DNA of 64,000 nt from Gammaproteobacteria bacterium 42_54_T18 (GTDB lineage Bacteria; Pseudomonadota; Gammaproteobacteria; Pseudomonadales; Ketobacteraceae): assembly GCA_002163245.1 (NCBI GenBank), contig MAAL01000096.1:62001-126000 (forward strand), given 5' to 3'. The translations under genes and the position numbers were made by a program. This document shows positions 1-64,000 of the stretch, piece after piece (positions within the stretch are counted from its first letter, which is position 1; each line of letters opens with the position of its first letter). The notes beneath the pieces were generated by a model. The model saw nothing but the letters and a program-made list of their open reading frames with translations, did no database searches and was not told where the DNA came from.

Positions 1-477
1 AACGGCTCCGTTCAATACAAACTGATCTCCCGTTTTTTCTGCAATAACATTAACGGTATCCGCGCCCCACTGCCCAGATTGATGCGCCGCACTAACCCCG
101 GTATAAGCAACCGTTGCCGTTTTGCCTTCGCAAATTTGAGGAAGGTAACGTGCTTTCTGTTCTTCTGTTCCGGCAATAATTAAAGCATTGGCAGCAAGAC
201 ATACTGTTGAAAAAAACGGGGAACATAATAAATACCGCCCCATTTGTTCCATCATGGCAACCAACTCAACGTAACCTAAGCCCATTCCACCAAATTCTTC
301 AGGTATATGAATCGCCTGCCAATATAAATCCGTGCAAATAGATTCCCACAATTCTGGGTCATAACCCATATCAGTGGCCATCGCTGTGCGAATTGCTTCA
401 CTTGTTGAGACTTCTTGTAGAAATGATTCAGCGGTATCGCGAATCATTTGCTGTTCTTCAGTGAATGCAAATTCCAT
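1..477 (-). CDS. Acyl-CoA dehydrogenase, N-terminal part (runs off the window)
   Basis: The first 159 residues of an acyl-CoA dehydrogenase are visible; the rest lies beyond base 1. The protein begins MEFAFTEEQQ and shows the alpha-helical N-terminal domain (EEFGGMGLGYVE, about residues 60-72) typical of the family. The ATG at 475-477 is preceded by AGAGGTG at good spacing. It is the last visible gene of the minus-strand steroid ring C/D operon, but a terminator-like hairpin lies just upstream, so it may be partly uncoupled. Family knowledge: steroid-pathway FadE proteins often work as unlike-subunit pairs, so this may partner another dehydrogenase outside the window. The substrate is not determinable. 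Confidence 0.9.
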   Translation of the reverse strand, partial: MEFAFTEEQQMIRDTAESFLQEVSTSEAIRTAMATDMGYDPELWESICTDLYWQAIHIPEEFGGMGLGYVELVAMMEQMGRYLLCSPFFSTVCLAANALIIAGTEEQKARYLPQICEGKTATVAYTGVSAAHQSGQWGADTVNVIAEKTGDQFVLNGAV

Positions 478-496
478 AAACACCTCTAGCTCGCAT

Positions 497-539
497 ATTA
501 AAAATGGAAACCCGCGAAAGTGAGGTATCACGAGTTTCC
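497..539 (-). terminator. Rho-independent terminator after the SDR gene
   Basis: Read on the minus strand, GGAAAC pairs with GTTTCC around a loop of about 22 nt, with two further CG pairs after one mismatch, and is followed by ATTTTTAA. It lies between the stop of the SDR at 580 and the start of the acyl-CoA dehydrogenase at 477. The stem is short, so termination may be partial. Confidence 0.5.
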
Positions 540-579
540 AAAACTTTTCTATTTATTTGACGGTTTACTTTAACGCTAA

Positions 580-1461
580 TTAAGCCCCGTAAACTTTTTG
601 TGCAGGCACTTCATTCGCTAGCAATTCATCCATTGCTCCAGCAATTTCAGCAGCCTTCCACTTATCGCCTTTATCAACGCCTTTAGTACTCTTCCAGCCA
701 TCAGCAATAGATATTTTTCCACCTTCAGCTTCAAATATACGCCCAGTTATACCAGAGGACTCTTCACTTCCAAGCCATACCACTAAAGGTGCCACATTCG
801 CGGGATCATAATAATCAAAAGAACCATCTTCTGGTTTTTTCATCATGTCGGCAAAAACATCTTCCGTCATACCCGTTCGACCTGCTGGTGCAAGCCCGTT
901 GGCAGTAATACCGTATCGACCAAGCTCTGCTGATTGGTTTAAGGTTAGCGATGCGATACCGCCTTTTGCTGCGGCATAGTTGGATTGTCCAACAGATCCG
1001 TTTAAACCAGCGCCAGATGATGTGTTAATGATACGCGCAGCAATTTTATTACCTTGCTTACTTTGATCTCTCCAGTAATGTACCGCATGACTTGCGATAC
1101 AGAAGTGACCTTTAAGGTGAACCGCGATAACCGTATCCCACTCAGCTTCGGTCATAGAAGCAAACATACGGTCACGACAAACACCGGCATTATTAACAAC
1201 AACATGAAGCGTACCGTAAGCTTCAATAGCTTGTTTTACAGCACTTTCAGAATCAGCATAGTTAGTGATGTCAGAGGTGTTAACGATAGCTTCACCGCCT
1301 GAGGCCTTAATGGCGTCAACAGTACTTTGTGCTGCTGCTTCGTTGATGTCATTAACAACAACTTTTGCACCTTCTGCAGCAAATGCTTTCGCGTAGGAGG
1401 CTCCTAATCCGCCGCCTGCTCCAGTGATAATAACGACTCGATCTTTACAAATTGCTGACAT
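580..1461 (-). CDS. Short-chain dehydrogenase, 17-beta-HSD4-like (steroid pathway)
   Basis: A 293-residue SDR that probably oxidises a 3-hydroxyacyl-CoA intermediate with NAD+. The cofactor motif TGAGGGLG is at residues 13-20, NNAG is at 90-93, and the catalytic set is Ser148/149, Tyr162 and Lys166 (YAAAK). Length and motifs resemble the HSD17B4 dehydrogenase domain and the longer SDRs of the mycobacterial KstR2/HIP regulon (Rv3548c type) rather than the 262-residue IpdF. It follows the FadA6-like thiolase by 36 bp in the same operon, fitting a beta-oxidation step on ring C/D or side-chain CoA esters. The exact substrate is inference. Confidence 0.85.
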   Translation of the reverse strand: MSAICKDRVVIITGAGGGLGASYAKAFAAEGAKVVVNDINEAAAQSTVDAIKASGGEAIVNTSDITNYADSESAVKQAIEAYGTLHVVVNNAGVCRDRMFASMTEAEWDTVIAVHLKGHFCIASHAVHYWRDQSKQGNKIAARIINTSSGAGLNGSVGQSNYAAAKGGIASLTLNQSAELGRYGITANGLAPAGRTGMTEDVFADMMKKPEDGSFDYYDPANVAPLVVWLGSEESSGITGRIFEAEGGKISIADGWKSTKGVDKGDKWKAAEIAGAMDELLANEVPAQKVYGA

Positions 1462-1497
1462 GACATTTCCTTTGGATTCTTTTGGTGTTCAGGTTAC

Positions 1498-2649
1498 CTA
1501 CGACAATCGTTCAATAATGGTTACATTAGCCTGACCGCCACCTTCACACATGGTTTGTAAACCATACCGTCCACCGGTACGTTCTAACTCATGTAATAAG
1601 GTTGTCATTAGCTTAGTACCCGTCGCCCCCAATGGATGTCCCAGAGCAATAGCCCCACCATTCACATTGGTTTTTGCATGGTCATAACCCGTCTCCTTTA
1701 ACCATGCCATAGCTACCGATGCGAATGCCTCGTTAATTTCGACTAGATCGATGTCTTTTAACGTCATTCCGGCCTTTTTTAACGCATATTCTGTTGCATT
1801 TATCGGTGCTGTTAACATCCAGATAGGGTCAGCGGCACGAACAGACATATGATGTATACGTGCGCGAGGTTTTAGGTTGTAACGTTTTAAAGCATCTTCG
1901 GACACAATTAACATCGCCGAAGCCGCGTCACAGGTTTGAGAAGACACACCAGCAGTCACTTTATCGCAGCCAAACAACCCATCTAACTCGGCCATTTTCT
2001 CTAATGAAGACTTACGAGGCGTCTCGTCAGTAGTCACACCTTCCAGAGGTACGATCTCACGGTCAAAACGGCCTTCTTCTATTGCACGGAAAGCTCGGTT
2101 ATGGGACTCCAAAGAAAACTCTTCCAAATCCTTTCGGCTAAGCTCCCATTTATCCGCAATCATTTGCGCAGAGTTAAACTGTGTTGGTGGCTTATCTCCA
2201 TAACGCTCAACCCACCCTTTAGAGCCTGTGAATGGGTCAGTAAAACCTAGAGGCTCAGCACACATCATTGCAGAAGAAATTGGAATCTGTGTCATGGTTT
2301 GCACACCACCGGCAACAATCACATCCATGGTGCCAGACATAATCGCCTGCGCTGCAAAATGAACCGCCTGCTGAGAAGACCCACACTGACGATCAATCGT
2401 GGTGCCCGGCACTTCATCACTCAAGCCAGCGCTTAACCAACACGTACGAGCAATATCACCCGCCAAAGGCCCAATAGTATCCACACAACCAAAAATCACA
2501 TCGTCGAATTCATTATCAGGAATCCCATTACGTTCAACGATCTGTTTAAGAACATGAGCACCCAAATCTGCACCATGTACATGAGCCAACCCACCTTTAC
2601 GACGGCCTGTTGGTGTTCTTATTGCGTCTACGATATATGCTTCTGCCAT
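1498..2649 (-). CDS. fadA6: Acetyl-CoA acetyltransferase (FadA6-like thiolase)
   Basis: A 383-residue thiolase. The nucleophilic Cys89 lies in QCGSSQQ, the catalytic His338 in GHPLGATG and the second Cys368 in CEGGG, so the triad is complete. The N-terminal half closely recalls mycobacterial FadA6 (phrases DRQCGSSQQA and QIPISSAMM), which performs the thiolytic step after opening of steroid rings C and D. In Comamonas the equivalent is ScdF. It is embedded between two acyl-CoA dehydrogenases and an SDR, as expected for a beta-oxidation module. The specific FadA6 assignment rests on similarity and neighbours. Confidence 0.88.
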   Translation of the reverse strand: MAEAYIVDAIRTPTGRRKGGLAHVHGADLGAHVLKQIVERNGIPDNEFDDVIFGCVDTIGPLAGDIARTCWLSAGLSDEVPGTTIDRQCGSSQQAVHFAAQAIMSGTMDVIVAGGVQTMTQIPISSAMMCAEPLGFTDPFTGSKGWVERYGDKPPTQFNSAQMIADKWELSRKDLEEFSLESHNRAFRAIEEGRFDREIVPLEGVTTDETPRKSSLEKMAELDGLFGCDKVTAGVSSQTCDAASAMLIVSEDALKRYNLKPRARIHHMSVRAADPIWMLTAPINATEYALKKAGMTLKDIDLVEINEAFASVAMAWLKETGYDHAKTNVNGGAIALGHPLGATGTKLMTTLLHELERTGGRYGLQTMCEGGGQANVTIIERLS

Positions 2650-2749
2650 GATAATTTTCTCTATTTTTTCTATCGTTATTTTGTGGAAACCAACTACTGC
2701 CTACACAGTAAATACTCGAATTTTGTACGATCTATTAGATCCGGAAAAT

Positions 2750-3814
2750 TTACACCTGCTCACCAAATGTCATTTCCGCACCAATCTTCGCATTCGGATT
2801 CAACAACCACTGGTGCAAACGATTCTTATGGAACCCCGCGTGTCCCCAAAACTTATCCAACGCCCAAGAACGCTTCATCCAAATATGAAGGTCACACTCC
2901 CAGGTATACCCCATCGCACCAAACGACTGAATACTATTCTTCGCAGCAAGCAACGCCGCCTCACCCGCAACCACTTTTGCATGAGAAACTGCAAAATCCG
3001 CACGAGCAGGGTCCTGAGTCACCGTATACGCAGCACGATACAACGGCGCCTTAGCAAACTCCGTTTTCACCGCACAATTTGCCATATGATGTTTTAACGC
3101 CTGGTTAACACCTATCGGCTTGCCAAACTGCAAACGATCAGTCGTGTATTGCACCGACATTGCCACCATCTGCTCAGCTAAACCTACCATCTGAGCAGCA
3201 GCACCCAAAGCACCACGGTTTAACGTCGCTGCCAATAATGAAACGCCCTCAGCACCACTGGCCAAACACGTCTCATCATTACCCTGCCACTCAACGGAAA
3301 ATAACCGTCGGGAAGGATCAACACTCTGCTGTGCAACCAAAACTACCTGGTCTTTAGCAACCAAATGAACCTGATCACCTTTTGGTAGCAACAAATAATC
3401 TGCAACATGCGCATCACAAACAAGATTGTTCGCTGCATGACCTACAGCAATCATGACCTCACCCGCAGCAATTTTTTCCAATAACGAGGCACAACGTGGA
3501 TCGTTATCTGCAAGGCTTGCAAGTAACGGCGTCGCAACCAAAACTGTTTCAACTAACGGTTCAGGTAATGCATATCGGCCACACTCTTGCGCAAGCAGAA
3601 CAAAATCCAATTCATTCATACCAAGGCCACCTTGAGCCTCTGGCACTAACATTGACGTTAATCCTAACTCAACCATTTGCGCCCATAGTGCAGAGCTACG
3701 ACCTGTATCGGTATCCCACGACTTTCGGATCGATTCAGCGGTAACTTCACCTTGCAAAAAATCTTTCACACTTTCGCAAAATAACAACTGATCTTCAGTA
3801 AATGTAAAATCCAT
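2750..3814 (-). CDS. Acyl-CoA dehydrogenase (small FadE subunit type)
   Basis: A 354-residue flavoprotein dehydrogenase, shorter than typical homotetrameric enzymes (about 380). It starts MDFTFTEDQL, has a glycine-rich GGLGMNE segment near residue 62 and ends with a GYTWECDLHIWMKR segment near 310-325, a form seen in steroid-pathway FadE subunits that pair with an unlike partner. It ends 12 bp before the next dehydrogenase begins (3826) on the same strand. Inference: the two form a heteromeric ChsE-like enzyme acting on a ring C/D CoA ester, with this as the subunit contributing less to catalysis. Confidence 0.88.
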   Translation of the reverse strand: MDFTFTEDQLLFCESVKDFLQGEVTAESIRKSWDTDTGRSSALWAQMVELGLTSMLVPEAQGGLGMNELDFVLLAQECGRYALPEPLVETVLVATPLLASLADNDPRCASLLEKIAAGEVMIAVGHAANNLVCDAHVADYLLLPKGDQVHLVAKDQVVLVAQQSVDPSRRLFSVEWQGNDETCLASGAEGVSLLAATLNRGALGAAAQMVGLAEQMVAMSVQYTTDRLQFGKPIGVNQALKHHMANCAVKTEFAKAPLYRAAYTVTQDPARADFAVSHAKVVAGEAALLAAKNSIQSFGAMGYTWECDLHIWMKRSWALDKFWGHAGFHKNRLHQWLLNPNAKIGAEMTFGEQV

Positions 3815-3825
3815 AATCTTCGCCC

Positions 3826-4989
3826 CTACTTTCGCGGCATGCCAAGCAAACGCTCAGCAATGATGTTGCGTTGAATTTCATTGGTACCCGCATAAATGGG
3901 ACCGGACTGAGCAAACATGAAACCGTCCAACCAATCACCAACATCTCCAGCCGCAGGCGAAGATGGCAATAACTCAGCACGTGAAGCCAAAATACTCATA
4001 GCCGTTTCATGCATCAGCTGATCTAACTCAGACCAAAATATTTTATTCACCGATGACTCAGAACCAATCGTTCCACCTTTAATCAAACGTGATGCCGTTT
4101 GGTAAGTAGACAGCGCATAAGCTTCTGCATCCATAAAACATTTTACTACTGCGTTTTCGATGCTCAAATCCATAATGTCATTGGCATGCTCTCGATACAG
4201 AGACACCAAACGTTTAGCCGTTTCTTGGAAACGTGCTGGGCTACGTAACATCAGTCCACGTTCAAAACCTGCTGTAGCCATGGCGATACTCCAACCTTCA
4301 CCTTCACCACCTAAACGATTGGATACCGGCACACGAACATCATCAAAAAATATTTCGGCGAAACCAGGTAATCCATCTAACTGTGGGATTGGTCGAACGG
4401 TGACACCAGGAGCGTCAAGAGGAACAAAGACAAACGACAGCCCCTTATGACGCTCTGAATCAGGGTCTGTTCTGAAAATACAAAATACCCAGTCTGCAAA
4501 TACCGCTCGGGTTGACCAGACTTTTTGGCCATTAATAACGTACTCATCACCATCACGAATCGCTTTTGAGCGAATCGCTGCCATATCACTTCCGGCGCCT
4601 GGCTCTGACCAGCCCTGAGCCCACATTTCTTCACCACTGGCCATCTGGGTGATAAAACGTTCTTTTTGCTCTGGTGTGCCGTATTCCATTAAGGTTGGCC
4701 CTAATAGAAAGATGCCATTTTGGTTAACACGTAATGGCGCTTTGGCTTTGTAATATTCTTCTTCAAAGATTAGCCATTCAACAAGATCACAGCCTCGGCC
4801 GCCGTATTCTTTTGGCCATGTCACCATGCCCCAGTTGCCTTTGGCTAATGTTTTTTCCCATTCGCGATGCTGGTTAAACCCTTCTTCTGTATCGAAGGAT
4901 TGTAGTGGTTCGGCTGGGATATTATCTTCTAGCCATGTGCGCACTTCTTTTCGAAATGCAATTTGTTCTGGTGTGTAACTTAAATCCAT
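3826..4989 (-). CDS. Acyl-CoA dehydrogenase (catalytic FadE subunit type)
   Basis: A 387-residue acyl-CoA dehydrogenase with the family signature QGWSEPGAGSD (125-135) and the C-terminal YAGTNEIQRNII. The usual medium-chain catalytic Glu of YEGT is replaced by Ala. Glu243 in GFERGLM occupies the alternative isovaleryl/ChsE-type catalytic position, so the enzyme should still be active. It lies between the EchA20-like crotonase and the smaller FadE, spaced 12 bp from each, so co-translation is likely. Family knowledge: FadE30-33 or ScdC1/C2 homologues act in steroid ring C/D degradation; the exact counterpart cannot be fixed here. Confidence 0.9.
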   Translation of the reverse strand: MDLSYTPEQIAFRKEVRTWLEDNIPAEPLQSFDTEEGFNQHREWEKTLAKGNWGMVTWPKEYGGRGCDLVEWLIFEEEYYKAKAPLRVNQNGIFLLGPTLMEYGTPEQKERFITQMASGEEMWAQGWSEPGAGSDMAAIRSKAIRDGDEYVINGQKVWSTRAVFADWVFCIFRTDPDSERHKGLSFVFVPLDAPGVTVRPIPQLDGLPGFAEIFFDDVRVPVSNRLGGEGEGWSIAMATAGFERGLMLRSPARFQETAKRLVSLYREHANDIMDLSIENAVVKCFMDAEAYALSTYQTASRLIKGGTIGSESSVNKIFWSELDQLMHETAMSILASRAELLPSSPAAGDVGDWLDGFMFAQSGPIYAGTNEIQRNIIAERLLGMPRK

Positions 4990-5001
4990 CAGAAGTATCC
5001 T

Positions 5002-5754
5002 CTATTCAGAAAAACTAGCATCACGTTTTTCGATAAACGCGTCTCTAGCTTCTTGTGAATCACCTTCGGTGTAGGCTTGCAGGGTGAAACCCTGTTCCCA
5101 GCGGTATTTCTCTTCTAAGTTTCCATCTTCGATTCCGGTTAGCGCTTCTTTGGCTAGCTGAATCATTGGGGAACTTTTTTCTGCAATTTTTGCGGCAATA
5201 GAAAGTGCTAAATCACGCAGCTCTTCTTTTGGTACTACCTTTTCGACAGCACCTAAGCGGTAAGCTTCTTGTGCGTCGATAAATTCACCTGTGAAGTACA
5301 TGTAGCGAACTTTTTGCACGGGGAACATGCGCTGTAGATGCGCTCCGCCGCCCATAGCTCCACGATCGACTTCAGGTACGCCGAATCGGGCACAGTCTGA
5401 TGCGACGATGATGTCTGCTGCACCCGAGATTCCGATTCCGCCACCGAGAACAAAACCGTGAAGTGCAACGATGACAGGTTTGGGGTTACGGTGTATGGCT
5501 TCGAAGGTGTCGTAGTTACCTTTGTTGACGGCGACAATTTTGGTGCTGTCGGCGGCAAGCTCTTTGATGTCAACGCCGGCGCAGAAGCCTTTTCCGTCGG
5601 CACGGATGACGATAACGTGTACGCTATCGTCTTGGCCTAGCTCATTGATATGTGTAGCTATGGCTGCCCATTCTGTGCTGTTGAAGGCGTTGACGGGTGG
5701 TTTACAAAAAACCATTTCGGCGATGCCGTTGTTAATTGATGTTTCGAAAGCCAT
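5002..5754 (-). CDS. echA20: Enoyl-CoA hydratase/isomerase family ring hydrolase (EchA20-like)
   Basis: A 250-residue crotonase-fold protein with the oxyanion-hole segments ADGKGFCAGVD (53-63) and ALHGFVLGGGIG, and FGVPEVDRGAMGG bearing the Glu of the active-site region. Mycobacterial EchA20 (247 residues; Comamonas ScdN) hydrolytically opens the last ring D of the steroid nucleus as a CoA ester; size and the ipdABC neighbourhood match. The ATG is preceded by CAGGAGA. The gene is separated from ipdC by 254 bp that hold a long hairpin element. Confidence 0.8.
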   Translation of the reverse strand: MAFETSINNGIAEMVFCKPPVNAFNSTEWAAIATHINELGQDDSVHVIVIRADGKGFCAGVDIKELAADSTKIVAVNKGNYDTFEAIHRNPKPVIVALHGFVLGGGIGISGAADIIVASDCARFGVPEVDRGAMGGGAHLQRMFPVQKVRYMYFTGEFIDAQEAYRLGAVEKVVPKEELRDLALSIAAKIAEKSSPMIQLAKEALTGIEDGNLEEKYRWEQGFTLQAYTEGDSQEARDAFIEKRDASFSE

Positions 5755-5817
5755 TTGGTGTTCTCCTGCGTCTTGCGACTTATTAATTCTTTGGTTCTTC
5801 GCATTTTTGTAGCCCGC

Positions 5818-5922
5818 GGAGTCTTGCCAATACCATTTCAGAAAACGCTATAAATGCATCCATGCACGCTTTCTTCGGCGTCCATGCCTCAGATATTTCT
5901 GAAATGGTATTGGCAAGACTCC
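5818..5922. repeat. Hairpin element copy 1: perfect 27-bp inverted arms, 51-nt core
   Basis: Positions 5818-5844 and 5896-5922 are exact reverse complements (27 of 27). The 51-nt interior contains GCATCCATGC and TTCGGCGTCC.TGCCTCAGA, which recur in the element at 15563-15669. The inner 8 bases of the arms (TTCAGAAA) are shared between the two copies while the outer 19 are unrelated. No T-run follows on either strand, so a plain intrinsic terminator is unlikely. In the direction of transcription (minus) the core is inverted relative to copy 2. Confidence 0.85.
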
Positions 5923-6008
5923 ACTCATAGCGAGCCCCGTAAATTTTCGTAATCATATAGTTCTTATTTAACTTCGATACTAGATGTCACGTAACTACAA
6001 TTTGGCGA

Positions 6009-7136
6009 TTACGTAACAACGGTAATTCCTTCTGAACCCACTTTATTTCCACTTTTAGCTTCAGCCCCCGACAAACGGGATAACCGCGTTAGCGTTTCAC
6101 TCGCTTCTGAAACAATAGATGCAATCAACTCTGAACCTTTCGGTAAATCTTTAATCGCTCCGGCAATTTGTCCGCTCGGCAATATCCCCTGATCAGGATG
6201 CCCTTTTACCATAGCTTCTTGAATCATCATGGGTGCGTTACCCGCCATCATGGTTTCGCCGAGCGTCATGCCGTTGGCTTTTTTCATTTTCCAAGCAGAA
6301 ATCAACATAGGGATAAGAGCGCCTTTACTGAATTCCAAACCATTTTTAATGGCAAGGATTAACATACCCAGTGGTGACTTGGTTTGGAGTTGTTGTAGGT
6401 AAGGATTGTTGATCATACGCTGAGGCATGCCGTCTAATTTGGTACTGACGATAACCTGTTCTGTTGAGGTTGCGATGTATTTTTCTTTGGTTGTTGAGGG
6501 TACCGGGCTTTCTTGTGTCATTAAAAAGCGTGTTCCCATTGCTATACCTTCTGCACCGAAAGACAGCGCAGAGATAAGACCACGACCATCTTTAAAACCA
6601 CCGGCTGCAATTACTGGTACATCCAATGCGTCAACGACTTGAGGTAATAAAATATTACTGGCGACAGCCCCTGTGTGGCCTCCGCCTTCACCGCCCTGCA
6701 CTACGACTGCATCAGCACCCATTTCTACGGCTTTTACCGCGTGCTTTAACGCTCCAACCGTTGGTATGCAGACGATGTTGGCATCTTTTAATTTTTGGAT
6801 CATGCTTTTGGCAGGTGATCGACTGTAACTAACCGCTCTGACTTTATGTTTGATGCAAATATCGATAATTTCCATCGCACCCGGTGTGTACATGTGAAAG
6901 TTCACACCAAATGGCTTGTCAGTTTTGGCTTTGATTTGCTTAATGCCTTCATCAACTTCTGCGGGAGTCATTACTGCTCCCGCAAGAAAACCAAATGCAC
7001 CAGCATTACAGGTAGACGCAACAAGGGTTGGATCAGCGATCCACCCCATAGCGGTTTGGATTATGGGGTATTCACATCCTAATAATTCACATAATCTAGT
7101 GTTAAGAAGCTTTGTACCTTGCGTATTAGTAGTCAT
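6009..7136 (-). CDS. ipdC: Nitronate monooxygenase-family flavin reductase (IpdC-like)
   Basis: A 375-residue FMN-dependent TIM-barrel protein of the 2-nitropropane dioxygenase/nitronate monooxygenase superfamily. Visible motifs are GCEYPIIQTAMGWIADP near the N terminus, VVQGGEGGGHTG (about 145-155), VIAAGGFKDGRG and GTRFLMTQES, which form the FMN phosphate site. In actinobacteria IpdC (about 355 residues) acts as a reductase in HIP degradation; Comamonas has ScdK in the same role. The operon position next to the Ltp-like thiolase, ipdAB and the EchA20-like gene supports this over a detoxifying nitronate monooxygenase. Confidence 0.82.
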   Translation of the reverse strand: MTTNTQGTKLLNTRLCELLGCEYPIIQTAMGWIADPTLVASTCNAGAFGFLAGAVMTPAEVDEGIKQIKAKTDKPFGVNFHMYTPGAMEIIDICIKHKVRAVSYSRSPAKSMIQKLKDANIVCIPTVGALKHAVKAVEMGADAVVVQGGEGGGHTGAVASNILLPQVVDALDVPVIAAGGFKDGRGLISALSFGAEGIAMGTRFLMTQESPVPSTTKEKYIATSTEQVIVSTKLDGMPQRMINNPYLQQLQTKSPLGMLILAIKNGLEFSKGALIPMLISAWKMKKANGMTLGETMMAGNAPMMIQEAMVKGHPDQGILPSGQIAGAIKDLPKGSELIASIVSEASETLTRLSRLSGAEAKSGNKVGSEGITVVT

Positions 7137-7174
7137 AGTTCTTTCTCAAGTTCTGCGTACACACAATATCTAAA

Positions 7175-8356
7175 TCATTTCTTAACAATCACCGACGAAC
7201 CGTGACCAAACAAACCTTGGTTTGCAGTAATCCCCACATTCGCATTCTCAACCTGTCGATCACCCGCTTGGCCTCTTAACTGCCAAGTAAGCTCACAAAT
7301 TTGAGAAATCGCCTGAGCAGGAACCGCCTCACCAAAACACGCTAAACCACCGGATGTATTAATCGGTAATCGACCACCAATTTTAGTCGCACCTTCACGT
7401 ACCAATTGTGCAGCGTGACCACGCTCACACAACTGTAAATCTTCAATCCAATCCAATTCTAACGCAGTGGACAAATCGTAGACTTCCGCCAAGCTAATAT
7501 CTTCTGGGCCAATGCCTGCTTCTTCATAAGCTTTAACAGGAAGCGCTGCGCGGAAACTTTGTGCATCAACAACTGCACCGGAATCCGTTGCGATATCAGG
7601 CATTTCAATCACAGATGAAGCATAAGTCGGGGTAACCGTTGAAATTGCTGCCACTTTCACAGCATCGGCTCTACCGATTTTTTTCGCATACTCCATACTA
7701 CAAACAATCAGAGCTGCCCCGCCATCGGAGGTTGCACAGATATCCATTAAACGTAACGGATCGGCAACCATGGCTGATGCAGCAACATCTTCTGCGGTAA
7801 ACTTTTTCTTGTAGCGAGCGTAAGGGTTACTAAAACCATGCTCTGCATTTTTTACTTTCACCATCGCAAAATCATTTTGCGTATCACCGTACATCTCCAT
7901 ACGTCGACGAGCATATAACGCGAAGTAAGTAGGATTGGTAATTCCTAAGTGAAAACGCACCCAATCTGGGTCATCAGGACGGCGGCCTTTTTGTGGCGCT
8001 AGAAAACCTTTTGGGGTGGTGTCCGCGCCAATGACCAAAGCAACTTCACACTCACCTGATAATATTTTTGCTCTTGCTGCAGCTAACGCTTGAGAGCCGG
8101 AAGCACAGGCAGCATAGCTGGTGTTCACTTCAGCACCTTGCCACCCCAACGCTTGCGCGAAAGTTGCACCAGCAACATAACCAGGATAGCCACAACGCAT
8201 AGTGGCTGCGCCCGATACAAACTGAACGTCTTTCCAATCGATGCCTGCATCTTTAATAGCATCACGTGCAGCTTTTACACCATACTCAACAAAGTTCTTT
8301 CCCCATTTTCCCCAGGGATGCATTCCAACGCCAATAATCGCAATATCGTTTGACAT
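7175..8356 (-). CDS. SCP2-type thiolase / lipid-transfer protein (Ltp family)
   Basis: A 393-residue thiolase-fold protein of the SCP-x/Ltp family. It has AACASGSQAL with the conserved Cys (about residue 84), a NTSGGLACFGEA segment and a C-terminal NQGLFGHGSSVIV. It is 12 bp downstream of a DUF35 protein, an arrangement seen in steroid side-chain retro-aldolase complexes (Ltp2 with ChsH2) and related acyl-CoA thiolases. Its placement inside a ring C/D operon rather than a side-chain operon is notable. It may cleave an acyl-CoA by thiolysis or retro-aldol reaction; the sequence does not decide. Confidence 0.83.
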   Translation of the reverse strand: MSNDIAIIGVGMHPWGKWGKNFVEYGVKAARDAIKDAGIDWKDVQFVSGAATMRCGYPGYVAGATFAQALGWQGAEVNTSYAACASGSQALAAARAKILSGECEVALVIGADTTPKGFLAPQKGRRPDDPDWVRFHLGITNPTYFALYARRRMEMYGDTQNDFAMVKVKNAEHGFSNPYARYKKKFTAEDVAASAMVADPLRLMDICATSDGGAALIVCSMEYAKKIGRADAVKVAAISTVTPTYASSVIEMPDIATDSGAVVDAQSFRAALPVKAYEEAGIGPEDISLAEVYDLSTALELDWIEDLQLCERGHAAQLVREGATKIGGRLPINTSGGLACFGEAVPAQAISQICELTWQLRGQAGDRQVENANVGITANQGLFGHGSSVIVKK

Positions 8357-8368
8357 GTTTTACTCCCC

Positions 8369-8806
8369 TTAAGCCGAAACAGGCTTCCATTTCCAAGTGA
8401 TTTTTTCTGACTCATCATCTTCATACAAGGTATCAAGAACCAGTTCCATTTCCATACCTGCTTTCAAATCAGACACATTGACACCTTCAACCACTTGGCC
8501 AAGTACTGTCATTTTTTCATGCTCTAGTTCTACGGCTGCGATGGTGTAAGGAACAAACGGTTCAGCAGCGACAAATGGCTCTGGTGGCTTGTAACATGAA
8601 TTGGTAAATGACCACACTTTTCCCGTTCGGCTTAGTTTGACTTCTTCAAACTCTTCACCATTACAAGATGGATTTTTGCAGAAGTTTTTTTGCTTTGGGA
8701 AATAGAACGTTCCACAGTCGCAACATTTTGAACCCAACAAATGGGGTTTGTCGCTATCCATGGTGAACCAACCTTCAATGGCGGGTTCTTTTTTCTTTGC
8801 AGTCAT
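8369..8806 (-). CDS. DUF35 OB-fold/zinc-ribbon partner protein
   Basis: A 145-residue DUF35-type protein with a rubredoxin-like zinc ribbon at the N terminus (CCDCG, then CKNPSC, about residues 28-48) followed by an OB-fold half containing GKVWSFTNSCYKPPEP. Family knowledge: these proteins bind acyl-CoA and pair with SCP2-like thiolases or aldolases. The gene immediately precedes the Ltp-like gene, and the two are probably translated as a complex. The 225 bp upstream of it (8807-9031) contain no gene; I see only a small dyad (TTCTATT/AATAGAA, 9011-9026) just past the ipdB stop. Confidence 0.85.
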   Translation of the reverse strand: MTAKKKEPAIEGWFTMDSDKPHLLGSKCCDCGTFYFPKQKNFCKNPSCNGEEFEEVKLSRTGKVWSFTNSCYKPPEPFVAAEPFVPYTIAAVELEHEKMTVLGQVVEGVNVSDLKAGMEMELVLDTLYEDDESEKITWKWKPVSA

Positions 8807-9031
8807 TGTGTTTCTCCTAACGCTGGCGTTGGAATTCTTAGATTTAAAGTCAGGACAACACGAGGAGGACTAAACATGTCTCAAATAACATGTATTAGTA
8901 ATGCGGCGAAAGGGGTCAATCCCCCTTCCGTTAATTGGTAATTAACCTTACCCAATCAGCTGCCGCGTTAGTTATTTCACTCGTGTCGTCACCGCCGATT
9001 GTTTTTTATCTTCTATTACAATAGAAACTAC

Positions 9032-9850
9032 CTAAGAGCGGTCCCCCTTAGGGTTATCTTTTATCTGCTTCGATCGCCAATCTTTAGGATCTAACTGACG
9101 AAGTATCTCTAGCTGTTCTTCTGTTGGTGCAGGGGTAGTTGGAAGGTCCGCTTCAGCATGTATTTCAAACCCAGTATTTTCCAACACTTGATCCAAGCTA
9201 ATTCCTGGATGCAAACTCACAACACGTAACATGTTCTGAGGGCCATTCCAATCCATCACACATAGATCAGTTATCACCAAACGAATATCAATGTCATCAA
9301 ACGTATAACCTTTTGGTAAACGCTCAGGGTTATAACCAATAGAACACACCATATCGCACTCACCATCCATAAACACTCGTGTGTTATGAGAAGGAACAAA
9401 GAACGAATTCGCATGGCAAATAGAGTTACCAGGAAAACCACGCGCCCCTAGCATTTGAACTTTAGGCTGATCATAAGTACCACCCAAAGCAGAAATGTTA
9501 GTTTGACCGTATTTATCTATCTGTGTTGGCCCAACCATCGCATGACGTTTACCACTCCACACGTTATCAAAGATACGAGAAAACCCCATCCAAGTTTCCT
9601 GCTTCTGTCCTTCATGTGAGCTTCGACCGCTAACAGGGTTTGGCTCAGACAATACAAATGCTTCTGAGTCCGTCATCATTAAATCGGGGTTAAAACTTTT
9701 CATTGCTAAGCTTGCTGCCAAACGGGGAATCATGCCAATACCCGTTGCCAAAACTTCACCATCATTTCTAAATGCTTCTGCGCCTGCAACAATCATTAAT
9801 TCTGCTAGGCTATAGTCTTTTGCTGAAACGGTATCTTGTGTAGCACTCAT
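9032..9850 (-). CDS. ipdB: IpdB-like beta subunit of ring C hydrolase (CoA-transferase fold)
   Basis: The beta-type class I CoA-transferase subunit, 272 residues from the start chosen here. IpdAB does not transfer CoA but opens ring C of COCHEA-CoA in the HIP pathway (ScdL1L2 in Comamonas). Motifs include TGIGMIPRLAASLA, MMTDSEAFVL, SNSICHANSFF-like GNSICHANSFF and the C-terminal VVSLHPGISLDQV. A GTG at 9892 would add 14 residues, but the ATG at 9850 has AGAGGA at normal distance and gives the family N terminus, so I prefer it. It lies 64 bp after ipdA. Confidence 0.87.
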   Translation of the reverse strand: MSATQDTVSAKDYSLAELMIVAGAEAFRNDGEVLATGIGMIPRLAASLAMKSFNPDLMMTDSEAFVLSEPNPVSGRSSHEGQKQETWMGFSRIFDNVWSGKRHAMVGPTQIDKYGQTNISALGGTYDQPKVQMLGARGFPGNSICHANSFFVPSHNTRVFMDGECDMVCSIGYNPERLPKGYTFDDIDIRLVITDLCVMDWNGPQNMLRVVSLHPGISLDQVLENTGFEIHAEADLPTTPAPTEEQLEILRQLDPKDWRSKQIKDNPKGDRS

Positions 9851-9914
9851 TTTTTCAATTCCTCTTACGCTGCCCTTTCTTACTAGAGTCACGACAAACG
9901 TCTAAAAAGCTAGA

Positions 9915-10790
9915 TTAATAAACAGGTAATGGTGTTTTTTGGATCGCATCCAAACCGCCAACACTCTGCTGAAAATCTTCTTCTGTTTTACCCGTAATAT
10001 ATTTATCGGCGTAAGTGGCAAAACCACCGGCCTTAGCTGACGCGTTATATTCTTTAAAATGAGCCACATCAAAACCGTAAGCTGGTGAACAAGAGCTAGG
10101 GTATGCACCACCAGCAATTTCAACCACGGTTGTTGTCTGGCTACGTTCCCAATAAACCGAACGTGCTTCGTCACCTTGCGCAAAGAATTCGGTATCCACT
10201 AACTCTTCACAACTAACAATAGAGATATCCGCAGCACGAGCAAACCAATCATCCATATAATGATCAGGCCCTGTGATCTGGCAAACTCCGCGAGAATCTG
10301 CACGATTAACATGCACAAGTGATACATCCAATTTAAGCGCAGGCATCGCAACCCACTCTTTGTCGTCATAAGGGCTATCAATCACTTTCAAATCAGGACT
10401 ATGTTTAATCACATCAGTACCTAATCCCAACGCCGTGGGTATATAAGGAATATTCCACGCCGCCGCACGAAGGCCTAACAACATCATACCTTCATCTATT
10501 TCCATCACTTCAATAGATCCGGTCTGACGCGCTTGGCGAAAGTAAGGCTCTAGAGGAATAAAATCTAACGATACAAAAGCAAAAATAACTTTCTTTACTT
10601 TTCCTGCAGCGCACAACATACCAACATCGGCACCACCGTAGGCAACTACGGTTAAATCCTTTACATCCGAACGAAGTAGCTCACGAATCAATGCCATGGG
10701 CTTACGACGAGGCCCCCAACCACCAATACCAATTGTCATACCGTCTTTGATTTGAGCGACGGCTTCTTGTGCGGTTTGCACTTTATTCAT
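9915..10790 (-). CDS. ipdA: IpdA-like alpha subunit of ring C hydrolase (CoA-transferase fold)
   Basis: A 291-residue class I CoA-transferase alpha subunit, close to the 292 residues of mycobacterial IpdA. Motifs are IKDGMTIGIGGWGPRRKP (about 14-31), VVAYGGADVGMLC, and MVSLVHVNRAD-type VSLVHVNRADSRG. I place the start at the ATG at 10790 because the upstream in-frame GTG (10805) is part of the GGAGAAG ribosome-binding sequence. It is the first gene of the minus-strand ring C/D operon and is divergent from the FadD3-like ligase. With ipdB it should form the hydrolase that opens the last carbocycle. Confidence 0.88.
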   Translation of the reverse strand: MNKVQTAQEAVAQIKDGMTIGIGGWGPRRKPMALIRELLRSDVKDLTVVAYGGADVGMLCAAGKVKKVIFAFVSLDFIPLEPYFRQARQTGSIEVMEIDEGMMLLGLRAAAWNIPYIPTALGLGTDVIKHSPDLKVIDSPYDDKEWVAMPALKLDVSLVHVNRADSRGVCQITGPDHYMDDWFARAADISIVSCEELVDTEFFAQGDEARSVYWERSQTTTVVEIAGGAYPSSCSPAYGFDVAHFKEYNASAKAGGFATYADKYITGKTEEDFQQSVGGLDAIQKTPLPVY

Positions 10791-11006
10791 AAGAGACTTC
10801 TCCACCTGTTCAATTGTTTACACAACACGAGCGTTATTCCATACCTTAAAACGTAGTCTGAAAACTCGGCCTTTAAAGCGATGATTTATTATGCGTGCTT
10901 TGCCCACAACACCCATCGTCGAAATGGACTAGGACACAAGATGGTGATTTAGATACCTTATTTAGCATAGGATCGGCCTTTCGCCTGAAGGCAATCAACC
11001 CGTTAA
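10791..11006. promoter_or_regulatory. Divergent promoter region between the ring C/D and ring A/B operons
   Basis: This 216-bp gap separates ipdA (minus) from the ligase gene (plus) and must hold promoters for both operons. The only dyad I can point to is GCCTT-7 nt-AAGGC, just upstream of the ligase start. I do not find a KstR2-like palindrome. Promoter boxes are not assigned. Confidence 0.5.
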
Positions 11007-12611
11007 ATGAGTGGAACCACTATGCAAGACCAGCCCAACACGGCGTCAACTATCCCCCAACTGATTGAAAGCGCAGCCAAATTATATGGCGACCAAAACT
11101 TCTTAGAAGAAGGCGTAACACGTATTAGCTTTAGCGACTTTGCCGAACAGGCAAAACAAGTCGCCGCAGCCCTTATAGCAAAAGGCATCCAGCGGGGGGA
11201 CTGTATTGGTGTATGGGCTCCCAATATCAGTGAATGGGTTATTGCTGCCCTTGGCGCACAATGCGCTGGCGCAACCTTAGTAACGCTAAATACCCGCTAC
11301 AAAGGCAACGAAGCCGCTTATATCTTACGCGCAAGCCACAGCAAGCTGTTGTTTTCTATAGGGAATTTCTTAGAAACCGACTATCCATCCATGCTTGATA
11401 ACGAAGATCTACCCGAACTTCGAGATATCGTGGTGTTTAGAGAAGCAGATGATGCCCCTGCTCTCAGCAAACTTGCACGCTCCTCATGGCAGGACTTTTT
11501 AGAGCAAGCTTCAGCAACAGCGCCGTCCGAAGTAAACGCTCGAATCTCAACCATCACGGGAGATGACGTCTCTGACATCCTCTTTACCTCCGGCACCACG
11601 GGAAACCCCAAGGGTGTCATGACCTGCCACGAACAAAACCTTCGGGCTTTTAGCCACTTTAGTAACATTGTTGGCCTAACCCCCGGCGACCGTTATCTCG
11701 TCATCAATCCCTTCTTTCATAGCTTCGGTTATAAAGCGGGCATTCTCGCCTGCTTACTCACCGGCACAACCCTACTACCTCACGCCGTATTTGATACCAC
11801 CGAAATCCTACAACGTATCTCAACCGACAAAGTCTCCGTATTACCAGGACCCCCAACACTATTTCAATCCTTACTAGCCCACCCTGAGCTAGACCAATAC
11901 GACATTTCCACGCTAAAGCGCGCCACCACTGGCGCAGCTGTTATTCCTGTGGAAATGATCGAACAAATGAAATCACGCCTAGGATTTGACGTAGTTATTA
12001 CCGCCTACGGCCTTACAGAAAGCTGCGGCCTTGTCACGGCATGTCGCGCCGATGACAGCTCAGAAACCATCGCCACCACATCAGGGCGCGCTATTCCCGA
12101 CATCGAATTACGCTGCGTTGATAGTAACAACCAACCCGTTGCCCCAGGAGAAGCCGGTGAAATTGTCTTCCGAGGTTTTAACGTGATGAAAGGCTATTTC
12201 GAAAACGAGGCCGCCACCGAAGCAGCCATAGATGACGAAGGCTGGTTGCATACCGAAGACATTGGCATCTTAGATGAACAAGGCAACCTCAAAATCACCG
12301 ACCGCCTAAAAGATATGTTTATCACGGGAGGCTTCAACTGCTATCCGGCAGAAATTGAAAAAATCATGGCCGCCAATGATGCGATCACTATGAGTGCCGT
12401 GATTGGAATCCCTTGTGAGCGCCAAGGCGAAATTGCCATGGCATTTGTTGTACTTAAACCCGGCGTAACACTAACGGATTCAGAACTGGTTAGCTGGTGT
12501 CGAAACAATATGGCCAACTACAAAGTGCCTAGAAAAATTCGTTTTGTTGATGCGTTACCCCTTAATGCATCAGGAAAAGTGCTCAAAGCAGAATTACGAA
12601 AACTTGTTTAG
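11007..12611 (+). CDS. fadD3: Acyl-CoA synthetase, HIP-CoA ligase (FadD3-like)
   Basis: A 534-residue AMP-forming ligase. It has the P-loop-like SGTTGNPKGV (about 195-204), the hinge GWLHTEDIG, the ITGGFNCYPAEIE segment and catalytic Lys524 in NASGKVLK. It resembles FadD3, which activates the C/D-ring propionate (HIP) with CoA after ring A/B removal, and it opens the plus-strand operon facing ipdAB. An internal ATG at 11022 preceded by GTGGAACC is an equally plausible start. It might accept a different steroid acid, but the neighbourhood favours HIP. Confidence 0.85.
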   Translation: MSGTTMQDQPNTASTIPQLIESAAKLYGDQNFLEEGVTRISFSDFAEQAKQVAAALIAKGIQRGDCIGVWAPNISEWVIAALGAQCAGATLVTLNTRYKGNEAAYILRASHSKLLFSIGNFLETDYPSMLDNEDLPELRDIVVFREADDAPALSKLARSSWQDFLEQASATAPSEVNARISTITGDDVSDILFTSGTTGNPKGVMTCHEQNLRAFSHFSNIVGLTPGDRYLVINPFFHSFGYKAGILACLLTGTTLLPHAVFDTTEILQRISTDKVSVLPGPPTLFQSLLAHPELDQYDISTLKRATTGAAVIPVEMIEQMKSRLGFDVVITAYGLTESCGLVTACRADDSSETIATTSGRAIPDIELRCVDSNNQPVAPGEAGEIVFRGFNVMKGYFENEAATEAAIDDEGWLHTEDIGILDEQGNLKITDRLKDMFITGGFNCYPAEIEKIMAANDAITMSAVIGIPCERQGEIAMAFVVLKPGVTLTDSELVSWCRNNMANYKVPRKIRFVDALPLNASGKVLKAELRKLV

Positions 12612-12677
12612 CAATATGTAAGTCAACATAACGAACACAAGATCTAAAAACTAACCCCAGAGAGAGAGGGATACATC

Positions 12678-13586
12678 ATGAACATACATAGCCTAGGTTA
12701 TATTGGCGTAAACAGTACCGATCCAAGTAAATGGGCCGACTTCGGCACCAATGTATTAGGCATGATGGATGTATCTTCATCCCTCAACGCCGACGGCAGC
12801 GACAACATCTACCTAAAAATGGACGATCGCCCTTACCGCATTGTTGTCGAAAAATCCGACCAAGATGGCTATGCACTAAGCGGCTGGGAAGTCACTGGTC
12901 CTAAAGACTTTAACGACGCTATCCAAAGCTTAGAAAAGCACGGCGTCAATTTCGAACGTGCCAGCGCCGAACTCATCGCCGCCCGTCAGGTACAAGACCT
13001 TGTCAGCTTTGCAGATCCAGAAGGCAACCGCCACGAAGTTTACTGGGGCCCTATATCCGACTTCGGACAATTCGCATCTCCCGTCGGAATCAAAAGCTTC
13101 ATAACCGGCTCCCAAGGTTTCGGCCACACGGTATTACCAACACCAAGTTTCGATGCATCATCAACGTTCTACCAAGACGTAATGGGTTTTGAATTATCCG
13201 ATCTAATGAAAGTTCGCTTCACCCCAGACCCAGCAGAACCAGAAAAACGCCTGCACTTTATGCACTGTAACGAACGTCACCACAGCTTAGCGGTCTTCGA
13301 AAGCCCCATGCCTGCAGGCTGTGTACACGTCATGGTCGAAGTAGACAGCGTCGACGAAGTGGGCCGAGCTATGGACCGAATGAAAGCTGCGGGCGTTAAG
13401 TTAACAGGCACATTAGGTCGTCACGCAAACGACCACATGGTGAGCTTCTACATGTTATCGCCCTCTGGATTCATGATCGAATACGGCGCAGAAGGCCGCA
13501 CCGTCGAAGATTGGGATAAGTACTCAGCATTTCAAAGCACCGTAAACAGCTTCTGGGGTCACGACTTTAGCGTTGGTATGGAGTAA
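12678..13586 (+). CDS. hsaC: Extradiol dioxygenase for the ring A catechol (HsaC/TesB-like)
   Basis: A 302-residue two-domain vicinal-oxygen-chelate dioxygenase, the length of HsaC (300). The iron ligands are His150 (GFGHTV), a His of NERHHSL (201-202) and Glu268 (MIEYG). It cleaves the aromatised ring A (3,4-DHSA) at the meta position, producing the substrate of HsaD. It starts 66 bp after the ligase with AGAGAGAGGG upstream of the ATG. BphC-type enzymes of biphenyl degradation share the fold, but no biphenyl genes are nearby. Confidence 0.92.
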   Translation: MNIHSLGYIGVNSTDPSKWADFGTNVLGMMDVSSSLNADGSDNIYLKMDDRPYRIVVEKSDQDGYALSGWEVTGPKDFNDAIQSLEKHGVNFERASAELIAARQVQDLVSFADPEGNRHEVYWGPISDFGQFASPVGIKSFITGSQGFGHTVLPTPSFDASSTFYQDVMGFELSDLMKVRFTPDPAEPEKRLHFMHCNERHHSLAVFESPMPAGCVHVMVEVDSVDEVGRAMDRMKAAGVKLTGTLGRHANDHMVSFYMLSPSGFMIEYGAEGRTVEDWDKYSAFQSTVNSFWGHDFSVGME

Positions 13587-13621
13587 AGCTCTCAAATTGA
13601 ACCAAAGATTACGACCTCTTA

Positions 13622-13690
13622 CCTATGGGGGGAGCACAAGCTAACCCCATAGGCCATTTGAGGTATGACATACCACTGCCCTATTTGACA
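13622..13690 (+). promoter_or_regulatory. Candidate internal control region before hsaB
   Basis: The 160-bp hsaC-hsaB gap contains a 9-bp hairpin (CCTATGGGG 13622-13630 with CCCCATAGG 13645-13653), a dyad GGTATG-A-CATACC at 13662-13674 and TTGACA at 13685-13690. No convincing -10 box follows. The dyad beside a -35-like hexamer could be an operator for a secondary promoter. The hairpin lacks a T-run and may be an RNA processing or attenuation site. Confidence 0.35.
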
Positions 13691-13746
13691 CTATTAGAAT
13701 CATACAAAAGTAATGCTAATCAGCGTAGTAAGTAGAGGGAACACCC

Positions 13747-14244
13747 ATGACCACACCTCAAATGGATTCTAAAGAATTTCGTAACGCACTAGGGCAATTT
13801 GCCACCGGTGTAACCGTTATCACCACTTTAGATAAAGATGGTAACAAAGCAGGCATGACCGTAAACAGCTTTAGCTCTGTATCCCTAGAGCCTATGTTGG
13901 TTTTATGGAGCCTTGCCAAAACCGCAAAAACATTTGACGCATTTAATGTAACGGAGCGCTTTGCGATCCATGTACTGAATGCAGACCAACAAGCCATATC
14001 CAATCAATTTGCATCACGCGGCGGTGATCGTTTTGAAAATATTGCGTTAACTAAGGGTCATGGAGGCATACCTATATTGGAAGATTATAGCGCTGTCTTC
14101 CAATGTGAAATTGAAGCACGCCACGAAGGTGGAGACCATATCATTATGGTCGGACGCGTTATTGATTTTGATAATAAATGCCAGCCACCGTTAATTTTTC
14201 ATGCCGGTCAGTACGCGGATCTTGATTTACCCGTAGCGGTCTAA
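13747..14244 (+). CDS. hsaB: Flavin reductase component of the 3-HSA monooxygenase (HsaB-like)
   Basis: A 165-residue flavin reductase-like split-barrel protein with FATGVTVITT (about 18-27) and GMTVNSFSSVSLEPMLVLW (37-55), the flavin-binding core of HsaB/TesA1-type reductases. It supplies reduced FMN or FAD to HsaA. It is adjacent to hsaA (64 bp) in the same operon. Mycobacterial HsaB is slightly longer (187). NADH versus NADPH preference cannot be read from sequence. Confidence 0.9.
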   Translation: MTTPQMDSKEFRNALGQFATGVTVITTLDKDGNKAGMTVNSFSSVSLEPMLVLWSLAKTAKTFDAFNVTERFAIHVLNADQQAISNQFASRGGDRFENIALTKGHGGIPILEDYSAVFQCEIEARHEGGDHIIMVGRVIDFDNKCQPPLIFHAGQYADLDLPVAV

Positions 14245-14308
14245 TGTTTAAAACCATTCACGTCTAACTACTTACGTCAAACTACCCAATTTAATGAGAG
14301 CTACGACT

Positions 14309-15511
14309 ATGACAGCCCAAGAACCTTCTCTTCAACAAGAAGTCACTCATGAAGTCCTCCTCCAGCGCGCTCGCGACATGGTGCCTTATTTAGCAGAAAC
14401 GGCAGCACAAGCAGAGGCCGAGCGCAAAGTACCTGAAGCGACTATTGCAAAAATGCATGAGGCCGGTTTTTTCCGCGTACTTCAACCTAAACGTTGGGGT
14501 GGATACGAAATGGACCCTCAAGTGTTTTTTGATGTGCAGATGGCTCTTGCAGAAGGCTGTATGTCTACCGCATGGATTTATGGGGTTATCGCTGTTCACA
14601 ACTGGCAAATCGCTTTATTCGATTTAAAAGCACAAGAAGACATTTGGAAAGATGATAGCAGCGTATTAATCGCTTCATCGTATATGCCTGTGGGTAAAGT
14701 TGTACCTGTAGAAGGCGGATTTAAATTCAGTGGCCGTTGGGCATTTTCAAGTGGCTGTGATCATTGCGAATGGTTGTTCTTGGGTGGTGTTGTTCCACCA
14801 ACAGAATCCAATCCAAACCCAGATTACCGTACTTTTTTAGTTCCACGTAGCGACCTTAAAATTGTTGATACTTGGCACACCTTTGGTCTTAAAGGCACAG
14901 GCAGTAATGACATCGTTGTTGAGGATGCTTTTGTTCCTGACTATCGTACTCATAGTTCATTGGATGGTTTCCAAGGTACTAACCCAGGCATTGATTCTAA
15001 AACGGTTCCTTTATATCAAATCCCATTTGGTCAGTTATTCCCTCGTGCTGTATCTGGATCTACAATTGGCGCTACACAGGGTGCAATTAATGCCTACCGC
15101 AAGGTTGCCTCTAAGCGCATTGGTAGTAACTCCGGTTCTAAAACTGCAGAAGATCCACATGCTCAAATGGCTGTGGCTCGTGCCCAGGCGTTGGTTGATA
15201 GTTTGAAGCTCACGCTTAAAAATAACTTCGCTCAACTAATGAGTGATGCTCGTAAAGGTGAAGCTACAGACATAAACACTCGTATTCAGTATCGTTTTGA
15301 ATCTGCACAGGTTCCTGAGCAGTGTTTGCAGGAAGTGTTGGAGTTGCAAAAAATGTGCGGTGGTCGTGCAATCTTTACGAACAGTCCGTTACAGCGATTT
15401 ACTTTAGATATTTTGGCGGGTCGTGCGCATGTTGCTAACAACCCTTATCAGTTTGGCCATAACTATGGTGGTGTTCAGCTTGGTTTGGAAAATGCGGATA
15501 TTTTCCTATAG
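14309..15511 (+). CDS. hsaA: Oxygenase component of the 3-HSA hydroxylase (HsaA-like)
   Basis: A flavin-dependent hydroxylase with the acyl-CoA dehydrogenase fold, 400 residues from the ATG at 14309; an in-frame ATG at 14294 would add five. It hydroxylates the aromatic ring of 3-HSA to a catechol for HsaC. Visible segments are RVLQPKRWGGYEMDPQ, GRWAFSSGCDHC, WHTFGLKGTGSNDI and the C-terminal GRAHVANNPYQFGHNYGG. Pairing with the reductase immediately upstream is diagnostic of two-component monooxygenases. A 230-bp gap with the second hairpin element follows. Confidence 0.9.
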   Translation: MTAQEPSLQQEVTHEVLLQRARDMVPYLAETAAQAEAERKVPEATIAKMHEAGFFRVLQPKRWGGYEMDPQVFFDVQMALAEGCMSTAWIYGVIAVHNWQIALFDLKAQEDIWKDDSSVLIASSYMPVGKVVPVEGGFKFSGRWAFSSGCDHCEWLFLGGVVPPTESNPNPDYRTFLVPRSDLKIVDTWHTFGLKGTGSNDIVVEDAFVPDYRTHSSLDGFQGTNPGIDSKTVPLYQIPFGQLFPRAVSGSTIGATQGAINAYRKVASKRIGSNSGSKTAEDPHAQMAVARAQALVDSLKLTLKNNFAQLMSDARKGEATDINTRIQYRFESAQVPEQCLQEVLELQKMCGGRAIFTNSPLQRFTLDILAGRAHVANNPYQFGHNYGGVQLGLENADIFL

Positions 15512-15562
15512 GTAAAGTTAGTTGTTTCGACCGGTTATATATTAGCGGATCTATGAGAGCGC

Positions 15563-15669
15563 CGTTTTATCATAATTACTGTTCAGAAATCGCAAAAGAC
15601 CGCATCCATGCGTGCTCGACTTCGGCGTCCTTGCCTCAGACGTTTCTGAACAGTAATTATGATAAAACG
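15563..15669. repeat. Hairpin element copy 2: perfect 27-bp inverted arms, 53-nt core
   Basis: Positions 15563-15589 and 15643-15669 are exact reverse complements over 27 bases, the same arm length as copy 1. The interior shares GCATCCATGC and CTTCGGCGTCC.TGCCTCAGA with copy 1, and the arms share only the inner TTCAGAAA. It lies between hsaA and the SDR gene, entirely intergenic, without a T-run. The core runs with transcription here but against it in copy 1, arguing against a simple directional terminator. Confidence 0.85.
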
Positions 15670-15741
15670 ACTTATTGTAATCGTTTAAATTGTACTGTGT
15701 AGCGAAAAAAATCTAAGACCATCGCTAGGGATAATTTTTCT

Positions 15742-16605
15742 ATGAATCAATCTACACCAAGAGTTGTTCTTGTTACCGGCGCTAGCCGTGGTGCGGGTAA
15801 AGGTATTGCCCTTGCCTTTGGTGGCATGGGGGATATTGTTTACGTTACTGGTAGAAGTAAAGTGGAGGGTGATGCGCCATTACCAGGAACGGTTTACGCG
15901 ACTGTAGAAGAGATCAATAAGCGTGGTGGCACAGGTATCGCGGTTATATGTGATCACGGTGATGACCAACAAGTTGAAGCTTTATTCGCACAGATTGAGA
16001 AAGAACAAGGTCGCTTAGATGTTTTGGTTAACAATGCCATCAATTTGCATGATGATCTTGTTATGCCCGGCCCTTTTTGGGAAAAGTCTATTGATCTAGT
16101 GAATTTACTGGATGTTGGTTTACGCTCTAGTTATATCGCGGCCTTTCACGCTGCAAAAATCATGGCTTTGCAAAAAAGTGGTTTGATTGTTAATACGTCA
16201 TCACCCGGTGCGGCTTGCTACATGCATGGCCCAGCCTACGGCGCCCAGAAAGCGGGTGGGGACAAAATGGTGTGGGATATGGCCCACGATTTACGTCCAT
16301 TTAATGTTGCAACTGTTGCCATTTGGATGGGCGTATTAAAAACCGAACGTTTGCAAATGGTAATGGAAGCTGATCCTGAAAAGTACGGTGCATTTTTTGA
16401 ATCGGCAGAAACTCCGGAATTTACTGGTAAGGTGATCGATGCATTGCAACGTGATGAAAGTATCATGGAGAAATCCGGCCAAGCATTTATTGGCGCGGAG
16501 CTTGGACTTAATTACCAAGTCACGGATATTGACGGCACACAACCACATTCACATCGTGATATGTTAGGTGGTCCAATTCAATTTAATCCAGCGGTTGTTG
16601 AATAA
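15742..16605 (+). CDS. Short-chain dehydrogenase (DHRS1-like) in the hsa operon
   Basis: A 287-residue SDR with TGASRGAGKGIA near the N terminus, VNNAIN instead of the usual NNAG, and YGAQKAG as the Y-x3-K catalytic motif. It has an insertion after the first strand (GDAPLPGTVYATVEEI) typical of DHRS1-like SDRs. It lies between hsaA and hsaD, where canonical mycobacterial clusters have no SDR. It could oxidise or reduce a steroid hydroxyl or keto group before or during ring A/B cleavage. The reaction is not predictable. Confidence 0.83.
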   Translation: MNQSTPRVVLVTGASRGAGKGIALAFGGMGDIVYVTGRSKVEGDAPLPGTVYATVEEINKRGGTGIAVICDHGDDQQVEALFAQIEKEQGRLDVLVNNAINLHDDLVMPGPFWEKSIDLVNLLDVGLRSSYIAAFHAAKIMALQKSGLIVNTSSPGAACYMHGPAYGAQKAGGDKMVWDMAHDLRPFNVATVAIWMGVLKTERLQMVMEADPEKYGAFFESAETPEFTGKVIDALQRDESIMEKSGQAFIGAELGLNYQVTDIDGTQPHSHRDMLGGPIQFNPAVVE

Positions 16606-16631
16606 CGCAAACCTCTCAAAAAGGAACATAA

Positions 16632-17459
16632 ATGGGAACGCCAACTAAAGCAGAAAGCCAAAACATCATGCTAAAAAATGATGTCAATATCAGCTACACA
16701 ACCTATGGCAGCGGTTATCCTGTACTCTTTTTACAAGGAAGCGGCCCTGGTGCAAGTGGCTGGTTAAACTTTCGCTATAATGTGCAACATTTTGTGGATC
16801 AAGGTTATCAAGTAATTATCCCTGACCTTCCTGGCTTTGGTGACAGTGATAAACCTGATCTTGATTACACATTGAATTTCTTCGCTGAGTCCATGATGGA
16901 TTTCGCAAACCAGCTAGATCTAGAGAAATTTGCCTTGGTTGGAAATTCATTAGGTGGCGCGGTTAGCCTAGGCATGTCCCTTGCAAACCCTGATCGTATT
17001 AGCCATTTAATATTAATGGGCTGTGGTGGCTTGGAAAATATCGAAGTGTACTTTCAGCAAATGGAAGGTATTCAAGCGATGACCAAGATACCTCTTGGTT
17101 CGCCGGAATTTACCCCCGCTTATTTGAAAGAAGTACTGAAACTTATTGTATTTAACCCTGAGCACATTACGGATGAGTTAATCGAAGAACGTTTCCGTAT
17201 TTTGAAAACACAAAACCCTGCAGTATTCACTCGCATGTCCATTCCCAACATCACTGATCGTCTAAAAGAGATCAATACACCGATTTTGGGTTTTTGGGGA
17301 GCACAGGATCGTTTCTGTCCGATCAGTGGCGCTCGAACATTGGTAGAACAATGCCCTAATGCAGAGATGATCACCCTGAGTCAATGTGGTCACTGGGTAA
17401 TGATTGAATATGCCGAGTTATTTAATCAACGCTGCACCGATTTTTTGAAGAACAAATAG
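16632..17459 (+). CDS. hsaD: Meta-cleavage product hydrolase (HsaD/TesD-like)
   Basis: A 275-residue alpha/beta hydrolase that splits the C-C bond of the ring A cleavage product (4,9-DSHA), releasing HIP and a hydroxydienoate. The catalytic triad is Ser106 (GNSLGG), Asp226 (GAQDRF) and His254 (CGHWV), and the oxyanion segment GSGPGASGW is at 36-44. It follows the SDR by 26 bp and precedes hsaE by 10 bp. BphD-like enzymes share these features, but the operon makes a steroid substrate most likely. Confidence 0.92.
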   Translation: MGTPTKAESQNIMLKNDVNISYTTYGSGYPVLFLQGSGPGASGWLNFRYNVQHFVDQGYQVIIPDLPGFGDSDKPDLDYTLNFFAESMMDFANQLDLEKFALVGNSLGGAVSLGMSLANPDRISHLILMGCGGLENIEVYFQQMEGIQAMTKIPLGSPEFTPAYLKEVLKLIVFNPEHITDELIEERFRILKTQNPAVFTRMSIPNITDRLKEINTPILGFWGAQDRFCPISGARTLVEQCPNAEMITLSQCGHWVMIEYAELFNQRCTDFLKNK

Positions 17460-17469
17460 AGATAGCATC

Positions 17470-18264
17470 ATGAGTTTACCAGAAGATCAACGACAAGCAC
17501 TCGGGGAAGAGTTGTACCACGCATTACGTGACTGCAAGACGCTTGCTCCACTAACAGAGCGCTGCGAAGGCATTGAAATAGACGATGCTTACCATATTTC
17601 TCAAGCCATGTTGAAATGCCGCTTAGACGCTACCGGTGAAAAGGTAGTGGGTAAGAAAATTGGCGTCACCTCTGCTGCTGTACAGGATATGCTCGGGGTT
17701 TACCAACCTGACTTTGGCTTTCTAACCTCTGCAATGCATGTTGAAAACAAAGCATCTGTACCCATCAAGGGCAATCTTATCCAGCCTCGTGCTGAAGCGG
17801 AAATTGCCTTTTTGCTAAAAGCAGATTTACAAGGCCCCGGGATTACTGAGCAGGACGTATTAGAAGCCACCGAATGTATCATTCCTTGCTTTGAAATTGT
17901 CGATTCACGTATCGATGATTGGAAAATAAAAATTCAAGACACCGTTGCTGACAACGCCTCTTGCGGGGTTTATGTATTAGGTGATGAACGGGTCAACCCT
18001 ACTGATGTTGACCTGCCAAACTTAAGCGTAACGGTGTTTAAGAACGGTAAAGTGATTAGCTCAGGAAAAGGCTCTGCAGTTCAAGGCAACCCACTAACTG
18101 CCGTTGCCTGGCTTGCGAACACCTTAGGTGAATTTGGCATTCCATTTAAGTCTGGCGAAGTAATTCTTTCCGGCTCTCTTGTGCCCTTAGAACCTGTTGT
18201 GGCAGGGGACGAGATGCACATGGAATGTGATGGTCTGGGTAGCGCAACCATTTCCTTTGCGTAA
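17470..18264 (+). CDS. hsaE: 2-Hydroxypentadienoate-type hydratase (HsaE/TesE-like)
   Basis: A 264-residue member of the MhpD/XylJ hydratase-decarboxylase family, close to HsaE (261). Segments [29 protein letters not shown] and [14 protein letters not shown] carry the conserved Glu residues used for divalent metal binding. It hydrates the dienoate released by HsaD to 4-hydroxy-2-oxohexanoate. It sits in the usual lower-pathway order hydratase-dehydrogenase-aldolase. Confidence 0.92.
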
Positions 18265-18305
18265 ATAAACAATTAAGTATACAAGTTCATAAAAGGACAA
18301 CAGTA

Positions 18306-19217
18306 ATGTCTAAAAAATTACGCGCCGCCATCATTGGCCCAGGCAATATCGGAACCGACCTACTCATGAAAGCCATGCGCAGTGACTGGATCGAACCCGT
18401 ATGGATGGTTGGTATAGAAGAGTCTGAAGGGATTAAACGTGCCCGTGACTTTGGCATGAAAGTATCTACCAACGGCGTTGACGGTCTAGTACCTTCAATG
18501 AAAGAAGATAATATACAAATCGTATTTGATGCAACATCCGCCTACGTTCATGCAGAAAATTCACGTAAGGTTGTAGAGCAAGGGGCTATCATGATTGATT
18601 TAACCCCTGCTGCGATTGGACCATTTTGTGTTCCTCCAGTAAATCTTGAGGAACTACTCAAAGAAGGCCGCAAAGACAACGTCAACATGGTGACCTGTGG
18701 CGGACAAGCCACTATCCCCATGGTTGCTGCGGTTAGCCAAGTGCAAGAAGTTGAATACGGCGAAATCGTTGCCACCGTTGCTTCCAAGTCAATCGGTCCG
18801 GGCACACGCAAAAATATCGACGAATTCACTCGCACCACAGCCGGCGCAATTGAACAGGTTGGCGGCGCAGCAAAGGGCAAAGCAATTATTGTATGTAATC
18901 CTGCTGAGCCACCACTAATGATGCGTGACACTATTCACTGCCTCACCAAAGACGAGCCTAATCAAGATGCCATCACCGAATCCGTTCACAGGATGGTAAA
19001 AGAGGTACAAAAATACGTGCCGGGTTATCGCCTTATTAACGGCCCTATTTTTGATGGCAAACGCGTAACCGTTTTTGTAGAAGTTGAAGGTTTAGGGGAT
19101 TTCCTACCTACTTATTCTGGCAACTTAGACATAATGACTGCTGCAGGACTACGCACCGCAGAAATGTATGCTGAGGCTATGGCCAATGGCGACATCTCAA
19201 GCACCGCAACGGCTTAA
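18306..19217 (+). CDS. hsaG: Acylating aldehyde dehydrogenase (HsaG/TesF-like)
   Basis: A 303-residue acetaldehyde/propionaldehyde dehydrogenase, the same length as HsaG. It has the NAD-binding motif GPGNIGTDL at 11-19 and catalytic Cys131 in VTCGGQAT. It converts the aldehyde released by HsaF to its CoA thioester, with the aldehyde channelled inside an HsaF-HsaG complex in studied homologues. Steroid degradation produces propanal, so propionyl-CoA is the expected product. Confidence 0.94.
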
Positions 19218-19253
19218 TTACCGCAAACACATTCATTTATAAGGAGACCGGCT

Positions 19254-20276
19254 ATGGATCTCAAAGGCAAAAAAATCACCCTACACGACATGTGTCTGCG
19301 CGACGGTATGCACCCTAAGCAGCACCAGATTTCGATCGATGAAATGATTGATATCGCAGTGGCTCTCGACGAATCAGGCGTACCACTCATTGAAGTCACT
19401 CACGGTGACGGACTTGGCGGGGCATCGGTTAACTATGGTTTTCCCGCGGCAAGTGATGAGGCATATTTAGACGCCGTTATTCCAAAAATGAAAAATGCTA
19501 AAATATCTGCTTTATTACTGCCAGGCATCGGTACCGTTGATCATTTAAAAATGGCTGCCGGCATTGGAGTTACAACCATTCGTGTTGCGACCCACTGCAC
19601 CGAAGCAGATTTTTCTGAACAACATATTGGCCTCGCCAGCGAAATGGGTTTAGATACTGTCGGTTTCTTAATGATGGCTCATATGATTTCTGCTGAGGCA
19701 TTGCTTGAACAAGCATTGCTAATGGAATCTTACGGTGCTAACTGTATTTACTGTACAGACTCCGCAGGTTACATGCTGCCTCATCAAGTAACAGAGCGCA
19801 TCGCCTTACTTCGTAGCAAGCTAAAACCAGAGACTGAACTTGGTTTCCACGGCCATCACAATATGGCCCTTGGTGTCGCCAACTCCCTCGCAGCAATAGA
19901 AGCTGGTGCAAATCGAATTGACGGTTCCGCAGCAGGCCTTGGTGCCGGAGCAGGAAATACACCATTAGAAGTATTAGCAACAGTTCTAGATAGAATGGAA
20001 GTAGAAACTGGCGTCAATATCTTTAAGTTAATGGCAGTGGCAGAAGAAAAAATCGTACCGCTAATGGATAATATTGTACGTGTTGACCGAGACTCATTAA
20101 CCCTGGGTTATGCCGGTGTGTATTCTTCATTTTTGTTGTTTGCTCAACGTGCTAGTGCAAAGTATGGCGTTCCATCTCAGGATATTTTACTGGAAATGGC
20201 ACGACTAAAAGCCGTTGGCGGCCAAGAAGACCTGATCGAACACGTTGCAATGGAAATGGCAAAGGCGAAAAAGTAA
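19254..20276 (+). CDS. hsaF: 4-Hydroxy-2-oxovalerate/oxohexanoate aldolase (HsaF/TesG-like)
   Basis: A 340-residue DmpG-type metal-dependent aldolase. The TIM-barrel residues Arg16-Asp17 and His20 (LRDGMH) and the metal-ligand motif GFHGHHN (about 198-204) are intact. It cleaves 4-hydroxy-2-oxohexanoate to pyruvate and propanal and should form a complex with the preceding dehydrogenase. It ends the plus-strand operon: a strong terminator follows 35 bp after the stop. Confidence 0.94.
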
Positions 20277-20310
20277 CTCCATCCACATCTCATTTTAAAG
20301 AAATCTATAT

Positions 20311-20336
20311 AGGACGCCAATGGCGTCCTTTTTTTC
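20311..20336 (+). terminator. Strong intrinsic terminator after hsaF
   Basis: AGGACGCC at 20311-20318 pairs with GGCGTCCT at 20322-20329, followed by an eight-base T-run. It closes the ring A/B operon. An ATG in the loop at 20320 is in frame with the next gene but is unlikely to be used. Confidence 0.9.
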
Positions 20337-20349
20337 TGGAGCATTTACC

Positions 20350-20658
20350 TTGTATGCCGTTATTTTAAGAACTACCGTTGGCGATCTAAACGAAGAATAT
20401 TCTGAGGCATTAAAGCGCATGAAAACACTGGCATTTGAACAATATAAATGCCTAGAGTTTTACTCCATGATGGATGGGTCAAGAAGAATTGCTATTTCTT
20501 ACTGGAAAAACGAAGACGACATTCTTCAATGGAAAAACAATACAGAACACCGCCAAATTCAAGAGAAAGCAAAAAACTCCTGGTACACGTCTTACAACAT
20601 TCAAATCGTTGATATTAAACGAGAGTATTCCTACACACTCCCAAACAAGCAGTCTTGA
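20350..20658 (+). CDS. Small antibiotic-biosynthesis-monooxygenase-like (ABM) protein
   Basis: A 102-residue protein with the ferredoxin-like dimeric alpha-beta barrel look of ABM-family proteins: an opening beta strand (YAVILRTT), a central helix with CLEFYSMMDG and ISYWKNEDDILQWKNNTEHR, where the W-K-N-x2-EH segment is typical. I choose the TTG at 20350 because TGGAG lies eight bases upstream; the ATG at 20320 is inside the terminator loop. It could read from the upstream operon by leakage. Role unknown; such proteins can be quinone-forming oxygenases or stress factors. Confidence 0.65.
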   Translation: MYAVILRTTVGDLNEEYSEALKRMKTLAFEQYKCLEFYSMMDGSRRIAISYWKNEDDILQWKNNTEHRQIQEKAKNSWYTSYNIQIVDIKREYSYTLPNKQS

Positions 20659-20763
20659 TATAACAAACCGTTTTGTTTAAAGCATAAACGCAACAGGGAA
20701 ACTGAAAGAAGTCTTGGGTAAATATGGGCTAAAAGATTGGCAGTAAATCAACGCTCTATTCAA

Positions 20764-21261
20764 TCAGAGACTGTTGATTATCGAAACCAATGTTTCCAAC
20801 TTAGCATTCGATAACTGCCGGTAGTCAAAATAAGGCGTTACGATAAGTCGCCTCGATGGGTCAATTGCGAAATCCGCATCAACCCACCGCACCGAGCTAT
20901 CCACTGCGTTATCAACAAGCAACGTTGCAGCATGTGTTTTCCCACATATAAGCCGAACTATCTCACTTTCAGCTGGCTCAATGCAGTCATCGAACAGCAA
21001 TGCCTGATGTGACCCTTTCGTTAACAAATAATTCTCTCGATATAACTGCCATGATGCAAACCCCTTAGAGTCCAACATATACCCCAATTTGGCATAAATA
21101 TTGATTATTTTACGCCAGTGATTCCCTGTCTCACTCCCAATACTTGACAATTCACCCTTTATTGCAGGTATCAATTCTAGCCTTTCAATATATTCCACCA
21201 ACGGTGGCCTATTGCCTATATAAACAACAAAGTCACAATCAAGATCTCCAATACCTACCAT
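20764..21261 (-). CDS. Conserved-looking hypothetical protein
   Basis: A 165-residue soluble protein with no membrane segment, no signal peptide and no motif that I can name with certainty. It contains ETGNHWRKIINIYAKLGY and a C-terminal RRLIVTPYFDYRQLSNAKLE that look conserved. It is divergent from the LuxR regulator (144 bp between them) and convergent with the small ABM-like gene. Some gammaproteobacterial DUF families of this size look similar, but I cannot assign one. No function is proposed. Confidence 0.6.
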   Translation of the reverse strand: MVGIGDLDCDFVVYIGNRPPLVEYIERLELIPAIKGELSSIGSETGNHWRKIINIYAKLGYMLDSKGFASWQLYRENYLLTKGSHQALLFDDCIEPAESEIVRLICGKTHAATLLVDNAVDSSVRWVDADFAIDPSRRLIVTPYFDYRQLSNAKLETLVSIINSL

Positions 21262-21405
21262 TTACCCCTCCCTTCGATACGAAAATATGGTTAGCTCTTC
21301 ATAACAAGCTGATTTTAGAGTACTATTTTTAGCATACTCGTTTTAAGGTATTAGTTTTCATTATAAGCACGCCCTTTTCTGACTGACTTTAGGTGAAACT
21401 CGTCG

Positions 21406-22551
21406 ATGTCACTATCAATCGATAACCAGGCGTTATCCAATTTGTTATACGCTCTGTATGGATCGGCAACTACTGCAGCATCTACCAGCAGACAATTCTT
21501 AACTCAAATTCGTCACCTAATGAACCTTCAGCACGCCACAATGATCGTACGTCAACCTACGGCAACAGATCCTGGTTTAATTTACACCAGTGGCGATGAG
21601 GCTGATATAGCCATTATGGATACTGAAGCTGGCGGTTACGCTAGCCTGTATGCGCAAGATCCTTTAGTGAATTTACCCCCCGGTGAGCTGGTAACGCTTA
21701 GCGACCAAACTCCCCGAATCCAGCTGTTAAAAAGTGACTATTACCACCTCTTCCTCAAGCCCTATAACATTGATTATGTTGCAGGAATTGATTGGCTATA
21801 TGAAAAAAACTCGCGCATCTCTGTACGCTTTACTCGTGAAGAGGCACAAGGGGACTTCACCAAGGATGAGAAGGACTTTTTCCGCCTTCTCATCCCACAC
21901 TTTGAACAATCGGTTACTCTAGGTATTCAATTACGGCAATTGGACTCAGAGCGTCAAATTTACGCAGATTCTATATCAAAACGATCCATCGGTATCATCA
22001 CCCTGGATAAAAACGGCAGTATCCTACAATCAAATACCACTGCGGATAAATACCTGCATGACTCTGATGGCCTGTTACAGGCTAAGAACCAAATTAAGAT
22101 TAACAATAGCGCTCTCAATGACAAGCTTAACAAATTTATCACTGAGGCCTTAGCAACGATAAACAGTAAACAGCGTGGGCCAATCAACGCTTTGGCAGTT
22201 CCTCGTGACAGCGGCAAAGCAGACTATCAAATTATGATAAAACCCATCTCTGTTGACAGCCATGATGAGTCAGACGTCACGCCTTATTTAACCGTGTTAA
22301 TTCAAGACCCTGAACGCAACTTAGAAATATCGGTACGAACCTTAATGAACCTGTACCAACTCACCATGTCTGAGGCCACTATTGCTATTTTACTAGCAGA
22401 AGGTCACACCACAGATGAAGTTGCCGATGAATTAAACATTAAAAAGAATACCGTAAGAGCCCATTTACGATCCATGTTTGTAAAGATGGGGGTTACGCAG
22501 CAATCAATGCTTGTATCGTTGGTGCTAACCAGTTTAGCTTCTACGCTATAA
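21406..22551 (+). CDS. LuxR-type transcriptional regulator (candidate steroid regulator)
   Basis: A 381-residue protein whose last about 65 residues form a LuxR/GerE helix-turn-helix (LTMSEATIAILLAEGHTTDEV, then KKNTVRAHLRSMFVKMG). The first about 300 residues look like a sensory region without membrane segments. The ATG is preceded by TTAGGTG. It lies 1.1 kb past the steroid operon. TeiR of Comamonas testosteroni, which activates steroid genes, is a LuxR-type protein of about this length, so a similar role is plausible but not shown. No acyl-homoserine-lactone domain is evident. Confidence 0.82.
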   Translation: MSLSIDNQALSNLLYALYGSATTAASTSRQFLTQIRHLMNLQHATMIVRQPTATDPGLIYTSGDEADIAIMDTEAGGYASLYAQDPLVNLPPGELVTLSDQTPRIQLLKSDYYHLFLKPYNIDYVAGIDWLYEKNSRISVRFTREEAQGDFTKDEKDFFRLLIPHFEQSVTLGIQLRQLDSERQIYADSISKRSIGIITLDKNGSILQSNTTADKYLHDSDGLLQAKNQIKINNSALNDKLNKFITEALATINSKQRGPINALAVPRDSGKADYQIMIKPISVDSHDESDVTPYLTVLIQDPERNLEISVRTLMNLYQLTMSEATIAILLAEGHTTDEVADELNIKKNTVRAHLRSMFVKMGVTQQSMLVSLVLTSLASTL

Positions 22552-22591
22552 CGGCTACCAAGAAAGGGTTTATCGATAAACAACAAACAAT

Positions 22592-22627
22592 AAAAAAGGG
22601 TGGAGTCTGACGACTCCACCCTTTTTT
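22592..22627. terminator. Bidirectional terminator between the LuxR gene and the cold-shock gene
   Basis: A perfect 16-bp stem AAAAAAGGGTGGAGTC (22592-22607) pairs with GACTCCACCCTTTTTT (22612-22627) around a 4-base loop. The A and T runs at the ends serve both strands, fitting the convergent genes on either side. Confidence 0.92.
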
Positions 22628-22692
22628 CAGCGCTTATAATTCATCAACGATAAGTCATAAGCACTGCATTGTATCTAAATCAGCAAAGCTAA

Positions 22693-22899
22693 TTAGACAA
22701 CAACGATGTTCTCTGCCTGAGGACCTTTCTGACCCTGAGTAACAGTGAATTCAACCTTCTGACCTTCAACCAAAGTTTTGAAGCCAGAACCGCTGATAGC
22801 GCTGAAGTGTGCAAACACATCAGGACCAGATTCTTGCTCGATAAAACCAAAACCTTTAGATTCGTTGAACCACTTTACTGTACCAGTAGTAGTAGACAT
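22693..22899 (-). CDS. Cold-shock protein (CspA family)
   Basis: A 68-residue single cold-shock domain with RNP1 KGFGFI (about 15-20) and RNP2 VFAHF (28-32). It binds single-stranded RNA/DNA and acts as an RNA chaperone. The promoter inferred at 23052-23079 would give a leader of about 145 nt, the type of long 5' untranslated region that makes cspA-like mRNAs temperature-sensitive. The neighbouring RhlE helicase is transcribed away from it. Whether this copy is cold-induced cannot be read from sequence. Confidence 0.95.
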
Positions 22900-23051
22900 T
22901 ATGCTTACCTATTTTTTAAGAGTAATAGAAGCCTTTTTAAGGCCATTTTTTTGGCTGGAAGTGCTGCCATTACTTATAGAAAACAGAACGAGGACTATAC
23001 TGACATCGAAACGGTAAACATAAATATAAGACGTACTTTCAAGCTAATTGA

Positions 23052-23079
23052 ATTATATACCGGTTTAACTTGTAGTCAA
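23052..23079 (-). promoter_or_regulatory. Sigma-70 promoter and long leader of the cold-shock gene
   Basis: On the minus strand a -35 TTGACT (23074-23079) and -10 TATAAT (23052-23057) are separated by 16 bp; an overlapping TTGACA lies at 23080-23085. The leader would run from about 23045 to 22900. The rest of the 469-bp gap to the helicase gene (22900-23368) holds no credible gene; a 123-codon plus-strand frame there overlaps the csp gene and looks spurious. Confidence 0.6.
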
Positions 23080-23368
23080 TGTCAATTACATGCCAAAAAA
23101 ATATTACAAAAAACACTGTTAAAACAATACGTTATAAACATTTCCGAAAACGAAAAGCTCGACCAATACTTTCGCTGATTAATTTTTCCACACCTTTTTA
23201 ATAGGTGGCAACAATATCTAAACCACAGGTTTACAGACCAAATACAACGAATTATGCAGTGAATCAACTATTATGAGCTCGTATTCAGTATGGTTCTTAA
23301 CCACGTTATCCTGTAAGCTGCACGCCCCGCCGACTAGACGTGCCCGCTGTTAACCAAGAGATACCTCC

Positions 23369-24646
23369 ATGAGCTTTGATTCCTTAGGCCTTTCTGCCCC
23401 CATTTTAAAAGCTATCTCAGAGAAAGGGTACGAAACCCCCTCTCCGATTCAAGCCCAATCTATCCCTGCCATTCTTGCAGGACAAGATGTTATGGCGGCT
23501 GCCCAAACGGGCACCGGGAAAACAGCTGGCTTCACGTTACCTATATTAGAACGGTTAATCGAGGGTGAGCGAGCCCAGGCCAACCAAGTTCGGGTATTAG
23601 TACTTACCCCTACCCGCGAGCTGGCAGCCCAAGTTGGTGAAAGTGTTGCAACTTATGGGGCACACTTGCCACTTCGCTCTGCCGTTGTATTTGGTGGTGT
23701 AAAGATTAACCCGCAAATGATGAAATTGCGTAAAGGTGTTGATGTATTGGTTGCAACACCCGGACGATTGCTGGATCTATACAATCAAAAAGCTGTCAGG
23801 TTCAAGAATTTAGAGGTCCTTATACTCGATGAAGCTGACCGTATGCTTGATATGGGGTTCATCCACGACATCCGTAAAATTATTGCCACACTACCAAAGC
23901 AACGTCAAAACCTGATGTTCTCGGCCACCTTTTCAGACGATATACGCAAGCTTGCAAAAACCATCGTCAACAACCCGGTTGAAATTTCCGTCACACCTCG
24001 TAACTCCACTGCAACCACGGTTAAGCAATGGATTTACCCTGTCGACAAAAAACAAAAAACGTCGCTGTTAATCAAACTTATTAAAGATCATCAATGGAAG
24101 CAGGTGTTAGTTTTCTCCAAAACTAAACATGGTGCTAACAAGATCACCAGCAAGCTTGAAGACGCCGGCATTAACGCTGCTGCGATCCACGGTAATAAAA
24201 GCCAAGGGGCGCGCACTAAAGCACTGGCAGCATTTAAAGATGGCTCAGTAAGAGTACTCGTTGCTACAGACATTGCAGCGCGTGGTATCGACATCGACCA
24301 GTTACCGCAAGTTGTTAACTTCGACTTGCCTAACGTGTCGGAGGATTACGTTCACCGTATTGGCCGTACCGGTCGAGCAGGAGCGACAGGTCAGGCTGTG
24401 TCATTGGTGAGTGCTGATGAATTCAAATTATTGTCTGACATCGAACGCCTTATCCAAACGCTATTACCTCGGGAAATCGTTGCCGGTTTTGAGCCCATTC
24501 ACAGCTTACCGGAATCACGTTTAAACAGCCCCAAGAACTCGAAGAAACCTAAAAAGCCCAAAACAGGGCACCGAGATGGCCAACGCCCTTCTACCAAGGC
24601 ACAAACGCAAAAAAGACGCAGTAGACAGCCATCCACAAAAAAATAG
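23369..24646 (+). CDS. rhlE: DEAD-box RNA helicase (RhlE-like)
   Basis: A 425-residue DEAD-box helicase. Motifs in order are the Q motif ([10 protein letters not shown]), [42 protein letters not shown] and [10 protein letters not shown]. The last about 45 residues are a Lys/Arg-rich tail ([13 protein letters not shown]) like those that tether RhlE proteins to RNA. It probably acts in ribosome assembly or RNA turnover, especially in the cold, and stands divergent from a cold-shock gene. A start-proximal AAGAGA serves as a weak ribosome-binding site. Confidence 0.93.
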
Positions 24647-24753
24647 AGCACAGCCGTTCACTCAAGAGCAAAGCACTGATAGTATAGGGCCAGATCGTAA
24701 TCACCTGGTTGCAATTAAGCGGCCCTAGAACCACTGCTAAATGAGAGTAGACC

Positions 24754-25773
24754 ATGCCAGATAGCAAAAAGAACATTGCCAACCAACTCCTTGAAGCACA
24801 AATTGCGTTCTTTATTGAGCAAGTCACCAGTGATGGCTTTGAACAATTAGTCAAAGACGAAATAGACTATTTCTACTCCATCATTGATACGTTAACGTTA
24901 AATGATGTCGTTAATCCTGATCAAATTAAACAAACCACCCAGAAATACTCTCAAGAACTTGAAATACACGGCGCCGTGCCTGAATTACTCGGGGAGATAG
25001 CACAGCACGTTTATGATCATCCTGCCCACGAAAATACGCTCGTCAATGATATTGTTACCGATCAACAGTTCAAAGACATTCTAGAAAAAACGCTCGAAAT
25101 GGACGACCTTCGGGAACGCGCAATCAAACAGGCGATAGCCAACCCAATATACGCGGCTTTAGTGTCCGATTTGCTTTACAACGGCATTAAAGATTACGCA
25201 ACGGATAATGCTGTGACTAAAAACATTCCTGGCGCATCATCAATGATGAAGCTAGGAAAAAACATGATGAACAAAGCAGCGCCAAAACTTGAAAAAGCAA
25301 TTGAAGATAACGTTAAACGATTTATCGAGAAAAATGCCAGCGCAACATTAAAACAAAGTGAAAAATTCCTAACAAAAACCTTAAATAACGAAAAAATTAG
25401 CGAAATTTCTCTCGATATTTGGGACAAAGCAAAACTACAAAAATTATCATCCTTTCGAAAAGCCCTCACTGCCGATGATTTACAAGATTTTCTAGTCATG
25501 GGTTACGACTATTGGATCGCTTTTCGAAAAACAGCCTATTACGCCTCCCTAGTTGATTCTGGCGTAGACTTTTTCTTCAACAAATACGGTGATTCTCCAC
25601 TAACACTAATCCTTGAAGAAGTGAGCATCGAAAAATCAATGTTGTCCGACGATGCTATGCGTTTTGCACCCCCAATCCTAGAGATGCTAAAAGAAAAAGG
25701 GATTCTAGCTGACATATTCCGCCGTCGCTTAGAACCTTTCTTTTTGTCTGAAAGCACACTTGCCATACTGTAA
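24754..25773 (+). CDS. Hypothetical helical protein
   Basis: A 339-residue, mainly alpha-helical, highly charged protein. It has no signal peptide and no clear transmembrane segment, although PGASSMMKLGKNMMNKAAPKLE (about 160-180) is amphipathic. Similar proteins appear in gammaproteobacterial genomes as conserved hypotheticals, but I cannot name the family. It precedes a DUF3820 gene by 21 bp, so they may be co-transcribed. No function is proposed. Confidence 0.7.
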   Translation: MPDSKKNIANQLLEAQIAFFIEQVTSDGFEQLVKDEIDYFYSIIDTLTLNDVVNPDQIKQTTQKYSQELEIHGAVPELLGEIAQHVYDHPAHENTLVNDIVTDQQFKDILEKTLEMDDLRERAIKQAIANPIYAALVSDLLYNGIKDYATDNAVTKNIPGASSMMKLGKNMMNKAAPKLEKAIEDNVKRFIEKNASATLKQSEKFLTKTLNNEKISEISLDIWDKAKLQKLSSFRKALTADDLQDFLVMGYDYWIAFRKTAYYASLVDSGVDFFFNKYGDSPLTLILEEVSIEKSMLSDDAMRFAPPILEMLKEKGILADIFRRRLEPFFLSESTLAIL

Positions 25774-25794
25774 CGCATTAAGAGAAAGCCTTAG

Positions 25795-26025
25795 ATGTTC
25801 GACAAACGTGATCTGTTACAACTGGCTCATATGAAAATGCCCTTTGGGAAATACAAAGGGCAGGTTTTAATAGATATACCTGAAGAATATTTACTGTGGC
25901 TCGCCAATAAAGGATTCCCTCAAGGCAAGCTTGGAATGCTACTCGAGCTTGCCCTGGAAATCCGCATCAACGGCTTAGAAAAGATTATCGAACCCATGAA
26001 AGCAATGGCTTATCCTGAAGCTTAA
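25795..26025 (+). CDS. DUF3820 family protein
   Basis: A 76-residue protein matching DUF3820: MPFGKYKGQVLIDIPEEYL followed by WLANKGFPQGKLG is the family signature. Related domains occur in quorum-sensing-regulated factors and near nucleases, but the biochemical role is unknown. It lies 21 bp after the helical hypothetical gene. Confidence 0.85.
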   Translation: MFDKRDLLQLAHMKMPFGKYKGQVLIDIPEEYLLWLANKGFPQGKLGMLLELALEIRINGLEKIIEPMKAMAYPEA

Positions 26026-26140
26026 TATTCTATAAGCACTCCCCCCTGCGCCCATAATCTATATTTCTCTGTACAACACAGCAAATAGACTAGTCTGAAT
26101 AGATGCACTCATAGTACTCAACATCAAACGAGACTCTGTT

Positions 26141-26887
26141 ATGAATCTATCTAAAATCAAAAAGGCGTTAGCAACACTACTTTTAATCACTGGAATTCCA
26201 ACCACCGCTTATTGTGACACGTTTATCGTTGGCGTAGAAAACCTCGAGTACTATCCACTGTACGAATACAAAGATGGACAATACAAAGGACTCGCCCAAA
26301 CAATGCTAGATCAATTTGGCAAAGACAAAGGGCACACGTTCGAGTACAAACCATTCCCAGTACTGCGCCTTACAAAGTACTTTGTCGAGAAGGCGGTAGA
26401 CTTCAAATTCCCTGATAACGAGTACTGGGCAAAAGACGCAAAACTTGGCCATACCGTCGTTTATAGTGACCCTGTAATGGAATACACTGATGGCGTTTTG
26501 GTAATACCAGAAAGAAAAGGCAAAGGTATTGATGGATTTAAAAAGCTTGGAACTGTTCGTGGTTTCACTCCCTGGACTTACATGTCGTTAATAAAGTCAG
26601 GGAGTATCACCGTCAACGAAGGAAACTCCCTAAACGCAGTGGTAAAACAAGCACTTAACAACCGAGTTGATGGTGCCTATTTTAATGTCTCCGTCGCAAA
26701 ATATTTCCTTGAACATCAACTTAAAAAACCCAACGTATTGGTTTTTGATGAATCATTGCCTCATACAACCAGCAACTACCACCTTTCAAGCATTAAACAC
26801 CCAAACATCATTAAACAATTTAACGCATGGCAAATTGAGCAAGCTGGGTGGATTTTGGATAAGCGACGTGAGTATGGTTTAGAATAG
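26141..26887 (+). CDS. Periplasmic amino-acid-type substrate-binding protein (SBP_bac_3-like)
   Basis: A 248-residue exported protein with a signal peptide ending near ...TTAYC/DTF (about residue 26), followed by the two-lobed solute-binding fold. It begins FIVGVENLEYYPLYEYKDG and contains YKGLAQTMLDQFGKDKG, a typical lobe 1 segment. No transporter genes adjoin it, so it may be an orphan receptor or a sensor-like binding protein, as is common in marine gammaproteobacteria. The ligand is unknown. Confidence 0.8.
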   Translation: MNLSKIKKALATLLLITGIPTTAYCDTFIVGVENLEYYPLYEYKDGQYKGLAQTMLDQFGKDKGHTFEYKPFPVLRLTKYFVEKAVDFKFPDNEYWAKDAKLGHTVVYSDPVMEYTDGVLVIPERKGKGIDGFKKLGTVRGFTPWTYMSLIKSGSITVNEGNSLNAVVKQALNNRVDGAYFNVSVAKYFLEHQLKKPNVLVFDESLPHTTSNYHLSSIKHPNIIKQFNAWQIEQAGWILDKRREYGLE

Positions 26888-26898
26888 TAGAAAAACGA

Positions 26899-27438
26899 TT
26901 ATGGGCGGCTAGCAAAAGAAACAAAGTCGTTCACATGACGATGTAGACGCTCCAGTGTTTTATTATCAATAATACTCTGGTTTTCGTTGAACTTATTGTT
27001 CACATCCGAAATCATCATTTCATGAATAGGTTGGATTTTGGATATAGTAGAGTCTAAAACCAATTTAAGGTGAGCTTGAGCTCTCGCCCCTCCAACCTCA
27101 CTTACAGCCTGAGTGATAATCGCTACGGGTTTGCCTTTCAAGGGGGAGCGAAAGGCAGGCCTAGAAGCCCAATCGATAGCATTCTTCAGAACCGCTGGAA
27201 TACTATGGTTATATTCGGGCGTGCAGAAAATTATGCCATCACATAAAGAAACGTCTTCTATGAACCTGGCAACATTTTCCGGCTTATTCTCTGCCTCAAG
27301 ATCTTCGGAATAAAAAGACAGCTCATCTAGACGCGGCACAGTACATTCATGACCTTGCAGATACTGCACAACCTCTCTAATTATACCTTGGCTAACACTA
27401 CGTTTGTGAAAACTCCCAGACAACAACATAAACCGCAT
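26899..27438 (-). CDS. NADPH-dependent FMN reductase family protein
   Basis: A 179-residue flavodoxin-like reductase. LLSGSFHKRSVSQGI near the N terminus is the FMN phosphate loop and TPEYNHSIPAVLKNAIDWASRP (about 94-115) is the family's isoalloxazine-binding signature. It likely reduces quinones or azo compounds with NAD(P)H. It is monocistronic by position; its stop faces the stop of the binding-protein gene 12 bp away. Confidence 0.9.
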   Translation of the reverse strand: MRFMLLSGSFHKRSVSQGIIREVVQYLQGHECTVPRLDELSFYSEDLEAENKPENVARFIEDVSLCDGIIFCTPEYNHSIPAVLKNAIDWASRPAFRSPLKGKPVAIITQAVSEVGGARAQAHLKLVLDSTISKIQPIHEMMISDVNNKFNENQSIIDNKTLERLHRHVNDFVSFASRP

Positions 27439-27580
27439 ATTAACACTCCTTTATCATACGAATAAAATAAGTAATCCCCCCTGCCCACCTCGTGGTTGCG
27501 CGCAATATAAACGGGTAATATCCCAAAGTAAATACTGAACCGCTATACTTTATTGGGTCAGGAATATAAAAATTTAGTCA

Positions 27581-28159
27581 TTAAGAAAGCACTTCTGACA
27601 CTCGTTTTTGAAGTGCAGGCAATACTTCCACCTCAAACCATGGGTTTTGACGTAACCATCGATTATTTCTAGGACTTGGATGCGGAAGAGGTACCATTTG
27701 TGGCCAATAGGTACGCCAAGATTTTACCAGCGCCGTCACAGAGCTAGCCGCCTTTCCAAAGTGATAAGCCTGTGCATATTGTCCTAACACCACCGTCACC
27801 TCCACGTTACAAAGCTGCTCCAGAAGCTGCTCTCGCCAAGCGTCCGCACATTCACTACGAGGAGGTAAATCACCAGATTTACCTGACCCAGGAAAGCAGA
27901 AACCCATAGGTAAAATAGCAATCTTTTCTGGGTCATAGAATTCTTCACGTGTCACACCCAACCACTCTCGCAGCCGATTCCCACTCGCGTCATCAAACGG
28001 CACTCCCGATTGATGAACCTTTCTACCGGGTGCTTGCCCTGCAATTAAAATCCTTGCGTTAGGGTGCAACTGAAGAACAGGTCGAGGGCCTTCTGCTAAG
28101 TTTTCCGCGCAAATAGTACAGGCTCGAACTCTTGTTAATAACGATGAAAATGACTCCAC
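27581..28159 (-). CDS. Uracil-DNA glycosylase-like protein
   Basis: A 192-residue UDG-superfamily protein. It has CTIC (14-17), the motif 1 equivalent GQAPGRKVHQSGVPFDDASG (about 41-60) and the motif 2 HPSPRNNRW near residue 160. The first Cys pair of family 4 enzymes is present but the second Cys pair is not obvious, so an iron-sulfur cluster is doubtful. It could repair uracil or other lesions. Divergent from the MarR/GbsR-like regulator. Confidence 0.8.
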   Translation of the reverse strand: MESFSSLLTRVRACTICAENLAEGPRPVLQLHPNARILIAGQAPGRKVHQSGVPFDDASGNRLREWLGVTREEFYDPEKIAILPMGFCFPGSGKSGDLPPRSECADAWREQLLEQLCNVEVTVVLGQYAQAYHFGKAASSVTALVKSWRTYWPQMVPLPHPSPRNNRWLRQNPWFEVEVLPALQKRVSEVLS

Positions 28160-28238
28160 AACACCCCCCTTTCTTTACATGGGTACAAGCCCCAATCTGT
28201 TGCTAACAACCTCTCATTCTTGATATATATCCATTTTT

Positions 28239-28274
28239 GTTTTAAAGTTTCAGTAATTTCTGAAACTTTAAAAC
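28239..28274. promoter_or_regulatory. 15-bp inverted-repeat operator touching the regulator start codon
   Basis: GTTTTAAAGTTTCAG (28239-28253) and CTGAAACTTTAAAAC (28260-28274) are exact reverse complements around a 6-nt centre. The right arm ends on the base before the ATG at 28275. Such a long dyad immediately upstream of a MarR/GbsR-like gene is most simply the regulator's own operator. Confidence 0.75.
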
Positions 28275-28895
28275 ATGAGAAGCGCAATGCAAATGACACC
28301 CATGATTGAATCCTTCGTCCTGCATTTTGGCGAAATGGGGAGCCGCTGGGGGTTTAATCGAACAGTCGGCCAAATGTACGGGCTAATTGTACTGAGTGAA
28401 GCCCCCCTCAGTGCCAATGATATCTCATCTGCCCTGAGTATTTCACGGGGTAATGTCAGCATGGGCCTTAAGGAGTTGCAGTCTTGGCAACTTGTTCGTG
28501 TACATCACGTCCCAGGGGACCGTAAGGACTACTTCTCGACCGCAGGCAGTATTTTGGAGATGGCCCGACGGGTAATGATTGAACGTAAGCGTCGGGAAGT
28601 TGACCCAACGTTAACACTACTGCGTGACATCATATTAGAAACCCCCTCCAACGAAGGCGAAGCTCATGCTCAGACCAAAATGCACGAGATTCACGACCTA
28701 CTAGAATCAGCCTCCCTGTTATCTGATGAAATCCAGTCACTGAGTATCGAGAGCCTTCAAACCCTTATCAAACTAGGGGCAGGCGTTGGTAGATTACTTG
28801 AATTTGCCGACAAATTTCGTAGCAATAGAGGAAGCGATAAGAGCAATGACAAAACCAATGACAAGAGTAACGACAAGGGTAGTGAGGAACATTAA
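28275..28895 (+). CDS. MarR/GbsR-family transcriptional regulator upstream of cydAB
   Basis: A 206-residue winged-helix regulator resembling GbsR-like MarR members: LSANDISSALSISRGNVSMGLKEL (about 57-80) is the helix-turn-helix and PGDRKDYFST the wing. The C terminus holds a low-complexity repeat of SNDK units (about 190-204). Three further ATGs lie within 30 bases (28287, 28293, 28302), and no ribosome-binding site fits between the operator and 28275, so translation may be leaderless or begin at 28293. It is 58 bp upstream of cydA and probably controls it together with itself. Confidence 0.85.
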   Translation: MRSAMQMTPMIESFVLHFGEMGSRWGFNRTVGQMYGLIVLSEAPLSANDISSALSISRGNVSMGLKELQSWQLVRVHHVPGDRKDYFSTAGSILEMARRVMIERKRREVDPTLTLLRDIILETPSNEGEAHAQTKMHEIHDLLESASLLSDEIQSLSIESLQTLIKLGAGVGRLLEFADKFRSNRGSDKSNDKTNDKSNDKGSEEH

Positions 28896-28953
28896 TTTAA
28901 CCGCCACCAAGCCCAATCACTTTTAATTAAACATATCATTCACGGGGTCTACT

Positions 28954-30357
28954 ATGATTGACACCTTGATGCTCTCTCGCATCCAGTTCGCCGCTAACAT
29001 TAGTTTTCACATACTCTTCCCAATGATCACCATTGCCATGTGTTGGTTCTTGGTTTATTTCAAAATTCGCCTACACACCTCCGGAGATCCAGTATGGATG
29101 CGAGCCTACCGTTTCTGGGTAAAGGTGTTTGCACTAACATTCGCCATTGGTGTTGTTAGCGGTATTACCATGTCATTTCAATTTGGCACCAATTGGCCAG
29201 GCTATATGGAAACCGTGGGTAATATCGCAGGCCCATTATTAGGTTATGAAGTGTTAACCGCATTCTTTTTAGAAGCGACATTTCTGGGCATCATGTTATT
29301 TGGTATGGACCGATTGTCACCAAGATTACACACTTTCTCTACCGTAATTGTCGCCTTAGGCACCACAACATCCGCCTTTTGGATACTCGCATTAAACTCT
29401 TGGATGCAAACACCTACTGGGTTTGAAATGCGAGACGGTGTTGCATTCCCGGTCGATTGGATGGAGATCATATTTAACCCATCACTGCCCTATCGATTGG
29501 CACACACATTGATTGCATCTGGACTTACCGCTAGCTTCTTAATATGTGGCTTATCCGCGTATCGAATATTAAAAGGCGATAACAAACGCGCCCCCAAATT
29601 AACACTGAAAACCGCCATCTGCGTGGCGGCAATACTTACCCCCTTACAGGTCTTTGTGGGCGATCTCCATGGATTAAACACCCTTAAACATCAACCACAA
29701 AAAATCGCGGCAATGGAAGGGGTTTGGGAGACACAAAAAGGCGCCCCCTTATTGTTATTTGCGCTACCAGATGAAGAAACACGCAGCAATCATTTTGAAA
29801 TCCCTGTACCTAAATTAGCCAGCCTGATATTAACCCACGACAGCGAGGGGGAAATTAAAGGTTTAAATGAATTTAAAAATGAACACCCACCTGTGGCTCC
29901 ATTATTTTTTGGATTTCGTATTATGGTCGGCATCGGCATGTTGATGTTATTACTTGCCTGGGTAGGAGTATGGCAACTCATTCGCCATAAAACGGTAAAC
30001 ACGTTAACCTTAAGAGCCTTTCTAGTCATGACATTTTCAGGCTGGATAGCAACATTGGCTGGCTGGTATGTTACCGAAATTGGCCGCCAACCCTATCTTG
30101 TGAGTGGCATCCTCAGGACTAGCGATGCCGTTACCACTGTGCCCGCCTCAAATGTCGGGTTATCTCTAACTCTGTATTTACTGGTATACGTCGGACTATT
30201 AATTGCATATCTCCATACGTTATTTCTAATGGCTCGCCGCGCCGTTGAAATAGAAGAGATCTCGCCACAAGAGCAGAATGATTTAACACCAACCTTTCCG
30301 TTGCATTCCTCCCCGATGCACCGTTCTCCCCTTCTCGTAAAGGAGCCAACCTCATGA
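28954..30357 (+). CDS. cydA: Cytochrome bd ubiquinol oxidase subunit I (CioA type)
   Basis: A 467-residue multi-helix membrane protein that oxidises quinol at the periplasmic face and carries hemes b558, b595 and d. It begins SRIQFAANISFHILFPM, with the early conserved His, and has GWYVTEIGRQPYLVSG near 370. The loop between is short, as in the cyanide-insensitive CioA branch. It overlaps cydB by four bases (ATGA). The low-affinity-for-cyanide property is family knowledge, not visible here. Confidence 0.95.
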   Translation: MIDTLMLSRIQFAANISFHILFPMITIAMCWFLVYFKIRLHTSGDPVWMRAYRFWVKVFALTFAIGVVSGITMSFQFGTNWPGYMETVGNIAGPLLGYEVLTAFFLEATFLGIMLFGMDRLSPRLHTFSTVIVALGTTTSAFWILALNSWMQTPTGFEMRDGVAFPVDWMEIIFNPSLPYRLAHTLIASGLTASFLICGLSAYRILKGDNKRAPKLTLKTAICVAAILTPLQVFVGDLHGLNTLKHQPQKIAAMEGVWETQKGAPLLLFALPDEETRSNHFEIPVPKLASLILTHDSEGEIKGLNEFKNEHPPVAPLFFGFRIMVGIGMLMLLLAWVGVWQLIRHKTVNTLTLRAFLVMTFSGWIATLAGWYVTEIGRQPYLVSGILRTSDAVTTVPASNVGLSLTLYLLVYVGLLIAYLHTLFLMARRAVEIEEISPQEQNDLTPTFPLHSSPMHRSPLLVKEPTS

Positions 30358-31352
30358 CAGACACTACTTGGTTACACATGTTTTTTGGTGGCCTAATGGC
30401 ACTAGCGATTTTGATATACGCCATCTTAGATGGTTATGACCTTGGGGTTGGAATTTTAATGCCACGGCACGACGTTCAACAGAGAGACCAGATGATTGCT
30501 TCCATAGGCCCTTTTTGGGATGCTAACGAAACCTGGTTAGTATTAGCCGTTGGCATCCTACTCATTGCTTTTCCAGATGCTTATAATTTGGTGTTAAAAG
30601 AGTTATACCTACCGGCAACCATCCTACTTATCGGTCTCATTATGCGTGGTGTTGCCTTTGATTTTCGCGCCAAGGTATCACTAGATAACAAAAATATGTG
30701 GGACAACATATTCAAAGCAGGCTCCCTCGTCTCTTCTCTCGCACAAGGTTATATGCTGGGGCAATATGTGGTTGGATTCGACTCCAGCGGGGCAAGCCAA
30801 GGTTTTTCTATACTCAGCGCCATCTGTGTTGCTGCTGCTTACAGCTATATCGGCGCTACCTGGTTAGTAATGAAAACAGAAGGGGATTTACAAAAGCAAG
30901 CCGCGTCCTGGGCTCGCCGTTGTGGCTGGGTGACATTTCTGGGAGTGGTGAGCGTTTGTATCGTTAACCCCATCATCAACCCTAGCGTTTTTGAGAAGTG
31001 GTTTAACTTTCCTACCGCACTGTTACTCTTTCACATCCCTCTCATCAGCCTGGCTTTATTTATTACCAACGATCAAATTTTAAAACGCATTCCTTTGGAA
31101 AAAGATTTCGGATGCTGGATACCTTTTCTTGGGGTTGTTGGTATATTTTTCATCTGTTTCCAGGGACTCGCCTATAGCTTTTACCCTTATGTAGTTCCAG
31201 GAAAATTAACCATGATGGAAGCTGCTAGTGCTACCGAGTCATTAGAATTTATCTTTATCGGCACCGTTATTGTGGTGCCAATAATCCTTTGCTACACCGC
31301 ACTTTCGTATCGGGTGTTTTGGGGGAAGGCGACCGAATTGAAATACTATTAG
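30354..31352 (+). CDS. cydB: Cytochrome bd ubiquinol oxidase subunit II (CioB type)
   Basis: A 332-residue hydrophobic subunit with about eight membrane helices. LDGYDLGVGILMPR near residues 23-36 and GPFWDANETWLVLAVG near 52-67 are the subunit II hallmarks. Translational coupling to cydA is expected from the ATGA overlap. No cydX-like small gene or cydDC is visible downstream. Confidence 0.95.
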   Translation: MTDTTWLHMFFGGLMALAILIYAILDGYDLGVGILMPRHDVQQRDQMIASIGPFWDANETWLVLAVGILLIAFPDAYNLVLKELYLPATILLIGLIMRGVAFDFRAKVSLDNKNMWDNIFKAGSLVSSLAQGYMLGQYVVGFDSSGASQGFSILSAICVAAAYSYIGATWLVMKTEGDLQKQAASWARRCGWVTFLGVVSVCIVNPIINPSVFEKWFNFPTALLLFHIPLISLALFITNDQILKRIPLEKDFGCWIPFLGVVGIFFICFQGLAYSFYPYVVPGKLTMMEAASATESLEFIFIGTVIVVPIILCYTALSYRVFWGKATELKYY

Positions 31353-31361
31353 CTATGGCAT

Positions 31362-31382
31362 CCCTCGGTGCGAAGCCGAGGG
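31362..31382 (+). terminator. Hairpin after cydB
   Basis: CCCTCGG (31362-31368) pairs with CCGAGGG (31376-31382) around a 7-nt loop, followed only by TTATTAG. It lies between the convergent cydB and chorismate mutase genes. A weak intrinsic terminator is likely. Confidence 0.5.
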
Positions 31383-31385
31383 TTA

Positions 31386-31925
31386 TTAGTTAACGGGTAT
31401 TTCTTTAACCTTCTGCAAAGCTTTAAATAAAAGCTGCTTATCCAAAAAAGCAACATGCTTTACATTAATAACCGCATCAAACTCAGCAAACCGTATGGAT
31501 TTAAACGAACCATGAGTCTTAATATACATGACCATTTGCTCGATGATCTCATCGCCTAAGCGTATCAAAGAGGGGCGCACCTCCTGCTGAAGGTCTTTGG
31601 GCTTATGCTGAAGTGGTTGGGAAAGGAAGTCTGCGCGATGTCGAAACTGTATCGCTTTAGCAACAGAAATTTGTGCTTTAAAAAAATATTCGACCGAATC
31701 AGGATCAAGCCCTCTATCATGCGCTGAGACTTTAGCTTTCTCTATTACGACTTTCTCTCTCTCGACGTCTTCAATTGGCCGATGATTTTCTGCCTTAAAT
31801 AAAGCAACATCTTCCATATAACTTAGACGTTCATTTATCGTTTCGAATAACCCTTCCGAGATAACCTCGGCTCCCGCTTGAAACGGCAAAAGGATTAACA
31901 AGAAAAACAAATTGCGTATTTTCAT
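31386..31925 (-). CDS. Secreted chorismate mutase (AroQ gamma class)
   Basis: A 179-residue periplasmic or secreted protein. The signal peptide ends near PFQAGA/EV (about residue 19). The mature part is all helical with RLSYMEDVALFKAENHRPIEDVEREKVV (about 34-61), GLDPDSVEYFFKAQISVAKAIQ, the conserved sequence of exported *AroQ chorismate mutases. It would convert chorismate to prephenate outside the cytoplasm. Why a free-living bacterium exports this activity is unclear. No other aromatic biosynthesis gene is adjacent. Confidence 0.85.
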   Translation of the reverse strand: MKIRNLFFLLILLPFQAGAEVISEGLFETINERLSYMEDVALFKAENHRPIEDVEREKVVIEKAKVSAHDRGLDPDSVEYFFKAQISVAKAIQFRHRADFLSQPLQHKPKDLQQEVRPSLIRLGDEIIEQMVMYIKTHGSFKSIRFAEFDAVINVKHVAFLDKQLLFKALQKVKEIPVN

Positions 31926-31969
31926 AACCTCTCCCTAATTTAATTGTTAACTTCTATTAGCACTGCCAA

Positions 31970-32509
31970 TTACTCATGATTTAAAAAGAACATAATTTCA
32001 TTTTTATTGGGGTGTTTTTTTAGCCATTCCCTGATTCTTTTAACTTCTTCTATTTCAGTTTCATCAATAACTTTTAGCAACCGCTGTTCACGAACATCTT
32101 CTAACGCTTTTTTCTTTAGTTTACGCTGCCATTCTTCTGTAAACACCACCGGCATTTTTCTACTTAACTCTAATGATTTAAGTAACTCCCACTCACCCCC
32201 ATCTAGCCACACTTCATCACAACTAGCACACAGATCAAGACGGCTATTTGAGCAGCCTGATACTTTGTATTTTGTCATCAGTTTTTTGCATTTCGGACAA
32301 ACCAAGGCCGCATGGGAATCCTCTACTTCTTCCACTGCTTTAGTTTTATTCACATCACTTTCCGCTATAGGGGATGAACGCTCCAGCCAATCCCGATAAT
32401 AAAGCAGTGAAATCACTGCCCCATTACAACTAGCACATCCCATAGCAGACAAACCTTGCTCAAGTTTTGTTGCTCTTAGTGGTACGGTTTTACATTTTGG
32501 ACAATCCAT
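31970..32509 (-). CDS. Zinc-ribbon (zf-TFIIB-type) protein
   Basis: A 179-residue cytosolic protein with two zinc ribbons: CPKCK...CASCNG at 3-28 and CPKCKK...CASCDEVWLDGGEW at about 71-109. The second has the W-L-D-x-G-E-W signature of the zf-TFIIB domain. The C-terminal third is a charged helix region (QRKLKKKALEDVREQR). Function unknown; such proteins may bind nucleic acid or act in metal handling. It lies between the chorismate mutase and dbpA on the same strand. Confidence 0.8.
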   Translation of the reverse strand: MDCPKCKTVPLRATKLEQGLSAMGCASCNGAVISLLYYRDWLERSSPIAESDVNKTKAVEEVEDSHAALVCPKCKKLMTKYKVSGCSNSRLDLCASCDEVWLDGGEWELLKSLELSRKMPVVFTEEWQRKLKKKALEDVREQRLLKVIDETEIEEVKRIREWLKKHPNKNEIMFFLNHE

Positions 32510-32596
32510 TGAAACCTCATTTTCTTGATCATTATAATTAACCTAGAGCACTTCTATGCTATTCAACCTCAAGAGCCACACAAGCTATCGCTTTGT

Positions 32597-33985
32597 TTAA
32601 TCCCTTAATCGGCGCACTCGAAAAGATCGTCCTTTTAACTTACCTCTCGCGATCTTCGTCAGTGCGACATTAGCAACATCTCGATTCACCGCAACATAAG
32701 CCCAGTTATCAAACATCTGAATTTTGCCCACCTGCTTGCCTTCAATGCCATCTTCACCGGTCAAAGCACCTAAAATATCCCCAGGTCTTACTTTCTGTTT
32801 TTTACCACCATCAATTTGCAAAGTTGCCATTGCGGGCTCATAAGCCTCCTGGTTCAACAGTTTTTCAGGTGGAAGTGCATCAGGAACAACGCGTTGCCCT
32901 AAATACTCTTCTAACTGCGTAACCTTGTAATGCTCTTTATCACTATACAAAGATAACGCTAACCCCTTACTACCCGCTCGACCCGTTCTGCCTATGCGAT
33001 GTACGTGAACCTCTGTATCTCTAGCAATATGGTAGTTAATCACCGCATCTAGCGCATCGATGTCCAACCCTCGAGCAGCAACATCCGTTGCGACCATCAC
33101 AGACACACTTTTATTGGAAAAACGCACCAGTGCCTGGTCACGCTCTCTTTGCTCAAGGTCTCCGTGTAATGACAAGGCACTAAACCCGTTATCGCGCAAA
33201 TACTCCGCAAGCTCATCTGTCTCACGCTTGGTATTACAAAATACAACGGTAGACTCAGGTAAGTAGCGTAATAACAACAACTGCACAGCCAACGGGCGCT
33301 GTTCGTTGCCATCTACCTTAAAAAAATGCTGTTTTATGGTGCTATCATCATGAGTAGACTCCACTTTTACCATTTCTGGCTGAATCATCACACGATTAGC
33401 AATGGACTGTATCCTTTTGGGGAAAGTCGCACTAAAAAGCATGGTTTGACGCTTGTTAGGCATAAACTCAATGATGTCATCCAATGCATCCTGAAAGCCC
33501 ATATCCAACATACGATCCGCTTCGTCCAATACAAAGGTGGTCAAATCGGCCAATGATAGATACTCCTTACGCAAATGCTCCTCTACTCGGCCAGGTGTAC
33601 CAACAATAATGTGAGCCCCATGCTCCAAAGAACCAATTTGTGGGCCAAAAGGCATGCCACCACACAGGGTTAATACTTTAACGTTATGGGTAGCACGAGC
33701 CAAACGCCGAATTTCTTTTGCAACTTGATCGGCCAGCTCCCTTGTAGGGCACAACACCAGTGTCTGCACTCGAAAACGCTTCACATCGAGTTTATTCAGT
33801 AACCCTAGGCCAAACGCCGCGGTTTTACCTGACCCTGTTTTCCCCTGCCCAATGACATCTTTGCCAGCTAATATTAGGGGGAGGCTTTGAGCCTGTATTG
33901 CTGTCATTTCGTGATAACCTAGGGTAGATAGGTTTTCTAACAGCTCAGAAGCTAGTTTCAGACTTGCGAAGTTGGTATCTGACAA
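32597..33985 (-). CDS. dbpA: DEAD-box RNA helicase DbpA
   Basis: A 462-residue helicase that remodels 23S rRNA during large-subunit assembly. Motifs are QAKTGSGKT-like [33 protein letters not shown] and [11 protein letters not shown]; the last about 75 residues form the DbpA RNA-recognition domain (VRPGDILGALTGEDGIEG, ending RSFRVRRL). I start at the TTG at 33985, preceded by AGGAT at good spacing, because it gives the E. coli length (457); extending to 34117 adds 44 residues with no family match. Confidence 0.9.
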   Translation of the reverse strand: MSDTNFASLKLASELLENLSTLGYHEMTAIQAQSLPLILAGKDVIGQGKTGSGKTAAFGLGLLNKLDVKRFRVQTLVLCPTRELADQVAKEIRRLARATHNVKVLTLCGGMPFGPQIGSLEHGAHIIVGTPGRVEEHLRKEYLSLADLTTFVLDEADRMLDMGFQDALDDIIEFMPNKRQTMLFSATFPKRIQSIANRVMIQPEMVKVESTHDDSTIKQHFFKVDGNEQRPLAVQLLLLRYLPESTVVFCNTKRETDELAEYLRDNGFSALSLHGDLEQRERDQALVRFSNKSVSVMVATDVAARGLDIDALDAVINYHIARDTEVHVHRIGRTGRAGSKGLALSLYSDKEHYKVTQLEEYLGQRVVPDALPPEKLLNQEAYEPAMATLQIDGGKKQKVRPGDILGALTGEDGIEGKQVGKIQMFDNWAYVAVNRDVANVALTKIARGKLKGRSFRVRRLRD

Positions 33986-34190
33986 CGGAATGCATCCTAT
34001 ATAAGGGATAAGGGTATTGACGCCAAATACAGGCGTCACTAAAATCAATGCGTCATAATAACAGATTATCGCCTCTCTTTTCGCACTGGAAAGGCCCACC
34101 ATAAGGAAAGCTTGCAATCTTGTTGCCTATTTTTACAGAGAAGTACTCAACAGTATTCCATCCCGCGCCCAAGTACGGTATAAGGTCGCT

Positions 34191-35048
34191 ATGAAAACAC
34201 CAAAACGAATCATACCCTTAGTTGAAGATGGTCTTGTAGACGAAGTGCTACGCCCATTAATGAACGGCAAAGAAGCCGCCGTGTATGTTGTACGCTGTGG
34301 CACCGAGATCCGCTGCGCAAAAGTTTACAAAGAAGCCACCAAACGTAGCTTCAAACAGGCAGTTCAGTACCAGGAAGGCCGTAAAGTACGCAATAGCCGT
34401 CGCCAACGTGCAATGGAAAAGGGCTCGAAATTTGGCCGCAAAGAGCAAGAAGATGCCTGGCATAACGCTGAAGTGGATGCGCTTTATCGCCTTGCAGATG
34501 CCGGCGTACGAGTCCCAAAGCCCTACGGGTGCTTTGATGGTGTACTGCTCATGGAACTTGTTACCGATGATCATGGCCAAGTAGCCCCTCGGCTTAACGA
34601 TGTATCCATGTCTGCAGAACAAGCACGAGAAGATCATGAGTTGGTCATGAAGTACGTTATGTTGATGCTATGCAGCGGCCTTGTACACGGTGATTTATCC
34701 GAATTTAATGTGCTAGTGGATGATTACGGCCCCGTCATTATCGATTTGCCTCAAGCGGTTGATGCTTCAGCAAACAATCATGCTCAATGGATGCTTGAGC
34801 GTGATGTGAAAAACATGACCGAATATTACGGCATATACGCACCTGATTTGTTAGAGACTCGTTATGCGCAGGAAATGTGGGCGCTATACGAGGCGGGTGA
34901 CCTTACCACTAACAGTGTGTTAACAGGCGAATTCGAAGACGATAATGAGGCGGCTGACGTCGACTCCGTATTACTAGAAATCAAAGCCGCCATTGAAGAA
35001 GAACAAGAGCGCCAAGAGCGAATGCAGGATGCTGAAAACGAAGGCTAG
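34191..35048 (+). CDS. RIO1-family atypical protein kinase (PA4780-like)
   Basis: A 285-residue RIO-type Ser/Thr kinase. It has NGKEAAVYVVRCG as the nucleotide loop, CAKVYKE with the catalytic Lys, LVHGDLSEFNVLV as the catalytic loop and VIIDLPQAVD as the metal-binding loop. The C-terminal tail is acidic (EEEQERQERMQDAENE). It is divergent from dbpA, a common pairing with RNA metabolism. In bacteria the substrates are unknown; ribosome-linked functions are inferred from archaeal and eukaryotic relatives. Confidence 0.9.
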   Translation: MKTPKRIIPLVEDGLVDEVLRPLMNGKEAAVYVVRCGTEIRCAKVYKEATKRSFKQAVQYQEGRKVRNSRRQRAMEKGSKFGRKEQEDAWHNAEVDALYRLADAGVRVPKPYGCFDGVLLMELVTDDHGQVAPRLNDVSMSAEQAREDHELVMKYVMLMLCSGLVHGDLSEFNVLVDDYGPVIIDLPQAVDASANNHAQWMLERDVKNMTEYYGIYAPDLLETRYAQEMWALYEAGDLTTNSVLTGEFEDDNEAADVDSVLLEIKAAIEEEQERQERMQDAENEG

Positions 35049-35088
35049 AAAGGCCTTCGTCAAGCAGTCTATCTAAAAAACATTGCGC

Positions 35089-36852
35089 TTAGTCAAAAAC
35101 CGTATGTTTTTGCTGTAAATTCGCAAACGCATCATTCACCCCCACATAGACTAAATCGCCATCCGCCCCCCGGCTTAGCTCTGCAGCATTAGCCTCATCC
35201 GTATCTATATGCATTTCTAATCGATAACCAGGGCTCACCCTTACCAACACATCACCAAACACAAGGTCTCTAGGGCCCCCGGTAATAGCCACCTCCACTT
35301 CATCCTTATTTTTCACACCAAATGCCTTTGCATCATCAGGATGCATATGGATATGGCGATGTGCACATATCAACCCTTCTGTTAGTTGCACCTGGCCTTT
35401 GGGCCCCTCTAGAACAATAGGAGCTGAATCTTTTACCTGCCCAGAGTTTCTAACGGGCGCATCAACACCCAAAAAATATTCGTCGGTACGAGAGACTTCC
35501 ACTTGGTTTTTTGAACGTAACGGGCCTAACAATCGCACACCATCAATACGATTTCTAGGACCAATAAGACTGACCTTTTCTTCACAGGCGTACTGCCCAG
35601 GCTGGGACAAATCTTTGTATCGCGTCGGCTCCGCCTCCTCACCAAAGAGAGCAGCAAAGGTCTCCTTATCCAGATGAAGATGGCGAGCACTCACCGCGAT
35701 GGGGATCGATTTCACACGAATAACATCCACCCGCTTTCCAGCAATGTCAGCGGTTTGTTTTGCGATCATTAGCTCTTCATTGGTTTGAACCGCAAGCACC
35801 TGCACACGCGATGAGTCACTACTAATACGCACCACCGGCGTATCGACACTTAACGTCGCATCATGGTTTCGATCTTCATCAAATAACACACCCAAGAATC
35901 CAAAGCGCTGGAGGATTCTTCTACGCATAGAGGCACTATTTTCACCAACACCTCCCGTAATCACAATAGCGTCAACACCTCCCATAACCGCCGCATAGGC
36001 ACCAATGTATTTACGCACACGGTGTACAAATACATTAATAGCTAATCGTGCATGATCGTTACCTTCACCTGCGTGCTTTTCAATTTCACGAAGGTCATTG
36101 GTTAACCCTGACAAGCCCTTCAAGCCACTTTGCTTATTTAACAGCTGATCTAGGGTTTCACTATCAAAACCCTCCTGACGCAACAGGTGCAACAACACAC
36201 CTGCATCCACATCACCTGCCCGCGTTCCCATCACCAAACCTTCTAACGGGGTCATACCCATACTCGTATCAGTTGAATGCCCTAACTCAATAGCGCAAGC
36301 ACTTGCTCCATTACCCAAATGCAAAGAGATGATTCTTAACTCATCCAATGGACGCTGTAGAAACTGTGCCGCTTTATTTGCAACATATTGATGGGATGTA
36401 CCATGAAAACCATAACGACGAATGCGGTGTTTTGCAGCGACCTCTGTATCAATGGCATAAGTATGTGCACGTCGGGGCATACGCGCATGAAATGCGGTAT
36501 CAAAAACGGCTACCTGAGGTACGTCAGGTAACGCTGCCATTGCCGCACGGATACCGGCCAGATTATGAGGATTATGCAAAGGGGCCAAAGGCACCCAGTC
36601 CTCAATTGAGGCAAGTACGGCATCATCAATCAGCGTGGCGTCGTGAAAGCTATCCCCTCCATGCACAACGCGATGCCCTACCGCTGTAATATCAAACTGC
36701 TTAGCGTCTTCTAATAGCTGCTCAATCGCTTGCTGATGCCCTCCTTGTTGCAAACGCTCTTTTTTCCCGGCCAATAGTACAGCATTGGTTGTTGGATCGA
36801 TTAGTTGGTACTTCACACTTGAAGAGCCGCTGTTGATGACAAGTATATTCAT
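35089..36852 (-). CDS. Acetate kinase-PduL phosphotransacylase fusion
   Basis: A 587-residue two-enzyme protein. Residues 1 to about 370 are acetate kinase: MNILVINSGSSSVKY, GHRVVHGG, YGFHGTSHQYV, GMTPLEGLVMGTR and VITGGVGENS. Residues about 385-575 are a PduL-type phosphotransacylase: SARHLHLDKE, DLSQPGQYACEE, CAHRHIHMHPDDAKAFGV and LEMHIDTDEANAAEL, which carry the His residues for two zinc ions. Together they would interconvert acyl-CoA, acyl phosphate and acyl carboxylate plus ATP in one chain. Propionyl-CoA or acetyl-CoA from steroid breakdown are possible substrates (inference). Usual bacteria encode the two enzymes separately. Confidence 0.92.
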   Translation of the reverse strand: MNILVINSGSSSVKYQLIDPTTNAVLLAGKKERLQQGGHQQAIEQLLEDAKQFDITAVGHRVVHGGDSFHDATLIDDAVLASIEDWVPLAPLHNPHNLAGIRAAMAALPDVPQVAVFDTAFHARMPRRAHTYAIDTEVAAKHRIRRYGFHGTSHQYVANKAAQFLQRPLDELRIISLHLGNGASACAIELGHSTDTSMGMTPLEGLVMGTRAGDVDAGVLLHLLRQEGFDSETLDQLLNKQSGLKGLSGLTNDLREIEKHAGEGNDHARLAINVFVHRVRKYIGAYAAVMGGVDAIVITGGVGENSASMRRRILQRFGFLGVLFDEDRNHDATLSVDTPVVRISSDSSRVQVLAVQTNEELMIAKQTADIAGKRVDVIRVKSIPIAVSARHLHLDKETFAALFGEEAEPTRYKDLSQPGQYACEEKVSLIGPRNRIDGVRLLGPLRSKNQVEVSRTDEYFLGVDAPVRNSGQVKDSAPIVLEGPKGQVQLTEGLICAHRHIHMHPDDAKAFGVKNKDEVEVAITGGPRDLVFGDVLVRVSPGYRLEMHIDTDEANAAELSRGADGDLVYVGVNDAFANLQQKHTVFD

Positions 36853-36928
36853 AAAATCCCTTATAAGCCTATAACACGCATGACGAGCTTTACCCTAGCT
36901 AAATGCAGGTATCCAAAAGCGAATCGAC

Positions 36929-36957
36929 CAAAAAAAAGGGAAAGCTTTCGCTTTCCC
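36929..36957 (-). terminator. Terminator of the isocitrate dehydrogenase gene
   Basis: GGGAAAG (36938-36944) and CTTTCCC (36951-36957) form a stem with a 6-nt loop. On the minus strand it is followed by a T-run of about nine bases (36929-36937), placing it 88 bp past the stop of the gene at 37045. Confidence 0.8.
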
Positions 36958-37044
36958 AATTCTTTAATCTGCATTGTATCTTTTGTATCAGAATAGCCGT
37001 CGCCAAACAAGGCTCAATGCTGCATTCTCACTCTACAACCGATA

Positions 37045-38805
37045 TCAATTACCTAGATTTTTATCTACTGCATCAAGGAAGCCCTGCATATCAACAATGC
37101 TTTCTTTACTTGGATCTGTTGTTTTGCCTTTCAGATCACCCGTAACATAACCCTGCGCAACCGTATCGATCAATGCGCATTTAAGCTGATCCGAATAATC
37201 AATCAATGGCTGATTATCTTCTCGTTGACCTAAGGTCTCTAACGCATTGGCAACGGCAAAAATTAATGCCGACGAGTTAAACAATTTCGTCTTGCCGTCA
37301 CTTTCCAAATACATCAGGTACAAATCATGCGCTGTGCCGTGAGGTGCTTCGTACAACATAGTGCCATCTTTACTTTCAATAATGGAACTTGCTGTTGCCA
37401 AACTACCACCCAGAGCAGCAGAGATATCAGAGAAGATATCACCATCCAAGTTTAACGCCGGGTAAATACCCTTGCGTGGAGGATCTGTGATCATCTTCTT
37501 AAGCTGACTTGATGGGCGCATGATCATGAAGGAAGGTGGTCGAATATTATCTGCCACCAACTCTTGTCTAATCTCATTAATCACAGTACTGAATACATCA
37601 TCATATTCCATGTATTCACGCTTAAGGCCAAAATAAATTTCTTTATCGTTACGTGCAGCATCTCTAAATACTTGGCTCACCCAATCTTTAATGGCTTCTC
37701 GATCGTTGGCCATAAATAAAACCGGATCGCCTTTTTTAACTTCCCGAGCGTACTTTTCTTCGCCATCTAACGTCACTTTAATAATACCGTCTTCATCTAA
37801 CGGCATATTAAAACTTCCGTACTGATCGCCACCGCCAGCACTCATTCGAGAAATAGACACGCTGAACTTACGATCAGGAATCCCGTATTTCTTAAGGGTA
37901 TTCACCAACTTAAATAACTTTCGACCTGAGGTGTTTTCTGGCACACCCCATAATGCTCGCTCTGGCGGATTTGAAATAACACGGGCGGCTTGAGCATCAA
38001 TAAGTTCGTAATGATATTTTAGCCCTAAACCTTCAAATTCAGTCTTATACTCCGCATCAAAAATACCTTCAATGGTTTCACGCATCACACCATCGTAACC
38101 GGGGATTACGGTATCTTTCAAACCAAGATACACATCACGCTTTTCGTCTATTGCTTGCTTGAAAAAGCCGTGAGCCCACGCTTTTACTTTCTCTGTATCA
38201 TTTGACGCCAACAACCATGGATCGCCCTTTTTAATTTTTCGACGATGCAACTCTATCGGAGCACCACTGGCACCAACAAACATCACTTTAATCACACCCG
38301 TCACTTTAGACAGCTCATTGTGACTGTGCTTGTTTCCACCATCAGCCATCGTGGAAACGGTAATATCGCGACCAATCCACTCAGGAGTCAAACGTTTAAT
38401 ATTTACAAAAGGAATATCTTCACGGGTAATGTTGCCACCGATACCTTTACGGATAGCACCATTCGGGGATTTAGTTGACAGTGGGTCTAGGGTATCTTTA
38501 TCTATTGATGGGTGCTTGACGAGCAACCCTTCTAGCTGGTCGCGGTTCACAGTCATACCCGCATTCTTAATACCTACACCGTGCGCCTTTAACGCTTCAA
38601 TGGATTCCAATACCACCTTGCCGTTGGTCAGCAATCTGTTTTCCGCAGAAAGGTCAATTTCGATGAGATCGATATTCAACCGATTAGAAACAAACTGCTC
38701 AACAACTCTTTCAAAAGCGACTTGGGCCATCTCGTCTCCGTGTAACAGGACTAGAGGCTTCTCAACATTAATCTTATTTCCCATGGGTATTCCTACACTC
38801 TTCAT
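37045..38805 (-). CDS. Isocitrate dehydrogenase-like protein with duplicated domain
   Basis: A 586-residue member of the isocitrate/isopropylmalate dehydrogenase superfamily, much longer than dimeric enzymes (about 415). Family marks are KSPNGAIRKGIGG (112-124), GGDQYGSF (325-332), NLDGDIFSDISAALGGSLATASS (452-474) and EAPHGTAHD (486-494). Two segments repeat: KKGDPWLLASND...YLGLK (192-230) and KKGDPVLFMAND...YFGLK (357-395), each followed by a PPER/PPRK motif. The N-terminal GTIR-type Ser site is present. It probably makes 2-oxoglutarate with NADP+, perhaps as a monomer whose two small domains mimic a dimer, which is inference. Confidence 0.75.
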   Translation of the reverse strand: MKSVGIPMGNKINVEKPLVLLHGDEMAQVAFERVVEQFVSNRLNIDLIEIDLSAENRLLTNGKVVLESIEALKAHGVGIKNAGMTVNRDQLEGLLVKHPSIDKDTLDPLSTKSPNGAIRKGIGGNITREDIPFVNIKRLTPEWIGRDITVSTMADGGNKHSHNELSKVTGVIKVMFVGASGAPIELHRRKIKKGDPWLLASNDTEKVKAWAHGFFKQAIDEKRDVYLGLKDTVIPGYDGVMRETIEGIFDAEYKTEFEGLGLKYHYELIDAQAARVISNPPERALWGVPENTSGRKLFKLVNTLKKYGIPDRKFSVSISRMSAGGGDQYGSFNMPLDEDGIIKVTLDGEEKYAREVKKGDPVLFMANDREAIKDWVSQVFRDAARNDKEIYFGLKREYMEYDDVFSTVINEIRQELVADNIRPPSFMIMRPSSQLKKMITDPPRKGIYPALNLDGDIFSDISAALGGSLATASSIIESKDGTMLYEAPHGTAHDLYLMYLESDGKTKLFNSSALIFAVANALETLGQREDNQPLIDYSDQLKCALIDTVAQGYVTGDLKGKTTDPSKESIVDMQGFLDAVDKNLGN

Positions 38806-38985
38806 CTATTCACATGTTTTATTAGGCCGGATTCTACTCTTTTTTTGTGACATTCCCATAGCTTAGTCAAGATTTGAAGACTTTTAAAATCGACACCCTG
38901 CCTCATTTGGACATTGACAACCACTTTCTACAGACCAAGATCAATAACTGATAAAAAGGCGCACCAGGAGGCAGCTAATATGCTA

Positions 38986-39016
38986 TGTCTATGCGCTATA
39001 TTGTAGCGCATAGACA
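38986..39016. other. 13-bp hairpin between the RND and IDH genes
   Basis: TGTCTATGCGCTA (38986-38998) pairs perfectly with TAGCGCATAGACA (39004-39016) around a 5-nt loop, just after the RND stop. There is no T-run on the minus strand, so it may stop the RND mRNA only with help or protect its 3' end. Confidence 0.6.
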
Positions 39017-39027
39017 GCACTCAAGCC

Positions 39028-42000
39028 CTAATCCTCTTCTTCCAAATGATGCGTTGATACCACACCGAAGTCTTCCAAAATGGCATACAAACAAGGCACA
39101 ACAAACAATACCAAAACGGTAGAGGTAGCAATGCCGAACACTATGCTAGTCGTTAACGGTATCAGTATTTGAGCTTGCAGACTGGTTTCAAAAAGCAAAG
39201 GAGCCATACCCGCAATCGTGGTTAAAGACGTCAAAACCACGGCTCGAAAACGATCATGACTCGCCTTCGCCGCCGCATCATGCACACTAAACCCTTCAGC
39301 GACCCGATTTTTAGCAAAAATCACCAACAATATTGAGTCGTTCACCACAATACCTGCCAACGATACAAACCCCAGCATAGAGGGCATCGTAATATCCAAC
39401 CCCATTAACCAATGCCCCCAAATCACACCTATAAGCGCCAAAGGAATATTTACCATAACAATCATCGGCTCAATATAAGAATGAAACTGCACACTCAGTA
39501 AAATGAAGATAACAAATAACCCCATAATAAACGCTCTCATCATAGAATCCTGAGTCACTTTCGCGTTCTTTGCCTCCCCTTGCATCTCAACCCGAACATT
39601 TGGAAATTGCTTTTCAAATGTTGGTAGGTACTGTTTTTGATAATCCACAAGAATGGCATTTGTATTATTCAATTCTTTATCTACATCACCGTATATTGTC
39701 ACCGTTCGCTGGTTATTCACCCGATGAATCCTTGACACACTTCGTGTCATAGAAATATCCGCCACCGTTGATAACGGAATCACTTTCCCTGTACTTGGGT
39801 GTATTACCGGAAAGTGATCAAAATCAGCCAAACTATCACGAGACTCGCGAGCCAAAATCACGTTGACTTCAATATTTTCCAACCCCACATTACTCTCCAA
39901 CACCTTGCTACCTTGATAGGCCGCTCGTAATTGAGAGGCTATGATTTTTGAATCTAACCCTAATGCAAACGCCCCGGGTTTTAGCTGCAATGTAAATTCA
40001 GGTTTTCCTGGACGCAAGTCATCCATCACATTATTAACGCCAGGGTACCCAGAAAACCAATTCTGCAATGCATAAGACGCCTCAGAAAGCTCTTCAAGAT
40101 CATCACCAAACAATCGAATATAAATAGCACGACCTGCAGGACCGATAGCAGGCTCCTTGATAGATATATTTTGGGCACTAGAGACAACGCCATTTTTTTC
40201 TCGCCACAATGACATAAATTCATTGAGTCGCACCGGTCGCTGCTCTGCACCTAACAAATCAATACTGATAGTTGCTAAATGCGGCCCCGTTTCAAATGCA
40301 TCTGCATTCTCATTAAAATTCACCGTAATTGATTTAATCAACGGTTGTGTTTCAAGCATCGGATATTGTTGACGCAATACATCCTCTACTTGTTTTACCG
40401 ACGTCACCAAGTGATCAACAACCGACTGGGTTTTATGCAATGAAGTACCCGCAGGCATCAGCACTCTAGCCTGCACTAAGTCCCCCTCTAAATCAGGGAA
40501 CGCAGCAAACTTTACAACACCAGAAACCAACAGACTCACTGACAAAACAAAGACACCAATGACCGAACCAACAAACAAATAACGATATCCAATAAGGCGC
40601 GATACCGTCACATCCATTTTAAGACGAAGGTTTTCAAACCAATCTTCAAACTTCTGCCTTAGAACAGGCATCTTCGTATTTTTTTGGTGTTCTAACGAAT
40701 GGTAAAGGTGATGAGGAAGAATAAAGAAAGCTTCAACTAAAGACACAACAATAACGGAAATTAACACAATAGGAATGACACGTAATACCTGTCCAATATC
40801 ACCCTGAATAAAAAGAAGCCCTACAAATATTGATACCGTAGTAAGAAATGATGAGAACACACCGTTGGCAACTTTTTTTGTTCCGTCAATCGCCGCCTCC
40901 ATGGGGCTTTTACCATGACGCAATTGACTAGCAATGCTTTCACTAATCACAATGGCATCGTCCATCAAAATCCCCAGGGCAAGCAACAAGGCAACCATAG
41001 ATAACATATTGATACTGATACCCAGATTACCTAGGACAAACGCACTGGCCAAAAAGGAAACAGGTAATCCCATCACAACCCAAAATGCATAACGAGAACC
41101 AAAAAACAGCCACATCACTAAAAACACTAAAATCAAACCCTGCAGCGCATTGCTGCTTAACAGGCTAATTCGATCACTAACGATACTGGTATAATCCTGG
41201 GTAAGATAAAACGACACACCTTCGGGCAATCGTCGCTCTTCTTCCTGTACAAACTGTTTAACACGGTTTAATACTCGCAAACTATCATCTAAGGTATTTT
41301 TCTTGATCTTCAAGAATGCAGCAGGCTGATTGTTTAATGTTGCCTGCTGAGATTCTGTTTCAAATTCATCAACAATATTCGCAATATCACCTAATAGAAC
41401 CTCGTTACCTTGAGAGCCACGTAATACCACCAACATTGACAACTCGGCAATGGATCTGCGCTCATCACTTAAACGGATTTGATAATCACGAAATTCGGTT
41501 TTAACATCACCTACAGGTAGATCCACATCTTGATTAGAAATCACCTGAGCAATATCTTGTAAACTTAATCCTAACTCACGTAACTTGTGCTGCGTCACTT
41601 GCACTTGAAACTGTCGACTTGAAAACCCCTGTATCTCAACCAGAGGAATACCAGAAAACTGTAACATTCGTTGCTTTACATCTTCCGCCAAACGCTTTAA
41701 CTCAGGACGCGCTAAGTCAGCCGTTAATGCCACAGTAATCACTTCTTGAGTTCTTCCCAGCTCTTTTACCGCCGGAATTTCTGATTCATCAGGGAAGTTA
41801 TCAACCGCATCTACCTCAGATTTAACATCATCCAAAAACTTAGAAAAATCACCAGCCTCTAACATTTTCACAGTCATAATCGCGAGCGATGTACGCGCCT
41901 GGCAGCGTTTTTCTTCAATAAAACTAATGCCATCCAATGCATCTTCTAACGGCTTACAGATTCCCGTCTCTACATCTTTCGGAGCCGCTCCGGGATACGG

Positions 42001-42141
42001 CACTCGAATTTCGACCTCAAATGATTTAACTTCAGGAAATGTTTCTCGTTTTATTGATGGCAGCGTTAACATACCCGCCAACAGAAACATCACCATCATT
42101 AAGTTGGCCGCTGTTGGGTGTTTTGCAAAGAATCGAATCAT
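39028..42141 (-). CDS. RND-family efflux pump inner-membrane transporter
   Basis: A 1037-residue proton-driven pump with the twelve-helix RND architecture. It begins MIRFFAKHPTAANLMMVMFLLAG, has GxxD-type helix 4 sequence MVALLLALGILMDDAIVISES (with the proton-relay acidic pair) and a second-half repeat VSLAGIVVNDSILLV. I start at the ATG at 42141, which overlaps the upstream MFP stop region, rather than a longer frame. It forms an operon with the membrane-fusion protein and TetR regulator. No outer-membrane channel is present; substrates unknown. Confidence 0.94.
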   Translation of the reverse strand: MIRFFAKHPTAANLMMVMFLLAGMLTLPSIKRETFPEVKSFEVEIRVPYPGAAPKDVETGICKPLEDALDGISFIEEKRCQARTSLAIMTVKMLEAGDFSKFLDDVKSEVDAVDNFPDESEIPAVKELGRTQEVITVALTADLARPELKRLAEDVKQRMLQFSGIPLVEIQGFSSRQFQVQVTQHKLRELGLSLQDIAQVISNQDVDLPVGDVKTEFRDYQIRLSDERRSIAELSMLVVLRGSQGNEVLLGDIANIVDEFETESQQATLNNQPAAFLKIKKNTLDDSLRVLNRVKQFVQEEERRLPEGVSFYLTQDYTSIVSDRISLLSSNALQGLILVFLVMWLFFGSRYAFWVVMGLPVSFLASAFVLGNLGISINMLSMVALLLALGILMDDAIVISESIASQLRHGKSPMEAAIDGTKKVANGVFSSFLTTVSIFVGLLFIQGDIGQVLRVIPIVLISVIVVSLVEAFFILPHHLYHSLEHQKNTKMPVLRQKFEDWFENLRLKMDVTVSRLIGYRYLFVGSVIGVFVLSVSLLVSGVVKFAAFPDLEGDLVQARVLMPAGTSLHKTQSVVDHLVTSVKQVEDVLRQQYPMLETQPLIKSITVNFNENADAFETGPHLATISIDLLGAEQRPVRLNEFMSLWREKNGVVSSAQNISIKEPAIGPAGRAIYIRLFGDDLEELSEASYALQNWFSGYPGVNNVMDDLRPGKPEFTLQLKPGAFALGLDSKIIASQLRAAYQGSKVLESNVGLENIEVNVILARESRDSLADFDHFPVIHPSTGKVIPLSTVADISMTRSVSRIHRVNNQRTVTIYGDVDKELNNTNAILVDYQKQYLPTFEKQFPNVRVEMQGEAKNAKVTQDSMMRAFIMGLFVIFILLSVQFHSYIEPMIVMVNIPLALIGVIWGHWLMGLDITMPSMLGFVSLAGIVVNDSILLVIFAKNRVAEGFSVHDAAAKASHDRFRAVVLTSLTTIAGMAPLLFETSLQAQILIPLTTSIVFGIATSTVLVLFVVPCLYAILEDFGVVSTHHLEEED

Positions 42142-42142
42142 A

Positions 42143-43552
42143 TTATTGGCCTTCCACCCATTGCTGAATCCTTTGCTCCATAACCTCATCTGTTGAGGCA
42201 TGCAACACCATGCCATTCACCGCAGGAAATAGATCTGACACAATAATCTGCTGCCCTTCACTCAATCCATTTTTAAACAAAGCAATAGATCCAAATTGAT
42301 AGTCCGGTTTCATCGCCTTTTTAAACAGTACCTTCTTTTTTATTGTTTTCTCATTTTCTACCAGTTCCACATCAGAAAGCATGTATACGCTACCTTCATG
42401 TAAGGCATCTCGAGGAATAACATAAAAGCTCTGGGGCCGAGAACGAATCACCACTTCCGTATACATTTGTGCAATCAGCGGCGGACGCACCCCTGGTTCA
42501 ACATTTTTGTACGGATTATCCACACTCACCATAATGCCTAACGTTCGTGTAGAAGGGTCCAAATTATCACTGATACGCTCAACTTTTGCAGGCCAACGAA
42601 TATTAGGAACTCCTGGTAGGCGTACTTCAGCTTCAATACCTAACATTTCAAACATTGCACTGGTTTTTATCATCAACACGGCTTTCTCAAAAGAAAGCCC
42701 CCCAGCACCTCCCCCAGGAGCTCTCATCGACTTCGCCAAAGAGTGAAAACGCTCTACCGGAAACTGTACATTAATAAGCACTTTATCAATGGTTTGTGTA
42801 GAAAACAGGGAAGTTCCCTGAGCAACAAATTGATTTTCTTCTACCGATAGTTCGGTAATACGGCCATCAAAAGGCATCACTATTTTAGTTCGTTCCACAT
42901 TACGCTGTTGCGTTTCTACCGACGCCTCAGCAATAACAATTTTAGCAACCAAGACATCACGTTGAGCGGGCAAGGTATCCAACTGAATCTTAAGACTCTG
43001 CACTTCCTGTTTAAGCTGAATAACAGCACTTTTTTGACTATCAACTGTTGACTGAGCAATTGATTTTTTTGACAAAAGCTTCTGTTTCCTTACCAATTCT
43101 TTGTTGGCAAGAGTCAGCTTCTGCTGCACTAATGCAAGATTCACTTTTACATCATTTAAGTTCGCATCCAACTCACGAAGGTTTGCCTGTGTCACCGCAA
43201 CATCAGCCTTCGCTTGCTGTAATGCCAATTGGTAATCACGCTCATCAACCCTTAATACCAAGGTATCTTTGGGTATTAACTCCCCTTTGCGTAATTTAGG
43301 ATGAACATAAGTCACCATGCTACTAACCTCTAGTTTCACATTAAGCAAAACATTCGGCTCTACAACACCGTAACCGGTAATTGTTGGCGCAATCATATGC
43401 GGTTTTAAGGTAATCACACTGACCGGAACCGGTTTCTTAGCAAGATCATCATGTTCCATAGTTGGTTGTAGCTTCACTAACACAACGGAAATCGCTACAA
43501 ACACCATGAGTGCCAACAAAAAAGCTCGTTTTTTCGTTAATACCACCATCAT
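42143..43552 (-). CDS. RND efflux membrane-fusion (adaptor) protein
   Basis: A 469-residue periplasmic adaptor with one N-terminal membrane helix (about 8-25), a barrel-sandwich/lipoyl part starting LKPHMIAPTITGYGVVEP, a long alpha-helical hairpin (about 105-205, ALQQAKADVAVTQANL and QKLTLANKELVRKQ) and the second lipoyl half VMPFDGRITELSVEENQFV. It is longer than typical AcrA proteins because of C-terminal strands. Its ATG overlaps the tetR stop (ATGA) and its stop abuts the transporter start, so the three genes are coupled. Confidence 0.92.
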   Translation of the reverse strand: MMVVLTKKRAFLLALMVFVAISVVLVKLQPTMEHDDLAKKPVPVSVITLKPHMIAPTITGYGVVEPNVLLNVKLEVSSMVTYVHPKLRKGELIPKDTLVLRVDERDYQLALQQAKADVAVTQANLRELDANLNDVKVNLALVQQKLTLANKELVRKQKLLSKKSIAQSTVDSQKSAVIQLKQEVQSLKIQLDTLPAQRDVLVAKIVIAEASVETQQRNVERTKIVMPFDGRITELSVEENQFVAQGTSLFSTQTIDKVLINVQFPVERFHSLAKSMRAPGGGAGGLSFEKAVLMIKTSAMFEMLGIEAEVRLPGVPNIRWPAKVERISDNLDPSTRTLGIMVSVDNPYKNVEPGVRPPLIAQMYTEVVIRSRPQSFYVIPRDALHEGSVYMLSDVELVENEKTIKKKVLFKKAMKPDYQFGSIALFKNGLSEGQQIIVSDLFPAVNGMVLHASTDEVMEQRIQQWVEGQ

Positions 43553-44175
43553 TTTTCCTCAACACCTTGAATAAACATCTGATAAATATGATCCGCCCAC
43601 TGTGGGCTATTAACATCCTGTTTTGATATATCCCACGCTCGCTCTCTTATAGGCTCTGCAAAAAAAGGCATCAGCAACATATTCATTAATGAGAACGCTG
43701 CCCAATGGGGATTTAGATCTTTGCGCATCCGCCCTAGCGCTTGCTCTTGAGCGATCAATTTCGGTAAAAATGCACGCATACGTTTAGGAAACAATTCAAT
43801 AAAACGCTCCCCTAGCGGTCCCGGCTGACCCACAATATCATCGATCAGAAAGCGCCCCATGATTCGGTTATTTTTAAGATGCTCTAACGTTGCAAAAATA
43901 AAACCTTTTAACGGCTCACCACTCTCAGCCAAATGCTCTAAGGAGGAAAAGTGTTGCGTTGATAGGTTTTCTAATAAGGCAATGAATAAACCTTCCTTAC
44001 TACCGAAGTAATAACTGATCATTGCAGACTGCATGCCAGCCTCACTTGCGATCTCTCTAATAGTAATATTTCTAAAGCTTTTCTCAGTCAATAGGTTATG
44101 AGCAGCCTCAATTAGCCGCGCTTTGCGCTCTTGCTGCTCTTCTGGATCCGATGGTCGACCGCGGCCTGCGTTCAC
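43549..44175 (-). CDS. TetR-family repressor of the RND operon
   Basis: A 208-residue TetR protein. The helix-turn-helix is ITIREIASEAGMQSAMISYYFGSKEGLF (about 35-62). I start at the GTG at 44175 because GAGG lies six to seven bases upstream; an ATG at 44187 sits inside the operator palindrome. It is first in the tetR-mfp-rnd operon and probably represses it through the 17-bp inverted repeat at 44182-44233. The ligand is unknown. Confidence 0.88.
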   Translation of the reverse strand: MNAGRGRPSDPEEQQERKARLIEAAHNLLTEKSFRNITIREIASEAGMQSAMISYYFGSKEGLFIALLENLSTQHFSSLEHLAESGEPLKGFIFATLEHLKNNRIMGRFLIDDIVGQPGPLGERFIELFPKRMRAFLPKLIAQEQALGRMRKDLNPHWAAFSLMNMLLMPFFAEPIRERAWDISKQDVNSPQWADHIYQMFIQGVEEK

Positions 44176-44181
44176 ATAACA

Positions 44182-44233
44182 CCTCATTAGGCTATTTATT
44201 TGATCAGTTGATTAATTAAATAGCCTAATGAGG
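44182..44233. promoter_or_regulatory. 17-bp perfect inverted repeat, probable TetR operator
   Basis: CCTCATTAGGCTATTTA (44182-44198) and TAAATAGCCTAATGAGG (44217-44233) are exact reverse complements separated by 18 bp. The left arm contains the ribosome-binding sequence of the adjacent TetR gene. The length suggests two stacked repressor dimers or a TetR dimer pair. Confidence 0.75.
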
Positions 44234-44346
44234 ATAAAAACAAGTAACAAATTGCAACTTTTTACAAAATCCAGCCAAGTCTCAGCCACAACCACCCCTT
44301 TATATATTAGGGGCGGTTGCAATATACTGGATGACGGCCGAAGGGT

Positions 44347-45969
44347 TTATAAATCTTCTAAGATGATTTTCTCGATGTTTCTCTCTGCCAATGCAGAAAT
44401 AGTTAACGCTGGGTTCACCGCCCCAGTACTACCGTTGACCATTGCGCCATCCATAACATATAAGCCATCATAGCCATGAACGCGTCCATAAGCATCGGTT
44501 GCCTTGCCAAGGACTACGCCACCTAGCGGGTGCGCCGTAAACGATGCATTAACATCGGGAATCAGCCCTGGAAGCCCTGGCACACTCCAACTTGCAGCAG
44601 CAATTTTATTATTCATTTCCCGCGCAGATTCTACGACATCATTGTTGCCATTTTCAGGCCATAGCAATGTACAGGAATCCGTTTGCTCATTATATTCGAA
44701 TCGCGCACGGTTCTTCATATCAAAGCCCATACCTAAACTACCAATGACGCCCACATTAACGGGAACATGTAGCGCATACCAATTTTCCAACGTTACTGGC
44801 ACATCAAGGGAGGCATCATGTATTTTACTGGCAGAAGGTGATGCCTGGGTAACTCCTAACGATGGAGCCATGGTTCGAACAACTGCAGCATCGCCATTAG
44901 TACCCCAACCTTCACCAACATGCTCATTCAGATCAGGCAAATCACCTCGCTCTCGAGCCCGCAATAGCAATTCAGTCGTTCCGATAGAACCTGCCGCCAT
45001 AAATAGTTTCCCACAGGACAATGTGTACTCGTCAATAACCTCTCCCATGGGATCAATTTGTTCAACCTGCACGAGATAATTACCGCTGGAGTCACGGCTA
45101 ACGCCCTTGACCTGAGTACCAGAATAAACACTGGTATAACCACTATCTTCTGCATATTTTAAATAGTTTTGAGTTAAATCAAACTTGGCTCCATTGGCGT
45201 TACCATGATTACTCTCACCAACAGTCGCTGATCGACGATTCCCTCGCCACCAACGATATTCATCACGAACAACATCCCAATTCCAAATGCCATCAATTGA
45301 CTCTGGTGTATAACCTGCTGAACGAGCGTGACTATCCCAAACTCGAGAATGCCCCCAGGCCGACTTCCAATATAAATCACTCGGTAACGGGCTTACACGT
45401 AACATCTCTCTTACTCGTGGGTAAAACGTGTTGTTCATTTCATCAAAATCGACATTATCTTGAAAAATTTCTTCAAAGTACTCACGCTCAGGCTGAATCA
45501 GTACGCCGGTAAATACTTTTGAACCACCACCCACGCAGGCACCACGCCAAACGGATATATGATCGTAATCAGTGACATCCAAAATCCCACCAAACTTATC
45601 AAAATTGAACGGTATCCCAGTGACCTGCGTTATATCCGTTCGATGCCAATACGCTCTGCCGTCAGGGGCAAAATCATTGGAATGAATATCTCTTCGGGGA
45701 TCCTGAGGCCAACGACAACCACGTTCCAAAACCGTGGTTTCTATACCTGCTTGTGCCAAGCGGTAGGCTGAGATTGCACCGCCGAAACCGGATCCAATCA
45801 CCAATGCTGGCGTATAGGTAGGCGGCTTAGCAACCGGCTCAAAGAGCTCGGGAACCTTCTCTCGGTATTTCTCCTCAGGTGTATGAGCTGATGCTGTATT
45901 ACTCACTACTGGCAACCCAGTGGCAGCCGCAGCGACGCCTGTCGATTTAAGAAAAGATCTTCGTTTCAT
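44347..45969 (-). CDS. Tat-exported class I cholesterol oxidase-like GMC oxidoreductase
   Basis: A 540-residue FAD enzyme that matches Streptomyces-type cholesterol oxidase along its length. The signal has RRSFLK (3-8) for the Tat path with an AxA near SASA/H (about 29). FAD binding is VIGSGFGGA (57-65). Active-site His480 (HPLGGV) and Asn519 (VNPALT) align with ChoA His447 and Asn485; the ChoA Glu361 equivalent is not obvious, with LDVPVTLEN in that area. It would oxidise and isomerise 3-beta-hydroxysterols at or outside the cell envelope. It is monocistronic and separated from the steroid operons by 24 kb. Confidence 0.88.
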   Translation of the reverse strand: MKRRSFLKSTGVAAAATGLPVVSNTASAHTPEEKYREKVPELFEPVAKPPTYTPALVIGSGFGGAISAYRLAQAGIETTVLERGCRWPQDPRRDIHSNDFAPDGRAYWHRTDITQVTGIPFNFDKFGGILDVTDYDHISVWRGACVGGGSKVFTGVLIQPEREYFEEIFQDNVDFDEMNNTFYPRVREMLRVSPLPSDLYWKSAWGHSRVWDSHARSAGYTPESIDGIWNWDVVRDEYRWWRGNRRSATVGESNHGNANGAKFDLTQNYLKYAEDSGYTSVYSGTQVKGVSRDSSGNYLVQVEQIDPMGEVIDEYTLSCGKLFMAAGSIGTTELLLRARERGDLPDLNEHVGEGWGTNGDAAVVRTMAPSLGVTQASPSASKIHDASLDVPVTLENWYALHVPVNVGVIGSLGMGFDMKNRARFEYNEQTDSCTLLWPENGNNDVVESAREMNNKIAAASWSVPGLPGLIPDVNASFTAHPLGGVVLGKATDAYGRVHGYDGLYVMDGAMVNGSTGAVNPALTISALAERNIEKIILEDL

Positions 45970-46262
45970 GATGACATAACCCTTTAAATTTTAGGTGCAC
46001 TTAACCGTTCAAACACTCTCCATGTTTGAATTGGTAGTTAATGCGTGCAATTATTTTCTACATACAATCCGTTTATAGATGTATAAAAAACGCGCAGTAT
46101 ATCCAAGCTCTCGTATTAAGCACGCTTAGATTGGTTAATTAATGTAGTCATATCATGACGGTTAAACTGTACAATGAAGTAATAACAAAAAGCAGGGGCT
46201 ATACCACGAGAAAGGCTGTCACCCCCCTCCCCCTCAACATTTCCATATTAAGGATAAATAAA

Positions 46263-47150
46263 ATGGATTTTTTTCCCAAAAAAAACGTATCAGCAACATG
46301 GTTGCAGAGCTCTTCACCAATAAAAGCGCTGTTTGTGATATTTACTGTTGCTTTACTTTCCGCCTGTAAGGCCAGCAACCCCATTGATCCCATATTAGCG
46401 ATAGGTGATGATGGTGCTACTCACCTCAAATGGAGCAGCCCCCACCAAGATGTTTCACATTTTAATATCTATTTCTCCACACTAGAGGGAACCGCATCCG
46501 AAGGCCAAAAGATAGGGCCCATTCCTGAATCCGCTCAAAAGCGAAATGGCATCTATACTCATGCAGGTCTGATCAACGGCGCAACCTACTACTATGTTGT
46601 TACCGGTGTGAATCTTGAAGGTGAAGAATCAGCCCCTAGCATTGAGGTCAGCGCTACACCAGTAGAAGCCCCAGAAGAAGCGATCAATGGAAGGTTTCTA
46701 TCGATAGGTCTAAATGATGACGTTATTCATGATTATGGAACAGGACTCGAGTGGCAACGGTGCAGCGTCGGACAGACTTGGAATCAAATACAGCAAAATT
46801 GCGAAGGTGACCGAGCTACTTATGATTGGCAAACTGCAAACGGCATGACAGCACCGGGGGATTTCCGGTTGCCAACGTTGTATGAATTGCAGACGCTAAT
46901 TTACTGCTCTTCTGCAGAGGTATATGGTATGGGTCGTCGTTTATGTGATGACAATTCTTCTCAACCAGCGATAGTAGAGGAAGCGTTTCCAAATTCAACG
47001 CCTGATTCTACAACCGGCTGGACCTGGACGAGCACTGTTGCTTTACTCCCAGGACGATCCTATAGCGTTGGTTTTTATAGCGGTATCTATGATCATGTTG
47101 AGTACCATATTACGCAGTCGGGTGTGCGTTTGGTTCGAGAAGCTCAATAA
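46263..47150 (+). CDS. Lipoprotein with fibronectin III-like and DUF1566 domains
   Basis: A 295-residue exported lipoprotein. The lipobox LLSAC puts the acylated Cys at residue 35. Residues about 50-135 look like a fibronectin type III domain (THLKWSSP ... ATYYYVVTGVN) and about 150-290 are DUF1566 (GTGLEWQRC, ATYDWQTA, DFRLPTLYELQTL, WTWTSTVA and GVRLVRE). I choose the ATG at 46263 with AGGATAAATAAA upstream; frames starting earlier spoil the signal peptide. Role unknown; DUF1566 domains occur in surface proteins. Confidence 0.83.
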   Translation: MDFFPKKNVSATWLQSSSPIKALFVIFTVALLSACKASNPIDPILAIGDDGATHLKWSSPHQDVSHFNIYFSTLEGTASEGQKIGPIPESAQKRNGIYTHAGLINGATYYYVVTGVNLEGEESAPSIEVSATPVEAPEEAINGRFLSIGLNDDVIHDYGTGLEWQRCSVGQTWNQIQQNCEGDRATYDWQTANGMTAPGDFRLPTLYELQTLIYCSSAEVYGMGRRLCDDNSSQPAIVEEAFPNSTPDSTTGWTWTSTVALLPGRSYSVGFYSGIYDHVEYHITQSGVRLVREAQ

Positions 47151-47577
47151 GAATCTAGATACATATAATGGCGTTATTCAATCTACCCCTGCGAGAAGGC
47201 AGATTTTCCTACAGTTCGGTCGTTGATAAAAACATAATCAGCAACGCCAATAGCCCTTGAGCCGACACTAAGTAAATTGTCGAATAATAGAATCCAATCA
47301 GCCCTAAATGTCGGCAGTGTTTATATAGCGGCCGATTGGGATGCTGACGACAGGGGTTCCTTTTTCCTGTGAGTTCAATCGAAAAAAACTTCAACTTCCA
47401 CTGAAAGCGGACATTACAAAATACGATGTATGCTTAAGCGATGGGGGCAACTGGAGCCTTCCAAAGCGCCATTCACTGCTTGCAAGCGCTGACCACGCAT
47501 ATTCAGAGGTAACTGCTTACAGCAATGAGCATACTGGTGCTGGTCCAGTGGACCCGTATAAATGAGTCTGGTTGACA
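47151..47577. other. Gene-poor 427-bp gap
   Basis: Short frames exist here (74 codons plus at 47341-47565; 61 codons minus at 47209-47394) but neither has a recognisable domain or good start signal. I see no repeat or RNA gene. It may be decayed sequence. Confidence 0.4.
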
Positions 47578-48135
47578 TCACTCAGTATTTGGATTTAGTG
47601 ACTCATTACTAAATGTTTCCAAAGATAACCCTTTCATATTATAGCCTGCCTCGGCAAGCTCATTATTGACAGATTCAGTTTTCATAATGCCTGTAACCGA
47701 GAAAGCTTCACCATCATTAGGCATCGCAATGGGGGATTCCATTTTCACATATACCAATTGATTAGCTGGTGGCGGAGGTACATGAATGCAGGCACCTAGA
47801 AATGGAACTAATAAAAATTCACTGACTGTGGGATAGGCTGCGTTGGATTCTATTTCCAGTGGAACAATGAAGCCTGTTAGAGTGATTTTCTTGTTATCCA
47901 AGTTTTCATTGACCGGTGCAGAGTTCCATTCCTCTTCCATTGCCCGGATAAGCTGCATTCTTCTAGGGTCATCCGCCTCATAAGTATCAATCTGGTATTT
48001 CAAGATAAGTTCTTTTGGTGTAAAGCCTTCTTGAATCAAGTCTTCCCACGTTGCTTGTAAAGACTCCGAATTCACAGGCTCTTCACATGCAGTAAGCACC
48101 ATCAACATTACAATACTGATAAATTGATTTTTCAT
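47578..48135 (-). CDS. DUF3299 lipoprotein of the zinc-linked operon
   Basis: A 185-residue lipoprotein (VLTAC lipobox, Cys17). The C-terminal half is DUF3299: GFIVPLEIESN, then EFLLVPFLGACIHVPPPPANQLVYV, where the Cys-His pair and proline stretch are diagnostic. It begins 3 bp after the ABC permease gene and ends the operon. Proteins of this family accompany ZrgA-type zinc uptake genes in Vibrio; a periplasmic metal-handling role is plausible. Confidence 0.85.
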   Translation of the reverse strand: MKNQFISIVMLMVLTACEEPVNSESLQATWEDLIQEGFTPKELILKYQIDTYEADDPRRMQLIRAMEEEWNSAPVNENLDNKKITLTGFIVPLEIESNAAYPTVSEFLLVPFLGACIHVPPPPANQLVYVKMESPIAMPNDGEAFSVTGIMKTESVNNELAEAGYNMKGLSLETFSNESLNPNTE

Positions 48136-48137
48136 TA

Positions 48138-49397
48138 TTATAACCTAATAGTGATGCCGTTATTCAGCGCCATACGATAGGCTCGAATACCGGGAATGAG
48201 TCCGATTAAGATACCGGCAACCTGAGTGATAAGTAGCATGCACACGTTATTGATGCTTAGTCCTGTAAGAGTAAGAGTGAGACCGTAACGAGTTTCCACG
48301 ACAGGGGCAGCAGCAATTATTATTAGATAGTACAATGCAACTCCAACGAATATTCCACCTGCCGTTAGGAGGCCTGCTTCGGCACATAACATCACAAGAA
48401 TATGCCAAGGTCTGGCGCCCACCGAACGCAAGATTGCCAGTTCCCGGCGCCTCTCGTTAAGGCTCGCGAGAATAGCCGTTAACATACCTAGCAGCCCACT
48501 AAGCACAACAAATACAGTAATGATCAGCAGTGCTGATTCGGCCAGTCCAAACAGGCTCCACAATTCTTGCAGCGTTGCACCAGGCAGTACTGCCAGTAAC
48601 GGTTCTTTACTGTACTGATTGATTGAACGTTGTAAACTAAAAACGCTTAACCGTGAGGTTAGGCCCAACATAAAAGCGGTGATCGTTTTGGGCTCTAGCT
48701 CAAGTTTTAGGGCTTGTTTTGCACTGACAGCATGGGCGGGATTTTTGTAGCCTGTTTGCCAATCTAAATGAATAGCCTCTATTGCTTGTAAGCTTACATG
48801 TACCGTTCGATCAACCGGTGTACCTGTTTTTTTCAAAATCCCCACAACAGCAAACGGTTTGTCATCATGGTCTGAAAAGCTCACCTTACCTACACCGTGT
48901 GAAAGAATGATTTTTTTTCCCAACGTGTAATTAAGTTTTTTGGCAACGTCTGCACCTATGACAACATCAAACAATGCAGCAAAGGGTTTGCCATGCTCAA
49001 AATCCAACTGTTGTTTATTCCCATGACGATAGAATTTGAAATAGTCTGAATTTGTGCCCAGAACCCTAAAACCTCGATGGCTATCACCAAGGCTAATGGG
49101 GATGCTCCAAGCCACCTTCTTATTTTTGCGGATATGTTGGTAACTTTGCCAACTGATATTATTACTGGCATTGCCAATATGGAAAACCGAATATAAAAGT
49201 AAGGGCAAGTTGCCCGATCGCGCCCCCACAATCAGGTCAGTACCGGATACGGTATTGGAAAAACTATAGCGAGTATCTTGGCGAACCTTTTCTACACCCA
49301 ATAATAAGGCCACACTAAATGCGATTGTAATTAACGTCAGCACAATTGTACTGCGACGATTTAGTAGGCTTTCAAAAACTAGTCTTGGGAGGATCAT
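48138..49397 (-). CDS. ABC transporter permease (FtsX/MacB-like)
   Basis: A 419-residue permease with one N-terminal helix (about 14-33), a periplasmic domain, and three C-terminal helices (about 280-410) in the FtsX/MacB pattern (ERRRELAILRSVGARPWHIL). It overlaps the ATPase gene by four bases (ATGA). These proteins usually move or release substrates by mechanotransmission rather than as importers. Part of the Zur/ZrgA cluster. Confidence 0.9.
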   Translation of the reverse strand: MILPRLVFESLLNRRSTIVLTLITIAFSVALLLGVEKVRQDTRYSFSNTVSGTDLIVGARSGNLPLLLYSVFHIGNASNNISWQSYQHIRKNKKVAWSIPISLGDSHRGFRVLGTNSDYFKFYRHGNKQQLDFEHGKPFAALFDVVIGADVAKKLNYTLGKKIILSHGVGKVSFSDHDDKPFAVVGILKKTGTPVDRTVHVSLQAIEAIHLDWQTGYKNPAHAVSAKQALKLELEPKTITAFMLGLTSRLSVFSLQRSINQYSKEPLLAVLPGATLQELWSLFGLAESALLIITVFVVLSGLLGMLTAILASLNERRRELAILRSVGARPWHILVMLCAEAGLLTAGGIFVGVALYYLIIIAAAPVVETRYGLTLTLTGLSINNVCMLLITQVAGILIGLIPGIRAYRMALNNGITIRL

Positions 49398-50101
49398 GGC
49401 TGTAGCTCTCGTGCTTGTTTCAGTTCCGATAACCTGACGCTACGATCAAATAGCTTTTCTAATGATGCATCGTGACTTACAAATACCAGGGTACTGCCAC
49501 AGTTTTCAACTTCCTGGAATAATAATTCGAGAAATCGCTGGCGCCGATCACTGTCTAGTGCAGATGTTGGCTCATCGGCAATAATAAGTTCTGGTTGGCC
49601 AATTAGCGCACGCGCTGCAGCAACTCGCTGTTGCTGACCAATGCTAAGTGTTGTTACTGGCTTATGTAGTAGTCGCTCGTCGTTCAGTTCTAAATGATCT
49701 AGTAATCGGTGAATTTCAGCATCTAATGATGTAGCGCGTTTTAAAACCCGTTGTTTTCTCTCCTTGGAGAAATGACAGGCTAACGCGACATTTTGTACCA
49801 TTGTGAGGTAAGGAATAAGATTAAATGCCTGGAAGATATAGCCAATATGCTGGGCACGAAAATGGTCGCGCGCAGCCGGTCTAAGCCGTTTTATTTCGTG
49901 GCCTAATACGCTAATCAAGCCACTGTTGGCTTCGGCTACACCGGACAAGAGGTTTAGTAAGGTGGTTTTTCCAGCGCCGGAAGCGCCACGAATAAACACT
50001 TTTTCCCCCGCCTTGATGTTGAGCATTTCGATCGACAAGGTGTCCACTGAGTTGCCTGGCCAACGAAAGCGAAGATTCTGAATAGTGATAATATCGCTCA
50101 T
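49394..50101 (-). CDS. ABC transporter ATP-binding protein (MacB/LolD-like)
   Basis: A 235-residue ATPase. Walker A is GASGAGKTTL (about 39-48), the signature is LSIGQQQR, Walker B is LIIADEPTSALD and the switch His is in VFVSHD. It pairs with the FtsX-like permease downstream. The Zrg-type arrangement (DUF2796 protein, ATPase, permease, DUF3299) suggests zinc acquisition, by analogy with Vibrio ZrgABCDE. Confidence 0.92.
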   Translation of the reverse strand: MSDIITIQNLRFRWPGNSVDTLSIEMLNIKAGEKVFIRGASGAGKTTLLNLLSGVAEANSGLISVLGHEIKRLRPAARDHFRAQHIGYIFQAFNLIPYLTMVQNVALACHFSKERKQRVLKRATSLDAEIHRLLDHLELNDERLLHKPVTTLSIGQQQRVAAARALIGQPELIIADEPTSALDSDRRQRFLELLFQEVENCGSTLVFVSHDASLEKLFDRSVRLSELKQARELQP

Positions 50102-50131
50102 ATTCGCCCCTTGCGTGAAGGGGCACTCCTT

Positions 50132-50713
50132 TTACAACAGGTTAATAACGTTTTGGGATTTGTTTAGTGTTAATTGAGACTGCTGCTCACCTAACACGGT
50201 CACTGCAATATGCTGCAGACCGGTAAACGCGACAAACAAACCTGTTTTTATTTGAGCAGGTACTCCTTCAGAACAGCTGAAGTGATAATGTACTGCGAAA
50301 TCGCTGTGGTTACTTTGATGGTGTTGATCATGTTCAGAGTCATGATCAAGAGAGGGGTTTGATTGCTTGTCGTCAGGGTGATTATTGTCATGATCTGTAT
50401 CAAGCAATGTTGAGGATATCTCGCTTTCCTTTAGTTGACAGGTACCAAGGGTGAACAGTTCGCCTCCTTGGCGTAGTGTTGTTAGCGCCTGTGCTAGTTG
50501 GTGCTTATCCTCAGTAGAGGACGGTTTGTATTCAAAACCCAGCAGATTCATAGCAGGCGTGGAGAATTCTATTTCAATTTTATTTTTCTCAATAGCAATG
50601 TTGAGCTGTGCTTTCCCATGCACATGTTTTTCGTGTTCGATAAAGCCATCTGCTAAAGCAGCATTGGCACCCAGCACAAACAGGCTGAGAACCAGTAAAT
50701 TATTGTGTCGCAT
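50132..50713 (-). CDS. zrgA: ZrgA-type zinc-binding periplasmic protein (DUF2796)
   Basis: A 193-residue exported protein: signal peptide to about ANAALA/DG, then HGKAQLNIAIEKNKIEIEF, the DUF2796 start, and a His/Asp-rich stretch (about 115-150, including DHDSEHDQHHQSNH) that is likely to bind zinc. The C-terminal half resumes the domain. The ATG at 50713 has CAGGAG upstream; a longer frame would bury the signal peptide. Its neighbours are Zur, MerC and an ABC pair. Confidence 0.85.
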   Translation of the reverse strand: MRHNNLLVLSLFVLGANAALADGFIEHEKHVHGKAQLNIAIEKNKIEIEFSTPAMNLLGFEYKPSSTEDKHQLAQALTTLRQGGELFTLGTCQLKESEISSTLLDTDHDNNHPDDKQSNPSLDHDSEHDQHHQSNHSDFAVHYHFSCSEGVPAQIKTGLFVAFTGLQHIAVTVLGEQQSQLTLNKSQNVINLL

Positions 50714-50799
50714 ATCGTATCTCCTGAGTAAGATGATAAACATCACCAATGGGGTGGTATTGCTGTGTTGCTCCAAAGTAATAAAATAGTTGCGTTTCA

Positions 50800-51225
50800 C
50801 TATGGGCCAGTGTGCTCATTGTTAGGGCAGGAACAGTCATTATGTTTTTGCGTATGACAAAGGCGATAATTAAACCAGTGTCCAACAGCAACAAAAAAGC
50901 TCCCGACAACAGTCAGCATTTTTTCACCTTCCTCTCCGATTCGCGCTTCTCCTAATAGCAGCGCCAATACCAGCAGCGCTAACCCGATGGAGCCCAAAAA
51001 AAGTAAGCGATAGTATTTGTGTTGTTTGCATCCTAACGTTAAGGCATAAACACTACAGGGAAGCACTGCTACGACCATCCATAGATGGAAATCCTCGCTT
51101 ACCAGTTGCAATGCCGCCATGCTGGGTAGTATTGCCAATAAAGCGGGTAACGCCAGACAATGGATGGAGCAGACCAGTGATAGGCTAATGGCCAATTTAT
51201 CTGTTGCCGCTTGTACTGTCTTCAT
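50800..51225 (-). CDS. MerC-domain membrane protein
   Basis: A 141-residue protein with about four membrane helices of the MerC family: SLVCSIHCLALPALLA carries the Cys pair in helix 1, and the end is Cys/His-rich (CHTQKHNDCSCPNNEH). MerC proteins bind or move thiophilic metals; in a Zur operon this could assist zinc handling. It starts 20 bp after zur and has 86 bp before zrgA. Confidence 0.85.
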   Translation of the reverse strand: MKTVQAATDKLAISLSLVCSIHCLALPALLAILPSMAALQLVSEDFHLWMVVAVLPCSVYALTLGCKQHKYYRLLFLGSIGLALLVLALLLGEARIGEEGEKMLTVVGSFFVAVGHWFNYRLCHTQKHNDCSCPNNEHTGP

Positions 51226-51245
51226 AGAACATTATTCCTCTTTTG

Positions 51246-51707
51246 TTAAGCCGCCTGCGCAAAGCAATCCTTGCACAGGCAATTCATCTCTAACTGTGGG
51301 CGTATCAGCTTGAACCCTGCATCTTTTACGGTTTCCTCAAGCTCGCCCATTGTGGTTGGCTTGATGCTGATTTCTTTTACTTTGCTGCATTTTCGACAAA
51401 TCAAAAATTGTTGAACTCCGTGAGTATGGTCACAACTAATATGCGCGCACGCGACATACTTGTTTGCTAGGTTCAGCTTATGCACTAAATTTTCATCTTC
51501 TAGAAACGATAGAATGCGATAGACCGACATGGCAGGTATGCTTTCTCCGCATTGCTCTTTACAAAAATCGATCAACTCATAAGCCGAAAGTGCTTTGGAG
51601 GATTGAATAAGCCCCGCTAACACTTTCTTTCGTTTTACTGTTAATCGAGTACCGTGAGCTTGGCAATGTTGCTCTGCGTGTTGAATGATACTGTCTATGT
51701 AATTCAT
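51246..51707 (-). CDS. zur: Zinc uptake regulator Zur (Fur family)
   Basis: A 153-residue Fur-superfamily regulator. The N-terminal winged helix is followed by the metal-binding part CAHISCDHTHGVQQFLICRKCSK and the C-terminal CLCKDC; the two CxxC pairs make the structural zinc site as in Zur. It heads the merC-zrgA-ABC operon and should repress it when zinc is plentiful. No clean Zur box adjoins the start, but a GATATGTTA palindrome lies 330 bp upstream. Confidence 0.88.
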   Translation of the reverse strand: MNYIDSIIQHAEQHCQAHGTRLTVKRKKVLAGLIQSSKALSAYELIDFCKEQCGESIPAMSVYRILSFLEDENLVHKLNLANKYVACAHISCDHTHGVQQFLICRKCSKVKEISIKPTTMGELEETVKDAGFKLIRPQLEMNCLCKDCFAQAA

Positions 51708-52603
51708 AATGATTACCTAAAATGGATCTTACGTTTATTCTGTTGGAGTGTTACTACAGACAGGTTGGAAATATTTTCACAAAGCCACAATAAGTTGGCA
51801 GCAAAAGCAAAGGTTTCTGTAATGATTATGCGTTCGGAAGTACCTGTCGATTCAATTGCTAGGTAATCGAATTTTCCTTCTTTCTCCAGCAAGTAACCTC
51901 CGATAACAGATCCTCTCGCAAAGTGCAGAAAATTCAGCCACCACTCACTTCATTGATAAAACACTGTCACAGGCTGTTTTGTTATAATGAGAATGGCCTG
52001 ATTAGGGCTAAGAACTAGCGTTCCCTACACTTTAGATATGTTATAACATATCATTTATGATTGCAAAACCATCCAATTGGGGGTTAACCCAGAATAGGAG
52101 GTATGGGGACTTATATATGCTGAGCTCCGCATAATCGAGTTACGGAACAAACTGTGGAAAGGCGGAGTCTCGACAAAAATATTTCACGAGTTTTCTGGGT
52201 CACTATCTCATGATGAGAAAAGAGATTCTGAGAGATAGCAGATACAAATCAAAATCTAACAAGATGATACTACCGCCTATGGCGGCAGATCAAAGCACTA
52301 TTTCTAATGTCCGCTTTTTCGAAGTTTGCCTGTTTTCTTCCATACATGATTTTGTCCCCTCTGTGACAGAAAGCACCCCTGATACTGATACCCCAATAGA
52401 CCGCTTTATAAACACTGCAGACTATTCCGGCAACAGGCATTCTTTTTTTAGACCATTTTATTAATATCTTAGCTGGGGCATTTGACGTCATTTTAACCTT
52501 TGCCTCGAACGTCCGGATTGGGCGATAAGGAGCCTCCCTACGAGAACGACCTACCATCATTCAACTAAGCAATGATTTAGTACAAATAGTATAATTCAAC
52601 CTA
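51708..52603. other. Gene-poor 0.9-kb region upstream of zur
   Basis: No convincing gene is present. Frames of 84 codons (plus, 52210-52464) and 96 codons (minus, 52270-52560) overlap each other and match no family I know. The stretch holds a plus-strand TATAAT within TTGTTATAATGAG (near 51980) and the palindrome at 52035-52052, so it may be mainly control sequence or decayed DNA. Confidence 0.4.
52035..52052. promoter_or_regulatory. 18-bp perfect palindrome, possible Zur/Fur-type operator
   Basis: GATATGTTA followed directly by TAACATATC. The half-sites resemble the Zur consensus (ATGTTAT and ATAACAT) but lack the middle bases of the usual 23-bp box. It lies 328 bp before the zur start codon and far from any plus-strand gene. 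Confidence 0.45.
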
Positions 52604-53413
52604 CTAACGATGCTCCCGCCGAGCCGCTAGAGTGTTATACAGTCCAGGAAAAAAACGTTTAATCGTAGGTGCTAAACCACTTATCCCCTTACCAATAACA
52701 ATCTCATCCTTGCCTTGTTCAATAGCTGAGATAATTTGTTGGCAACACTCTCCAGCGGTTAACCCTTCCTCAATAGACGCCTCATTAGTCTGCTGAGCTT
52801 TACCATTGGCATCCAATGCATTTTTTGCAATATCGGTGTTGATAAAACCAGGACAGACAGTCAAACATTGAACACCCTGAGAGCTCACTTCTGCTCGCAA
52901 ACAGTCCATAAAGCCAACTACTGCGAATTTAGACCCCGAATACCCTGTGCGTAATTTTGACCCCACCTTACCGGCGACACTACTGATACAAACAACCGAA
53001 CCCGTTCCCCGATCCACCATGCCAGGTAATACCACCTTGGTTAACGCCACAGTGCCCAAATAGTTCACATCCATAATACGTCGATAGACAGAGAAGTCTG
53101 TTTCTAAAAACAGACCTCGCTGTGATATGCCTCCGTTATTAACCAAAATATCAACAGGGCCAATATCCGACAAGGCCTTGGTTGCACTTTCCATCAAACT
53201 ATCAGCATCCGCAAGATCCAGCGGTACCACCCAATGACGCTCAACACCACCAGTCAACGCTGCTCGAACCGTTTCTAATACATCACCACGACGAGCAGAG
53301 AGAACAACCCTCGCCCCCTGGTCTGCAAACTGATGAGCAAGTTCTTTGCCGATGCCTGAACTCGCCCCTGTTATCCAAACCGTTTTATTCGCAAAACCTG
53401 CTTTATTTCCCAT
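52604..53413 (-). CDS. Short-chain dehydrogenase (DHRS7-like)
   Basis: A 269-residue SDR with TGASSGIGKEL (15-25), NNGG (about 92) and YSGSKFAVVGF as the Y-x3-K region. The long C-terminal tail with basic residues (FPGLYNTLAARREHR) is common in DHRS7-like SDRs that act on lipids or retinoid/steroid substrates. It is close to the sterol oxidase genes but not operonic with them. It lies 43 bp downstream of the MFS gene on the same strand. Confidence 0.85.
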   Translation of the reverse strand: MGNKAGFANKTVWITGASSGIGKELAHQFADQGARVVLSARRGDVLETVRAALTGGVERHWVVPLDLADADSLMESATKALSDIGPVDILVNNGGISQRGLFLETDFSVYRRIMDVNYLGTVALTKVVLPGMVDRGTGSVVCISSVAGKVGSKLRTGYSGSKFAVVGFMDCLRAEVSSQGVQCLTVCPGFINTDIAKNALDANGKAQQTNEASIEEGLTAGECCQQIISAIEQGKDEIVIGKGISGLAPTIKRFFPGLYNTLAARREHR

Positions 53414-53456
53414 TTTGACCCTCTTACGATAATTCTTAAATTTGACGGCTATTTTA

Positions 53457-54647
53457 TCAGACGTTATCTTTACGTGATCCGCTAGGAAGAATCAACCAGT
53501 AGCACAATACAGCACAACACCCTGTCCCAAAAATCACCAATGCCATAGGTAAAGGCGAGCCTTGTAGATACATCCCAACCAGCAACCCGCTGGCTGCCGC
53601 AGCCTCCATTTGAATAAAGCCCATCAGCGCAGAGGCCGTCGCAGCCATATGAGCAAATGGTCGTAACGCTTCTGCCGTGGCATTAGGCATAACGATCCCT
53701 ACCGCCATAGCGACAAACGCCACCGGAACCACAACAAACAACACTGAAAACCATTGCATCAAACAAAAAACAACCATTAAAAAGGAGGCACCACATGATA
53801 TAGAAATGCCCAACCGAAACACTTTCCGTGACTGCCAGCGATAACCAATGCGTGCAGTGAATAAGTTTCCGCTAATATAACCCACAACAATACACACAAA
53901 ATAAAACCCAAAGTGCTCTGTTTTTACTTCCATAAAAGTAATCAGAACAAAGCTTGCTCCCGATAGAAAGGCAAAAATACCGGCATACATACAGGCGGCG
54001 GTAAGCACATTGCCCATATAATCGGCACTTTTTAATAAAGTCAGATAGTTTTGAGTTATTTGTTTTGGATGCAATGATTGTTTTTCAGGCAACGACTCTG
54101 GCACACAAAAAATGACCAATCCCATCACAAAAACGCCACACAATGCCAACGCCCAAAACATTAACGACCAATCGCCGTATAATAGCAATAACCCTCCAAT
54201 ACTCGGAGCAGCAACCGGTGCCAATGCCATTAAACTTGAGACATAGGCTAATGCTTTTACCGCTTGTTCCGGCGGGAATACATCACGAACCACAGCACGC
54301 CCCAACGTCGGTGCACAGCAAGCACCCATGGCCTGAAAAAAACGGAATATAATAAGCTCTTCGATCGTATCGGATAAGGCACACAGCACACTCATCAATA
54401 CATAAACACTTAGCCCTGCAAGCAATATGGGTTTACGCCCATAACGGTCAGACAAGGGACCACACACAAGATGAAAAAATGCGAAACCTAATAAATAGCT
54501 TGAAAGTGTTAACTGCACTCGATCAACACTCGTACCGAACACCGTCACCATTGATGGCATCGCAGGCAGGTATAAATCGATAGATAACGGCCCTAGAGAA
54601 ACAACGGCCGACAAAACAAAAATCAATCTGGATGTTGCTTGAGTCAT
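53457..54647 (-). CDS. Bcr/CflA-type drug-efflux MFS transporter
   Basis: A 396-residue twelve-helix MFS protein. PLSIDLYLPAMPSM at the first helix and CGPLSDRYGRKPILLAGL between helices 2 and 3 are the Bcr/CflA signatures. Substrates such as bicyclomycin or chloramphenicol are family knowledge only. It is the upstream partner of the SDR at 52604. Confidence 0.92.
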   Translation of the reverse strand: MTQATSRLIFVLSAVVSLGPLSIDLYLPAMPSMVTVFGTSVDRVQLTLSSYLLGFAFFHLVCGPLSDRYGRKPILLAGLSVYVLMSVLCALSDTIEELIIFRFFQAMGACCAPTLGRAVVRDVFPPEQAVKALAYVSSLMALAPVAAPSIGGLLLLYGDWSLMFWALALCGVFVMGLVIFCVPESLPEKQSLHPKQITQNYLTLLKSADYMGNVLTAACMYAGIFAFLSGASFVLITFMEVKTEHFGFYFVCIVVGYISGNLFTARIGYRWQSRKVFRLGISISCGASFLMVVFCLMQWFSVLFVVVPVAFVAMAVGIVMPNATAEALRPFAHMAATASALMGFIQMEAAAASGLLVGMYLQGSPLPMALVIFGTGCCAVLCYWLILPSGSRKDNV

Positions 54648-54827
54648 ACTACACGTCTCAAAAAATAGCCATTGTACACGAGAGGACCTAACGGGCTATC
54701 ATTTCCCAGGTTTCACCAATCCAAAAATTCTTTTATAATTCCCCAAATATGCTCCTATACCACCCGCCTCTAGACAAAGCTTCAGGGTTGAAGCTTGCGC
54801 TTATCGCGCTCATAAGGAATATGAAAC

Positions 54828-56606
54828 GTGACATCTTCAAAGCATCACCAATCTCCTACCGCTAACATAGAGCAAGAATTGCTTCGTATGCTTGCGCTAC
54901 AAGGGTGGATGGGGACTATTCCTACCGTTCTACTGCTCTCCGTCATTGCTAGCTTTGCATCAGAATATTTCCACCCAATTTACTGGGCAACCTGGTTAAT
55001 TGTCGCCAGTACCTTTCTCTTTAGCCGTGCTGCGCTACTTATTCAACTACCCAAATTGACACAATATTCTGAACGATTTCGCATAAACATTGTTGTTTGT
55101 GGCAGCATTATTAGTGGCAGCCTCCATGCTTTCTCATTTATATTTTTCTTTCCTGAGTTTAGCGACTATCAACGTGCAATACACAGCATGATTATCATGG
55201 GTATCGGCGCAGTAACAATCATGACAACAGCTGGATTCTTGCCTATATCTCTCGCCTATATCATACCCGCTGGGCTTTCTTCATCCTCTATGTGGGTCAT
55301 TACCACCTTACAAGACAATGGGGAACCAATTGGTTACATCGTTGCCGTCATGCTATGTGTAAGTAATATAACGATGTTAATACTATCAAAAGAAAGCTTC
55401 GGCCTTATCAGGGGTTTCTTTTCAATACGTAATCAACAAGAAGAGCTAAACCATCAACTACAAGAGGCATTAAAAACAGCGGAAAGTGCTAGTCGAGCTA
55501 AAACCCGCTTTCTAGCATCCGCAAGCCACGACTTACGCCAACCTATTCACGCATTATCACTTTTCAGTGGTGCTCTTTCTCGGCGAACCCTTGATAAAGA
55601 AAGTCGAGAAATAGCAGAGCATATGGACACGGCACTACAGTCATTAGTGTCTCACTTAGATTCACTATTAGACATATCTAAACTTGACGCGGGCATTGTA
55701 CAAGCCAATGTTACGCCATTTAACTTACGCTTGATGGGTGAGCGTTTGCAGAGTGAATTTATCCCTTCTGCTAGCGAAAAAAATCTAAAGTTATGGTTTG
55801 ACTGTGTTGACGATGCTTATGTTGAATCAGATGAATTTTTACTTGACCGAATCCTTCGCAACCTAATCGCCAATGCAATTAAATACACACATTCTGGTAA
55901 TGTGGAGTTAAGTATAGAAAATTTAGAACACACCCATCGGATTCGAATATCCGATACAGGTCAAGGTATTCCCCAAAGTGAGCAGACAAGGATATTTGAA
56001 GAATTCTATCAACTAGACAACCCAGAAAGAGACAACACACAAGGCTTAGGGTTAGGTCTAGCGATTGTTAACCGCTTAGTAAGCCTTCTAGATATTGACA
56101 TACATTTAGAATCCAGTATCTCCACCGGCACCTGTTTTACACTTACCCTGGCCAAGTCCCACAAGATCCCAACACCGAACAACATCCTACCCCCAAGCCA
56201 ATTTTCATGGGAAAATATCTCAGCCCTTGTTATCGATGACGATCACGAAGTTGGCCTTGGTATGAAAGTGTTGTTAGAAGGGTTGGGGTGTCACGTACTA
56301 CTAGCGGACGGTACAGAATCCGCTATTCATATGGTAAGATCCACACGCCCCGATATTATACTTGCTGATTTCAGGTTACGGGGAAAGGACAATGGAATAT
56401 TGTCCATTCACTCAATTCATAAACTGTACCCTGCATTACCTGCAATTTTAATCAGTGGTGACACAGCTCCCGAGCGACTTCTCGAAGCCAAGCAAGCAAA
56501 TATTCAAATGTTGCATAAACCGGTATTAGTTGACGAATTGGAACAGGCAATAGCGACGTTATTTAAACACAAAGACATTCATCAAGAAGCTTGCCTTGAG
56601 GTTTAG
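54828..56606 (+). CDS. Hybrid sensor histidine kinase/response regulator
   Basis: A 592-residue hybrid kinase. Six membrane helices (about 30-190) form the sensor, followed by a coiled linker, the dimerisation box SASHDLRQPIHAL with phosphorylated His234, the ATPase domain with NAIKYTHSG, DTGQGIP and GLGLGLAIV, and a C-terminal receiver with VIDDDHEVG (about 467) and phospho-acceptor Asp514 (LADFRL). The start is a GTG at 54828 with AAGGA upstream. It is 21 bp upstream of the giant GMC fusion, so the two may be co-transcribed and the kinase may sense its substrate or product. Confidence 0.88.
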   Translation: MTSSKHHQSPTANIEQELLRMLALQGWMGTIPTVLLLSVIASFASEYFHPIYWATWLIVASTFLFSRAALLIQLPKLTQYSERFRINIVVCGSIISGSLHAFSFIFFFPEFSDYQRAIHSMIIMGIGAVTIMTTAGFLPISLAYIIPAGLSSSSMWVITTLQDNGEPIGYIVAVMLCVSNITMLILSKESFGLIRGFFSIRNQQEELNHQLQEALKTAESASRAKTRFLASASHDLRQPIHALSLFSGALSRRTLDKESREIAEHMDTALQSLVSHLDSLLDISKLDAGIVQANVTPFNLRLMGERLQSEFIPSASEKNLKLWFDCVDDAYVESDEFLLDRILRNLIANAIKYTHSGNVELSIENLEHTHRIRISDTGQGIPQSEQTRIFEEFYQLDNPERDNTQGLGLGLAIVNRLVSLLDIDIHLESSISTGTCFTLTLAKSHKIPTPNNILPPSQFSWENISALVIDDDHEVGLGMKVLLEGLGCHVLLADGTESAIHMVRSTRPDIILADFRLRGKDNGILSIHSIHKLYPALPAILISGDTAPERLLEAKQANIQMLHKPVLVDELEQAIATLFKHKDIHQEACLEV

Positions 56607-56627
56607 TTATTATAAAAGAGATATCCT

Positions 56628-59600
56628 ATGTCCGACCGATCCACGACCTGGATATCGCAAGGCTTTGAGGCCTTTATTGCACAACATAAAACGCACCAAA
56701 TCACTGAATTTGACTACGACATCATTATTATTGGTAGTGGTTATGGTGGGGCAATCGCTGCATCTGAACTAGCTGGCTTAACAAAGCACGATAAACCTTT
56801 ACGTATTTGCGTGTTAGAGCGTGGTAACGAATATTTGTCTGGAATGTTTCCATCTGACGCATCAGATCTACCAAAACATATCCGTGTATCTGGTTCCAGA
56901 AAATTCCAGCATCAACAAACTGGACTATTTGATTTACACACCAGCGCCAGCTTAAACACGCTTGTAGCCAATGGATTAGGTGGAGGCTCTCTTATAAATG
57001 CCGGAGTTATGCTAGAAGCAAAACCTTCAGTATTTAACCATCGCTGGCCAAAAGAGTTACAGTACACTCATCCAAAAAGCCTTTTTTCTGGTTACTATGA
57101 ATCTACAAAACAGTTACTGGAAGCAAAGGATAAGCACGGTGACAATACAATTGAGCGCCACCAATATCACCAACAAGAGGCATTAAAAAAACACGTAGCG
57201 CTTAAGCAACTTGCAGTACAAGATTCGAAAAATAGTACGCCATTGCATTTCTCTTCGACACCGCTAACCATAGCGCAAACAGAAAAAATTAATAATGCGG
57301 GAGTTAAACTTCAGGCTTGTAATCTATGCGGGGACTGCGCCACGGGTTGTAATCAGGGTGCCAAAAACTCTTTGGATACCAACTTACTCGTCAAAGCCTT
57401 CAAACAAGGTGTTGAGATTTATACCGGCGCTACCGTTCGTAGTATCCAACCAATTAACGATACAGCGGATGGCTGGTGCATTAATGCTGTACATACAAAA
57501 AAACACCTACAAAAACGCGAAGGCTCTCCAACAAAAATTACCACAAAAAAAATTATCCTTGCAGCAGGAACTCTTGGGTCCACCGAAATACTTATGCGTT
57601 CGAAGTCAGAATCACTAATTTTTTCTGATCAACTTGGCAAAAGTTTTTCTGCAAATGGGGATATGTTGAGCGCCATATTCGACCAAAAAAACGTGGTTAA
57701 CGCGGTTGCCAACGAGAATAAAGAACCTAACGACAGATACGTTGGCCCTACCATTACGAGCATGATAGACCTAAGAGACAAGCCCCCCCACCTATTAATA
57801 CAAGAAGTTACTGTACCAAGTTCTTTGCAGAAAATATTCGAAGATGTAACCACAACGTTAAATAGCGTATCTAAATTGACAACAATGGATACGGAAATAC
57901 ACACCACAGGCCATCTACACAGTGATCCTCAATCGGTAGACAGCAATGTCACCAAACACACGGCTGCTTACGTACTGATGGGGGATGATGGAGCGCGAGG
58001 TTCACTACAATGGGATAAAGATAGCACGAATGATGCTATCCAAGTACATTGGCCATCCCTCTCAAATCACCGCCTTTTTCATGAGCAAATCAATACACTA
58101 AAAGATTTGTTAACAACATCTAATGTCGGGGGAACGCTACTTACCAATCCGATGTGGAGGCTAACATCAGCACCTCAAAGAAACAAAGGCACATTACTAA
58201 CAGTTCACCCCCTTGGCGGCTGCGTAATGGCAGACGATGCATCGCTGGGGGTCGTAAATCACATTGGCCAAGTATTTAACTCCTCAAATAATGCAACCGT
58301 TTACGAAGGCTTAGTGGTACTTGATGGCGCTATTATTCCCTCTGCTATAGGCGCCAACCCTGCCTTAACCATTGCAGCCGTATCCTTGCGTGCCATACAA
58401 CAACTCATAAAGATCTGGGAGTTAACAACACCTTCACCTCAAATTACACCAACATCTCTTCCTATCGACCGACCTAAATATTCTCATACAAATACTGACA
58501 AAACCTCCACGAGCAAACCTACGACCCCAACTCGGATAGAAATCACGGAGCGTCTAACAGGACAAGTAACTCTCACGGATGCCGATAATCACCCCCTAGA
58601 CTGCACCGTAGACCTTACACTACGTTTTAATGATTTTTCTATTCAGAATTTTGTGCGTAATAAACAACGCAGAATTACTGTGAAAAAAAACCCACCGAAT
58701 CTCTCTTCTAACAATCCATCTAACAATGCATCAATAAGCCAACTTCGAATATTTGATCGTAAAACGTGGTATCAACTAACTCAGAAAGGAGTAGACGAAA
58801 GTGAACTTGATAAAAATGCACTGCTAATCAGTCCGGTATCTGGAAGCTTGGACATATTAACAAGAGAAGCATCAACGCCCTCCATTCGTGTTGCCAGAGC
58901 CCTTTGGCCCTGGTTACGCAATAGGGGTCTGAGAGAGTTATGGCAACATATATTTCAAAGGCTATTCCGAAAAAGACCTTCGGTATTAAAAACCGATAAA
59001 AGCTTTCTATCACGGTATATTGAAACCATAAATAACATAAAATCAGTCACCTCGCGCGCAGGTGAAATTCGTAAATTTGACTATCAACTACAACTTCAAC
59101 AACCAGAATTAGGTTGGCCAAAACAACTCAGTGGCTTTGATCACGCTGCTTCAGAAATAAAAATCAGTGGCCTAAAGCGCATTACCTACAAATCACATGC
59201 CAATCCATTACGACAACTTCAAGATATTCACCTTAAAACATTTCCAGGATTACAACCAGCTCGTCATCAACCAAACCAATCCCCTGCATTCTTACGCTTT
59301 GACTCACGTTTTCTAGTACAAAATAAAGAACCGCTATTAAAAATAGTGCAACAGCAGAATCAACCATCGGCGTTGATTGATATGGCTGCATTATCTCATT
59401 TTTTTCTACGCGTTATACTAAACATACATAAACTAAGTTTTCATTCACAAAATTCGTCACCAACCCAGACGGCTAAGCGTTTGCCTGACTTTATTCAAGG
59501 TATTCCCACCCCAACGATAATTGAACTTAAAATTGACAGTATTTCGGAATCCGAAACATTCAAAGCGCCAACAACCATTCGCCTTACACACTATTCAAGA

Positions 59601-62384
59601 AAAGCATGGTTAACCGAGAAACACGATAATTTCCCACCGGTTGTCATGATCCATGGCCATAGTGCAAGTGGAACAACATATACTCATCATTCTTTAAAAC
59701 CCAGTTTAGCCCAGTATTTTTGGGATAGAGGAAGAGACGTCTGGATTGTAGATTTACGTACTAGCAGCGGCCTAGCCAGCGCATTACACCCCTGGTCATT
59801 TGAGGACATTGCATTTTCTGACATACCCGTTGCCATCGACCACATATGCCATGTTTCTCAATGTGAAAAAGTGGATGTTATTGCTCATTGCATGGGTTCT
59901 TCAATGTTAAGTATGGCAATTCTAGCCACGCCAAACATTGAAGATAAATATTACCAAGAAAGAGCGGCATTACCGAATCGCATCAATAAAGCGGTACTAT
60001 CACAGGTTGGCCCTAGAGTCGTATTTAGTGCAGACAACATGTTCAAAGCATATATACTCGACTATTTTCGACAAGCAATGCCATCAATAACATACGACGC
60101 CCAACGTTCGAGTTCGGCGTCCTATACAGGAAATGTATTCGATCGTATTCTTTCAGTACTACCATATCCAGAAAAAGAGCGACGATTAGAAAACCCAGCT
60201 CGCCCCTGGGTCAGAAGAAGTCATACCGGTAGTCGGCGTAGACTGGACGGCATTTATGGTCAAACATTTAAGCTTTCAAATATTTCCAAAAAGACACTAA
60301 AACATATCGATGATTTCTTTGGCCCCATAAATTTAAAAACCATTTCACGCGTCACTCAATTTGCATTCCATGAACAGGTCACAAACAAACATGGTGAAAA
60401 TGATTTCGTAACCAATGAGAATTTAAAGAAATATTGGAAATTTCCAACATTAAGTATTCATGGTAGCGATAACGGAGTTGCAGATATAGCAACGCTCAAC
60501 CGAATGCAACAAACCATGGCTGCCGCTGGTTGTGATTACCATACAGAAATATTACAAGGTTTTGGGCATCAGGACTCACTGATAGGAAAGAATTCTAAAA
60601 TCAACTTCCATAAAATATCTAATTTTCTAGATACAGAGCACCCAGAAAAATGTGACGCTGCAGAGCACCCTCATCGTTTTCATTGCGAAACACCTTATTC
60701 AGGTCCTGTAGTAGGTACGCTTTCAACATCTAACAAAATCGCTGTTAGCTTAGGAATAAACCCTCAAAGAAAGCACCCTGATTTCATTGTTTTCCTCGCG
60801 GTTAATATAAACAAACACAAAATAGAGTTGGCTAATGTCGATATGCCATTGTTCCATAGCCTATCCATGACGTTTGCATCACCCATACAACAAAGCTGGA
60901 TAAAAACTGAATTAGCCGTACCTGCTCAATTTGAGAAGGCTGATGGCATATTGGTACTACTTCTAGATGATCAATGCATGAATTGGGATGAAATATCATG
61001 CCCGTCATACTTGCCCAATAATTTACTGGACTTCCTTGATACAAATACCGAAACCACACCTGAAAGCCAAAAAATACGCCAATACTTACAATTGAACGTA
61101 TTAAGCGATAAGTTTACCCAATCAATAGAAAACACCCTTAAACAACCCAGAAACGTTCTTGAGTCCGCTATTATTCAATGGCCTAAAAAAGCGAACTCTC
61201 AACAAAAAGAACAAAAAAAGGAACAACAAACACAATTTGCCCTCGCTGCCTGCCAATACCCAGCAGGCCTGCTCGATAAGACGCTCGCCTATGCATCCTA
61301 TAATCGACTGGCAGAACATTTGGACAAAAAGACAACCTCCACACCAAAAAATCTAATGCCTCAATTTATAATACTTATGGGTGATCAAGTTTATACCGAT
61401 GCCAGCGCAGGTTTATTTGATCCAACCGATAGTCATGACCGATACACTCGCCCCTACCATAAGTGGCTATCTCAACATGCTGTTAAATCCGTTTTTCGGC
61501 GCCTCCCAAGTTATATGATGTTAGATGACCATGAAATTCTGGATAATTGGGATCGATCCGAATTAACACTTGGCAATGCCAAACTATTTGAATATGGAAA
61601 ACGAGCCTACCTGAATTTCCAACGAAACTTACATCAAACACCGCAACCGCTGAACTCAGATACCAGCAACACCCCACTTTGGTATACGTTTGAACAGCAG
61701 GGTTTTGATTTTTTTATGCTAGATACTCGAACAGAACGCGAGGGACGTAGCATTAAAAATAGTGACAGCACCCACAATATAAAACCACTTATGGAGGCGA
61801 AGTTAATTTCTGACAATCAATTCCAAGCACTTTTACTTTGGCTGGAAAGAACCAAATCTGATAATGAAAAGCCTCGTTTTATCGTATCTGCATCCATGTT
61901 ATTACCCCGCAGGTTACACAGTACAACACCCTACAGCGCTATTCATTCTGATGCTTGGGATGGTTACCCGAGAACGCTGGATCAGCTACTCGAACATATT
62001 GCATTTAATGATGTTAAAAACCTGATATTTCTATCGGGAGATGAGCATGTATCCAACGTAACAACGATTGATTTAACCGCTAAATCAATTGTTCTGGAAA
62101 AAACTACCAGTACACGTATCTATTCCATTCACAGCTCGGCGCTTTATTCACCGTACCCTTTTGCAAATTCAAACCCAGATGATTTTGCGAGCAAAGAGAC
62201 CTTTAACGTTGGGAAAAACCCCTTTCAATGTAAGGTATCCTCAACATTCTATCCAGGCGATGGCTTTGCTCTCCTAAGTACATACCAAATCGATGGTAAT
62301 TGGCACATCAGCAGCGACTTTAACCGAGCCGAAGACACCTTTGAATCAAGCGAAAAAGCGACCTCTTGGACGATAAAACTATAG
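56628..62384 (+). CDS. Giant GMC oxidoreductase-alpha/beta hydrolase-PhoD phosphatase fusion
   Basis: A 1918-residue protein. Residues about 28-600 are a GMC/cholesterol-oxidase-like flavoenzyme: IIGSGYGGA (35-43), a CNLCGDCATGC cysteine cluster (Cys231, 234, 237, 241), active His527 (HPLGGC) and Asn577 (ANPALT). A Thr/Pro-rich linker and a region to about 990 follow. Residues about 1000-1330 are an alpha/beta hydrolase with Cys1088 where Ser is usual (AHCMGS), Asp1281 and His1314. Residues about 1530-1918 are a PhoD-like metallophosphatase: GDQVYTD (Asp1586), DDHE (1633-1636) and GDEHVSN (His1807). No signal peptide is seen. It could oxidise a sterol and cleave an ester and phosphate in one chain; substrate unknown. 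Confidence 0.88.
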   Translation: MSDRSTTWISQGFEAFIAQHKTHQITEFDYDIIIIGSGYGGAIAASELAGLTKHDKPLRICVLERGNEYLSGMFPSDASDLPKHIRVSGSRKFQHQQTGLFDLHTSASLNTLVANGLGGGSLINAGVMLEAKPSVFNHRWPKELQYTHPKSLFSGYYESTKQLLEAKDKHGDNTIERHQYHQQEALKKHVALKQLAVQDSKNSTPLHFSSTPLTIAQTEKINNAGVKLQACNLCGDCATGCNQGAKNSLDTNLLVKAFKQGVEIYTGATVRSIQPINDTADGWCINAVHTKKHLQKREGSPTKITTKKIILAAGTLGSTEILMRSKSESLIFSDQLGKSFSANGDMLSAIFDQKNVVNAVANENKEPNDRYVGPTITSMIDLRDKPPHLLIQEVTVPSSLQKIFEDVTTTLNSVSKLTTMDTEIHTTGHLHSDPQSVDSNVTKHTAAYVLMGDDGARGSLQWDKDSTNDAIQVHWPSLSNHRLFHEQINTLKDLLTTSNVGGTLLTNPMWRLTSAPQRNKGTLLTVHPLGGCVMADDASLGVVNHIGQVFNSSNNATVYEGLVVLDGAIIPSAIGANPALTIAAVSLRAIQQLIKIWELTTPSPQITPTSLPIDRPKYSHTNTDKTSTSKPTTPTRIEITERLTGQVTLTDADNHPLDCTVDLTLRFNDFSIQNFVRNKQRRITVKKNPPNLSSNNPSNNASISQLRIFDRKTWYQLTQKGVDESELDKNALLISPVSGSLDILTREASTPSIRVARALWPWLRNRGLRELWQHIFQRLFRKRPSVLKTDKSFLSRYIETINNIKSVTSRAGEIRKFDYQLQLQQPELGWPKQLSGFDHAASEIKISGLKRITYKSHANPLRQLQDIHLKTFPGLQPARHQPNQSPAFLRFDSRFLVQNKEPLLKIVQQQNQPSALIDMAALSHFFLRVILNIHKLSFHSQNSSPTQTAKRLPDFIQGIPTPTIIELKIDSISESETFKAPTTIRLTHYSRKAWLTEKHDNFPPVVMIHGHSASGTTYTHHSLKPSLAQYFWDRGRDVWIVDLRTSSGLASALHPWSFEDIAFSDIPVAIDHICHVSQCEKVDVIAHCMGSSMLSMAILATPNIEDKYYQERAALPNRINKAVLSQVGPRVVFSADNMFKAYILDYFRQAMPSITYDAQRSSSASYTGNVFDRILSVLPYPEKERRLENPARPWVRRSHTGSRRRLDGIYGQTFKLSNISKKTLKHIDDFFGPINLKTISRVTQFAFHEQVTNKHGENDFVTNENLKKYWKFPTLSIHGSDNGVADIATLNRMQQTMAAAGCDYHTEILQGFGHQDSLIGKNSKINFHKISNFLDTEHPEKCDAAEHPHRFHCETPYSGPVVGTLSTSNKIAVSLGINPQRKHPDFIVFLAVNINKHKIELANVDMPLFHSLSMTFASPIQQSWIKTELAVPAQFEKADGILVLLLDDQCMNWDEISCPSYLPNNLLDFLDTNTETTPESQKIRQYLQLNVLSDKFTQSIENTLKQPRNVLESAIIQWPKKANSQQKEQKKEQQTQFALAACQYPAGLLDKTLAYASYNRLAEHLDKKTTSTPKNLMPQFIILMGDQVYTDASAGLFDPTDSHDRYTRPYHKWLSQHAVKSVFRRLPSYMMLDDHEILDNWDRSELTLGNAKLFEYGKRAYLNFQRNLHQTPQPLNSDTSNTPLWYTFEQQGFDFFMLDTRTEREGRSIKNSDSTHNIKPLMEAKLISDNQFQALLLWLERTKSDNEKPRFIVSASMLLPRRLHSTTPYSAIHSDAWDGYPRTLDQLLEHIAFNDVKNLIFLSGDEHVSNVTTIDLTAKSIVLEKTTSTRIYSIHSSALYSPYPFANSNPDDFASKETFNVGKNPFQCKVSSTFYPGDGFALLSTYQIDGNWHISSDFNRAEDTFESSEKATSWTIKL

Positions 62385-62431
62385 GTTAGTGTACGTGGTG
62401 CACATCAAGTCGATAGCTCTTTGCCCTATAT

Positions 62432-63031
62432 CTAGTCAACCAATTCAATTTCTAGACTTTCGAGCAAACTAACAGCCTCAAAACGGCAAAATTTTGCCCC
62501 TTTAATACGGTTGTCGTACACGTCAATGCTGTAATTTGTTGATTCAGCGAAATTGGCTGATGTTAAATTTGTCTTTCCAAACACACTATGTAAGAAGTCT
62601 GTTCCAGAGAAATCAGCTTCATTAAAGTTTCCTTCCCTAAAATCCACATCGTGAACCTTGCAGTCCTCCAAAACAAGCTCCTCCATCTCTAGGCCATAGA
62701 ATGAAGAATCGTTAAGAATAGATTTATGAAATTTTACCTGGGCAAAGGTAGTTAGGTTTGGCCAGGTTGCTTTTGTCCAATCCACACCAATAACTTTACA
62801 CTCGTCAAAAACCACATCTGAAAATTTGCTGTAAGAAAGCTTAACAACACTCAGGTTACACTTAACAAAGTGACAATCGATAAATTTACACTTATCAAAT
62901 AATACATCACTAAAATCACACTCTGTAAAAGTACAATCTTCAAATTCTTTATCGGTAATGGTACTTCCTGAAACATCAATATTATTAAACCGTTTAGACA
63001 AATACTCGTCTTCGTTATCAAAATTTTCCAT
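62432..63031 (-). CDS. Pentapeptide-repeat protein
   Basis: A 199-residue right-handed beta-helix protein with A(D/N)LXX-type repeats: FEDCTFTECDFSDVLFDKC, KFIDCHFVKCNLS, NFNEADFSGTDF and TNLTSANF. Such proteins can mimic DNA (Qnr-, McbG-like gyrase protection), but no specific role can be assigned. The ATG at 63031 is preferred; a GTG four codons upstream has its Shine-Dalgarno sequence too close. It is convergent with the giant GMC fusion. Confidence 0.82.
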   Translation of the reverse strand: MENFDNEDEYLSKRFNNIDVSGSTITDKEFEDCTFTECDFSDVLFDKCKFIDCHFVKCNLSVVKLSYSKFSDVVFDECKVIGVDWTKATWPNLTTFAQVKFHKSILNDSSFYGLEMEELVLEDCKVHDVDFREGNFNEADFSGTDFLHSVFGKTNLTSANFAESTNYSIDVYDNRIKGAKFCRFEAVSLLESLEIELVD

Positions 63032-63265
63032 TACTTTAACCACTGCCTTATTAATGTAGATATCGTAAAATATTTTGTATAGGATTTTTGTACGTGCAAT
63101 TATAATACGTTTCTGTTTTACACGTCTTCTACCATATTACATTCCATCCTATTTATTAAAAATAGTCATATCTCCATATATTTCATAAACTTACTTAGCT
63201 AGATATATACACTCCTAGCCATTGTCAAATACATTGTTTCTTTTCTAGCAACAGTTTATCCCCGA

Positions 63266-64000
63266 ATGCGTTATTGTTGCCCTATATCCAACGTGGCACA
63301 CTTTTGTCAGCTTTTCTTTGCCAGAAGAGATAACCGTAGTAGGTACAATGACAATCGCCTAGACAACACCATAACACTGCCCTGCGGCGTCACGATAAAA
63401 AACCGCATCCTTAAATCAGCCATGACAGAAGGCATGGCTGACGTGAACGATCAAGCTACATCACGCCATGCTACGTTATATCAGCGCTGGTCGGAGGGTG
63501 AGGCAGGAGTACTTATTAGCGGTAATGTGATGGTAGATTCACGTTATCTAGAGCGACCAGGAAACGTTTGCGTAGAAAGCAGCGATGACCAACCCCACCT
63601 TAGGCGTTGGGCAACAGCTAGTCAAAGTAATGGTTATCCGTTGTGGATGCAAATCAATCACCCAGGGAGACAGGTTGCCAAAATAGTCTCCAAAAAGCCG
63701 TTAGCGCCATCTCCAGTACAATTAAAACTGGGGGGATATTTTGCTGAACCTCGCGCATTAACGGAAAGTGATATTCAAGACATTATCTATCGTTTTGGCG
63801 TCACCGCATTAGGTGCAAAGAATTCTGGTTTTAGCGGTGTGCAGGTACATGCGGCCCATGGTTATTTAATTAGCGAATTCCTTTCCCCAGTAGTCAACCA
63901 ACGTAACGATCGTTGGGGGGGAAGCCTTGAGAATCGTGCCCGCTTATTGCTAGAAATTGTAAAAACGATTCGTAACAACGTTGGCAGTGAATTTCCTGTA
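63266..64000 (+). CDS. Old Yellow Enzyme-family NADH:flavin oxidoreductase (partial; 5' end uncertain)
   Basis: The start of an OYE-type flavin oxidoreductase running off the window. Motifs are LPCGVTIKNRILKSAMTEGM, QINHPGRQ, GVQVHAAHGYLISEFLSP and NDRWGGSLENRARL, all in one frame. The likely natural ATG (63349, preceded by AGGT) is out of frame by one base and meets a stop after four codons. In-frame alternatives are ATG 63266 and GTG 63293, without ribosome-binding sites. This may be a one-base deletion just after the start codon, an error, or a real upstream start. Confidence 0.8.
   Translation, partial: MRYCCPISNVAHFCQLFFARRDNRSRYNDNRLDNTITLPCGVTIKNRILKSAMTEGMADVNDQATSRHATLYQRWSEGEAGVLISGNVMVDSRYLERPGNVCVESSDDQPHLRRWATASQSNGYPLWMQINHPGRQVAKIVSKKPLAPSPVQLKLGGYFAEPRALTESDIQDIIYRFGVTALGAKNSGFSGVQVHAAHGYLISEFLSPVVNQRNDRWGGSLENRARLLLEIVKTIRNNVGSEFPV

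Follow-up and report, generated by a model that had tools for sequence, protein, structure and literature searches.

A conserved fusion of a GMC flavoenzyme, an alpha/beta hydrolase, and a PhoD-type phosphoesterase with a possible role in an intracellular lipid pathway

The window considered in the present work, a stretch of 64,000 nucleotides from Gammaproteobacteria bacterium 42_54_T18, harbors a fused gene (56628..62384, + strand) consisting of an ATG-started, uninterrupted open reading frame of 1918 aa. A hybrid histidine kinase gene (54828..56606, +), with HisKA, HATPase_c, and receiver domains, is located directly upstream, with a gap of 21 bp to the fusion. The Pfam search on the 1918-residue protein retrieved four families above their gathering scores across the GMC, hydrolase, and PhoD parts: GMC_oxred_N (residues 111-325; E 5e-15; 56.3 bits, cut-off 23), GMC_oxred_C (residues 456-585; E 2e-10; 41.6 bits, cut-off 24.6), Abhydrolase_6 (residues 1005-1126; E 5e-7), and PhoD (residues 1558-1841; E 2e-24; 86.5 bits, cut-off 27); Abhydrolase_1 was slightly under its cut-off (24.6 of 25.8 bits). 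A preliminary description of this DNA had claimed that three catalytic folds are joined in one open frame, and both the lack of internal stops and the Pfam matches confirm it.

The 1918-residue frame represents a genuine gene without interruptions, and it is conserved. Homologues fused over their full length were retrieved from three congeners (76, 62, and 54% identity), i.e., from three of the four other genomes of the genus; the fourth (G004), whose genome is 87% complete, did not yield any full match. The same fusion was also found in Janthinobacterium, Massilia, Undibacterium, other Burkholderiales, and on Ensifer megaplasmids. As it is shared by several genera and also present in complete plasmid records of Ensifer, an assembly artefact or a chance frame is ruled out; likewise, the possibility, raised in the preliminary description, that the parts are separate genes in close relatives does not hold within the genus. 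Every region is under purifying selection in the comparison with G001 (dN/dS 0.12-0.26, dS about 0.9-1.4). No report of a GMC-hydrolase-PhoD fusion was found in the open-licence literature searched.

Conservation was evaluated on an alignment of 23 fused proteins. Sequences with a broken frame (L069 and L106) or split across contigs (G044 and G1403), duplicates (L039, same contig as L097/L010, and L045, same as L153), and short copies (L008-L012, L071-L073, L081, and L082) were left out, and the Ensifer plasmid matches H1-H3 and H5 are not among the 23; G057 (L103) was kept, though lacking the N-terminal frame, and was excluded from the fusion tree. The homologue surveys were carried out at E <= 1e-40 with a maximum of two candidates scored per genome; therefore, the survey counts are lower bounds. 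The comparison also included 22 two-part GMC-alpha/beta-hydrolase proteins without a fused PhoD (frames of about 1150-1370 aa), annotated as "alpha/beta fold hydrolase" or "GMC oxidoreductase", all 22 of which share the GMC and hydrolase signatures of the fusion. Among the active-site residues named in the preliminary description, His527, Asn577, Cys1088, His1314, Asp1586, Asp1633-Asp1634-His1635-Glu1636, and His1807 are each present in 23/23 fused proteins; the claim fails only for Asp1281, which is Asp in six of the 23 fused and two of the 22 two-part proteins.

The GMC part (residues 25-600; 56700..58427, +) is cholesterol-oxidase-like according to sequence profile and fold (Z 29.2 to 1b8s). 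Cholesterol oxidase is its nearest relative (profile E 8e-37; fold Z 29), followed among GMC folds by choline oxidase (Z 26.3). The part belongs to the GMC oxidoreductases, with both Pfam models above the gathering score and a His/Asn pair conserved in 23/23, His527 (58206..58208, +) and Asn577 (58356..58358, +) being aligned with His447 and Asn485 of the Streptomyces cholesterol oxidase (1b4v/1b8s). However, it differs from the latter in being far under the curated cut-off of the NCBIfam cholesterol oxidase model NF058674 (152.8 bits versus 850), in lacking a visible export signal, in being joined to two hydrolases, and in harboring a four-Cys motif, which is missing in the displayed alignments with three cholesterol oxidase chains from Streptomyces.

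This motif, Cys231-x2-Cys234-x2-Cys237-x3-Cys241 (57318..57350, +), does not appear in the preliminary description. Cys231, Cys237, and Cys241 are present in 22/22 fused proteins holding the region, 22/22 two-part proteins, and 8/8 GMC-only proteins (52/52 overall), and Cys234 in 20/22, 22/22, and 8/8, respectively; the fused proteins count 22 here because G057 lacks the N-terminal frame. Cx2Cx2Cx3C is the pattern usual for 4Fe-4S clusters, and fructose dehydrogenase has the same cluster as the FAD glucose dehydrogenase of Burkholderia cepacia (BcGDH). The three cysteines invariant in all 52 proteins have the Cx5Cx3C spacing described for the 3Fe-4S ligands Cys212, Cys218, and Cys222 of BcGDH, itself a GMC enzyme (PMC6719666). 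The fusion departs from BcGDH and fructose dehydrogenase in its fourth Cys and in a weak sequence similarity (6a2u, E 9e-5); the GMC fold is shared with the Fe-S-bearing Gluconobacter fructose dehydrogenase at Z 25.4, a value not above those of several GMC enzymes listed beside it. Both AlphaFold models have a low confidence, with mean pLDDT values of 60.5 and 58.1, and the Cys loop (232-249) falls below 50. On the basis of conservation and ligand spacing, the motif is a probable Fe-S site, and the GMC part probably works as a dehydrogenase and not as an oxidase releasing H2O2; because of this Fe-S-type motif, the "oxidase" label of the preliminary description is doubtful.

The alpha/beta hydrolase part (residues 986-1335; 59583..60632, +) is acid-lipase-like according to sequence profile and fold. 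In the sequence-profile comparison, its top matches are acid lipases of the gastric and lysosomal types (1hlg, 1k8q, and 6v7n), with HLD in the displayed alignment. By fold, too, these lipases rank near the top, with Z about 20, on a par with the putative serine hydrolase 1vkh (Z 19.7). The triad of the acid lipase family is Ser-Asp-His; the fusion, by contrast, has Cys1088 (HCxG; 59889..59891, +) at the nucleophile position in 23/23 fused and 22/22 two-part proteins, and Asn1282 (60471..60473, +) at the acid position, GxxD in other hydrolases, in 44/45 (22/23 fused, the lone exception being Ser, and 22/22 two-part), whereas His1314 (HxD; 60567..60569, +) is present in 45/45. The conservation of Asn1282 suggests a Cys1088-His1314-Asn1282 triad, and the Cys-Asp-His triad proposed earlier, relying on the variable Asp1281, is not the conserved one. 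PhaC is an alpha/beta hydrolase with a Cys nucleophile and a Cys-Asp-His triad. The hydrolase part resembles class III PhaC in its nucleophile and in a weak NCBIfam match (E 1e-4), but it differs in the Asn at the acid position, and the PhaC fold match (9knk, Z 17.7) is below those of the acid lipases. Membership in the PHA synthases was rejected on that same Asn and on the NCBIfam score for PHA_synth_III_C (21.2 bits versus a cut-off of 365.3).

The PhoD-type metallophosphoesterase part (residues 1531-1918; 61218..62381, +) was recognised by Pfam, sequence profile, and fold (Z 20.5 to 2yeq), with a low NCBIfam PhoD score (41.2 of 1000 bits). All the positions expected for the Fe/Ca ligands are occupied in 23/23 proteins: Cys1542 (61251..61253, +), which probably binds Fe3+ as in PhoD enzymes of the Cys subtype and by its position would be equivalent to Cys-180 (PMC4223295); Asp1586 and Tyr1589 (GDQxY; 61383..61394, +), probable metal ligands; the DDHE of the DDHExxDN motif (residues 1633-1640; 61524..61547, +), in which Asp1639 is present in 20/23 and Asn1640 in 20/23, with Asp in the other three; and Asp1805 and His1807 (GDxH; 62040..62048, +). 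Cys1542 and Tyr1589 are additional to the residues of the preliminary description. Motif and position point to a probable match with the ligands of the B. subtilis PhoD phosphodiesterase (2yeq). Differently from this enzyme and from Streptomyces chromofuscus phospholipase D, which the cited text places in the PhoD family (PMC4223295), the domain forms here the C-terminal end of a fused protein in which no export signal is visible.

Two further regions separate the catalytic parts. The middle one (residues 641-985, about 345 aa; 58548..59582, +), to which the preliminary description makes no reference, has no Pfam family above the cut-off and is matched in most fused proteins but not in the two-part ones. 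The linking region (residues 1336-1530; 60633..61217, +) is partly made of predicted beta strands in the low-confidence model. A simple Kyte-Doolittle analysis highlighted no hydrophobic signal at the N terminus of the fused protein, nor was one evident in the phosphoesterase neighbours of groups A, B, and D or in the PhoD ones. The fusion may be cytosolic.

The two-part proteins are informative also for their genomic context. A phosphoesterase-like gene lies at most two genes away at 15 of the 22 two-part loci (14/21 when leaving out L112 of genome G506, which belongs to the fused clade but is split); at the other 7/22, no phosphoesterase was found among the neighbours examined. The neighbours are PhoD-like or belong to one of four calcineurin-like groups; those of group C are under the PF00149 cut-off (L117 19.5 and L124 17.4 of 21.5 bits) or without a Pfam match (L121), and that of L108 is under the PhoD cut-off (22.5 of 27). 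Genome-wide PF00149 counts ranged from 3 to 9 in ten genomes picked for carrying a partner, and are too low because four of the eight known calcineurin-like partners were missed (G053, G463, G573, and G1231). For GMC-only genes, the neighbours were compared with the phosphoesterase groups already found.

In two Nitrosomonas MAGs (L043 and L044), a separate PhoD gene adjoins the two-part gene. The same type of PhoD occurs in a third Nitrosomonas MAG (L048), where the 9.6 kb upstream contain no GMC-hydrolase gene and the contig ends 0.5 kb downstream; therefore, the Nitrosomonas-type PhoD is not always linked to such a gene. In G506, the GMC-hydrolase and PhoD parts are found in two neighbouring frames, which may be due to a fission or a frameshift. 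In the fusion tree, the 22 fused proteins and L112 are on one side of a branch (support 95/95), and the fusion probably arose once. The Nitrosomonas neighbours group with stand-alone PhoDs in the PhoD tree (SH-aLRT 96, no bootstrap), and the PhoD-like neighbours of L108 and L151 stand apart on long branches; as the fused clade and these lineages are placed apart, the phosphoesterase partners were likely recruited separately, several times. Moreover, at three two-part loci, a RoxA-like di-haem cytochrome c gene is embedded between the enzyme and the phosphoesterase genes. It represents a possible electron acceptor; according to simple hydropathy, these cytochromes look membrane-anchored and are not obviously on the same membrane side as the enzyme.

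The preliminary description had also proposed that the adjacent hybrid kinase may control the fusion, a tie that finds support in gene linkage: 19/22 testable fused loci have an adjacent kinase with a related core, and a LuxR-type regulator lies within about 2 kb at 14/22. Such a kinase is within about 1.1 kb at only three of the 21 two-part loci with flanks (L110, L111, and L120). In most fused cases, the kinase, often together with a LuxR-type response regulator, probably controls the fused gene. Its core is of the NahK/TorS-like kind (NCBIfam), its N-terminal region of about 200 residues has no Pfam match, and similarity in the sensor region is restricted to 10 of the 19 kinases. The idea of a CqsS/PhcS-like quorum sensor was not sustained by the best 25 NCBIfam matches per protein, which concerned the kinase core and in no case the sensor. 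In the Ensifer loci and in L112, an adjacent gene in divergent orientation is adenylate/guanylate-cyclase-like.

Taken together, these data lead us to favor tentatively, at somewhat less than even confidence, a cytosolic trifunctional enzyme, probably acting on a lipid-like substrate that carries, or passes through, alcohol, acyl, and phosphoester groups; both the lipid nature of the substrate and the order of the steps are inferred. The GMC part would oxidise an alcohol with FAD and, working as a dehydrogenase, deliver the electrons to an external carrier by way of a surface Fe-S cluster. The acid-lipase-like hydrolase would form a thiol acyl-enzyme through Cys1088-His1314-Asn1282 and catalyse the hydrolysis of an ester, thioester, or lactone, or an acyl transfer. 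In the PhoD part, the Fe3+/Ca2+ ligand positions are preserved and no export signal is visible; this part would remove or cleave a phosphoester, and the hybrid kinase, often with the LuxR-type response regulator, would control the fused gene in most fused cases.

In principle, the three activities might be independent, without a common substrate, and fused for co-expression only. Each of the domains is common on its own, a single origin of the fusion is probable, and L048 has a Nitrosomonas-type PhoD without the other two parts; however, different phosphoesterase-like genes flank the two-part enzyme in separate lineages, which is hard to explain without a shared pathway, so that we consider this scenario unlikely. 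The same neighbours, present beside 15/22 two-part genes, support the multi-step pathway of the preliminary description. Its tentative suggestion of sterol conjugates as substrates is weakened. In such a scheme, the GMC part would oxidise the 3-hydroxyl, while sterol esters would be cleaved by the hydrolase and sterol phosphates by PhoD. In agreement with this, cholesterol oxidase is the closest enzyme to the GMC part, the hydrolase has lysosomal acid lipase/cholesteryl ester hydrolase among its relatives (E 7e-8), and KshA, a marker of steroid ring degradation, is above the cut-off in 4/4 fusion-bearing genomes of the window's genus. Outside the genus, however, it is above the cut-off in 0/12 fusion-bearing genomes, two of which have sub-threshold matches; the NCBIfam score and, in the comparison with the three Streptomyces chains, the four-Cys motif also set the GMC part apart from cholesterol oxidase. 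With KshA over the cut-off in the window's genus alone, sterols seem unlikely as a general substrate, and a sterol-conjugate processor is quite improbable.

A dismantling of glycerophospholipids, in which PhoD would act as a phospholipase D/phosphodiesterase, the hydrolase would remove acyl chains, and the GMC part would oxidise the freed choline- or glycerol-type alcohol, would explain all three activities on one molecule and fits the lipase-like hydrolase, the S. chromofuscus enzyme of the PhoD family, and choline oxidase as the second GMC fold; nonetheless, the GMC part is nearer to cholesterol oxidase in both sequence and fold, and we regard this route as rather unlikely. Finally, the trio might make or destroy a small signal, lipid or nucleotide in nature, which the adjacent kinase would read or which, in Ensifer, would be tied to the neighbouring cyclase gene. 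The kinase and LuxR-type linkage and the cyclase-like gene would agree with it, but two-component neighbours are ordinary regulators, the kinase is rare at two-part loci, its sensor region is shared by about half of the linked kinases and lacks a family assignment, and its core is NahK/TorS-like, making such a signal highly improbable.

Going beyond the trifunctional lipid enzyme favored above, we can depict a less probable scenario: an undescribed intracellular lipid pathway based on a GMC dehydrogenase with an Fe-S cluster and on an acyl enzyme of acid-lipase fold with a Cys-His-Asn triad, a pathway which would have acquired its phosphoesterase step several times (fused PhoD, other PhoD-like lineages, and four calcineurin-like groups) and would be mostly run by the hybrid kinase when fused, one phosphorylated lipid being channelled through dephosphorylation, oxidation, and acyl transfer.

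The occurrence of different phosphoesterase families beside the same two-part enzyme argues, on genomic grounds, for a single pathway that comprises alcohol oxidation, acyl chemistry, and phosphoester cleavage, and whose hosts range over Gammaproteobacteria, Burkholderiales, and Alphaproteobacteria. These data call into question the naming of such proteins as oxidases or serine-type hydrolases, and suggest that a lipase fold harbors a Cys-His-Asn triad of the papain kind, a combination that would be of interest to enzymologists. The fusion offers a testable entry point to an uncharacterised pathway.

The fused gene (56628–62384, + strand), carried on contig C39 of a genome of 6.66 Mb, is a single open frame of 1918 residues starting from an ATG, in which the Pfam search retrieved GMC_oxred_N, GMC_oxred_C, Abhydrolase_6, and PhoD, in this order and all above the gathering score; the three catalytic folds in one uninterrupted frame, recognized in the preliminary description, were thus confirmed. 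That description had also considered that the parts might be separate genes in close relatives; the entire fusion was found in three out of the four other genomes of the genus (76, 62, and 54% identity), and a full match was absent from the fourth, which is 87% complete. The dN/dS values calculated against the congener G001 were 0.12, 0.20, 0.12, and 0.13 for the GMC part, the middle region, the hydrolase, and PhoD, respectively, with dS near 1, which implies that selection maintains each part of the protein. The domain fusion is real and conserved.

The PhoD part shares 81% identity with that of the locus L096 from the congener G002, the values for the GMC and hydrolase parts being 57% and 63%, and the PhoD tree and the GMC–hydrolase tree place a different congener as the sister of the protein analyzed here; together, these data suggest that the 3′ part of the gene recombined within the genus. 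A gene for a pentapeptide-repeat protein (62432–63043, − strand) lies just downstream, with a homologue near the fusion in the three other fusion-bearing congeners too. A separate, distant GMC-type frame (44350–45990, − strand) matches the fused protein in its C-terminal region alone.

Fused homologues were retrieved from Janthinobacterium, Massilia, Undibacterium, and several Burkholderiales and betaproteobacterial MAGs, as well as from Ensifer megaplasmids (about 35% identity; seven plasmid records covering at least 80% of the query). Whole-genome samples were surveyed at E ≤ 1e-40, scoring at most two candidates per genome, so that the counts are lower bounds. Fused genes were present in 4/369 genomes of the class sample (our own, G237, G253, and G132, the last with a broken PhoD frame), in 8/349 of the order of Janthinobacterium (G460, G1342, G1474, G1307, G1164, G1187, G1250, and G1403, the last divided between contigs), and in 2/398 of the phylum sample (our own and G506, where PhoD occupies a separate frame); G506 was alone among the 337 genomes sampled from its class. 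The sample of relatives yielded the fusion in 7 of 96 genomes, our own included, with that of G044 split over contigs and the N-terminal frame of that of G057 broken. The frames of six Burkholderiales fusions were confirmed from the fetched loci.

To compare the active sites, 23 fused proteins were aligned with 22 two-part proteins (GMC and hydrolase without a fused PhoD). The GMC pair His527/Asn577, already indicated as catalytic, is invariant and corresponds by alignment position to His447/Asn485 of Streptomyces cholesterol oxidase (residues named as in the titles of the structure entries). Moreover, residues 231–241 form a C-x2-C-x2-C-x3-C motif: C231, C237, and C241 are present in all 22 fused proteins with this region, all 22 two-part proteins, and all eight GMC-only relatives, and C234 in 20/22, 22/22, and 8/8, respectively. 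In the Burkholderia cepacia glucose dehydrogenase, another enzyme of the GMC family, a 3Fe-4S cluster is bound by Cys212, Cys218, and Cys222 (PMC6719666), which are spaced exactly as C231/C237/C241. The three Streptomyces cholesterol oxidase chains with alignments shown lack such cysteines. On this basis, we infer that the GMC part would be a dehydrogenase with an external acceptor. In the AlphaFold model of residues 1–985 (mean pLDDT 60.5), the cysteine loop has very low confidence; the best fold match is cholesterol oxidase (Z 29.2), with choline oxidase next (26.3) and then a large number of further GMC enzymes at about Z 25, including fructose dehydrogenase.

Regarding the hydrolase, the proposed Cys1088/Asp1281/His1314 site was retained in part: Cys1088 and His1314, as well as Asp1316, occur in 45/45 proteins, but Asp1281 is Asp in only 6/23 fused and 2/22 two-part proteins. 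Asn1282 is Asn in 44/45 (Ser in L144) and stands at what we take to be the acid position, that of G-x-x-D, as in most alpha/beta hydrolases. Since this position is conserved and Asp1281 is variable, the triad is most likely Cys-His-Asn, judging from the alignment; papain has a Cys-His-Asn triad. By profile, the hydrolase is closest to acid lipases of the gastric (E 1e-10) and lysosomal (7e-8) types; these also rank among the best fold matches (Z 19.3–20.2), level with 1vkh, a putative serine hydrolase (Z 19.7).

In the PhoD part, Asp1586, Asp1633–Glu1636, and His1807, listed in the preliminary description, are each conserved in 23/23 fused proteins, as are Cys1542, Tyr1589, and Asp1805. Asn1640, replaced by Asp in three fused proteins, is presumably equivalent to Asn-272, assuming a signal peptide of 56 residues and counting along the alignment. 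This variation would fit the published remark that the Asn-272 equivalent in PhoD is sometimes Asp (PMC4223295). Judging by where it falls when the model is matched to 2yeq, Cys1542 is probably the counterpart of Cys-180, an Fe ligand; if so, the fused PhoD would belong to the Cys-ligand subfamily, which includes S. chromofuscus PLD as well as PhoD of B. subtilis (PMC4223295).

Upstream, a gap of 21 bp separates the fused gene from a gene for a hybrid histidine kinase, which extends to 56606. Out of 25 fused loci, 22 were testable (contigs end at L040, L041, and L106), and a core-related kinase adjoins 19 of these, within 72 bp except for L103 (a shorter frame, 713 bp away) and in divergent orientation in L146; the sensor region also matches in 10/19. 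The three fused loci without it are from Ensifer, with an adenylate/guanylate-cyclase-like gene divergently adjacent instead. Among the two-part loci, a kinase of this kind occurs no farther than about 1.1 kb away in just three (L110, L111, and L120), and its presence therefore characterizes the fused clade rather than the relatives as a whole. Linkage lends support to the earlier suggestion of a possible role for the kinase in controlling the enzyme. In 14/22 fused loci, none of them in the genus under study, a LuxR-type response regulator is encoded at a distance of up to about 2 kb. In L067, L068, and L112 (Ensifer and G506), a gene for a protein of ~1370 residues with adenylate/guanylate-cyclase and AAA_16 regions takes the kinase's place.

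Two-part proteins lack PhoD; however, 15/22 of their loci (14/21 without L112, which its tree position identifies as belonging to the fused clade, with the gene split) harbor a phosphoesterase-like gene at most two genes away. These neighbours are calcineurin-like proteins of group A (L101, L113, L122, and L150), B (L102, L110, and L111), C (L117 and L121), or D (L114), or PhoD or PhoD-like proteins (L043, L044, L108, L151, and L112), and the groups did not match one another at E 1e-3. Group C scores below the PF00149 cut-off (L117 19.5 and L124 17.4 vs. 21.5), the L117 neighbour being nonetheless annotated as a metallophosphoesterase, and L121 was placed there solely by its similarity to L117 (E 3e-61). 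The L108 neighbour scores 22.5 vs. a PhoD cut-off of 27; that of L151 was assigned via L108 and an E 7e-6 match to the fused PhoD. Group C also directly adjoins two out of eight GMC-only relatives (L124 and L154) and the GMC-only gene of L121. At seven two-part loci (L070, L107, L109, L115, L116, L119, and L120), no phosphoesterase was found among the neighbours examined. In ten of these genomes, each had three to nine PF00149 matches listed, and the listing missed 4/8 partners known there, so that the actual numbers are larger. Even if the listed count were doubled, a phosphoesterase among four neighbours would occur by chance at only a percent or two of loci, an estimate over several thousand genes rather than a permutation, with related loci non-independent.

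In the GMC–hydrolase tree, a branch with 95/95 support has 22 fused proteins and L112 to one side; groups A and B each fall on a single branch, and the others are scattered. The PhoD tree, obtained by a quick search without bootstrap, groups the Nitrosomonas partners with stand-alone PhoDs (96) and places L108/L151 at a great distance, on long branches. These positions make it likely that a phosphoesterase was recruited separately several times. In three group A loci, a RoxA-like di-haem cytochrome c gene (L113 10209–12137, L122 11767–13632, and L150 5567–7723) separates the two-part enzyme from the metallophosphoesterase. In L070 (Rhizobium leguminosarum plasmid, 2288–13276), the two-part gene is near phaC/phaE, which encode a class III PHA synthase, and near genes for a CoA-transferase and an iron-containing alcohol dehydrogenase; in L116 (Leptospira borgpetersenii plasmid lbp2, 5504–14299), it precedes a second GMC frame, a methyltransferase gene, and a gene annotated as sphingomyelin phosphodiesterase.

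A cytosolic trifunctional, probably lipid-processing enzyme is the reading we tentatively put forward, at somewhat short of an even chance. The fusion might instead serve co-expression only, joining activities without a common substrate, which we regard as improbable. A third Nitrosomonas MAG (L048) carries the same kind of PhoD (9602–11137), 0.5 kb before the end of the contig, and no GMC-hydrolase gene occurs in the 9.6 kb that precede it; this counts against a fixed bond. This locus and the undercount of the PF00149 listing slightly lower our confidence in the lipid-processing enzyme and raise that in mere co-expression. As for sterol conjugates, previously suggested as a possible substrate, KshA_C (PF19298) exceeds the cut-off in all 4/4 genomes of the genus that carry the fusion (best E at most 1e-67) and in 0/12 other fusion-bearing genomes, the split-gene G506 included, two of which have sub-threshold matches. 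The genus may well degrade steroids, and the fused enzyme family, on the basis of this one marker, does not appear to track steroid degradation.

Enzymes of the PhoD family have been reported to be extracytoplasmic (PMC4223295). A hydropathy look, with no predictor, revealed no hydrophobic N-terminal segment that stood out in the fused protein or in neighbours belonging to groups A, B, and D or to PhoD; by the same approach, group C neighbours have strongly hydrophobic stretches beyond the N-terminus, and the RoxA-like proteins appear membrane-anchored. The fusion, whose comparative pattern is surprising, has no earlier description in the literature searched. A cytosolic PhoD beside lipase-like and alcohol-oxidising domains, if such it is, would argue against phosphate scavenging and would favour intracellular, perhaps membrane-surface, lipid work.
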